64,000 nt of DNA from Mugil cephalus (taxonomy: Eukaryota > Chordata > Actinopteri > Mugiliformes > Mugilidae), in the NCBI RefSeq assembly GCF_022458985.1, contig NC_061774.1, positions 8,484,616 through 8,548,615 on the forward strand, written 5' to 3'. This document shows, one piece after another, positions 1 to 64,000 of the stretch. Below the pieces are notes generated by a model that saw only the letters and a program-made list of their open reading frames with translations, made no database searches and had not been told where the DNA came from. Numbering within the stretch: the first letter of the stretch is position 1; each line of letters begins with the position of its first letter. Made by a program: the position numbers and the translations under genes.

Positions 1-966
1 GGATGGCCTTGCTTGTGCATTTGAGCGCAAACGCGATACATGTGTTTGGAGGAACCTGAGGTGAAGGTGATGGTTAGAAGCTACAGTGTTTTGCCGATGC
101 ATCATGGGCCTACTCATTGGAATGATGCCTCTGCAATGAATCAGCTGTAAATTGTGCTAATGCGTGGTAATGCAAACTCCTACACACAAGAAACATGATT
201 CTACCAAGATGACTGTGGTGTGCTCAACAAATTAGAGCTAGGGCATTAGTACGAAGCTTGTGTGCGTATCGGCCACTAATATGCAGCGTTATTTCATATT
301 TGTGCTAAGTAATTTATTTATTCAGTATAGTTTTATTCTATTCACTAAGTAAATGCACATAGGTCGTTCATCTATACACATTTACTCTCATTGACCCTTT
401 CAAACAGACATGCATGAATGGAGCTGCCCTGTCCACCTGGTCAGTCATCATTCAGTGTCAGGAGTAGAAGACAATCTGTCCCATTCTAATTACTGAGCCT
501 CTCCCCACCTACTTTTCTTTTGTTTAAAAGCTTTTCCTCATTCTCATCTCATTTATCTAAAGCCTGTTGTCCTTTTTGGCCTCAGTTGTTGGCTGATGAT
601 GGGAGCGAGCAGCACCGTCAGCTTCTCTTCTGCTAATATTCCAGTGAGTCTGGGATTTCACCCGGGGACTGAATAGACTATATACAGCGAGAACATGCAA
701 ACTCCACCCAGAAAGACTTCGGTCCAGCCCTTCTTGCTGTGAGGCTGATTTGTCCAGCATCAAATCTCCTTAGTAATGCCATGAATAAAAATGTGTCTTT
801 CTTAATGCTCTTGAAAAGGTTTCTCCACCTCAGCACATTTGGTTTGGTGTTACTGTTACAGTGAAACAGCTTACAGAGCAGCGTGTACAGTGCAGCTGTT
901 CACTGACAGCCTTCAGGACATAATGCAGAACTGGAAGCGCTGTCCTTGGTCCTGAGAACTGAGAAA

Positions 967-1005
<39 letters not shown>

Positions 1006-1460
1006 CGCACACACGCACACTGGTGCTGTCTGTGGTGCTGGACAGCAGCACGTTTTTAAAAGCCTTTTTTTTTTTTTTTTTTTTTTACTGCCCGCATGCT
1101 CGCAGAAAGCTTACAGTACAGTTTTATTCTCTCTCCGTGTGGACATTTTTATAACTTGCACTCAATGGCAAGTAGAATTCTTGCCATTCGACAGTCTTGT
1201 TAGTCAAAAGTTTCTGGAGATCTTGACGTCCAGTTGTAGTCCACAGTACTGAAAGAGGCCAGAGGTCACATCCACACAGTTTCAAAGCTAATCAGTTTGT
1301 TAGTTTCAGCCTGGTGTTTGGTGAAACATATTTCCCCCGTGTGTGATAATACCTTTTCTATTATGTTTGCTCAGACTAATGCACTATCTTGTATTTCTCT
1401 TTTGTGTGTCTGTTTGCGCGTGTTTGACGTGCCGCCCTTGGCTCGTGTGTGTGTGCACAG
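1..1460 (+). other. drp2: Intron of drp2 (5' part outside window)
   Basis: No coding exon was found before 1461, where the first recognisable drp2 exon begins mid-codon, so this stretch is read as intron. It holds a (CA)n microsatellite and a long T run, both listed separately. I see no conserved protein in any frame here. The preceding dystrophin-family exon must lie upstream of the window or be too diverged for me to recognise. Confidence 0.7.
969..1020. repeat. (CA)n microsatellite
   Basis: An uninterrupted CA/AC run passes into CACACG-type units. It is intronic in drp2. A T homopolymer of about 24 bases follows at roughly 1063-1086. Confidence 0.95.
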
Positions 1461-4400
1461 ACTGGCAGAAATGGAGAGCCAGAATTGTTCGTTCTTCACG
1501 GATAGCCTGTCTCCTGATGAAAGCCTGTGAGTATGCCGCCACCCCCACACCGCGAGCCCCCTCATTACAACCACAGCCCTTTGTAGGGATTATGTGCGTG
1601 CGTTGTGTGCTCACTCCTGATACATTGATTGTTTCCGTGTTGGTGCGTGTGCCCGGGCTTGTTAATGTATGTCCGAATGTTGGGGAGAGATTGGGTAATC
1701 ACATAAATAATCAGCCGCGTAATGAAAATGACCCACAGCGAGAAGCGTGCACAAACTTCCCCTTCATCATCCACGCGGCTGCCGTGATTACGGTGCGTGG
1801 CCGCGTGTGGATACACAAAGCGTGCGTGTGTGTGTGTTTGTGGGAGCTGGCTGAATGGCAGGCGGTGGCGAGGTTACAGCAGTGAGAGGAATAATGATTT
1901 TTGATGTGAATGAGGCAGCCAGTCCTCACAGGGAAAAGCCGAAGAAGGGGAGCGAGTGGCTTATTTGAGATCATGTGTTTTGTTGACATCGATGTGGGCC
2001 GTGCTTCACTGTCTGGGAATAATTCCCTTTTCCTTTCTGTAAAGTGAAAGTTGCATGTCCAACCTCTCAGTGTTGTTTGGTCTTTCAGGGTTGCAGGTGT
2101 TGGTCTTTGTGTTTACACTGTGAAGAGTGTTCGTTATTTGTGTTGTTCAGTGTGTGTGAGAGACATATTAAGAGTTTTCAGCTTAGACAAAGCCGCAATA
2201 TTTTGCAGACGCACAACACCCTTTGCTACTGATATCTGTGCCGTAGTGTTGCTTGGATGAAGCTTTGCCACAGAAACGTGTGTAGCGCATGTGTAGCGCA
2301 TGTGTAGCGCATGTACATACAGTGTTTGCATCTGTGCTTGGGTTTGTACGCATGACACTTCTGTTCTAACCCTTGTGTGCAGCGCTGTTGTTTTCTGCCC
2401 TTGTACTTATTCTGCATACCCGTCCTTCCTTCTGTCAGTGCCTGTCTGTGTTGTTTGTTTGTTTGTTTGTTTGTTTGGTGTTTCTGCTGCATGGCTCTGT
2501 ACATGCTGCCACGCTATCTGTGCCACCAGCCGGTCTTTGGTTGGCATCATACTGTTCTCTGTCCTGAACCATGCTGCCTGTGTGATCGGCTTCCACCACC
2601 CACCTGTATGCATTGTTCTGGGTTCACTGTACTCACTGGCAGGTAACAGACAATAATTCAGTGACTAAGCTGAATATATAAGACGGAGGCAAAACATTTC
2701 CATTCAAAAATTCTACTAATTTCAATAAAACCTTTGAATAGCGCCCCGATGAGGACAAAAGGGTCCTTTTCCATTTTAGTTTTATGTATTTTTGATAACT
2801 TAATGGTAGTTATGCTTTTTGCTATCACATTTGGCAAAGGTGTGTATTTTTTTTATTTTTTTTTTAGCAAATTTTGATATTTCAAACTCAAATCCCATAA
2901 TGCTCCATTTCAATAATCTAAATGCCAAGTGGATTTTTCTTGGGGAGATTATTAGAGCCTTGGACTTGCAATGATTAGTAGCAACATTGATTTAGATGTT
3001 TTTTATTTTTTTGTAGTTTTGTAGTAGAATCTCTTCCATTAAAACCCATTAAAATCCATTGAAACTGCTGCTGCCAGCTGCACTTTGTCTTTTTTCACAT
3101 TCAGACTCATTCTCTCTGTCTAACAAGTAACAAGATGAAAGACAGAGTTGAAAAACCCTCAATTACACACATACATGCACACACACAAACACACACACAC
3201 GCACTCAGACATCACTATATACCCACTCGTCCCCATGACCTAATGACATCATCTTTTTGGGGGCTGTAAATCACAGCAGGACAACAGCAACATTTTATTT
3301 TTAGTACACACAGGTCAGTGTTTATTATTTGAACAACATATGGTGTAGCAGGTTAAGGTGCGCCTTCCACTTCTAATAATTGTGAGTGTGTTTTTAGTAT
3401 TTTGTATTTGTGCTGTGAACCTGGCACAGTGTCCAATCCCGTCGCGTCCGGTCTCGTTTTCGCTGTACCTCGTCCCGTAACGCGTCTCCTCGTCCTGCTT
3501 GCCGTGCCTCGCTTTGGCCTGTCTGCTCTCTCCCGTGCTGCTGGCTCTGCTTTGTGCTGCTGGTGGCTGTGTGCTGGTGGCTCAGTGTGCTGTCTCCTGT
3601 GTGGGGGACTCAGGGATGAAGATCAGTACCTCCTGCGTCACTCCAGCCCAGCCCTGGACCATGACTCTCCCTGCGGACAGCACATGCTGCTGGCTCACCT
3701 GGAGCACCAGGACAAGGAGCAGCTCCAGCGCACCCTGGCCCGCCTGGAGAACGAGAACAGGTCTGTAGAACGCGGGTGAACGAGCCTGTGTTATCATGCA
3801 CTTCTGATCCACTGGGGTGACGATAATTGCTACTACCAATTCCATCGCACCCACGGTGGTTTCAGTTTGAATCATTCAGAACTGCATTCAGTCAAATTTA
3901 GCAGTAAATTTGATTGTAAGTAAAAGCCGGTCCCCGGCAATGAAGACGTAAAAAGGGTGGTTCAGGGAACAGTTGTCATCAGTAAGCCACAAGCACACAG
4001 CACAAGTGTGCGAGTGTGTTTATGTGCGTATTTATCTGCAGTTATTATGCTCTTTTCTGCATGCCTGCTGTCACTGACAAGCCTCCTGCAGAGAGTAAAC
4101 ACATTAACACACGCACGAAAAAAGAAAAGCCTTGAAAATAGCGTAGCAGTAACATGCTCTCGTAAATCATGCGTCAGTGTGTCCAGAAGAAGGCAAACAA
4201 AGAGCCCATTATGAACTGATGGCCGCGATACGAGCGTAAAACTTGTCCGAAACACAATATGTTAATGCTCCAATTTGAATTTACAGTGTGCTAAGGCCTC
4301 GGCCATTTTCCATAAATAAAGCAAATCCTGTTTTTTTCCTGCTATCTACTTAATTGGTTACCAGAGGCATCCTTTATGTGAATGATTCATGTGAATAAAT

Positions 4401-7400
4401 TTATCCTGTCCTCAGTCCGGTTGTGACCTTTCAAGGGCCACACAGTAAAATGCGGCGACATACACACGCATACACCTGCACCCTTTGGGCGTCTGAAACC
4501 TTGACCTAGTTCACTTTTTCTACAAACCGTGTCCCCTTTTGTAGCGCTCTGTTGTCTCTATTAATGACTCAAGTGCCTGCTGGATGTAGTTCAATTTATA
4601 TCTTCTTCTGCTGTGTTCCCGTAGCTTGTACCAGAGCAATAAATCAATACCAGAATCAAACAACTTCTACTTGTTTTAACAATACATTAGCCCCGTGCTG
4701 CACTGTGTAGTTAAACGATTCCAACCATGTGTAGCTGCGTTTCTGTTTGTGTCAGGTGGGAGTTGGATGAACATCTGAAGTTGTTAAAAAAAAAAAAAAA
4801 AAAAAAGTAGACCAGACAGTTTTCCTTTCTTCCCGCGGGTCCTCAGGGTGCTGCAGGGCGAGTACAGGCGGCTCAAGTGGAAACACGAGGAGGCGGCGTC
4901 AGTTCCCATGCTGACTGAGGCGGGAGAGGGCGGCCCGGGCTCGCCCACGGCGGAAGGGCAGCAGGATGAGGAGCTCCTGGCCGAGGCACGGGTCCTCCGG
5001 CAGCACAAGACGCGCCTGGAGACCCGCATGCAGATCCTGGAGGACCACAACAAACAGCTAGAGTCCCAGCTGCGCAGGCTCAGGGAGCTGCTGCTACAGG
5101 TACAGCCACTCACCTCTCAGACAGCATGGGTGGCAGAGAGTCATGGAGAGAGTTGGAGATTTACTAAGGAAGTGTCCTTAAGTTCAGTGAACTGACTTGT
5201 AACTTTGCAACAGTTACACAAATATAAGCTAATTGGAAGTGTGTGGTTTGATCACGCTTTATTATCTGCTCTGTGCAGGAAGCTTCATACTCGTTTTCTT
5301 TTACTGTTCATGTCTTTTTTGTGGCTTTTGTGGCGGTTTCATTTTTATTTCTCTGCGCCAGAGCTGAAACATGTTTTATACTATTTTTGGGCTCATGATT
5401 GTTATTGCAGCTGTCGCTAGTGATTGATAACCCAACCCCATGAATCAATTATAATAGCAAATACTGGAATCTTCACAATTGTATCGCATGCTGTGCATAT
5501 CTGTCGCATTATTAATACATTAAGTATATTTTACAATAGCACTAACTGTTTTTTAACTAAATATACAGATCTAGATGGATGAAAAGAGTCCTTAAAAATG
5601 ATTGATTGTTTTGTGTAGAACGTTTTTAATTGTCTGCTCTTTTGGGACAAAAAACAAAGAGCTGGAAAGCGTCTTTACATCAGCATTGGAGCTGATTCCG
5701 CTTTTCTCCCTCCATTTACATGATAAAAATGTCACAACGGTAACAAATATTACAAATCTCAATTTAACCAAAAACATGAACATTTATTGAAATCAAAGGA
5801 TATTTAGGTCGGTAGCACCTCCAGCAGCACAAGGCTGCCTGTGGATGCGCCTGTCTGTAAATCTTACTGGGGGAATATATAACTATGAACGCACCCGTGT
5901 ATCTGTATTGTAGTAGCACTTCAGATTACTGGAGTCTGCTAGTAGGACTAGTTGTAGCTACACTGCTGCTCACGGTATTTATCCTTATCGCCAGTACTAC
6001 GCCAGGTTAACAGCATCTGCTGCGTCAAAGGGCTCTTGTCAGCAGTATTTTTTCAGAACTGCAGTTTGAATAAAAGGCACCGAGTGATAAATTCAAGTTC
6101 AGTGGCTTTCGACATTAGCTAGCACAGGTATTCAAATTCATTATCATAAGTAGAAAAGGAGAGGAGGGTGGAGGTACAAAAAAAAAAAAACTATTTGAGA
6201 ACAAAGAAGTACAGTACAGAAAGAGGATGAGCTTTGAAGTAGTTTGGAGGCACTTTCACATAAAAGGATTTACTTCAGAATGAAGGGAAGGTGTGACGAA
6301 CGTAGATAGAGGAGCTGGAAACTGACAGACAGTTAGCGGTTACTAAGATCTAATAAATACCCAGCGGGGCTAGAGTAGACTTAGAGGAAGAGGGACACGA
6401 TACTGCTCCTTCAGGTTGAAGTCTCGGAATAAAAGTGTGTGTGGAAGTGGAGGAACATATTTCTGGGTAAAGAAAATAGATTTTTTTTCTTGGAAAAAAA
6501 CAAACAAAAAACAACATCATAGTTTAATTTCCTGAGAAAATAAAATCCTGTTGTCTCTAGCGGTACACTGTACCGATCATTCTTCCCAATCTCTGCAGAC
6601 ACCTCAGTTTCCCTGCAACTACTGAACTTACTCGTCTCTAGAGTGTTGCTGCTACAAAACATGGTAGGATGCATATAATTTCTGATATCATGCTTCTTGT
6701 CTCTATAAAGTCAGTGCATTTCAAAGTTCAAAGAGACAGAAACGGCCAAAACGAGGAACCTAACGCAGGAAACACACCTGAAGATACAGATTGTCAGCCA
6801 GGAAGGGTACAGCTGCCACCAGATCGCCAGGAAGTGTAGATGTGGTCCTTCAGCAGTTGGATTCACTCTGCAGAAATACAGACGAACCAACTGCTTGGAA
6901 GACAAACCAGGATCTGAGAGGGTCCAAGGGTTTCTTCAGAGATCACCTCATCCTGATTCACATGTCCAGTTAAAACCACTGAATGACATCACAGGAGCTC
7001 CACCAGCAGTGTTCAAACCAAACTGGTGTTCTGTGTTCCACCTGCTCTGCATGTGGTCAACTTTTAGATGATGGCTTAAGGTCCTACAAGACTGTCAACG
7101 GACCCCTGATCAATGAGAGGTTAACCCGATGTCGTTTGGCCCAAGCACAAAGAACTGGACAATGGAGATTCTGTGGTCAGATGAGTCCAGTTTCCAGCTT
7201 TTCCTGCTAATGTGAGGGTACAGAAGACCAGGAGAAGCATTATCTCCAGCATGTACAGTACCTACATACAGTATCATGGTTTGGGGATGCATCAGTGCTG
7301 CTGGTGTTGGTCATCTCACTGTCTGTGATGGCACATTGAACTCTGCTAAATATTGTGCCGTTCTCCAAACCCACACACTCCCTTCTGCACGTGCTCTGTT

Positions 7401-8681
7401 CAGTCAAGGTCCAAACTGGTGGGGAACATGTCAGACAGGATTAGGACAAATAAATATTAATTTGATGATGTGTTGGTTTATTTATGTTTTGCTCAGTTTT
7501 GGACACATTCTCTGTTATTTGTTGACTCTGATACTGACAATGTTGAGAACTGACGTAATGAAACTGTCAAGAATTTAGTTTTGTTAGTTTTTCATGTAAA
7601 TAAAAAAACCAAATATAATTTGCATGTGTCTGTCAAATGCAGCCACACCTTTTGAACCACAAATATTTCTTGATAATATTTGAGACTGTGTAAAATCTTA
7701 AGTGTCCAAAACCTTCTCTCCACCACTGTCTGTATAATTCTGCTCCGTTTGTGCCGTTTGAGGACCGCTAGCAGAGCGCCATCAATCTCCACATTCATTA
7801 CCATGTGAAAGGCCAGATCGCTCAAAAACATGATAGATATGAGAAATCATTTGGAGCGAATGATAATAAGTCTTTTCTTCAAAACAGCCCAAAGACGATT
7901 CCGAGGCCAACGGATCAGAGCCGTCGACCTTGTCTTCCCCCGTGTCTGGGGGGGGGCACCACGGTGAGCCAGCCAGCAGAGAGACCACCGACACCGAAGC
8001 AGCAGGTGAGCGACGTGCACCCGGGGTTTGACACAGGCACGCATGTTGAATGCGAAACCACGCATCCCTCTCATTCTGCACTTATGTGTGACATTCTCTC
8101 TGGGCGGGTTTGCCAGGAGATGATTTGGAGCACGAGCAGGATACGGTGCTGCAGCTCCAGGAGGTCATAGAGCAGCTGAGAAACGTCTTCCCGTCAGAAC
8201 CGGGTGAGTTCGTCTCGGCTGCACGGATCTTTGCCGGCGCCGCCGCTCCGCACTTCAGAGACAGACTCTTTGCTCCGTCGCGGCCCTCGGGATTGTGAGA
8301 GATGGAGAGGAGAACAAATATGTACTGCTGCGGGTCGATAGTCGGGGGGAGGGGCCGAGAGATTAAATGGCAGAGAGGAGGAGTAAGATAAGAGGGAGTC
8401 TGTAGCACAGAAAGATGGAGAGCGTCACTGTCACACACTTTACAAACTCTCCCATTCCATTTAAACTGCAATTTCTGAGCCTGCCAAAGCCTGTACTTGA
8501 ACAAAGAAAGGGATTATCATAATTATAGCCTTTTTTTCTTTTTCTTTTTCTTTTTTTTTTTAGTTGTAGCCAAGAACATTTTCTTGGGCTTGTGCATGTA
8601 TTTCAAACCTTGTAAAATCTTTTCCTTTTTTTTTTTATTTCCTTACATTTCCTAATTTCAGGCACCACATCACACATCTAA
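1461..8681 (+). CDS. drp2: Dystrophin-related protein 2, C-terminal exons (partial, 5' end outside window)
   Basis: Membrane-associated cytoskeletal scaffold of the dystrophin family; DRP2 is known from Schwann cell and neural dystroglycan complexes. Exons: 1461-1526, 3614-3760, 4847-5099, 7888-8005, 8117-8203 and 8662-8681, all GT-AG, with phases that join into one frame. The 66, 147, 253, 118 and 87 bp sizes track dystrophin exons 73-77 as I remember them. The first exon encodes LAEMESQNCSFFTDSLSPDE. The third contains RRLKWKHEEA, EELLAEARVLRQHK and RMQILEDHNKQLESQL, the C-terminal coiled coil that binds dystrobrevin. These residues fit DRP2 better than dystrophin or utrophin, which have SYLNDS-like and RLKQQHEHKG-like sequences. 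The fourth exon ends in TTDTEAA, shared with human DRP2. The last exon codes only GTTSHI before the TAA. ZZ, WW and spectrin regions lie upstream of the window. Confidence 0.93.
2279..2312. repeat. Tandem 11-bp repeat, three copies
   Basis: The unit TGTGTAGCGCA occurs three times head to tail in a drp2 intron. A (GTTT)n run of about 27 bases follows at 2451-2477. Confidence 0.85.
6700..7580 (+). mobile_element. Decayed Tc1/mariner-like transposon in a drp2 intron
   Basis: Translated pieces resemble a Tc1-like transposase. Around 6983-7200 there are remnants of the DNA-binding part and the first catalytic block (LTRCRLAQAQR, then a frame-shifted DESSFQL). At 7276 the typical MVWGCISAAGVGHL core follows, with a DGTLNSAKYCAVLQTH continuation. 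Frameshifts and stops break it into several frames, and no third catalytic block with QQDN is intact, so it cannot encode an active enzyme. Terminal inverted repeats were not located with confidence; the edges are approximate. Confidence 0.65.
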
Positions 8682-11600
8682 CACCGAGTGGTCCCGGAGG
8701 AGAAGAGCGAAAGCCTGACAGGACGCCTGACGGCGGAGGGCGGGGCTCCACGCGGCCGAGGTCGGGCCACAGCGCGGCAGGCCTTCTGACCACTGCAGCA
8801 GCTACGATACTCTGAGCTAACCCTCGACTGGAAACTCTGTGCACTAAAAGCCTTTTTCACGCAAACTGCTAAAGGCTCATGCTGATGTCCTTTTGGCCGG
8901 GCTGTGCTTTCGCGAAACTTCGGCGGCACCGCCTGACACCGTGTTAATGAGCCAAAGGAAACTAATGTTAACAGCAGGTCAGGGAGAGAAAACTGCCCAG
9001 CCAAGACACTGTGCTAACCAGTATCTGTGTAGTCCTTTGAAGGTGTGAAGCTTTATATCAATCCACAGCACAAATCGGACCTTCCGTTAAAAAAAAAAAA
9101 GAAAAAAGAAAGAAAAAGAAAGGATATCCTCTTGTTTTCGTCAAAATGTCCGTACGTTGTGTGTGTTTTATTTCCTTACACGTGTTGCCATGGTTGCTAT
9201 TTTTGAAATTTAAAGGGAGGCGGTTGAATTAAAGCCCAAAGTGGCGAATGAGAGCGTTTAAACTAGACCGGGGGCTGGGCCGACCGCATCTGATGTGGCT
9301 GACGTGGTGCAGATTGTCAGGGAGTTGACAGCACCCACAATGCGCTTATTTACTGTGCGAGAATGACACATCATCAGTTAAATCCATGATTTATTTAAGA
9401 CAGCCAAAGTGCCCGCTAGCACAGCGCCTCTGTATGCACATACACACTGTGTTCCTCTAATCCCCTAAAACTGCTTGTCGCTGTCATCGCTCGCCTCTCT
9501 CTAAGTGAGCCCCTTCCACCCAGACAAAGCCAATTGCACTCGACGTACGTGCGCGCACACATGCACAGAGGTATATGCTGCTACACACACACGCTCCCTA
9601 TTTACGACGCAGCCTCCACGCGTTGTGCACACGAGTGGATCCCTGCATGATCAATAACGTTTTTCTGCACTGCATAAGCTACACGCGGCTTACGCGCGCG
9701 CTCATGACAAGTTCCATTTCATCTATTGCGGGACTTGTGCGATTTTCTCAGTTTCGAGCCGGTTTGCATTGAGACTGGGATTGAGTTTCATTGAGGAAAT
9801 GTCTGGCGATAAATATCAGCATGCGGACCTCCTCTCTGGGATCTTTATGTACCTCCCGCTGTGTGCAGAGAAAGAGGAAGACAGAGATCCGGGCTGAGGC
9901 TCGCTTTCTTTCTGCCAGGCCAGCACCAGACTCCATCTCCATCCTTAATAATCCCATGCAGATCTGAAAAGAATGGTAGCCATTAACATGTCCGTGTGTT
10001 TCTTCCCTTGCTAACGAACGCTTAATTGCTTTTAGATTTACAAAAGGACGTGTGGTTGAAGCGGCTTTGGCCTCGTCGCATCAGGGTCATCCGACATAGC
10101 ACAGTCAGTTTATGCCTTAAACCGAGCAGAATCCATATAAGACAACACTTAGCCTTTCTGCAATTTTTTTTATTTTTTTTTTTTTTAGTTTAGTTTACAT
10201 TCAGGGAAGGAGGTTGCATCAGATGTTTGTGCAGCAATGTCTGTCAACGCCAGCGCGGGCCTGTGGTTGATAGGAAGCAACAGGACAGCGTGGATCGGAA
10301 CATGTGAACACCCGTAAGTTGCAGCCAGTTAAATGAGGCAACCAGTGATGCCGGGGGTTGCTCGGAGGGACTAAAGATCTGAGAGACGAGAGAGGAAGTG
10401 TAGAAAGAAAAAAAAAAAAACAATGCGTTTTATTGCTTGAGGGCTGGTGGGAGAGATCCACTTTGATGTGCCTGCCACGGCGAAATCTCCAGAAGCAGGT
10501 CCAGAGTTTGCCTGGAACAGCGAAGCTCCGGCTCTGTGAGATTCTCTGCAATCACATCACATAATTCTCACAGGAAAGACCGATGCACGCGGTGAGGGAT
10601 CCTGCCGAAATCTTTAAAAAAAAAAAAAAAAGAAAAAAAAAGCACTCTGACCTCACATCCATGAGTTTGAGACCCATGCGCTGCATTCATTATGGGCTCC
10701 CCCTTCGGGCACGTAGCACTCACATTTGACACCATCCTTCTCAGCGCACGCTGCTGGTTGCGTTTGATACTGTTGCTAGGGAACTATCCCCAAGGACGGG
10801 GTTCCACAGGTTTGTGAGTCGGAAAAGTGATGCGTCGTTCATAATACGAATGCTAATAGCCTTAAGGGAAGCAAGAGAGAGTGCCTTGGTTCCCGAAGTC
10901 TCCTTTTCTTAACTTCCACCTCCACTGAAGCCTGCCGCCGCTGAGCTGCTGCGGATACTTATTAGTTGTCGCATCCGCGTCTGCATCATCAGCACCACTT
11001 AAGAATTTGTTTTGTCGAAGCTCTCGCGAGTCGGAACAAAGGGCGGCCGCTCGGTGTGTGGGAGAAAGGAAAGCCTTGACGAACGGCGTTCGCTCATCGA
11101 CATTTCTCCGTCAGTATTTACGCATCTCGTTACACGCCCGTGATTATCCATCACCCTCAGTGTAACAAGTGAGTGACAGGTTGTGTAAAAGAAGGAGAGG
11201 CATTCCCCTTAGGGCTGTGTGTCAGCATTTGTCATGTTTATTATTTTTAGAGGCGGCCCAATCACATAAACTCAGCACGTGGTGAATACATCAGTTACAT
11301 TATCGCCCTCGGTTTGTGGCCGCGTCTCACCCTGCTGCTGTTTGACACCTCCACCCGATCCGGCTGCAGGAGAGTCGCAGAGCGAGTCTCCTCTCTGCGT
11401 GACTGCGCCATCGTCCGAGGTCTGATCCACGAGCTAATTTCTATATTGCTTCTGGCTCCCTTTATCACCCTCCACACCCACTAACACACACACACACACC
11501 CTACTCCCTGTGGCATGACTGAAGCTGTGTGATTGAAGTAAAAGACTCTCCGCAGAGGCAAGAGTCCCTATCGCTGCATTAAGTCGGTCAACATGCACAC

Positions 11601-12352
11601 GGCCCCGTCATTACTCTCCTGCCTTTGCATCACACCCTCCCCTCTGCCTTTGTGCATCATTTGAACATGTAACAAGGACACACACACACACTTGTACGTA
11701 ACACAAAACATACCAGGGCACCTAACCTCGAACAAGGTGTTGATAACACTAACATATGAACACTCATACCTTACTGGTGAATTGAGTTATTTATTAATAT
11801 ATATATTTTTTTTAATCACCATTAATATACCTCATAAATCATTCAAGTGTTTATTGTTTAACGGTTTTTGGTTTTCTTTCTCTCTGTCCAGAACTCAAAC
11901 ACTTCTTGCTGTCTTTTCTCTGGAGTTTTTAATCTGTAAAAAACAAAAACAAACAAAAAAAAAGTTTTCTGAAGAAAAGGCTTTTTACTGTAATAACAAG
12001 TGGGTTACTGGCTGCTTTCTACCCTTTGTGTACAGAAATAAAAAAAAAGACTTTGTATTTGGCAAACTCCTCGTCTGCCTATTCTTTTTATGTGGCTGCA
12101 CTTATCCCCTGGAGAATTGAGTAATGCAACTTAACGGAGCTGAATACAGACTGTTTATGTACATCTTTCCTTTTGTTTTTCTATCTGTATTTGTTCGTGG
12201 CAGAATCAATATTTCCTGTTTTGAGGCTTGTTTTCTTTATGACGTATTTCCTCCTCTACACACGCTGCTTTTTCATCTATTCTGTTTGTCTCTTTGTCCC
12301 CGGTTTTCTCGGTGACCTTTGGTTTTACAGGGGATCATTTCGACCCAGTGAG
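8682..12352. other. drp2 3' UTR and convergent intergenic DNA
   Basis: This lies between the drp2 stop codon and the stop codon of the AIPL1-like gene on the opposite strand. A variant poly(A) signal ATTAAA at 9228-9233 is a candidate for the drp2 3' end; no AATAAA nearby is convincing. Poly(A) and poly(T) tracts occur near 9091, 10167, 10406 and 10617. I recognise no exon, RNA gene or transposon protein in the rest. Confidence 0.55.
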
Positions 12353-15300
12353 CTACACTGATGGAGTGCGGCCGCTTTCAGTTCCGCCGCTGGTGGCTTT
12401 GTTCCCGGAGCTCGTTGGGCCTGGGTCCGGTGCAGCCTGTGATTGGCGTTTGACCTTCTTTCTGGCCTTGTCACGCGCTGATCTCTTGCTCGCTGCATTA
12501 TCTTTGCCTGAGCTCGTGGGCGCAGCGCCGCTATCTTTATCTGTTGCTTGATTATCTGGTGCACGTGGCCCGGCTTCAAGGCCCTCGACCCGCTCTGCGT
12601 TTTCATCATCTATCCCTTCTCCTCCTGCTTTCCCACACTCCGACTCTTCATTACTCCGCTCTGCTTTCACATCTGGATTTTTCTCTGTTTCTGTGTCATC
12701 CACTTCCTCTCTCACAGCAGGGGGGGCTTTCTCTAAGCTTTCCTCTTCTTTATTCTTACTGTCTTCAGTCTTCTTACCCGCTTTAGTTTTTTCGTCCGCG
12801 GCTTTCTGAGAAAATTTCACATTCTTCTTGCTTGCTGCGCTCTTGGCCTTGCTTCCATGAGGCCCCCACTTCTCCTGAGTCACATCCCAGTAAGTCTTGT
12901 TCTTGCGGGCGTTCATCACGCGAAGGTTCTCGCACAGCTTTTTCAGTTCCTGGCGAACAAAGGGTTTGAACTTCGGGTCCAGTCTCTCGACCGTGCCGAA
13001 GTCCCTCCGAGCCTCATCCCCGTTGCACAGAGCGGCGTGCGCTCGGGCCCTTTGGTACACTGCCTTAAAGGTGCCTGCGGGGTATGAGAAAAGAGAGTGA
13101 ACTTGGGTGAATGACAAAACTATTCACATGCGAGGACCACGGGAGGCCAGCCAGAATAAAGCGAGGGTAACTGATAATTTAAGATGAGACGAGGATGACG
13201 TAACCGCGCTCGGCGCTGGTCACGAGACGAGTAAAAGCTGGAGCGGAGTAAATGAAAGGAAAAGAGAAACACGAGAACACCAATTCCAGACCATCCTCAA
13301 CTGTAAATAATTCATCATAGCAGAAGCAAGGAGAAAACAAGAAAACAATGAATTCATTTTTGACTGTGATGTCCATGGGTGTGTGCCGGAGGAACAAAGG
13401 AGGGAGAGAATTGCTGTTGCGAATGTTTGGTTTCTTTCTCGGGTAAACACAGCGATCAAGGATTGACGAAGGCAGGCGTTTGCTCACGGCCGGGCAAACT
13501 TAGGAACTTCCTTCAATATCAAAAAAAATAGTTCCCTCCCGCGCTAAGAGCCGTCTTCACTCCAGCACATGTTACCTTTATGCTTTTTCAGCAGCTTGTC
13601 GTTGAGCTCCACCACTTGCTGGTATTGCTCCAGCTCCAGCATGCAGTGGCTGAGGTTGAGGCTCAGGGGAAGGCGCACCTTCTCCAGCGACTCCCAGTCC
13701 TCGCCGCCCTGATCCACCTGCTGAGAAACGAAGAGAGCACAGGGCTGACGGGAGGTGGAAAGGAAGAGGGCGGAGAAGGTGGCGGTGCTGATGGATGACA
13801 AAAACGAAAAAAAAAGATGTGTAAAATGTTGGGAGGAATGATGAAGAAGGCTGGATGTAGGAAGAGGCGGCCGAAGGCTGTAAGGGTTGATGAGAAGAGC
13901 TAGTTTGTTAAGTGAGAGAGGTAGTGATGTGCGGATCGATACCGCAGTATTGATATTTACGATGCCAGGTCTTTACGCTCTAAAATCCATTCTCAACTCA
14001 AAGTATTGATACTTACGATACCTCACTCATTGGAGGTAATGTAGGAACACAGCAGAGTGTAACGAAACCACTGAGTTGTGGCAACACAACAAACCTCAGA
14101 TTAAACCACAACACAGAATATGAGGCGTTTATGGTGAGGAGGACAGAAGAGGAGAGCACAGTGTCATAATAAAGTTATTGATGAATAACTGACGTTTCTG
14201 ATTTGAAATATACCACTTTTTTTTAGGACGTAAGGTTTACGGCAGTTACATACCAACCCTACCGCACGTATTTGAAATAAGAAAATTCATATTTTAACCT
14301 GTATTATTTGAATAGCTTCATTTTGAATTAAAAATTATGGTAATTATATTTATAAATAGCACTAGACCAAGTGTACAGTAGGTAGGGGGTCCCTACTTAA
14401 TCTCTCCATCATTTTGGGGTCAACATTGAAGACCCCTGCATTAGTGTGTGTTTACACAAAGTATCAGTATTGGACCGGTGTCGCCGATACCAGCCTGAAT
14501 TTTACTCAGTATCGGATCAGAAAGGAAAATCCATGGTGTCGAACATCACGAGGGATGAGAGGCACCACGGACTTGGACAGTGAGGTGTGGCACAAAAGAG
14601 AGAGATGTTAAAGAAAGTGAAAAAGCAGAGGCGAGCAGTGTGACAGTGACAGCTCTGTGGGAACCGTTATTTTTAGCACCCTTTCTCTGCTCCTCACTTC
14701 GTCAGCATACCTACAATGCCACAGCTGCTCTTCAGAGAAAAGGCAACAACGACACATGATTACAATTTTCGAGCCACAGTCAGCCGTCATCGTTTTGTGC
14801 GACTTCTCTCTGGCACGTTTGGCTATTCATCACGTTGAATGTGCCGCGACAAAGGCCGCCGTGGCAAGAGGCGATCCTCAAGTCCACCTGGACGTCGCCA
14901 CAAAGAGCTTCGTTTCACCTCCCACACAGCCACTTGAATTGCTTTCCCGCAACATCACCTCCTCACCTGTTAGCCTTACCTTGTTTTGGAGGAAGTCCAC
15001 ATATTCTATAGCCTCTTTGAACTTCACGGCAGCTTCTTCAAAGTGCTGTTCTTTAATGAGGAAGTTTCCCTCGTCCTGCAGCAACATGATCAGCCTTAAC
15101 ATCTGCTGCCAGTCCTTCCCCTCTGTTTTGTCACAGGCATTTAGACCGATAGAAGAAGAAGAAGTTTCCTCCTTAACGCCGGTTCCCTCAGTTGGTGTAA
15201 TCTTCTTCTCTTTGAGGTCATCTCTCTGAACTTCTGAACCACTTTCCTTCTCCACCTCACTTTCATTGCCTTGCTTTCCATCTTCCACCCCTTCCTTCTC

Positions 15301-17899
15301 TTTCTCCTCCTCACCGTCACGCCCCTCTTTCTCCTCCTCCTCCTCCTCCTCCTCTCCATCACTTTTATTCCCCTTTTTCCCCAGCATGTTCCAGTACTGC
15401 TCCTTCTCCTCCCAGTACTTCTCCCTCATGCGCTCCGACAGCGCCTTCAGCTCTCGGCTGACGAGCTGGGCCAGAGTGACGTCCAGGTGGGCCACCATGT
15501 TGAAGTCTCGGCGGGCCTCCTTCTCGTTCCACACGGCAGCGTGGGCCTTGGCTCTCTTGTAGTAGCCCTTCACGCAGTCTGAGAAAGAGAAAGAGAAGTG
15601 AATAAATACGTGGGACTTATATCTAATACAGAGATATTTGATAATACTGAAGGTGAGGTGACATTTAGAACGAGGAGTAGGTGTGTGCTGTCATTATATG
15701 TGTTTCTCATCAGAACTGAGGGTACAGTTTTATCATTCACTAAAACCTCCCGTCTTAAAGCCAAAGTTTGACATTTATCAAAATGTGGTTATTTGCATTC
15801 TGGCAGAGAGTCAGGCCTGTTAGTTTTGGATGCGTTGGTGGTAGTTGTTATCTTTGGACGGAGTCAAGGTGCCTGTCTCCAAACTAAAGTCACTGTTCCG
15901 CTTGACTTAATCAGTCAGAGCAAGTAAGTGAAATGTTTAGACGCGCATATAAAGTGCCTCTGTTCGGTACAAACTGGTGGCTCCACTTCCCTGCTCCTCT
16001 GCATTTAATTTCTCTCAGTGTCAAATCTTTATTTAGCCGAGAGTTAAAGATATTTTACTGTTGCCTCCAGCAGCAGCAGCAGAGACACTGCAGAGACTTT
16101 TCTAAAGACCCACTGGGTTGCAGGGAGGAAAGCAGCCGACTTAAACTGACACAGACAACATGACAACGTGATGACAAGGGGAGCAACAGGGAAAAGAAGA
16201 AGAGACAAAAGTGTGAACAGACAGGAAATGAAACTGAAGATACACACAGCTGAAAAGGAGAGGAATGTGTAGCAATGCTTGTGGAGGGCTGAGAAAGGCT
16301 GCGTTTTTGTGACAGCTGCTCGAACTGGGCCAGTGGAGCTCACAAACTCCCGCCCACCTTTTTTTTTTTTTTTTTTTTTTTCTTATATTTTCATGCTCAC
16401 TCACAGGCAGGTTTCCTCCTCCAGCCACATACACACACACAGCGCTCCATCTTCCTCTTTACCTGTTCTTCCATCACTTCAGGTGACACTACGTTGACTT
16501 ACATCAACTTCCTAGAAACTCACCTCGGGCCAAGAGCCTCCCCTTGGCCTTATTCTGAACCTAACCTCAGCCTAACCTCATAAACAAGCCTTCATCCTAA
16601 AACATTATGTTACGGGGACTTGTTGTTCCACAGGAGAAAGGGGAGAAGAGCAGGAGTAATGCACACACAAACACACAATAAGGAAAATGCAGTGCAAAGG
16701 AGAAGATCCAGGTTGAGGATATAGAGTGTGAAATAAAGACTGCCTCAGTGCATCCTATTTCTGGGTGAGGGGTATAATTCATGAGGCTCTGAAGTGGAGA
16801 GTGTGCCAGCGTGTGAAGCCTCTCTAGGATTATATGAGTAGCCATGGGTATGACAGTACAATTCCCAAGGCTGCTCCAGCAGTAAAACCCTCTGTATCGT
16901 CAGCCTCAACCCTCCTACACACTCTTATTGAAGACACAGTGGTAACATGCAGCAACGGTGAACCCACAACAGGCTTCAGACTCTCATCTGCCAGAAGACT
17001 GTGAAACTTTTGCTCATACCAGAAGAGGAAAGTAATGTGTGCGAGCCCTTAATTTACTACTCGGTAATTACAAAGAATTATTGAGGAAATAGATGGTATG
17101 CATTGACGTCACTGTCGCCTGGAGCCACGCCCCCTGAGTGACAAAAACATGGTGCGATGTGTCAATAAATAACGTTACAGACCGTGAAAAATGTGGATTA
17201 TCGGATTGAATTAAGGGTAATTGAACTCGACAATGATGCCTAGTATGGATTTGGGAAAGTGGATGAGAGTCTGTTTAAGTTAATTTTAGGTCATTTCAGT
17301 TATGATAAACGTAGCTTAATTAAAGATGCTAATGCTAATAGCTTCACTGAGAAACGTTAGCAATAAAATACTGTAGCGTCAAAGGATGATGAGGAGTGAT
17401 CACAAATATTCCGTTTATTGCTTTATTGTCATTTATTGAACTGAAATAGTTACTGTAACTACGCCAAAACAACAACATCGACAAGCTTATCTATCAGCTC
17501 TCAAGAATGTAACTTACTGTAAGACGTAACAAGGTATGACTTCCTCAGAAAAATACAACATAAATTAATATTACCTGATACTAAATGTGAACCACAACAC
17601 CAGGTTTCGGTGCCTGAATTCTAGCGGGTTCTTCGTAATGCAGCGATCCATTTATATCTCTTTATCCCCGACTGCTTTTCAGATCTGTTGGTACAGTCTA
17701 CAGCTCTTCACTTTTAAAAATAAATAAATAAATGTATATATGTATTTTACAACGTAGATGCTGTTAAAGCCCGTGTTTCAAGCTAATGCTGCTAATCTAA
17801 ATGTGTCTGTCACTTTTTTTGCTACTCCGTGCCTGTAACCATGGAGACTTTGTTGGCTGTGACGTCACATGTGTGCTCTCTTGTTTGCTTTCTTGTCAA

Positions 17900-17947
<48 letters not shown>

Positions 17948-20900
17948 GTCAAAAGTGTGTGTGTGTATATATATATGTATACAGCAAAGAGACATTACAG
18001 TCAAGTTAGTTTTGCATTAAGTCTTGTTGCAAACTGCATCCTGGCTGCGCACAAGTTGCAACAATCCTATTACCCTTATAATTAATGCTTGTCAAGAAAG
18101 CAAATATTTATGAAAATGTCACAGTTACAGGTAATATTCGTCCTCAAGTACCCCTAGAAAAGGCGGGGATTTAAGAATTCAACGCCTGCAGTTCAATTCA
18201 TATTCTTTGGGATTTTTCATTTATTTAACACTGCTCATAATCTATTTCATCAATAAAGATTGGTGTCAGGTAGTATTTTTTTTATAAAGAAAGTCCAGCC
18301 GAGCTCACAAAAATGGAAATCCGGACCTCCTTAAACTATTAATGATAATATATTAAATATTCTTCTCAAATTGAGATTTTAAAGCGTTCTAACGAATAAG
18401 CGAACATGACAAGTATTAAAGATCTACATACTTATTAATCAGTAATGACACTTATATACATTAAACAGCTAAATCATGCTGATAAAGAAATTCTGCTTCC
18501 TTTTTTGCCCTTTTCTGAATTTGGGGAAAATGTGGAAGCCTTGAAGTTAGAGGACTGTGGGCATATTGTATGTTAGCTGGTTCACATCCCTGGTGGGGGA
18601 AGTCAGTGAATAAAAACCTCGCACTATTGAACTAGCTCTGCACATACGATTAACCCTCATTGCTCCGGTGAAGCCGTTCAGCTCAGAGGTTTGATAGAGC
18701 GGTGCGTGGTGTAAATGTGAACTTAAATGACATGAGGAAGAAAGAAAAATTGCAGAGCCCTGTCAATTCTACTTGGAAAAAGCAGTTGAACGATGCATCT
18801 CGGTTAGTAAAATTATCTGAATAAGTCTGTTCAGTTTAAACAAGTTTTTGGGTTTACCTTTGTGCTTCTCCAGCAGTTCAGTTGTGTGCTCTATGACTTC
18901 ATAATACTCCTCCAGCTCCAACATACACTGACAGTAGTTCAACTCCAGGGGGACAATCATTCGACCCAGGTTAATGTAGTCCACATCCCCTGGCATCTCC
19001 TACACACATGCACAGAAGGAAGAACAAAAATACGTTCGTCGTGCTGCTATGTTGCTCGGCAGCTCCTACACATATTTTAATAATTCATACCAACAGTTCA
19101 TGACTTTGGGACATCTCTGTCCAACCGAGGCTCACTAGTTGTTTGCACAAAGGCCAATATCTGTAAACATCAAACTTGTGAATGCTGCCAAAAATCACAA
19201 GCAATCCTGCATGTTCTCTTGTCAACATCTCCCTTCAGTATTCCTCCATTCTTACAACCCCCCCTCTCATCATAGCCAGCTCCTCACAGCTCTCCCTCCT
19301 CTCTCCCTTGCCAGCCCACCCACCCGACAGCCTGTAATCAGAGCCACAGTGAAGCAGAGCAAAACAGGAAAACATGAGCGTCCCCCTGGAAAAGAATGAG
19401 CAGCGTGTCCCAAAAACCTAAAATCCTGAGAAAACCTCAAAATGTGCGAGCCCGCGGTGCAGTCATTTAGCTCCCTCCGTCCCGGCTCTCTCCCCTCGTC
19501 CATCACTCACCCTGGACTGGACCGTTTTCAGCAACAGGACAGCTTCTTTGTACTTGCTTGCAGCCTCTCTGAATCGTCTCTGCTTGACCAGGGCATTGCC
19601 CTGCATGTGGAGAGATGGCACCGTCTGCAGCTTCTCGTCCTTTTCCATCATCCACGACTCTCGGTGGTAGGACATGGGGTCTCCTACCTGGGAGCAGAGG
19701 GGGCAGGACAAGGGCACAACAGAAGGAAAATGTCAAACAGAGAAAAAAAGACACAGTGTTGAGGCACTTTGCTATTTGCCATTCATTATTCTTCTGTTCA
19801 GCCGCGCTACAAAGAATAAATTGTGGAGTTTAACGGCTCTGTCTAGCCACGCAGCTGGTTTCAGGTAAGCGCTTTATTGCACCTGCTCAGGTGGGAGTTA
19901 GGCAATGCTCTGCTGGAACTAAGCGATGTCAACACAACCAGTAATTAAAGTGTTCTGCAATAACAAGTTTATAAAAAGATATTTCATCTGGTTGGACAAG
20001 GTAATCATTTGTGCTGAGGAGCAGGTTTGAAATAAATCAGCAGCCAGGACCCCATATCTTAGCACTATGTAAGAAGACATTATGCAACATTATGCATGCC
20101 ATTTCTACTTTAGATATTTAAGTACGTTTTCAGAAGTTGGAATGAATGACCTACTGCTTTTTTTTTTTTTTACCTATGTAAAGGATGTAAACCTTTCCAC
20201 CTCTCAAGAGTTGTCATCTACAAAGAAAGTAAAAGATTTAATTTACTACTAGAAAAAGATAGATTAAATTTACTACTACTGCTGCTGCTGCTGCTGCTGT
20301 TGGACTCCCTGGTGAGTCTCAAGCAGATTCTGGTAATATTATATTTCAAAACTGAATGTCTAAGGCAGAGAGGGGCTTGAGATTTGTCAGTGGATTTTAG
20401 AAATTGGTATATGTTGTTGTGTTCAAAATAATAACAGGCCAGCATCACTAACCAGATCAATCAGTGTGTTTGGTAGAAGTGATATTTCTACATGGGGAAA
20501 AAAATAGTAGCAGGTTTAATAGAGTAATAGTGAACTAGCAGTCATGACGTGCATGCTGCTGATTCTGTGAAATTGAATCATTAATTGAGAGGGGCGTGTT
20601 CAAAATAAATAAACAGGTAGCTCTTATTCACAGACAAAGGCAGCAAATGTTGTACATTGCTGGTTAGAGTGCATTTCTGTCCGAAGATCTGAATAAAATG
20701 GGTCCTTCCAGACATGGCTGAGAAGAACAGTGCACTTTGATTAAAATGTTCATTAAAGATGGGAAAACACAGAAAGAAGTGTAAAAAAAAACTATTGGGT
20801 GCTAAGCTAAACTGATCCCATTTGCTTTAAGATGGCAAACAAAACCGAGAGGATGTGGAAGAAAATGGAAAACTATCATTCAAATAAATCGAGACTCAGC

Positions 20901-23641
20901 CAACGATCCGCTCCAGGTAGATCTGAGAAGGCCTAAAGTCACCTGTGAGCAGTTGGGTATGTGAAGCCATTTTATGGACTGATGAATGTAAGATTGTGGA
21001 TTGTTCTTTGTGGGCCAAGAGGATGCAGACAGTTTGTCAGTTGACCCCAAACACAGAATTCAAGTCACAGCACACTGTGAAGCATGGCGGCGCCAGCATC
21101 ATGATAGGGGGATGTTTCTTATACTTAGACGTTGGGCTTATTTATCACATACTAGGGATCATGAATCAGTTTGAATATATCAAAATATTTGAAGAGGTCA
21201 CGTGGCCTTATGCCCTTGAAATGAGTTTTTAACAAGACAACAAGACCCCTCAAGAGTTGTCATGTACAAAGAAAGTAAAAGATTGTGAAAGAAGTGGTGC
21301 TCCACACAGATCTGCAGTGGTTCTCAGAAACATTGGTTGTACAATAATTTAATATTTATACAGAAAATGTCTGAGTTTGTGAAGGAAAACGTCATTTTTT
21401 TAACAGCCTAACAATCCATTTTCTTCACTTTCTGTAAAGTAATATCACATTTGCTAAATATCTCTTTGTGTGTTGACTTGTAATAGAATGTGCAATGTTC
21501 CCGACACATTTGTGTGTATATATTTACATACTCACTGTTTTAAACACTCTGCTATTATTGGACACAGCGTTAGGTGTAACAGTGTTAAAAGTTGAGCTGA
21601 AAATAATTAGAGGCCAGCACTGTCTTGAACATAACATTTAGCCAATGGTGCTTACCTGCAACAGCTCCATGATAAATATCAGTGGCTGAGGAGTTCGCAT
21701 TATCTCATCTAGCTCTGGGAAACCAGTTGAGTGATAGTGGAACATGTTCCCCATGCCACACATGTGTCTCTGGCCCTCTAGGGGGTCTTTCCCTTGAGCA
21801 ATCATCCTCATTCCCTTGGACACGATGGGGTACAAGCCGGTGTGCTGCAAAATTACCACATCGACAACAACATCAGCACAGGGTGTAACACAAGACAGAT
21901 AAATGACGCTAATCATGCTAACCCACAGTGCTGATACACAGTGCCAATCAGTCCTACAAGAAAACACAACAAGTAGCCTCCTATTTCACTTGCAAATTAC
22001 ATTTTCCTCCAGATGGAAAAACACTAACATTTGCACAAAAAGATTGCTGTGTTTGTGTTTTGTAATACCAAGTATGTAGGAGGCTACAGAAGGTTAATTC
22101 ATGTGCATCGTAATGAGGAACAAAAAGCTTTCCCTCCTCACTCGTGGACACTTGTGGGGACCTCTTAGGGGGCCTGAAATCTCAGAGTATGTTGGTGCCT
22201 TCTGTGGCTCCACTCACAATGGCATCGCACCAGAACTCGGCCACCTCTCCGATCCTCATGGACGTCAGCAGGGTCTCCCAGACCTCCATCTTGAACATCT
22301 TTCCGACGAAGATCTCAGCTGGTCTGCCAGCCAGTCGACTGTCATCGATGACTGTCCTCTCAAAGTTGTCCAACAGAGTCTGGAAATGGAACACCAGCTT
22401 GGACGCCAAGAGAGATTGAGGACAGGAAGATTTAAAGAGATGAGTGTAAGGGGCTTCCTGAGGGGCCACTTTATTAGGCCCATTACTGTATGTTGTTCAA
22501 CACGATATGCAATAAACACGTCAAACATGAATTACTCTACTACTTCGCACTTTAAAACACATACAGTGTTTTACAAGAACAGGAATTATTATGAGAGATT
22601 CTATAGATTTCAATCTTTACCAACATCAAACCTTTTACTTATTGATTAAGAAACTGTTTTATTTGCTTTTAACACAGCATGTAGACATGCAAACAAAAAG
22701 CCTATATAAATTTAAGCATGTTTTCTGCCTCTGACATAGAGTTCATAAATGATGGATTAAATCAAGTTTGCCTTGAACAAACTGCACCAACTGTACAGTT
22801 TGCTGAAGCTTTCCCTTTAATCCAAGTGCCTGTTATAATCTGTAGCTTTATAATTTACAATAAGGATTTTTGAACTGAATGCTGCCATGATATATTCCAG
22901 ACACTTCTTATGCAACCCAGACATGTGGGTTTTCATGCCTTCCATCTGTTTTTGTGCATGTGAAACGCTTGCAACGACTTCACCGTCATCCTGACTGTAA
23001 AATGATGCTGGATGCCTGTAACCTTCTATTTATAGCCCGACAGATTGTGTATAATACGCCGATAACTGTGTAAGCAACTGGGAATCACCTCAACAGGAGG
23101 CAGCACACGCGCACGCACACATACACCGCAAGACAGACGCACAGGTAAATGGAAATTCACGCTGGTATTGTCATGGAAAATGTTTGTCACAGTGTCCAGG
23201 CTTGGTGCCATATGGCTGCATGTGACTAAGAAGGGGGAGAAAAGTCGGAGACCGGCAGATCAGTGGATGAACAGAAACAGAGACACAGTGCCAAAAAAAC
23301 ATGTAGCAATTTGGTTGACCAAATGTTTGCTCTGTGTGGATGAGCCAGATACAGAATAAATTTTCTCACTTCATGAATTATTCAACAGAATCTAATTGAA
23401 GTGGGCAATGCAACACACAGCTAAAATCGGGGACAAAAATAGACATTTTTTTTTTCCTGTAATTTTTCTGGTGTAATGGTAACTGTACAGGGACTCATTC
23501 TGAGTTTAATTCTACCATCATCAGGCTGAGGGTGATTTAGGATACCTTTGTCCCAGGTGGAAAGTGTGGCAGTGGTCCTGTGCCTCCAGCCAGAATTTTC
23601 TTCCTGACGCCTTGGTGATTGAGCAGGTACGTCTCTTCCAT
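12353..23641 (-). CDS. AIP/AIPL1-like co-chaperone with two TPR domains
   Basis: Likely Hsp90/Hsp70 co-chaperone of the AIP/AIPL1 family; AIPL1 folds photoreceptor PDE6, but this client is inferred, not shown. Exons in coding order (- strand): 23641-23546, 22397-22218, 21844-21656, 19687-19511, 18999-18858, 15578-14980, 13720-13576, 13074-12353. They sum to 2250 bp, 749 residues; human AIPL1 has 384. All introns are GT-AG. Residues about 1-155 form the FKBP-like domain (TVIDDSR, MFKMEVWETLLTSMR, AEFWCDAI|HTG, IAQGKDPLEGQRH), which lacks obvious isomerase residues. TPR set 1 spans about 165-325 (LELNYCQCMLELEEYYEV; KGYYKRAKAHAAVWNEKEAR). An acidic linker with poly-Glu at about 336-343 follows. 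TPR set 2 spans about 412-575 (LSLNLSHCMLELEQYQQVV; KAVYQRARAHAALCNGDEAR). A charged low-complexity tail ends in GRTPSV. The ATG at 23641 opens METYLLN-like sequence as in AIPL1. Orthology to aipl1 itself is not established, so no symbol is given. Confidence 0.9.
14300..14438 (-). mobile_element. Partial copy of a hAT-like nonautonomous element
   Basis: Shares GTAGGTAGGGGGTCCCTACT, then a CTCTCCATCA block and a CATTGAAGACCCCTG end, with the copies at 48321-48832, 39772-40340 and 58686-58964. Only the end with the GAAGACC terminus survives. It lies in intron 6 of the AIPL1-like gene. Confidence 0.6.
17095..17877 (+). mobile_element. Nonautonomous DNA element, copy 1 (CRE-like termini)
   Basis: Begins GGTATGCATTGACGTCAC and ends near GTGACGTCACATGTGTG. 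It is homologous along most of its length to 61472-62210: shared blocks include GCCACGCCCCCTGAGTG, GATGCTAAYGCTAATAGCTT, AAATATTCCGTTTATTG and CCGTAACCATGGAGA-like sequence. No transposase frame is present. The superfamily is unknown to me. It lies in intron 5 of the AIPL1-like gene. Confidence 0.65.
17901..17980. repeat. Compound (GT)n(AT)n microsatellite
   Basis: A GT run followed by a TA run, then the unit GTCAAAAGTGTGTG...TATATA repeated once more in shortened form. It starts immediately beyond the right end of the transposable element at 17095-17877. Confidence 0.9.
20203..20238 (+). repeat. Direct repeat, 36 bp, left copy (right copy 21249-21284)
   Basis: Starts CTCAAGAGTTGTCAT and ends AAGTAAAAGATT. 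It matches 21249-21284 in 35 of 36 positions, about 1.05 kb away. The left copy lies just outside and the right copy inside the Tc1-like element annotated here, which suggests a rearranged or nested element. Confidence 0.8.
20276..20299. repeat. (CTG)n trinucleotide repeat, intronic
   Basis: About seven CTG units between the left 36-bp direct repeat and the left end of the Tc1-like element. It lies in intron 3 of the AIPL1-like gene, on the strand opposite to transcription. Confidence 0.85.
20418..21565 (+). mobile_element. Decayed Tc1-like transposon in intron 3 of the AIPL1-like gene
   Basis: Inverted ends are visible: GTGTTCAAAATAATAACAGG on the left, and CTGCTATTATTGGACAC on the right, whose reverse complement is GTGTCCAATAATAGCAG. 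The frame at 20945-21232 reads WTDECKI, then KHGGASIMIGGCF and GIMNQFEYIKIF, the usual Tc1 transposase middle region. A stop follows just before the expected QQDN block. A second internal GTGTTCAAAATAA at about 20596 repeats the terminus. Inactive by stops and substitutions. Confidence 0.75.
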
Positions 23642-25127
23642 TGTCGCTCTGCCTCGGGCCGCACCGAACAGAAAAATTAGTGTGTTTTTCAGATTCCTTT
23701 CTCCCTCTAGGTGTTTGTTCTTCTGGCTTTCTAATTAGCCTAACAGAGATAGTCTTGGCTGGTTTGTTGCTCTCTGACAGATGGCGGGATTAGGCAGGGT
23801 TTGGAGATGGCCACTTTAATCTGAGGAGCTAATCCCTCGCCTACCCCTGCGATTGGTGGGGCAATCCCTGCAGGAAGGAGCGGCCATTGGGTCGTGGATG
23901 AGAAAGGACTAGATCACTCTCGAACAAGTAGAGATCAGGTGCTCTGATCACGTGATGATGGTTTAGTGATGAGGGTGTCCAGCCGTGGGACATCATATAC
24001 TGTAGGAAGTAGACCAAGTCCACAGCTAATGTTTATGTTCATTATTGATTGATTAATTTTATTAATTTATTATCTTCATCAGTTGATTCGCTTTAGAAAA
24101 TATAAGAAAAATGCGACAATCACAAATTCATAAACCCAAAGGTCACTTCATTAACTTGATTTTATTTAAAATTTATTGTTCCTTGTTCCATAAGTGGTGA
24201 TTTTTTTTTTTTTTTTCGCCTCTATGGACCCACTCTAATTCACAAGTCAACCAGACATGGTTTCACCTTGCCCCTTCAGATCAGCTTGTATGCGTTTCAG
24301 GGTTTTAGTTTTCCACCACTATCCTGGGGTTAAATTTTTAAATGTGTAAGGAGGCTAGTTATGGTCCATATAAGCCTATTAATGAGATTGGAAACTATGG
24401 TAGAAACATCAAATTGTCTGGAGATGGGCTGGAGATAGCATTTACCTAGACCACTATTTCTTAATTTCATTCATTGCTCTGAACTGTGATACACACACAA
24501 AAAAAAAGCCCAACTAATACTTTTAACATTTAAACAGACCGAATGACTAATAAGAAGATTGAAGATAACAATCATGGCATTTCATGTAACAGCTCTGTCC
24601 AAAGCAAAATTCAGAATTCAATTCTTTTCACGGCTTCTTTCTTTATTCTATGGCAAACACATATAGAGGCATACATGTTAAAATAGTCAGCACTTCTAGG
24701 GAACACTCAGTGAGGTGTAACACTTGAGGCTACCTCTGGATCTATACCTATAACATCTAATCCATGATCTTGTCAATGAAAGGCCCCTTCTTTTCGCCCA
24801 GAAATGTCAACACAAACTCCTATATGCCACCACATTTTTCTGGATCTCGACAGAATTATAAACACTTTAAGAAAATGCTGTTCCACCTTCAGCATATGTA
24901 TCTAACAGATGCTCAAGCACAGACTCACATTAAATGTAAACTTAAAACATTTGGACAGTTTTTATCAAAGAAGACAGCACGCCGGATGTGTAAGCTATGA
25001 AAATGACAAACTGAAAGGAATGACGCAGCAACTTTGCTTATAAAGATTTCCTCCTTGGTTGAAGGCCGTCCTGCTCCTCATCTTCATGATGCGTGGTTGG
25101 AGACGACGTGATACTGCCCCCTAGTGG
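23642..25127. other. Intergenic: AIPL1-like promoter side and taf7 3' UTR
   Basis: Head-to-tail gap on the - strand between taf7 (ending at 25128) and the AIPL1-like start codon at 23641. A candidate taf7 poly(A) signal (AATAAA on the - strand) is at 24642-24647, giving a UTR of about 490 bases. No TATA box is obvious just upstream of 23641. No other gene is seen. Confidence 0.5.
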
Positions 25128-28100
25128 TCACTTCTCGATCAGTGAGTCCAGCTGCTCCTGCAGGGAGGCCAGCTGTTGGAGCAGAAAATAGAAGGCGTGA
25201 TTGATACCCAACAGCCCCAGGGTGTAATTGGAGGGTAAGTGGATGACGATTAACATGTCTTTTCACATTAATTTGTTTCCTTCATTTGTCAATACAAACA
25301 ACGACCCAAGAGAGTGGGCGGCCCCTATGTCATAGTTGCAAAAAAAAAAAAAGGACACCGCTGGTAGCTGCTGACAAATTAAATTTTACTTGATTGGATT
25401 TGAACTTTGCTTTGAGGCACAAAAATGGTCTGGTTTAAAAGGACAGCAAGCACAATGGCGATCATGGTATTCATACGAGATAAATACATGCACACAGCTC
25501 GAAAGCAGCGGAAAGCTCACAGCGAGCACCGGTACTCCGCTTTCACAAAAAGACTCTTACCTGCTCCATCTCCCGCTCCTCCTGCTGAATAATCTCGTCC
25601 AACAAGGCTTGGAAGCGGTTCTGTGAGAGGGGAGAGACAAACGAGATTTGTTCGAGTCGACATGCTGAGCCTCATTAAATTGTGAGGGCTTTAAATGTGT
25701 GTCTGCCTGAGCTGCTCATGTCACTATCTCCTCTCTGACAGAAAGGCCACTTGGAATGCCAGTCAGAGACGGATGACCTTTTCTACACGGCTGTGATAAT
25801 AACGACTGGAGATGGGGCCGTGACGGTCCCAAACACCGGGCAATGAGAGCTCTAAATGGCAACATAAAAAAGGGCCGTGTCTGCTCGTGTTTCACTCATT
25901 GTAAAGTCTCCACTAAACGGCACCGGGCAGAAGATTTTTATGTCATATATGGTGCACGGCAATGTTTTGATAGTGAACGGCCACCCAGAGAGATGTCATA
26001 TTTATGGTTTTTGAAATGCAAATATTTTTTTTTTATTTATTTTTTTTAAAACTGCCTCCAACAATGTGTGTAATCAACCTAATTTTTTAGGTTTTTCACT
26101 TCACAGCAGAATTTATGCTGCATGAAGACTTTTGCCTTCAAGCTCATCTGCATATTCGTGTTTACACGGTGCACATGCAGACCTACTTTCTGAATGGCTG
26201 TGTGATAAAAGTGCGTGCGTGCTCGCTGCTTACTTTGAGGGCCTGGTTTTCCACTTTCATGATGAGCTCCTCCTGCTGTTTTTTCCGGGCGCGCGTCTCT
26301 TGGAGCTTGGCCTTAACGCTGTTGATCTGCACCTGGTACTCCATCACTGGAGGGAAGAACGGGGACATTCGCGTGTTAGGAATGCCGTGAATAAATCCAC
26401 GAAAACACGCCACTTACGTTCCTGCGTTCGGTTAAGTGTGGGCAGATAATGTTGAAATGATGGAACATAATTTGAGGGCAACGCTGTGCACCTTAGCTTG
26501 CTTGAACAACGTGGATGCCTCCACTTCAGTCTGACAAATTGCTGGTAATTGGAACAATCAGTCCATTTAATAAAATTACGTGTTTCAGCGGGATGAAGCT
26601 CTAACAGACACAAATCAGTCTGCTCTGGGCCCCACACCGACTTCTCATTAATTCCAGCCAGAGTGGTAGCGTCGCACAACAACTTGTGGCTCCACCGCCC
26701 TCAAATTCTCCTAAACACTAATTGTATCCAGTTACTGCTTCTCTATATTGGAACTCAATTCTCTGATACAGCTGTTGTAACGCGCCAAATAAAGTCGGGC
26801 GAAGTCCCCGCACACTAGTCCATTACACAGCTGCCAAAAACATGCGCAGCCAGACTCCAACATGTTGGGGTTTAGGCTCTGCTGGGATGCTACTGTGGAT
26901 CTGACCGCTACTGTTGCTGACTGACAGCTCCATGTATGTAGATAAGGAGGCATTGTGCTGTCAGGCTGGACAGCTGCCTGAGCCGCACGCTGAGCCACAA
27001 CACCTGCCAGACCGGCCGGCTGAGAGCTGTCAGTGTGCGCATCTCTCTCGGTGAGGGCGCAGCATGTGTTTTCACGTTGAAGTCGGACTACGCGCTTGAG
27101 CGCGGTGATGTCTAGGTGACGTCTGACCTAGAAAACTCAGCTCTGATTAGAAGTCCACACACTCGGCCGTGGTTATTTTTTCCGAGGGTATCTGAGGGCA
27201 ATTTTGTTACGATTTTAAGTTGGAATCTTTTTAGTCGCGAAGCTCTTGGCTGTGAGCGCCGCGGTTTAAAAATGAGCTGCTGATAGAAGTGACTGAGCTG
27301 TCACTCCCAGGTCTAAAGTGAAAGCAGAGGCACAGTTCAGTACATTGGATACACATAAACAATCTGAGTATAAAAATACTCTTATGATAGAACCTTGGTC
27401 TACGCAGAAACCCCGACGTGCTCTCACCTATCTGGCTGTTCCTGTCGCTCTCATGCTGCGCGGAATCAGACTCGTTGAGTTTGTCTTGAAGCTGTCGGAC
27501 CAGATCATCCTCCGTGTCCATGATGTTCAGGTCCTCGTCCTCGTGCCGGTCCCCCTCGTCCTCCTCGTCCTCACTGGAGCTGCTGATGTCGTTGAAGATC
27601 TCCCTCAGTTCGTCTCGCTGGACTGGGCGCGCGGGGGACGCACATTAGTGTTATTAACACGAACACAAAGGAAGAAACAGACTCTGCTCTTGGCGTTACA
27701 GTACAAGTCGCAGAAGCGTAAACAAACTCGCTGTTTGTCCACTAGAGAGAAATAGAAAATTTAATTTTCCATATTAAAAAATCCCACTCAGTGCATATGT
27801 TGGTCATATTTCTAACAAATGCGAGTAATTCTTTTCAAGGCTTTGTTTGTGTTATGTGATTGTGTAAAACTCGAATGCCAGACAATATGGCATTATGAAA
27901 TGTTTCATATTTTAATTATCAATGGTGTCACTACAACGAAAAGTTGTACAGTGTCAATGGGGAATTACTGATGTGTTTTACTAGTGGTTATGGTAGAAAT
28001 AAATGTCCGTTGTACTGCTTTGCATAGACAAAAGATTGCGCCTGCTACCAAAGACACCTGCATTTTATCGGATTTTTAAAGTAAACATTATTTACCAGAG

Positions 28101-28935
28101 GATCCGTGACCCATTTTGTGTCCTGAGGTCCCAGGGGAGGAGTCCAGGTTGGCTAGAGAGCCATGCTGATCTGCTTCCTTGGACTCATCCTCTGCTATAA
28201 CTTCCCACCCTGATCGTCGCGGGTTAAGGTCCAGCCAGCTTCTGTAGATTCCTTTCCACCCTCACAGGTCTCACACCGAACCACTTTCGACTAACTCCTC
28301 TTTGAAGTAGACGAGTCAGTGTGTCATGTCTACGTCTGCTGCTGCATGCATGAACTCAACCTATAATTAGAATCTAGCTTCACTGCGACCAACTAAGCAA
28401 TGATAATGAACGGTCCATCTCAATTAACACGCAGCAAGCGGCTACTCGCAGCAGCCCCGCTGTGCTCTTATTCTGTCAGGCAAGTTTAGAGTTTCATTAG
28501 GCCACTAATAGTGTCACTGCACAGTGATTTCTCCCGCAAAGACATTAGAAGGAGTCGGGTCAAGTGAACCACTAATCTTTGTTCTTAAAAACTTGAAAAA
28601 TAAAGTAGGCGCAACAGGTCAGGTATCACATTACAACTGTTTGCTACTTAAATGTGGATAACTTTTGTGAATCAGTGGGAACTTCACGGGTATGTGGGAA
28701 AAAAACACCCTTGTTTTGCTCGGTTATGTATACTCTTAAAGGCTTTGGGGATTTATAAAATGCATGAATATTTGTAGGTGTCTGAAAGGATACGGACACT
28801 GACAGCCTCAGCGTCAGTGCTCAGCAATCTCTTCACTTCCTTTTCCACATCAGGAGATTCAATGTACTGAGAGAGAGAAAGAGAAGGGAAGTGGGAGAGA
28901 TTGAGTTACTTGTAGTCTTAGCAGCATCTCTCACT

Positions 28936-28979
<44 letters not shown>

Positions 28980-31900
28980 GGTAGCAGCTGGCTGCATGCC
29001 AGGAAACACATTAGCGATTAAAAACAGAAGGGGCCAAATCAATGTGGCTCGGCACCTTAAGGAAGATTTATTCAGAAGACAAAGTAGAAGTGTATTGCTC
29101 AAGCTCACTGGCTTTCAGTTTGATCAAAGCAATAGTGAAATTGCTTTTTTGCATGCCTTAGGGGCAAACTAAGATGGAAAGGCTTTATTTATATGTAAAT
29201 CTTAGTTTTTACTTTCACCACTGTTCCTGTTTTATGAAATGTAAATGTTGTGTTGGAAGATGGCCTGGGAAAGAGATGGATCATCAAACTGGATGCTAAG
29301 GAGACGGACGGGAAATGAGAAGGGACTGCTGCAGGGAAAATGGAAACGCCAAAACCTTCTTTTTCGCAGTCTTCCGAAATCTTCTCTTGCGCGTGTTCTT
29401 CAGGGGGCAGGTGACTGCAGACCGAAACAAGATGATTAGTCAAATCAAGTCAAAGTAAGTCAATTAGATGTGGAGGGCAAACTGTGCTTCCAAAACTGTT
29501 GATGTGCCAAGTTTTCAACACAAACAGAGCAGACAGCTGTTAGGTATAGATGCGTATCTACTCACTGCCATGATTCCAAATGAACTTCTTGTCCTTGTCT
29601 TTATCCTTCTTTTTGCTCTTGGGGTCAGTGCCAGTTGGCTCCTCCAAAGGAGGATAAAGGTCTCCATCTAGTGTACACACCAGCATCTAAACCATGGACG
29701 TGGAAAATATTAATGGCTTATTGTAATTAGCAAGAGGCAAGCTGAGGCAGAATCTATTCCTTTTTATTATTTTTTTTATAGTCAATAAACTGTAATATTA
29801 ACTTTAATTTACAATTAGAATCCTAAACTCATTTAATGTCTCAATGACGCTATACGTGGCTAAAAGCAAGTACTTTCATTGTACACTATGAAGAGGCAGC
29901 GGTTTACCTGGCAAACATCAGCAGTCTTGTAAAATGTCTTCTTGTCCACCGTTTTGAGAGACTCAATCATACAGGGCAGATCCACCAGTTTGCAGGCTAA
30001 AGGGACGCGGTCGACTCTAACTATGCCATGGTGACCGTCAGCTGCGAATAAGAGTTAAAGAAAGGGACAAATGATTGTTAAAGGGGTGATGACAGAACTA
30101 ACACCACTGTTAGACACACATAAAATAAGATGCATAGGATTTGGCAGTAAATATCTCAACTCAATTTTGTTGTTAAACTTCCACTTTTCAAAAAAAATAG
30201 GAAACATTGAAACAGTGAATGTTTACTTACAAACTACAAAGACTAAAAATGTACAAAGCCTGCCCAAAAAAAGTCGCCACAAAAAAAAACAACACCAAAA
30301 AAAGAAAACTACACACACACTCTAATATTTCGTTGGATCTCCTTTCGCTTTGATTACAACAGCATTCACTGTGGCACTGTTTTGAGAAGAAGCTTCTGCA
30401 ATGTCACCAGATTCATTTCCATCCAGTGCTGCATTAGTTTCTTTCTCTCAAAGCCTTCTCCGGCACATCCCAGAGATTCTCAATGGGGTTCAGGTCTGGA
30501 CTCTGTGGTGGACGATCCATGTGTGAAAATGATGTCTCATGCTCCCTGAACCATTCTTTCACAATTTGAGCCCCATGAATCTTGGCATTGACATCCTGGA
30601 ATATGGTCGTGCCATCAGGGAAGAAAAAAAACCATTGATTGAGGATTTTCAGGCAGACATTGGGCATTATGTTGCTGAACCAACTGCAGCAACCCCAGAT
30701 CATAGCACTGCCACTAGTGCCACTGACACTAGTCATGATGGGTGCATCACTTCACCTGCCTCTCTTCTTGCCCTGATGCCCCATCACTCTGGAACAGGGT
30801 AAATCTGGACTCATCATTTCAGATACTCCCTAGTGAACTGAAGCCTCACTGATTAGTGGTTTTCTTAAGGCTACACAGCTGTTTAGTCCCCTAAACAGCT
30901 GTGCTCTTACTTTCACTACTACACATAACCCTGAGTCCTACTGTTGTTTTTCCTCTATTTGATGTCACCAAACATTTAACTGATTGTTGATCATGATCAA
31001 TCAGGATTTTTTTCCGACCACATTTCTTGGACGTGCCCGTGCAATAAAAATAGTAAGCTGCCAACTGGATTTAACTAATAAACAAACAACTTAAACTTCA
31101 GAGAGGTGAACTGTTTTCCTGTTTTCTTTCTTTTCCTTCCATGTCATTGCGCTTTCATCTTTAAGGTCTTTATTGGCTACACACAGTGGAGCACTTTGAT
31201 GCATGAGATGGAGCATTATCCTGCATAAAAATCATGGTCTTCTTGAAAGATGCAGACTTTTTTCTGTACCACTATGTGAAGAAGTTATATTCTAGAAACT
31301 GGCAGTAGGTTTGGTAGTTAGAGTCCATCTTCAACCCGAAAACCCATCTGGTCCATCAACAGTCACACTCATATCATAGTTGTGGCACTTCAACTAGTGT
31401 GTCTTGTTCAGTGATGGTTAGATTTCAGTCTTTCCTACCTTGGCCATGTCTCAGAGCACTGAACAACTTGTGCTTCTAGGCACTGCAGGTAGGCCGCAGT
31501 ACTGGAATATGACAGCACTGGAGGATAATGGGTTCCTGGTAGCTTCAAGTTCGATTCTTCCCAAATCTTTGGCAGCTAATTTACGTGTTTTTCTCTCAGC
31601 AAGTTTGTCGCAGCCCTTTTTGGTTCTGTGGTCACGTCCTAGTATCTTGGCAATTTCAAGAGTGCTGCATCCCTCTGAAAGATGTTTTAGAGTTTTTGAC
31701 TTTTCAGAGTCTGTTAGATCTCTTTTCTGGCCCATTTTGCCTGAGGAAAAGTAATAATTGTGCAGACCTGATATAGGGTGCTGATCTCCAAAGGCCGCCC
31801 TCATTTTACAAACGCTCATCACCTAGCATGTTTAAATGCAATAGATATTTAAGTTTGTTCGGCTTCATGTTGGAAAGTATAATAACAATAAGAATGTGGA

Positions 31901-33314
31901 TATGGTCAAAATACTCTTGCCTAATAATTACGCATGGAGTGCAAAATACATAACCAGACAGATAAAAGAACGAGGTGAAACAAGTATCATAACTGCTCCT
32001 TACGGTGCAACTCGATGGTGAGCCTGTCCTTCATGTTCATACTGCTGGACTGAGCAATTCTTCTCACCGTTGAGGCGTATTCCTGAAACAAAAGAAAACA
32101 AGTACAAGAAACTCATATTATTTTCACCTAAATTAAATTCACTTAAATGGTCAAAACGAAATTCACTGAAGCTAAAATAAGACCAATATTCTTACCAAAG
32201 GAAGCCTCAGAACAAACTGGCTCTCCAACTCGTAGGGAGCATCCTCCTTGTTCTTGGAGCCGACCTTCCCCACTAGAATCAAACCACATCATTAAAAACA
32301 AACCCATAAAATGTATTACTTGTTGCCTGCTAAGACCTTATGAAGCTACTGTGTCAGTCACTAGAAATAGACTGTGATGTTTGACTTGGCCATCTACTGG
32401 TTTCAGTGTGTCTACATTTAATAATGTACTGTTAGATAATGTCACTAGCTACACTGGTCTTTGGACCAATTCATCTCATATTTATAACAAGTGTAACAAC
32501 TAAATAGTTGCAGCTAAATACACAACAAATACATATACAACAAATGCACAAAGTAATTTAAAACTTCCCATGTGTGTCATATTTTTCATTCGTTTTAAGT
32601 GACTTCATAGAAAAATTTAAATAGACATATAAATATCTGAATACCTGATTTTATAATGGTTGTACAGCAAATATATTATTCTACTTATGTGCCAAATTTA
32701 CTTCTTGTTATACATTAAATATAATGCAATTTTAGAATATAAATCGATATACAATGATTATATTAATATTATGTGGTAATAAACAATGAGGGGAATAAAC
32801 TAAAACGTCTTCTCAGTCATCGTCACTAGAGGAAAAACAGCTAGTTATAAGTTCAGCAACTGACTCCATTAAACAATGGTTAAAAGAATGAACGGCCACA
32901 ACGCTTTAACAATAAACGAGTCTATGAACAGTCGAGTACTAGAAAACAGTTCAGAGATTTTTGTTTGAGTTTAACTCAAACGCTGTTGAGTTACAGATCT
33001 TATAAAGTGATGCTAAGATTAGCCTAATGTCAGACCAAAGTCAATAAAATGTAACCCTGCATGAGGGTAATGTTAAGTAGCATTGTTGGTATTACAGCAA
33101 AATGCTTATACAGACGTGATAAAATCATTACAAACTTTCAGCGGTGGATACTTTTATTCACAGTTTATATAAACCATATTCTGGTGCACTATTGCATTTA
33201 TTATTGGTAAATCATTCAACAATCCTAAACTAGCAGAGGCATCTTAGCTAACATTAGCTTAGCTGGCTAACATAATAGTAGCGGTTGTAACCTACCTTTC
33301 AGTTTAGATGTCAT
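25128..33314 (-). CDS. taf7: TFIID subunit 7 (TAF7)
   Basis: Subunit of the general transcription factor TFIID; TAF7 binds TAF1 and restrains its acetyltransferase activity in the nucleus. Exons in coding order (- strand): 33314-33296, 32272-32196, 32082-32004, 30041-29908, 29686-29566, 29414-29356, 28866-28794, 28209-28096, 27622-27428, 26346-26234, 25620-25561, 25172-25128. They sum to 1089 bp, 362 residues (human TAF7 349). The N-terminal TAFII55 region shows [52 protein letters not shown] and FIWNHGI. Basic [15 protein letters not shown] and [20 protein letters not shown] follow. The acidic [20 protein letters not shown] and coiled-coil KVENQALK...NRFQALLDE...LIEK end the protein. The intron after 28794 is probably U12-type; the donor after 29356 (GTTTTG) is weak. 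Human TAF7 is intronless whereas TAF7L has introns, so this looks like the ancestral locus. Confidence 0.95.
28210..28793 (-). other. taf7: Probable U12-type GT-AG intron of taf7
   Basis: The donor on the - strand reads GTATCCTTTC, which matches the minor-spliceosome consensus. A branch-like CCTTAAC lies 14 bases before the CAG acceptor. Splicing joins GTC C to GG TGG GAA, giving the TAF7 residues [11 protein letters not shown]. This short distance and the branch sequence are typical of U12 introns. Confidence 0.8.
28940..28977. repeat. (CA)n microsatellite
   Basis: About 19 CA units in taf7 intron 6. Confidence 0.95.
30250..31940 (-). mobile_element. Decayed Tc1-like transposon in taf7 intron 3
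   Basis: Two transposase pieces lie in order on the - strand. At 31735-31480 is the N-terminal helix-turn-helix ([33 protein letters not shown]). At 30736-30434 is the C-terminal catalytic end ([30 protein letters not shown]). The DDE-type [12 protein letters not shown] signature is unambiguous. The middle of the protein is missing or scrambled and frames are broken. Edges are approximate because I could not pair the terminal repeats. Confidence 0.75.
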
Positions 33315-34439
33315 CTTCGTTTTAGTAATTTGGACGACGCAGTTGCATAAATATCGTTAAGGTATACAAAAAAGCAACAACCACGACGTAAAATCGATAC
33401 TGCTTAGCTAGCACAGCATTGCCACAGCCATGGCCGAAACAAAAATATAAAGAAGTGATCGGGTAAAGTGCTGCATTCAGGTCCTCCTCGGAAATCATGC
33501 ATTCATTTTCAGCACACTCGACACAGAGCTTATTGTTTGTCTTGCAGTCGTTCTAATGGTCATGTATATTATAAAATAATCCACATCTCCATATAAAGAT
33601 ACGTTCATACAGCGCGCAATGTCTTTTTAAATTAATTATAATTAATTAAGGACTGATATCCAGACAGAATTAGACACTGAAAGTTAATTTTCCGATAAAA
33701 AGAACATAGCATATATTAATTCTGCATCGCGAGATGTGTTCCACCGACGAGATTTGCAAACATAATACTACAAATAGGTTACTCGAATATTGATCAAACG
33801 AAATGTTTAACCTGTATTTTTTAAGCTTTTTTAAAAATTATGTTCATGTACTGATAAACAGGGGTTAAAATAAACGTTACAACAGAATCAGAATTATTTT
33901 ATTGACCTGAGGGGGAATTACTTTTACGTAAAATAAAGATTGTTAACGAGTTTGAAAAATATATTCTCTTAATAATAAAAATATTAATCTCGCAAAAGAG
34001 ATCATTTTATAACTATAGTAGATTTTTTTGAAAGAAATGTTTAAGGGACAGTTGGTCTCACTTCCTGCTCAGCATGACGAAAATAGGAAATTTCATAATA
34101 AGAGGCCACGGTTCCGATTTTTATCACCACCTGTGGAATTACTCCGTGAAAAACGAACGAACGGATATTTTAATTCATTCGCAGCTCTATAAAATTAGCA
34201 AACGTATTTTAGACAAAGATGTATGTTTTCAGGTCGATTTAAAATGCAATGGCAATTTTACGCTGAAATATACACGTTACACTTTCTGGAAAATTTACTT
34301 TTCACTTCCGGGCCGGAATTTGGTTCTCTGTTGCTGTCGTCTTCTTTCTGCCTACCCCCGTCAGTTCGTGAATAATATCTGCATAAAGTTTGTTTTTATC
34401 TCCGGCGACGCTGCAGCCTTTGGCCGCCGAAAAGCCGCA
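33315..34439. promoter_or_regulatory. Divergent taf7 / slc9a6 promoter region
   Basis: 1.1 kb separates the taf7 ATG (- strand) from the slc9a6 ATG (+ strand), so both promoters must lie here unless 5' exons exist elsewhere. No TATA box is convincing. The sequence is AT-rich in the middle and becomes CG-richer from about 34300. Paired ETS-type motifs at 34304-34319 are listed separately. Confidence 0.6.
34304..34319. promoter_or_regulatory. Inverted pair of ETS/GABP-type motifs
   Basis: ACTTCCGGGCCGGAAT is an almost perfect inverted pair of CCGGAA cores, about 120-135 bp upstream of the slc9a6 ATG. ETS/GABP pairs are common in TATA-less housekeeping and bidirectional promoters. Function is inferred. 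Confidence 0.45.
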
Positions 34440-44567
<10,128 letters not shown>

Positions 44568-47500
44568 AAAATAGCCTCTCACTGCTGATCCAGACGACCG
44601 TCCGTCAAACTGACCCGAGCCGCTGAGCAAAAGACCAGTACCTGACACTCCTCCTTTCTCTCTTCCACTCTCTTTCTTTGGATCTTGCACTTTTTCCTCT
44701 TTTTCCCACCTCATGTTGCATTTTCTCACCTCCTCTATAGGCAATTCACTGTCTCTACCTCATCGTCTCTTTTCTGCTCATTTCCAAACCTCTCAGGCAT
44801 CTGCCATTATTGTATTATAGTCCTATTTATTTGCAGGGTGTTTTTTTTTTTGTTTGTTTGTTTTTTTTTTTGGTCAGTTTTGCTTAGTTGGGCTTAAATT
44901 TGTGTTTGGACCACCTTACTGTAGCATTGCACAGAGGTCTAGCAGCATGTGTTAGTGTGTAAATGCAAGTACCGACCACCACCTAGCTAATTTGTCGATG
45001 TACAGTATATACCAAGAGTACTATAACTTTGATATGCATGCTGAGGATGCTTGTCGTTTTCTTTGTATGGGAGGTCGAGGGCTTTTGTGTTTTGGGTCTG
45101 ACCTTGAATGTTGCTGCCTTCTCTCTGTGCATCAAGCTGACCCAGTGGACAACTTTACTGTACATTCGGTTACAATCAAGTGCCTGGGAATTGCAGTTTT
45201 AAGCATGGCAACCCAATACTGGATCAGCTCTGTGAAGCAGAGCCAATTCTGATTGAGCAGTCATTCAGACTTTTTCCTTTGTAAAAAAGAGAAAAAAAAA
45301 AAATCAATTAAAAACAAAACCGACCCCTCTGTCCATAAGGTAGCAATATCCTCAGTGGGCGTCCGGGCTGTCAGTTTGTGCTATTTGCTTGTAAATAGTG
45401 TTTTAACAATGTGATGCAGTGTAACCTGGCAGTGAAAGGCGTGGATCTCTCCCAATGACCTTTGACTGTGACACAGAGAGAGACTTTACACCTTATTTTA
45501 GACGCTGATGTCGCTCACAGCAGAACGAAAGGGCTGTTGTTCTGAAAACGAGATCCAAACGAACTGAAAAAGCTTAGTGCCATTCCTGTCCTGCATTTTC
45601 ACCTTTTCTGAAAACTGAATGCAGACGACCTTAAAGTGTTTTGTATTTTTTTTTGCGGCGCAGCTTAGAACTTAAAGCTGAATCGCGTTTTTCATATCCA
45701 TTTAAAACGTACGCATTTTCTATTACAAGCGTTACAACATTGAAGACCAAGATTCCTATTGTCTTGTTAAAGTAACTTTGAATTTGACACTAGAACAACT
45801 AACTACCATGTTATTAGAAAGCACACAGGTATTGTGAGGGTGATTTTATGAGGAAAGTGAGAGCGTCTCTCTGGACTGATCGCCTGGTTTTCGGAGGGCT
45901 ACAATCAGTGATTATTTTCATTATTCATTAATCAGTTTTGTAAATTAGTTGATTAATCATTTAATCTGTGAAATGTCAGACGGGGGCAAACTGTTTCCAT
46001 CTGAAGAGTCTAAGACATGTTGAATGCTTTGTTTTGTCTGATCAGTCGCTGAAAATGGAAAGACGTTCACTTACAATTTGACACTTTTCTCAAAAACACA
46101 ATGAAGTATAATTTATACAGTGAGTATTATTATATCATTTGCACAAGACAGATCCACCCGATGTTGTCTTAATCAGTCCATCCCTGATTTACCTGTTATG
46201 AGCAGATGCTTACGTTGGTACTGTGGCGGTTTTACTGCCTGAGTAGAACAACAATAGATGTTTAAATGCTGGATGCTGGATGTTTCTATAGTTCTTGTGG
46301 TTCAATAGCTTGAAGTTCAAACTGGAGTTTAACAACGTGAAGTCCTACAAAGACAGGCTATTAAAAGGGTCCTTGTCCCTGGGTGCGTTACATTTAACTT
46401 ATTTCAGTATATTGGTCTACACTGTAGTGGCTATTTTAGTGGGTGTACAAGAAGAACGGAAGATTTTTGTGAGCTCCTTTGGGTGCAGAGTGCAACAGCT
46501 GTCGGGTGCGGGTTTAACAGGAAGCGTTGATATGATGTCGCCGTGGCAACACTGTGTTTATGTGGACCGAAGCCAGAAAACATTTGGTGACTTAGCTGAA
46601 CGCAACCGTTTTGTGTTTTGGATTCATGGCGAGCCAAAGAAAAAAATAAGAAAGTGGTCACACGTTAAAACGTACGCCAGAGGATGACGATGGGTTTAAA
46701 GAAAGAGAGCGAGATGGAGATGAATGGAAATGGACAAGGGAGGACAGGCCTGTGTTTGAATGAGTGTTTGTGTGGTGAGGATGATACAGACGTGGAAGGA
46801 AGAGAAGGCTTTCCACAGTTATCTTCTGCTGTGCAGGAACTTCTAAATTTAATGTGTTTTTTTGTTTTGTTTTTTTTTAATCAGGCATTCCTCTTGAGAC
46901 CATATTATTTGCAGTATGATTTATGGCGTTAACAATTTTATATCTTGTGTTATGAAGCTTTTTTTTTTTTCCAGAAAATCCAAGAATTTGCACTCACTTA
47001 TTGAGGATGTTTTATTGTTTTGCTATGTTTTATCCAACAGCTGCTTTTATATTATTTACCTTGTGTTTCGGAAGGTTGTGGGACATTTAGCGAATTTGTG
47101 CCGGCTCAAATGAAAGGTGAATTAATGTTTAGTAGAAGTTCAGTTGGTTTGTTGTGTTACTTTGTTAAAAAAAAAAAACAAAAAAAACAAATGTGTCCAC
47201 GCTGCAGTGGCAGTCGGGATGGTTCAAAATCCTTTCATAGCGTTGTTACATCTTATCTAACTTGACCATTCAGGTACTTTGCGTGCGTGCGCGTTGGCAG
47301 CAAGTCGCTGTTTGAATGCTGTTGCCATGACGTCTACAGAGCATGAATCATCTGTCCTCTGCTGGCTCTTTGGAGAAAAAATAAATAAATAAGTAAAATA
47401 TATATATATACAAGCAGAATTGTGTGCCACTGTTCTTAAACTGACACATTAAACAATGTGAAATCTGCAAAAGGAAAACTAGGTTTCGGTGTTTGCCTAC

Positions 47501-47855
47501 TGCTCTGCCAGTATGTGTTCCGTCTCTGTTCACTGAATAGTGATTTGTGATAAGCTTTGATCATTGGAAATCTTGTCTGAAGTAGCTGACCAAAGAGGCC
47601 TGCTGTGCTCTGTGTTTTCAGACAGCCCACTCTATCTTTATACTCCAAATTCTCTGTGCGTGAATGTGTGTGTGTGTGTGTGTGTTTTAGTGCCTGCAAG
47701 TGTATGTGCGGATGTATGTGTTCGAGTGTGATAGAGGAACATTACGTTCTCTCTTTTCCTCTGTGTTGCAGGTACTGACTGTTTACATCTGTGTAAATAT
47801 ACTCTCACCTGTTCATGTGTGTGCAACGGTCAATAAACAGAAGCCTGTGCTTTTG
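44568..47855 (+). other. slc9a6: Probable slc9a6 3' UTR and downstream DNA
   Basis: No coding exon is seen. The strongest poly(A) signal is AATAAA at 47832-47837 followed by a TG-rich stretch; AATAAATAAATAAG at about 47379 is an alternative. The 3' UTR would be about 3.3 kb, or shorter with an earlier site. It includes the repeat at 46440-46625 and an ATTAATCAGTTTTGTAAATT-type fish repeat at about 45900-46160. Confidence 0.5.
46440..46625 (+). repeat. Dispersed repeat, copy 2
   Basis: Matches 41470-41620 around GTCGCCGTGGCAAC and GGACCGAAGCCA. It lies in the presumed slc9a6 3' UTR. Confidence 0.5.
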
Positions 47856-48320
47856 ATTCAAATGGTCTCCTCGTTTGCCTGCTCGTTATTGGGTGTCTGG
47901 GTTGTGTAAGAATGTAGCTGTTGAGCTCCGGAGATGAAACCAGATTAGTGCCAGAGACGATTTCATTTGAGTTTCATAAATCTGAGAAGGGATTTTCTCA
48001 TAATGACAAGAATAGTTTTATAATCTTAGGAGTTTTGGAAGGATGGCAGGTAGCCCTATGCTGCTATCCATGAATTTCCAAATATTTCAGAGTGGGATGT
48101 GAAGTGGTTTCCATTAGTAAATGGGTGCCCAGGGCCAAAATAATATGGTAAATATTCAATAAAGTTGTAATGCCGCATTACAATTTAGTTTCTTCAAAAC
48201 TTTGCATTTTATTTGTGGATAGTTTTATACTTTCTGGCCTATTAGGTTTTTCTTAATTCTTTTATATCTGCAAACTTTTACAGTACCAGGGGTCAGAGGT
48301 TGACACTGCTTAATTTAAAG

Positions 48321-48832
48321 CATGCCTTCAAAAGGGGGTCCGTGACCCCTAGAGGGTCTGCGGAGGTACTGCAGGGAGGTCGCAAAATCTTTGGTTGATC
48401 AGACATTTTTGTATATTTTTTTTCATTTTTACCCACAATTTTGCATCCACCTATTTAAATTTATTTAAATGCAGGTCAGGTCAGGCTACCCACAATTGGC
48501 TGAGAGTCTATTCAGTCCCCAGGTGAAATCCCAGATGCATGCTACAGTATTAGCAGTAGCTAACAGTGCATGATACAGTATATACAGGTATGTTTATGTT
48601 TATGACACTCATCTCGTGTCACAACAGCCACCCTCTGTTGCACAAATAAAAAAATAATATTTGACTAGCTTAATATTGAATGTAAAATTATAAATATATA
48701 TATATTTATGAATAGCACTAGGCTGAGTTTAATATAGAACACATACAGTAAGTATATAGTAGGTAGGGGGTCCCTACTCAATCTCTCCATCAGTTTGGGG
48801 GTCCTTGTCCTGAAAAACATTGAAGACCCTTG
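48321..48832 (-). mobile_element. hAT-like nonautonomous element between slc9a6 and fhl1
   Basis: Opposite orientation to the copy at 39772. Left end CATGCCTTCAAAAGGGGGTC; right end CATTGAAGACCCTTG. Flanks ATTTAAAG and ATTTAAGG form an 8-bp target duplication with one mismatch. Contains GTAGGTAGGGGGTCCCTACT. Confidence 0.8.
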
Positions 48833-49730
48833 ATTTAAGGGGACACAAACATGGCATCTTAATATCAAAGATATTGTGCTTTGTTGTCAGTTTGACTACA
48901 TTTACCGGTCTGTGACTGACAGTAACGTCACATCTCTTAAGTCTGAGTTTTCTAGGGGTTTAGTTTTCTGTTCTGACATAAAATAAATGAATCCTTTGAG
49001 TCTTTGTGATGTGAAAATAATGTGACTTCTTCTGATGTTGTATTTACTGACTGGATTGCTAAAAAGTATACATATATGCACTATCCTCTCCTTCTCTTCT
49101 AATAATTGCACCTGATCCTGTGAAATAATAAACTTTAATTCATCAATCTTACGTCACCTCTAGGTGTCGATGATCAAATGAACCCAAAAGCTAATGTGGA
49201 AAGGAGAGCTGTGTGAATGCGAACTGTGGTCCGTACTCTGCCAAAGCTGATGGCATTGATTCTCCAAGGCTCGATTTGTGCCAGATATCAGGTAACATGT
49301 TCCTAATATGGGCACAACTCCCTCCAGTCTGCTCAAGAATGTCTGTATAGTGGAGTTACGGCCCAGGGAGGAAATGACCATTTTAAAGAGCCACTTATTA
49401 GCTCAGACTGGAGTTAAGCTCCCTCTCTCTAAAGTACACGGTGTTTAAAACTTGATTTCCCGTCATTCCAGACAAATATTTATGTTTTTGATACCAAATT
49501 AGATAGAAAAGTCCACTTTAAATTGTAGAATGATGACAAAAGAGAAGGCCTTTTTGTTTTTGTTTTTTTACTGTGCACCCTCTGAAACATCTGAATTTGG
49601 TCCATTTAAGACAGACAACATGTGTAATGTATGAGCTCAAGACTCCTTGTGTGTTTAATGAAATCAGGCTTTCAAAGAGTGATAACCTGCCTTCATATTA
49701 TCCAGCCTCCATTGTCTGTAAAAAAAATCT

Positions 49731-49823
49731 ACACAGACCAAACACTCATCTCATGTCACAACAGTAATCATAACTGTTGTGACGTGAGATGAGTGTTATT
49801 GGGCGCTGCTTGTTTGGTCTGTG
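49731..49823. repeat. Near-perfect inverted repeat (hairpin)
   Basis: Arms 49741-49765 and 49773-49797 are complementary at 24 of 25 positions, with a 7-base loop (AATCATA). The single mismatch would be a G-U pair in RNA. An outer pair, ACACAGACCAAAC (49731-49743) and GTTTGGTCTGTGT (49811-49823), is also complementary and overlaps the inner left arm by three bases. Most likely a palindromic transposon remnant; a hairpin RNA is possible. Confidence 0.85.
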
Positions 49824-50688
49824 TACTAAAGGGCAATATAGTCCCAGTAAATTGATGGCATTGCAGTTAAGATCTCATATGGTTAAGAATGAGCTTGTTA
49901 TTGTTGAATAAACGGGACTGTATTTTAATGATGTTTGAATAACCCTGACAGCCTTAAACACAACAGAAACAATCGTCTGAACATAAAAATCCCCCCCACC
50001 CCTGGCCGTGCAAAGAAATAAATCATCACTCGCAGCCTCTCCTCAGGCTGAGAGGTTTATCTCAGTGGATGGATGCACTTTGGATGCAGTTTCAGCGTGG
50101 ATGCAAAGAGCTGTTAAGTCTCAGTGACACCGTTGATTTTAAGAGCTGGCGTGGGCCAACGTGTAGTATACTAGGAGCACCTCTGAAGCATTTAATCATC
50201 AGTTTGTAGCTGCAGTGGATTAACTGTGAGGGTTAGGCTCGCAGGCTGCACGTATTTAACTTTGGGTTAAGAATGAGTCATCTTGATGTTATTCCTCTAT
50301 CCATTACCAAAGAAGGAGAGGACTGGGGCCAACTGGGGCCAACAGAAGTGGGACAAAAGTGTGTTAAGTTAACAGTTTGTCTGGTCTTTTTTTTTTTTTT
50401 TTGTGAACAGCAAGGAATCACATTATCAGGGCGAGGGACCAGGGATTCCTCCAGACACAAACTCTAATACAAACTTTTAAATTCTGTTAAAGTGGTCGTT
50501 CATGCGGGAAAATTATGACTTTATTTACTTTCTTTTCAATTCCTCTGCCTCGAGTGCAGAGCCAGTGAGAACTTCACTAAGATATCTTGTAAATTCCTGG
50601 TTGAGGTCATTGTTTATGAGCTCTTACAGAGGTTTGGCTCTTGTCCTGTAGTTTTTTGTTTTTTTTCTACTCCCTCTGTCTTTTAAAG

Positions 50689-50788
50689 CAGCGTCGCCTA
50701 TCGCAGATCTTACCTCACGGCCAAACCCACCGGACGCACTGTTGGTGCAGAGTGAAAAGCGCTCATCTCATCAGTCCGCTGTGCAGAG
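50689..50788 (+). other. fhl1: Candidate noncoding 5' exon of fhl1
   Basis: A T-rich tract ending TTTTAAAG precedes, and CAGAG|GTGAGT follows, a 100-base GC-richer segment. FHL1 genes have several alternative 5' exons, so an untranslated exon here is plausible. There is no protein support, and it could be chance. Confidence 0.25.
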
Positions 50789-51858
50789 GTGAGTCCAAAC
50801 CACAGCTATGTTTGACACAGATTAAGAGACAGCTGTTTATTTGACTTAAGGTGATACAAAACAGCGAGTGCGACAGATGAAGTTTCTCAGGATATCGTTT
50901 GGTCCATTTAAGAAGAGTTATGTAAAATGCGTAATTGCAGCTTCGTTTTTATCCGGAAGAGATATCCGGCATAATTTGGGCCAGTTACGCAGTTTCTTTG
51001 AACTAATCTGAACATTTTGCCAACGATGTGCGCGCAACAGGTGATGGATTGTTTGGCAACGCAGCCAGCATCTCTGTGCGTCTGCCCCAGATGTTCATGA
51101 AAAAAAAAAAAGTAGACATTTTTAACAATATTGATATGTTAACAGAAACAACGCCTTACCTCTAAGCGCATTTGCTAAAGAACAGTTTTGAGGTATGCAC
51201 TTTAAAAAAAAAAAAAAACGAAAGATAGAAAAGACTTAATCATAACTGCCGAGGAACATTTTCTTTATATGGTTCTAAAAATACAAATATTACCGTCTTT
51301 ATATAAGAGGTAGACGTTGTATAAATGATCAGGTTTGGTGTTATTTTATTTACACTGGCAAATTTTGAGGCAAGTTCACGGTATTAAACTGTGACTAATA
51401 TTTCTTTCTCTACAATATTATTTCTCTACCAGCCCTCCCTCATATAAACTCTCGTGCCTGGATATGGGGTAGTGCGCAAACACACATGCGCAGAGCCACG
51501 CGACTACTGCACCCGATCTAACATATGTGTCCTAATATTAAGGCTTTCGTCTGGATAATGACCTGCCAAGCCAAAGAGACCTGGGTGGCTTTAAACCATT
51601 AAAACATAGACTAGATTCCCATCCACTCCCCTTTGGTTTGGAAAGCTGCCAAACCAAATGCATGATGTCATTAAAGAGACCTGGAGATTATGTCTGTTTG
51701 TCTGGCACACTGCATCTCCTTGTGGCTAAAGTCTGACCTCACCATCCTTCCAAAACCCACATAAACTTTGTACGTCACTAAGTAATAACCCACTTTTGAC
51801 TTTGAAAAGACCACTTTATTTTATTTATTTTTTTTACTTTTCACGGGGCCTTTTGCAG

Positions 51859-51868
51859 CTATTTATAA
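51859..51868 (+). promoter_or_regulatory. MEF2-type site
   Basis: CTATTTATAA fits the YTAWWWWTAR consensus of the muscle factor MEF2. It lies 4.5 kb upstream of the fhl1 first coding exon. Single-site evidence only. Confidence 0.3.
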
Positions 51869-54800
51869 ATCACTTTTTGGAATGTGTATGCTGCTTTATG
51901 TAACACCAGCACAAACGTGGTGTAGACTACAACAGGACAGTTATAGATCCTTCATTCATAAAGGCTGCTGTATGGTATGTAATTTAAATCGCCCGTCAAT
52001 GAAGCTGTTGTATGTGAGTGCCTGTGAGGACGCTCAACCATCAGGTCAGCACTGGGGCATCTGGCATCCACGCACCCGTCTGTGCCAGCACTTTATTCAG
52101 GCAGAGAAACGCTTTGGTGAAGAAGACAGCTTCATCATCTCTTCATTGTTGAAAATTAAGCAGAGATTGATAGATGAAGAGAGAGGGTTAGATAGTAAGA
52201 GATAGGGGGTGATGGTGCTTGAGTGCATGTTGGTGAGACACATGAAGCAGGGCTCTCGTCATCCCAGCAAAAGACTCCTAAATAGGCAATGCTGCTTGTT
52301 TGTGTTGAGAGAGCTGAGTGGAGGAAATATCTTCTCTGCGTGGATGCATTTCTGTCTCAGTCCTTATCTGCTGTTAGGGCACAGAAAAATCCAAGCTGAA
52401 TTGTGCGTAATTACTTTGTGTATAAAAAGAGGACGAGCCAGAGGGAAAAAAGCCGGTGTGAAGAAGCATGGGAGGGACCGAGAGAAGGGTCTGCTCTCTG
52501 AAGAAAGCAGGGTGGATTCATTGGGTGGTGGGAGACATAATCTGATCCTTTGTAAAAATACCAGCAAGGCAAATTTATTCCACTGCGCGTAACAGCCATG
52601 CATTATGTTAAATTGCCCCTCTCAGAGTGTCATTACAGATGCATTAATGTGCAGTCAGCACTTTGCTATTGTAGCTGAAGCTAATTTGGACTCCTGTTAG
52701 AGGCTAATCACATGTTTTAGAATATTAAATTATGTAAAGCTGTCAGTGAAATCCAGCAGAGTGAAAAGGAAATGAATACAAAAAGGACGAGGTCACTGTT
52801 ACTTGGGGTAAAATGATTATGGGGACATTAAATGCTGTCTTCAGGTCAGAGTTGGGAGGATAAAAGCAGTTAACTGTATAAGTTTGACCCCATTATCCTT
52901 GAGGATAACCCCATGTGACAGAAACTGAAATCAGCCTCACAACTGAATTTATTCTTCTCCGTATAACTGGGCTGACTTTCCTATGTTCAGGAGCTTGAGT
53001 CATGTGAGGCCAGTGAGAGCTGAAGTGCTCACTGACCTCCAGCAAAGGCTTTATCTGTGCATGTGTTGCCAGCGCTTGGATCCGAGCCATGTTTATTGTG
53101 TTGATAGAGCTCCCCTCGTGGCCTTTTGTCCGCACACGTTTGACCTCGGCGCGTTTGGGTCTCGCAGCCGCACCCTGACCTTGTGTCGGTGTTGTAACAA
53201 CGGCTCTCCGTGTGGAAGAATGAGCGGTGTGCCTTGTCGCTGTGTTTTCTCTGTGTACATGGTGAGTCACCGTTCCCCTGACAGCGAGAGCGTGGCTCAG
53301 TCTGTCTGCCCACTAACCAGATTTGGAAGATGACTATGATACATGATGTCCAGGCCGAAGGGTCACATTGAAAAACGAGCCCTCCGACACATGGACTGGG
53401 CTTTTGTTGCCGTTGGCAACAGGAGAATGAGGGTGGTTGTTCATTAAAGTCAGCCTGAGCGATGTGCTCGCATTTATTCAGGAAGTACACGCTGAAAAAC
53501 AGGAAGTGTGCTGTTTTCCAGAGCTGCCAAATCTACAGTTTAGAGACATGATGGGCTTGTCCCCAAGAGCCTGCACCTCAAAATTCATGATATGCATCGC
53601 ATCTCATGATAAACCGAGTCCATGCAGCCTATGTGATGGGGCATTTACTGTCTGCCTCCGAGCACAACCATAAAGCCTTTATGCTCAGTTTTCCCCAAAT
53701 ACAATAATGTTAAACCACTCACATCACCAGCTACATATTTAATCAGGATTCCAGATGATATTTATAGCTTTGTTTGTTCTTCCAGATGATCAGGAGGTAT
53801 TTATGTTCAGTAAAATGTAGAGCTTTGCGGGCGGCAGGTGGGGAGGAGAGGCACTACATTCCAGTTTTAATGTGTATTATGACAGTGGTCCCTGGGGAGG
53901 GTTAAGATGACTGCTGCAGATGAGACTGTTAACATGCAGCACATGGTGCGAAACCAGATGTACTTTATATTAGTTATCTCATAATGAAACAAATCTAAAC
54001 AGGAAGACAAACAGTAAACAAACCTTGTCCTGTAAGTTAAAAGCAATTTAAGTCTTTACTTAAAACAGCGTTTGTTACAACATAGTTTGGCAACGTGTGC
54101 TAAATAAAAAGTGATCATGCATCACTGGATGACTGGATGTTTACATGAAACATGACACCACAATGTGCCTTTTCTGATAAATGGAATGGCACTTGAATGC
54201 AGCATCAATAAACCTGGCTCTACTACTCCCCATCATCATTTTTCTATTCACCATTAACATCATCATTGTTCCTGTCTTCAGTCGTTATTATAGAGATAAC
54301 ATAGATATAATGTTATAGTGTTACAGAGATAATAATATTACATCTCTATATTATTGTAGAGAATTTCCACCGCACCTCTTTCGGTAAAAAATAAATTCTG
54401 TTAATGGTGGACATGAGAGGATGAGAGAAGGTATGAGGGAGTAAAAGTGTCTGGTTAGAGATTAAAATATCTGTAGGAAGAAGAATCCAAAGTGAAGTCT
54501 GTAAATTAACTGAAGAGGAAGAGGAACACTCAGCAGATCGTCCGCTCTGGAGCCTTTAGGAGGCTGGGAGCCATGGCGCCTCCCTACACATTAATTAGTC
54601 TTTGTGGGCTCGGAGTAATTTGGTGACAGATTATAAAAGGGGACAAACGTAATCTTGTGTTCTGTGGTAATGGACCAGATCAAATCTGTAATTACAACCA
54701 GATGCCCTTAAAAACAGCTGAGCACAAACACACAGACACACAAACTAGCCCACTGTTTTGATTTGTTTTGTGTCATTTCCTTTTAAATGGAAAGTATTAC

Positions 54801-56168
54801 AGCTCCTTACTTAGATCAGTGAATTTCCCATTCTCTGTCTACTCTCATACTCACTATGGCCCTTCTGTGTATGAGCTTGTTTGACTCTAAAAGCCCAAAC
54901 AAATCACGATAAAGTGCCATCTGCGATGCTGCTGCTGCAGAGTAGATGATAATGATGGTGTTTGAGACACCTTTGATCATTATTCGTTTTGCAGGAATAG
55001 TTCTATTCAACTGGATTTAAAGCAGCTTTAATCGCTGTTTTCACTTTCACTATGTCATTTTAGGGTGCAGCTTGGAGGCAAAATAGTTCTAAAAACTTTC
55101 TAATTAGCTATCTGCATGGTGGAGCGTTTAGCAGCTTGAGTGCCCGGTTTGTCTCTCAGGAGGCAATTGGGCTTGATTGAGTTGCATTTCACCACTCATC
55201 CGAGTTTTTCACTTCAATGTGACTGATTGATAGTTAAGGATTTTATAAGACATTTGACAGGAGTATGGTCTGGTAATAATCCAATACTCATCTGCAATTA
55301 GGCATCAATGGGTGACTTACATCTCCCCAAAACCTTTCACCCACTTTGAGTTTGGAGAGTTTCTGGCAGTTAACGGCCCATCACATTCATCACTGACTTG
55401 TACTCGCAACCTTTTCCAAAGTGGCCAAAACAACAGTTGCAGGTTAATTCATCTTATATTAAGCCAATACATTTGTCCTGAATATAGCTGGTAAGTCAGT
55501 ATTTAGCTGTATGCTCTCGAAGAAGAAATCTACACCTACATATTTCCCCCTTGTGATGTAAGAAATAAGAGTTTTTCTACCACTGGAGCGTTTGTTTTCA
55601 GTGAGAGACCTGCTGACAGCGTTCTGCTTTTCTATCAAGAATGCGGTGGGCGTTTCCTGTGGATTTAAAAAAGAAATATTCTCTCTTGAAATATTAATCG
55701 AGAAGAATCGAACACTGACTCGCGTTCAAGAATTCCAGCGCTGTCTCACTCTTTTCCAGCACTTATCTTCTGGAAAATTAGAGTCGTTCCACAACCGCAT
55801 CTACACGCAGTTACCACGCCGGCAGGAAGCTGTGAGAAGAGCGACTTATGTAAGATTCTACCACACTTTGTCTCTCCTCAGCTCAGTCAGCGACATCAAC
55901 TTGCCTCTCCTGTGAGTCATCACTTTGAGCCACGACATTCAGTGATCCAACATGTCACCCATACATGTTCTGAACGGTGTAGTGAAACATTTTACGTTGG
56001 GGCAGTGGGAGTATCTGTTATCCCTTGTGGACATCATTCAAAACCTCCGGACAGTGTTTGCATTTTTGTTTTGTCTTTTAACCTTGTGATGTTCCAGCAG
56101 TGGAATCCAATCCGTATCACCTAATCCATCCTCCCTGCATCATACTCTGTCGGTTGTCTAATCCATAC

Positions 56169-56178
56169 CCTAAAAAGG
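56169..56178 (+). promoter_or_regulatory. fhl1: CArG box (SRF site) of the fhl1 alternative promoter
   Basis: CCTAAAAAGG is an exact CC(A/T)6GG match, 63 bp upstream of a TATA box and about 190 bp upstream of the alternative fhl1 ATG. CArG-TATA spacing of this kind is common in striated and smooth muscle promoters. Binding is inferred. Confidence 0.6.
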
Positions 56179-56240
56179 AGTGGAGGGGTGAAGGTTGGAT
56201 TTGAATGTGGGATTGGGGGTGTGTGTGGGTCACAGAGGGG

Positions 56241-56247
56241 TATATAC
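56241..56247 (+). promoter_or_regulatory. fhl1: TATA box upstream of the fhl1 first coding exon
   Basis: TATATAC within GGGGTATATACAGG. Transcription would start near 56270, giving a 5' UTR of about 100 bases before the ATG at 56368. No AG-type acceptor is needed if this is a first exon. Confidence 0.6.
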
Positions 56248-56367
56248 AGGCCTCCACGACTTAAAGAGGTGTACTGCCTCTGGGTTTGACCCTGTGTGGA
56301 TGCTACTGTCCTTGCACTGGTTTTCTTTTATCTCCTTCTCTGCCTGATTGGAATCAAAGAATCAAAG

Positions 56368-59300
56368 ATGACTTACTACAGACACTCAGGTAAAATAGCA
56401 CTGGATGCTCATTAACTCTTGAATGTATGAATGTGTATTTTATTGTGTTTTTTATGTTTATTTGTTATTAAATATAAATACATATTATAAATGTATGTAC
56501 ATTGACATGCTTTTGAAATAGGACAAAGTTCATTGTCTGTCCCCTTAATCTTTCAGTTTATCTGTTAAAAAAGTTTATCAAATAAATCGAATTTGAATTA
56601 TTATTTGAATAAATCAAATAATATCGATTTGTTCAAACAACCTCACTACGTACAATAAATGGTGGAATCCGTCACCGGGCCGTCTTCACACCTATAATCT
56701 TTAAGCCTTTGAATATTTTTTTTTTTTTTCACCATACTGGTTTATATTGAACAAGCAGCAAATTGCTACTTGTTCATTCGGATAAAATGGAAACCATAGT
56801 ATGTTTTACTTGCCATATACAGTTATTTGTAATAAAAACCCAAATCTAAGTGAGTTTTACATTTTCATCCTGCCATCATCTTAATTAACTAAACAAACTT
56901 TTATTTTTTCGCTAATGAAGCAATGAACGAGAAGTCACCAAAGTTTTTCTTGACTTCATGTCTACCCCTGTAGTGTTTGCCTCTACCTGCCTGTTCTTCA
57001 TTTTTGTCCACTTTATTAGGTACAACCACCTGAAACTATATTTATTCCACATCCACATTAAATAGCTTCTTCAAGACCAAATTTCTTTTTATCCTAGCCT
57101 CGTTCATATATACGTGTGTTAACAAAATAATAGGTACGTCTGTTAGAGTAATATAACACAATTGAACGGCTCTTGAATGCTGTTGTATTAGCCTTCATTT
57201 CTGAGTGTCTTTCCTCTCTGGCGACTGGGAGTCCCATGCTGCTTTTGTTTACCACCATAAAAACTAAAGTGCATTGTAATTGTATCATCATAAAAGTATT
57301 ATCCGTCTAACATTTGGAGCTCTGTTTCAGTTCTAGCTCCTTGGTGCGAGTTGACAGGTGTAAGATCAGCCTCTCCTGCACTGAACGTGTCTTGTAATGC
57401 TCTTACATCCAGATAGGATTACAGTATGTTAAGGTCGTCCTTTTTCAAGGGAGATCCGCTCCGTCCAGCCTCTGACTCACCTCTCAAACTGGTCTCACTG
57501 TGACCTTTCTCACTAAAGAGTGACTCCTCCCTAAAGGGACCACAGTGGTACACTCCTCATCCTCTGCAGCTGTGTGTCGATGCATACCACGCCTGTTTGA
57601 CAGGGGGCAGCTGTCACGGTGTTTGCAACAAAAGATTAAAGTACTGGGAATGGTTCAACTGGAGCCACAATAGCCGCATAGCCCCAGGAGTCATCACTCC
57701 ACTTTGGTACCTTATGGAAGGTATTTTAAATACCAAGTCTAAAATAGCTCTCTGGACCGTCTGAGGTCTCTAATACTTACTGTGTGTGTGATTTGACACG
57801 AGTGACCGTGTTGGATTGGCCGGGTTTTGTCTGCTCCGCTGCCATTTAACGCTAAAAAGGTGTGAGTAAAGGTGGAGGAGGCGTGTCATTGCTCAGTCCG
57901 GTCTTTATCCCTAGGTAACACCCAACTCCCAACCGTTTCCCATTTTTCCATCATCGCACGCGGGGGGCACATACCACGCTCCGGGAGGCTCATCTCTTTC
58001 ACGTGGCTGTTTAGCACTTAAATAACTACAGTCCCCTTTCATAAATATTTTCCTTGTCCCTGTGGTTACAAGGATAAAATGCCATTCCTCCAATTGTTCC
58101 CGAGATTACTCCTATAGAACTGACCGGATTAAAATGATGTCTGTTGGACAGAATAAATCAATCTTAAGTTCGCCTCAGTTGACCTCCCTGGTGTCCCAAG
58201 TGTTAATGTGATCTAGATAAAGCTAAATGCGTCCACTCTCTACCAAGATATTCCAGAGGCTACCGCCCCCCAGGGACTTCGCCTGTGTTGGGAATGCAGG
58301 AAAGCTGATGAATGTAGAAGCAAGTCAAGTCCGTTTACATTGTTTACACTGCTGTCTCATAAAGCAACCTGGCCAGAAAGCAGACAAAGGAGAGGGCTCA
58401 GGAGAGAGAGACGCACGCTAGGGGGTGAAGGGAATGAGCCAAAGATTCTAAAAATATGAGCTCAACTTTCCAGGGAGAGCTTGATAAAAAAGTCTGGAGG
58501 CTGGGAAGCATGTAGACAACAAGCAGACATCTGTGGGCTGCTTTTAAACCTCACTCACACTTCCGTCATCTGTTTGGTATGTTGCTCTCAGAGCTGCATC
58601 ACAGCATTTCCTAATGGGAAATCACAGCAAAACATAAATCTGTGCAAGCGTTGCACATTTAATCCTATTATTTTAAGGTTAAGATCTGGGGTCTTCATCA
58701 TTTTTCAGGCCACTGACGGAGATATTAAGTAGGGACCCCCTACCTACTAGATGTGTTCTATATTAAACTCGGCCTAGTTCTATTTATAATACACATTATT
58801 ATCATTTTGCATTCAATATGAAGCTATCCCTTATCCCTTTACTAAAATGATTGGATTCATGTTAATGTGTATTTAAAGAAATTTAAATTTGTGGATGAAA
58901 ATTAAATAAAATATAGATAAAAATGTCTAATCAACCAAATATTTTGTGACCCCCTAGAGGTCACATAGAAACTGACGTGAGCATCATTGTGCTGATCACC
59001 AAACTCCAGGCATTATATGTGGGATCTAATATAGCCTATATTCAGCTTCTGATTTACTTCTTTTCTTTTGTACTTTTTCCCTTTTTTCCAGCCACTAGAA
59101 TATCTTTATTGTTGCTGAATCGGTCCTTCCAGCTTTCATGTGTTTTCTTCTCAGTGAGTCTCAGATGTGGTAGACAGGGCAACACTGTCCCCATCTGGTG
59201 TTCAAAGGGAGCACGCTGCCATGTGATGGGGAACAGAGGCTCTTTCACACCCTCTCTCCTCTGGCGTTTCCACAGGTCCCAGGAGCTATCTGTCCTCCAC

Positions 59301-62300
59301 CATGACCGACCGCTTCGACTGCTACTACTGCCGTGACAACCTGCACGGGAAGAAGTACGTGAAGAAGGATGAGAAGCACGTGTGCACCAAGTGCTTCGAT
59401 AAGCTCTGCGCCAACACCTGCGCCGAGTGCAGGCGCCCCATTGGTGCCGACGCCAAGGTGAAGATACAGAAAGTGCAATAAGAAGAAACTGTGAAAGTGA
59501 ACACAAATTTGTTATCAGTTTCTTTCTACACATTCTCAGCAGATTCCAGAGGAATACATTTGCATGAATAATTTATTATCCTAACTAATAATACATGAAG
59601 CTGCGGTTTTAAAAAGGAGATTTTATGGATAAACAATTTGTAGATTTCTGATCGCCCCCTTTAACAGCATATGTGGCAGTACTGAGTTTTAACATCTGCA
59701 CTATAGAGTCAACACAAACCAGTACAGACAGATAGGACTCTCAGGCTTTCGCTGGGGATCTGTTTGCCATCTAACACGGGTCTCTGCCCCCAAAATACTC
59801 TCACCGCTCAGTCACAGGCAGTTAAATGTGAGAGAAAGTGTCATTACCACTAATGGGGCTTTAATACTTCAGAATACATTTCCACCGTCTACGTCCTCTA
59901 ACTCCTTCATGGCTCACCTCATGCCAGTTCTCCTCATCTCCACCTTAATGCTTGCCGCATGGGCCTGTTCTGTGTCCCGGCCCTGAGCTTCAGTCCACAT
60001 GATCAGTTAACAAACGGCACTTTAATGAGGTCTGCATGAGGACACCTCTGCTCACCCCTCACTTTAATTCTTTTTTTTTTTTTTCTGTGCAGGAGCTGCA
60101 CCATAAGAACCGCTACTGGCATGAGGACTGTTTCCGCTGTGCCAAGTGCTACAAGAATCTGGCCGGTGAGCCGTTCAGCGCTCGGGATGATGGCAAGATA
60201 ATGTGTGGCAAGTGTGGCTCCAGGGAGGATGGAAACCGGTGCCAGGGCTGCTACAAGGTGGTCATGCCAGGTCAGTTTGCGTGTGTTCTTGTGTTTCATT
60301 TAAAATGCAAATAGCATGGTTCTGCACAAGCAAATCATTCTGTGCCAAGGAGCATTTTTTAAAATGAAAATCAGTTGGATACAAAAGGCTGTGTTTATTC
60401 TGAATTTTAGGAACCCAGAACGTGGAGTACAAGAACAAGGTGTGGCACGAGGAATGCTTCACCTGCTTTGAATGCAAGCAGCCAATCGGCACACGGAGTT
60501 TCCTGACCAAGGGAGATGACACCTACTGCGCTCCGTGCCATGACAAGAAGTTTGCCAAGAAGTGCTTCCACTGCAAGCAGGTACAAGCTACGACGGGGTC
60601 ACCGCGTGTCTTTCGTGAGGATTTTTGGCAGCCACCTTGAAAGAACTCGGGTTCTCTTAAGTCCTGTTTGCACTGATTTGTCTCTGACTTTGATGATCAC
60701 ACCGCCTCTGTGCTTCTTTCAGCCCATCAGCTCCGGAGGGATCAGCTACCAGGACCAGCCCTGGCACTCCGAGTGCTTTGTGTGCAACACCTGCCACAAG
60801 CCTCTGGCGGGAGCTCGATTCACTTCCCATGAGAACAACGTCTACTGCGTGGACTGCTACAAGACCGACGTGGCCAAGAAGTGCCACGGCTGCAAGAACC
60901 CGATCACAGGTCAGGGCAGCGCCAACACACGTTTTTGTTTTGCACTGGGATTGACTTGAAGGGTTGAACTGGCCTATTCAGCACAGTTATAACAGACTGA
61001 GACAGGCTGACAGTAGAAAAGGAAAAGGCAGGATTTTCAAGAGAGTCAGTGGACATACACTGCAATGTTGCATTTGGAGGAAGAGTTGGACGTATATCAT
61101 ATACATTGAGACAGTAGAAAAAGCAGATATTCTGGCAATACTTTAATTTAAAGCTTTAATTTAAAGAACTGCGCTATATCCAGTAATTTAGTTTTACATT
61201 GTTAAAATGACATTCATTCAGATATTGAATGATGAATTGTTTTCTGTTAACTGCCAGCATAATCTTAACAGTTTCTAGGCAGCCTACAGCAGGACTGCTG
61301 AATATGCAAAAATATGAAAAATCCTTAAGCAAGAATACAACGTGGGGTAGAATTAACAGTTACTGAGTCTAGATAAAGGTTTGCTTCAAGAAAATCCCCG
61401 TCTTGTGTAACAAGAACCATGTTATTTTATACTTGGTTGACAAAAGTCCCAAAATGTCCAGTGTAATAGAGGGTATTGACGTCACTGGTGCTTGGGGCCA
61501 CGCCCCCCTGAGTGGCAGAAATGTGGTGATACGTATCAGTAAATACAGCGAGACCCGGGAAAATGTGGGTTATCAGACCAAATTAAGGATGACTGGACTC
61601 ACAGTGATCCATAGGAACTAGTATGGGTTTGGAAAAGTGGACTAGCCTCACAAATAAAAGATGCTAACGCTAATAGCTTTACTGAGAAGTAATGTCGACC
61701 AAATGATACTGTAGCGTACGTTAAAAGGATGATGAGGAGTGGTTACAAATATTCCGTTTATTGTTTTATTGTTGGAACTGAAATAGTTATTCTCAGCTGT
61801 AACTACGCCAACATCCACAAACTTATCTGCCAGCCCTCCAGAATGTAACTTAACAAATAACTTAAGGTATGACTTAATCAAAAAAATACAGCATAAATTA
61901 ATATTACCTGACACTAAATGTGAACCACAACACCAGGTTTCTGTACCTGGATTCCAGTTCTTCGTAATGCAGCGATCCATTTCTTTGGCAGTTGGAGATA
62001 TCTGTAAAAATACATCTCTGACTGCTTTTCAAATCAATCGCACAACAGCTTCTCAGCTTTTTTAATTTTTAATTTAATTTTACAATTTAGACGCTATTAA
62101 AGCCTATGATTCAGACTAATGCTGCTAATCTCCATGTTCAACTGTTACTTTTTCCCACTCAGTGGCCGTAACCATGGAGATTCCGCTAGCTGTGACGTCA
62201 CGTGCATACCTTCTATATTTTACATTTTGTGTACAGCAGTTAATACCAGAATAGCAGGGATGTCTATGCCATTTTTAGGTTAAGCCTTATCATATAAAAC

Positions 62301-62539
62301 CAATCTTGGAGTTGTGTTTCTGTTATCTAAAAGAATAATCACCTGGTTTGCTGCTGACTGACAGATGTAACTGTTTCTATGCAGGATTTGGCCATGGCAC
62401 CAATGTGGTGAACTACGAGGGATTGTCCTGGCATGAATATTGCTTCAATTGCAAGAAGTGCTCCCTGTCACTGGCCAACAAGCGCTTCGTCATCAGCGGA
62501 GATCACATCTACTGCCCTGACTGCGCTAAGAAGGTGTAA
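56368..62539 (+). CDS. fhl1: Four-and-a-half LIM domains protein 1 (FHL1), with alternative N-terminus
   Basis: LIM-only scaffold of striated muscle acting at the sarcomere, at adhesions and in the nucleus. Core exons: 59276-59457 (ATG at 59302), 60093-60270, 60411-60580, 60723-60909, 62385-62539; 281 residues from the inner ATG (human 280). A half LIM (C7, C10 onward) and four full LIM domains start near residues 40, 101, 162 and 221, each with the expected Cys/His zinc ligands. Landmarks are [47 protein letters not shown] and [17 protein letters not shown]. An upstream exon 56368-56389 (MTYYRHS, donor GTAAAA) splices in frame to 59276, adding [16 protein letters not shown] before the usual start. 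Human FHL1 has a similar RHSGPSSY extension in one isoform. The long form has 297 residues. Which of the two fish paralogues (fhl1a or fhl1b) this is cannot be decided here. Confidence 0.95.
58686..58964 (+). mobile_element. Truncated hAT-like element in the fhl1 first intron
   Basis: Begins CTGGGGTCTTCATCATTTTT and carries AGGGACCCCCTACCTACTAG, then a TATTAAACTCGGCCTAGTTC block as in the 39772 copy. It stops after GTGACCCCCTAGAGGTCACA without the opposite terminal repeat. Confidence 0.7.
61472..62210 (+). mobile_element. Nonautonomous DNA element, copy 2 (CRE-like termini)
   Basis: Same family and orientation as 17095-17877. The right end GTGACGTCACGTGCATACC is the reverse complement of GGTATGCACGTGACGTCAC, which matches the left end of copy 1. 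Lies in the last fhl1 intron. No coding capacity. Confidence 0.7.
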
Positions 62540-63120
62540 ACTGCAGCTGTGCAGGGGATCATTGTTTAAAGTGGAATTACACCAAAACTGACTCTAAGAC
62601 CGTTACTCTGAAAAACGTAGCAGCTCAAAGTAACACAGAAACCAACACAGAAAACAGTCAGTTTTTGGTGAACTTTCTCTTTAAAAGATTGGCAGACTTG
62701 AGGTTGTTTTACCTGAATATGCTTTCAGTCATTTATCTGCATAATACGTCAGTGCATCCTGTTTCACGGTTCAGTGCATCGGTGGGTGGATAGCAACGCG
62801 GCAGCAGAATCTGTGATGTAATCGAGGCTTCCGTGAGCCGTGAATCTTTTCAGTGCCTTACTGGAAACTTTTCAAGAACAAAAAAGGAAAGAAAGAAATG
62901 CTTTTTACATGCCTGCTGCTTCTCATACATACCAGCTTTGATTAGTAATCTCTTACATCTCTGAATGTTTGAAGGGGTTATGAAGATTTCATAACAGTTT
63001 AGCATGAATTCAAAATACAGAGTAGGGTTTGAGAGTGACGCTGAAATGTAAACTCTTCATGTATTCCAAGTATTTTGAGTGAAGTTCAATGGAATAAACA
63101 GAAGTGAAATTAAATAAATT
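62540..63120 (+). other. fhl1: fhl1 3' UTR
   Basis: Runs from the TAA at 62537 to AATAAA at 63093-63098, with a second overlapping TAAATAAAT at about 63111. A T-rich stretch follows. About 560-590 bases long. Confidence 0.7.
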
Positions 63121-63182
63121 TTTTTGTTTTAATTTCTTGCAGCAAGAAACAAAATCACAGCAGAGGATTATTTTTGCAAGAC

Positions 63183-63188
63183 TTTATT
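63183..63188 (-). terminator. Poly(A) signal on the - strand
   Basis: AATAAA on the - strand (TTTATT as written), 72 bases past the stop codon of the candidate exon at 63260-63344. It would end a gene convergent with fhl1. Confidence 0.5.
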
Positions 63189-63259
63189 GTTTTAACAGTT
63201 TGTATCATCGCAGTTCAGTTTAGATATATTTACAGTACAAATTTTATTTGTGGACAAGG

Positions 63260-63344
63260 TTAGTCAATCCTCATATTCACAAAGTTGCCCTCGTTGGGCA
63301 GACTGATTGTCGAGGCCGAGGTAAGGACAAGCTTTCTTAGTCGA
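63260..63344 (-). CDS. Candidate last coding exon of an unidentified convergent gene
   Basis: On the - strand, a T-rich tract and TATCACAG acceptor precede an open frame of 27 residues (phase 1 start) that ends NEGNFVNMRID and then TAA. A poly(A) signal follows 72 bases later. The codon choice and composition (TSASTISLPNEGN) look like real protein, but I do not recognise the family. No other exon of this gene was found before the window ends. It could be chance: 27 codons is short. Confidence 0.4.
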
Positions 63345-64000
63345 CTGTGATACAGTAAAAACACTAAAGATCAATCTAAGGCACCGTTCTATCCTATTAT
63401 TATTGATGACAATGAGGACAAGCCCTCATAAGATGCAGCAGGACCTGGAATAGACAACATCTGTTCAAGCAGCAGCTACAACAGCCCCCAAATAAGGTGG
63501 TACTTATGAGAGGAAAGTGTGTATGTTTGGGGGCGAGGGGGTAGATGAGTTTTGTATTATGAATGACACTCCTAAAAGAAACACAGACGAGCTACGCTCT
63601 GAAATATCACACACTGGTCTCCTAGGAGTCTGAACAATAAAGCTACTCCTCTGAAGCCATTCCTTAAACATAGCAAGTAATTTGTGACAGTGCAGAGTCT
63701 CATATTTCCTAGATGAATAATGTATGAAAGCTAAAAGCCAGCAGCTCTGAGAGACACTGTAAATAATGCAGGACGGTTTATGGAGTCTGTTACATTCTTC
63801 CAGCGTATTAATCAAAGCTAAGATCAGAAAGCCCACGGGCTTTATGTACAGAGAGATTTTTAGTGAGCCAGCAGAGAACAAGGCAAAAATCAAGGTCCAC
63901 ACACCTCGCTCGCTCAAAAGTAGCCAAGCAAAGGGAATTTCAAGATTTCACGAAAAATCAAGAGCGAAAGACAGAAAAAAAAAAGTCTGACCCCGTCATA
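63345..64000. other. No recognised gene (possible intron of the convergent gene)
   Basis: An open frame on the - strand at 63917-63504 (137 codons) shows no known family, no splice support and unremarkable composition. Otherwise nothing is seen. Confidence 0.5.

Follow-up and report, generated by a model that had tools for sequence, protein, structure and literature searches.

The 64,000-nucleotide stretch of the Mugil cephalus genome that was analysed (contig NC_061774.1, positions 8,484,616 to 8,548,615; referred to as the window) carries on its minus strand (23641-12353) an eight-exon gene, whose predicted product has an AIP-type FKBP-like domain at its N-terminus and, downstream of it, two TPR modules (set 1 and set 2). 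The gene and its second TPR module are confirmed at the sequence level, as a predicted transcript.

Gene model and domain order

Exon ends were picked by hand, then the reading frame and the splice sites were checked by script. All introns (7/7) are of the GT-AG type and the eight exons join in a single frame. The features of the gene are as follows.

Exon 1, 23546..23641, minus strand: start codon 23641-23639; N-terminus MEETYLLNHQG
Exon 2, 22218..22397, minus strand: FKBP-like domain (Pfam PPIase_AIP)
Exon 3, 21656..21844, minus strand: 189 bp, as in aip and aipl1a; FKBP-like domain with the insert region
Exon 4, 19511..19687, minus strand: 177 bp, as in aip and aipl1a; start of TPR set 1 (repeat 1)
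Exon 5, 18858..18999, minus strand: 142 bp, phase 0 in and phase 1 out; repeat 2 of TPR set 1
Exon 6, 14980..15578, minus strand: 599 bp; repeat 3 and helix 7 of set 1, acidic linker of 88 residues, repeat 1 of set 2
Start of intron 6, 14878..14979, minus strand: continues the frame of exon 6 until a stop at 14878 (ORF 14878-15690)
Exon 7, 13576..13717, minus strand: 142 bp (145 bp from 13720); repeat 2 of set 2
Exon 8, 12353..13074, minus strand: repeat 3 and helix 7 of set 2, then a charged tail of 172 residues; stop codon 12355-12353

The joined frame comprises 749 codons counting the stop, and encodes 748 amino acids when exon 7 starts at 13717. An alternative acceptor (CAG) lies three bases upstream; used from 13720, it gives an exon 7 of 145 bp and a protein of 749 residues. 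The 749 residues and the middle exons of 142 and 145 bp given in the original prediction thus hold for the CAG acceptor at 13720, whereas with the second AG the protein has 748 residues and exon 7 is as long as exon 5 (142 bp). Retention of intron 6 might yield a shorter protein, a possible isoform, in which one full TPR set is followed by a single further repeat.

The order of the domains is FKBP-like domain, TPR set 1 (residues 172-329), linker (32 acidic and 15 basic residues), TPR set 2 (residues 418-576) and charged tail. Within the tail, residues 705-718 form a basic stretch (KRSARDKARKKVKR; window 12446-12487, minus strand), which is possibly a nuclear localisation signal.

The three exons that add the second module (6-8) are free of internal stops, have intact splice sites and keep exon length and phase. 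Codon scores, for which exons 1-5 of the same gene served as the training set, are highest in the frame used for exon 6 (0.41) and exon 7 (0.35), the other sense frames scoring between -0.28 and 0.13. The score of exon 8 is weak (0.087, versus 0.062 in another frame that holds nine stops); exon 8 has one open sense frame, the sole stop of which is the terminal one. No stop interrupts exon 6, at the start of which lies repeat 3 of set 1 and at the end of which lies repeat 1 of set 2. A pair of neighbouring genes, one for an AIPL protein with a single module and one for a separate TPR protein, would also account for the presence of two TPR modules, and nothing further was found that speaks for it; because both modules meet in this single open exon of 599 bp, that reading is ruled out as vanishingly unlikely. 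In addition, a tblastn search of the window with the FKBP-like domain returned exons 1-3 of this gene only. The original claim of one protein instead of two adjacent genes is thereby upheld.

The N-terminal domain is a Pfam PPIase_AIP domain (residues 26-154, E = 9.4e-20, 71.8 bits with a cut-off of 27), and the best PDB matches of residues 1-333 are AIPL1 (397 bits) followed by AIP (362 bits). TPR set 1, with three repeats and helix 7, follows the FKBP-like domain and is encoded in exons of 177 and 142 bp as in aip and aipl1a of this fish. Pfam TPR hits fall in both sets; with set 2 alone, the third repeat only exceeds the TPR_2 cut-off (31.4 bits), and as a whole module set 2 is identified through comparison with AIP in the PDB. 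The PDB matches of set 2 are AIP (92 bits), AIPL1 (85), 3rkv, a putative peptidylprolyl isomerase (59), FKBP42 (49), FKBP52 (44) and Cyp40 (38). Judged by this ranking, which is led by AIP and AIPL1, set 2 is an AIP-type TPR module. Its derivation from FKBP51/52, Cyp40 or SPAG1 is ruled out by the bit scores (FKBP52 44 and Cyp40 38, versus 92 for AIP). The domain search and the PDB matches to AIP and AIPL1 therefore bear out an AIP-family co-chaperone with a second full three-repeat TPR unit, and the greater closeness of set 2 to another family, named beforehand as an observation that would speak against it, was not found, the nearest sequence being set 1. Members of the AIP/AIPL family have a single TPR module, whereas this gene has a second one in exons 6-8; by descent it is an AIP/AIPL gene, of variant layout. 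A search of the prokaryote and viral collections for relatives of set 2 gave 12 and 2 pattern matches, respectively, with none (0) confirmed, as expected for a fish gene.

Relationship to aipl1b and the sister genes

In a gene tree of seven rows built from the FKBP-like domain and TPR set 1, including two AIPL1 rows from the PDB, which we take to be mammalian, the window gene falls on the AIPL side (support 100/99), outside the group of fish aipl1a and the two AIPL1 rows (98/98), where it is flagged as a long branch. A pairing of the window gene with fish aipl1a is disfavoured (p-AU 0.011, seven rows), and with it the reading of the gene as a fish-specific (3R) AIPL1 duplicate. The name AIPL1-like, under which the gene had been predicted, is accordingly right as to the AIPL side, but the gene is not AIPL1 itself. 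One of the PDB rows, chain 6px0 (AIPL1), is mammalian according to the excerpted text of a 2025 review (PMC12733016). The same text places zebrafish aipl1b in a clade AIPL-2, lost in mammals and amphibians, with platypus, birds and reptiles kept in the clade; the reference number attached to its AIPL-1/AIPL-2 statement corresponds to a gene-therapy trial in its own list. The peptide TYLLNH, encoded by the exon-1 guide target of zebrafish aipl1b (PMC5381001, in excerpt), is present in the window protein and absent from fish aipl1a, while DWHIHT, encoded by a zebrafish aipl1a primer in the same source, is present in the second AIPL gene of this genome (on contig C9, see below) and absent from the window gene. 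The placement on the AIPL side outside AIPL1, the TYLLNH peptide and the AIPL-2 clade together make orthology of the window gene to zebrafish aipl1b (gold rush), and membership of an old sister lineage of AIPL1, probable.

The genome assembly (635 Mb, 24 contigs) was searched with set 2 as query. The search returned seven matches, five of them in the window gene, one on contig C2 and one on contig C9. Gene models were read for the latter two, with exon ends set by hand and frame and splice sites checked: the C2 match is aip and the C9 match is aipl1a, so that the genome contains at least three members of the AIP family. Both have one TPR module, after which the gene ends. Exons 3, 4 and 5 are of 189, 177 and 142 bp with the same phases in the window gene, aip and aipl1a, and exon 7 of the window gene again has 142 bp and runs from phase 0 to phase 1. 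No second TPR module was detected around aip or aipl1a by tblastn, in loci that extend to about 19 kb downstream of each gene (whole protein against L008-L011; separate domains against L008, L010 and L012-L015).

Several neighbouring features were recorded in the window and around aip and aipl1a. Upstream of the window gene lie an exon with a sodium/hydrogen exchanger N-terminus (34032-34802, plus strand; best structure NHE6, 100.6 bits) and a LIM exon of a four-and-a-half-LIM gene (60507-60959, plus strand; best match FHL1, 2cur, 76.7 bits), a neighbourhood of NHE6 and FHL1 that is reminiscent of human Xq26. Coiled-coil exons at 3357-3779 and 4788-5195 (plus strand) resemble by eye a dystrophin-family C-terminus (DRP2-like), with nothing above the Pfam cut-offs; an acidic exon at 27231-27644 (minus strand) is by eye TAF7/TAF7L-like, with no Pfam hit. 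Fragments at 31451-31822 (minus strand) and 6709-7578 (plus strand) are by eye of Tc1-type transposases; the former has a Pfam helix-turn-helix below the cut-off and 6709-7068, a part of the latter, has no Pfam hit. Downstream of fish aipl1a there are CD225-domain exons (L010:6443-6925 and L013:4611-4886, minus strand), which may belong to a TRARG1/TUSC5-like gene, as on human 17p13. A serpin exon (L014:7491-7811, plus strand; 32 bits with a cut-off of 27) lies upstream of fish aip.

mRNA decay is expected, by the exon-junction rule, when introns lie downstream of a stop codon. In zebrafish, aipl1b is expressed in cones and is needed for the stability of Pde6c; in the gosh mutant a stop at Gln413 is accompanied by the loss of aipl1b mRNA and of Pde6c and by the degeneration of cones, the mRNA loss being ascribed by the authors to probable nonsense-mediated decay (PMC5381001, in excerpt). 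Together with the exon-junction rule, this mRNA loss suggests that zebrafish aipl1b has introns 3' of codon 413, similarly to the window gene and unlike single-module AIPL1. In the excerpted text of PMC5381001 the zebrafish protein is longer than 413 residues, which fits the layout of the window gene, and it is drawn with FKBP and TPR domains and a C-terminal region that is not homologous to the human proline-rich domain. It thus resembles the window protein in its exon-1 peptide, in its length, in the tail and in being further from human AIPL1 than fish aipl1a is; it differs in that the excerpts of PMC5381001 make no mention of a second TPR module, a comparison made with printed text. Where set 2 begins, the window protein has two Gln residues (419-420), which may or may not correspond to zebrafish Gln413.

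The layout of the window protein up to the end of set 1 is that of its relatives. It shares with human AIPL1 and fish aipl1a the FKBP-like domain (56-60% identical) and a TPR module with a helix-7 extension, and with fish aipl1a the lengths of exons 3-5. Unlike the window protein, AIPL1 has one TPR module, after which fish aipl1a ends directly at helix 7 and the human protein continues in a proline-rich C-terminal region (PMC12733016, in excerpt). AIP has the same layout through set 1, equal lengths of exons 3-5 in its fish gene and the best PDB match to set 2, but it likewise has one TPR module, and its FKBP-like insert is of different structure according to the excerpted review. The original prediction knew of no described AIP-family protein with two modules. 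In our literature search, a second TPR module in such a protein was not found among the matches listed, which agrees with that claim, although automatic database entries may already hold one and the aipl1b protein itself is in print (PMC5381001, in excerpt).

Origin and peptide groove of TPR set 2

The introns repeat between the two sets as had been predicted: the one after repeat 1 is in phase 0 and the one after EKHK (set 1) or KKHK (set 2) is in phase 1, each in the same alignment column in both sets. An ungapped comparison of exons 5 and 7 finds 81 of 142 bases identical (mean 36 and maximum 54 in 2000 shuffles). The match of intron columns and phases between the sets indicates an exon-level copy of an AIP-family TPR region, a conclusion that is well supported by the sequence comparison. 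The source of the copy is likely, but not proven, to be set 1 of the same gene. The two sets are identical at 63 of 158 positions (40%), whereas the identity of set 2 to the six other AIP-family rows is 33-39%, which makes set 1 the nearest. The best tree of eight rows pairs set 2 with set 1 with a support of 76/80, which falls short of a strongly supported sister relationship. The branch of set 2 is long (1.96, versus 0.39 for set 1), a mark of rapid evolution, and its placement is marked as unsure by the program. The private shared residues of set 2 (seven with set 1, six with the three AIP rows, nine with the three AIPL1 rows) do not decide on the source. That set 2 is instead an older or borrowed AIP-family TPR module would be compatible with the AU test on the eight rows, which rejects neither set 2 with AIP (p-AU 0.18) nor set 2 with AIPL1 (p-AU 0.12); the highest identity to set 1, the union of both sets in the best tree and a local duplication as the simplest account of the fused exon argue against this origin, which we regard as unlikely. 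The original claim of a past exon-level duplication hence stands for the copying of an AIP-family TPR region, but the phylogeny of the TPR sets, which had been named as a check, does not fully show that the gene's own set 1 was the source.

The peptide groove was scored at 12 AIP residues that are named as contacts of HSP90 and TOMM20 peptides in the excerpted text of PMC3534021. At these positions set 1 is identical to AIP in 8 of 12 cases, set 2 in 4 of 12 and the AIPL1 chain 6px0 in 5 of 12. Set 1 keeps H183, N187, N236 and K266 (4/4); set 2 keeps three of these four (N187, N236 and K266), with Gln in place of H183, and is further identical to AIP at P232. In set 2, Gln replaces H183 and K270, and Phe replaces V265 and L298. 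K265 of AIPL1, which according to published work (in excerpt) is needed both to bind HSP90 and to mature PDE6C in cells, is placed opposite K266 of AIP by our alignment. Among the 44 columns that are invariant in the six other rows (6px0 left out), set 2 keeps 27 and has lost 17, with H183 of the groove and the tryptophan in the VWN stretch among them. The groove of set 2 is thus conserved in part, and may bind something other than a chaperone tail, or nothing.

Functional readings of a two-TPR AIPL protein

HOP/STIP1 and RPAP3 have two or more clamp-type TPR modules per chain, which can serve two chaperone tails; to our knowledge, they have no FKBP-like domain and no kinship to the window protein beyond TPR. 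That the two TPR sets of the window protein function as two clamps, as the original prediction suggested, is a hypothesis, given that set 2 keeps N187, N236 and K266 but neither H183 nor K270. In the mechanism that we propose, the TPR exons would have been copied in the aipl1b (AIPL-2) lineage, and the copy joined in frame downstream, with the fusion point within the former last exon. The product, in which an acidic flexible linker would separate the TPR sets between the FKBP-like domain and the charged tail, would aid HSP90 in maturing cone PDE6 (Pde6c). Set 1 with its helix-7 extension would dock HSP90 similarly to the single TPR module of AIPL1, which in published structural work (in excerpt) binds closed HSP90 at 1:2 through the TPR groove and the helix-7 extension, while the client would be held by the FKBP-like domain. 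AIP binds HSP90 peptides with an affinity of 9.5-18.6 uM (PMC3534021, in excerpt). By way of its own, altered groove, set 2 would tether a further EEVD-type tail: the one left free in the same HSP90 dimer, or that of HSP70. This two-TPR aipl1b co-chaperone, with set 1 on HSP90 and set 2 tethering a second EEVD-type tail, is put forward tentatively, at slightly less than an even chance. We infer the expression of set 2, its binding of a chaperone tail and the identity of that tail, the expression of zebrafish aipl1b being no proof that set 2 is expressed.

Set 2 could be expressed and have changed its partner, binding a client or a photoreceptor protein (e.g. PDE6 gamma or guanylate cyclase) in place of chaperone tails, so that the two TPR modules would bridge chaperone and client. 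The Gln and Phe substitutions in the groove and the alteration of 17 of 44 otherwise invariant columns are consistent with such a change, and AIPL1 is reported to interact with the PDE6 gamma subunit (PMC8857470, in excerpt). Set 2 nevertheless retains N187 and N236, which contact the carboxylate directly, as well as the Lys at 266, and its groove is about as AIP-like as that of AIPL1 6px0. A changed partner is the main rival of the proposed mechanism, but is considered somewhat unlikely. The same divergence could be taken further, set 2 and the tail being a poorly constrained translated extension, a relic of the exon duplication, with residues 1 to about 330 as the active protein. What speaks for it is that set 2 sits on a long branch, that exon 8 has a weak codon score, and that the excerpts of PMC5381001 say of the zebrafish C-terminal region no more than that it lacks homology to the human proline-rich domain. 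The fact that three exons have stayed stop-free with intact splice sites, exon length and phase, that 27 of the 44 invariant TPR columns are retained and that the best matches of set 2 are still AIP and AIPL1 makes a relic improbable.

Loss of AIPL1 is a cause of blindness in children (LCA4), and the way in which PDE6 is matured by HSP90 and AIPL1 is a standing question. A stronger form of the proposed two-clamp co-chaperone would be a bivalent photoreceptor factor, in which one AIPL-2 molecule occupies both tails of the HSP90 dimer, or bridges HSP70 and HSP90 like HOP, with the FKBP-like domain holding cone PDE6; we consider this rather unlikely. If true, bivalent AIPL-2 would replace the second AIPL1, which is weak in the published 2:2 complex with HSP90 (in excerpt), and would be a dedicated, faster cone PDE6 assembly factor of fish, from a lineage that mammals except the platypus have lost according to the excerpted review (PMC12733016). 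If zebrafish Aipl1b shares the layout of the window protein, the gosh stop at Gln413 would fall close to where the second TPR module begins, and its C-terminal half would have been overlooked so far. A natural two-TPR AIPL protein would allow HSP90-AIPL stoichiometry to be tested directly, and might be relevant to how the work is divided between rods (aipl1a) and cones (aipl1b).
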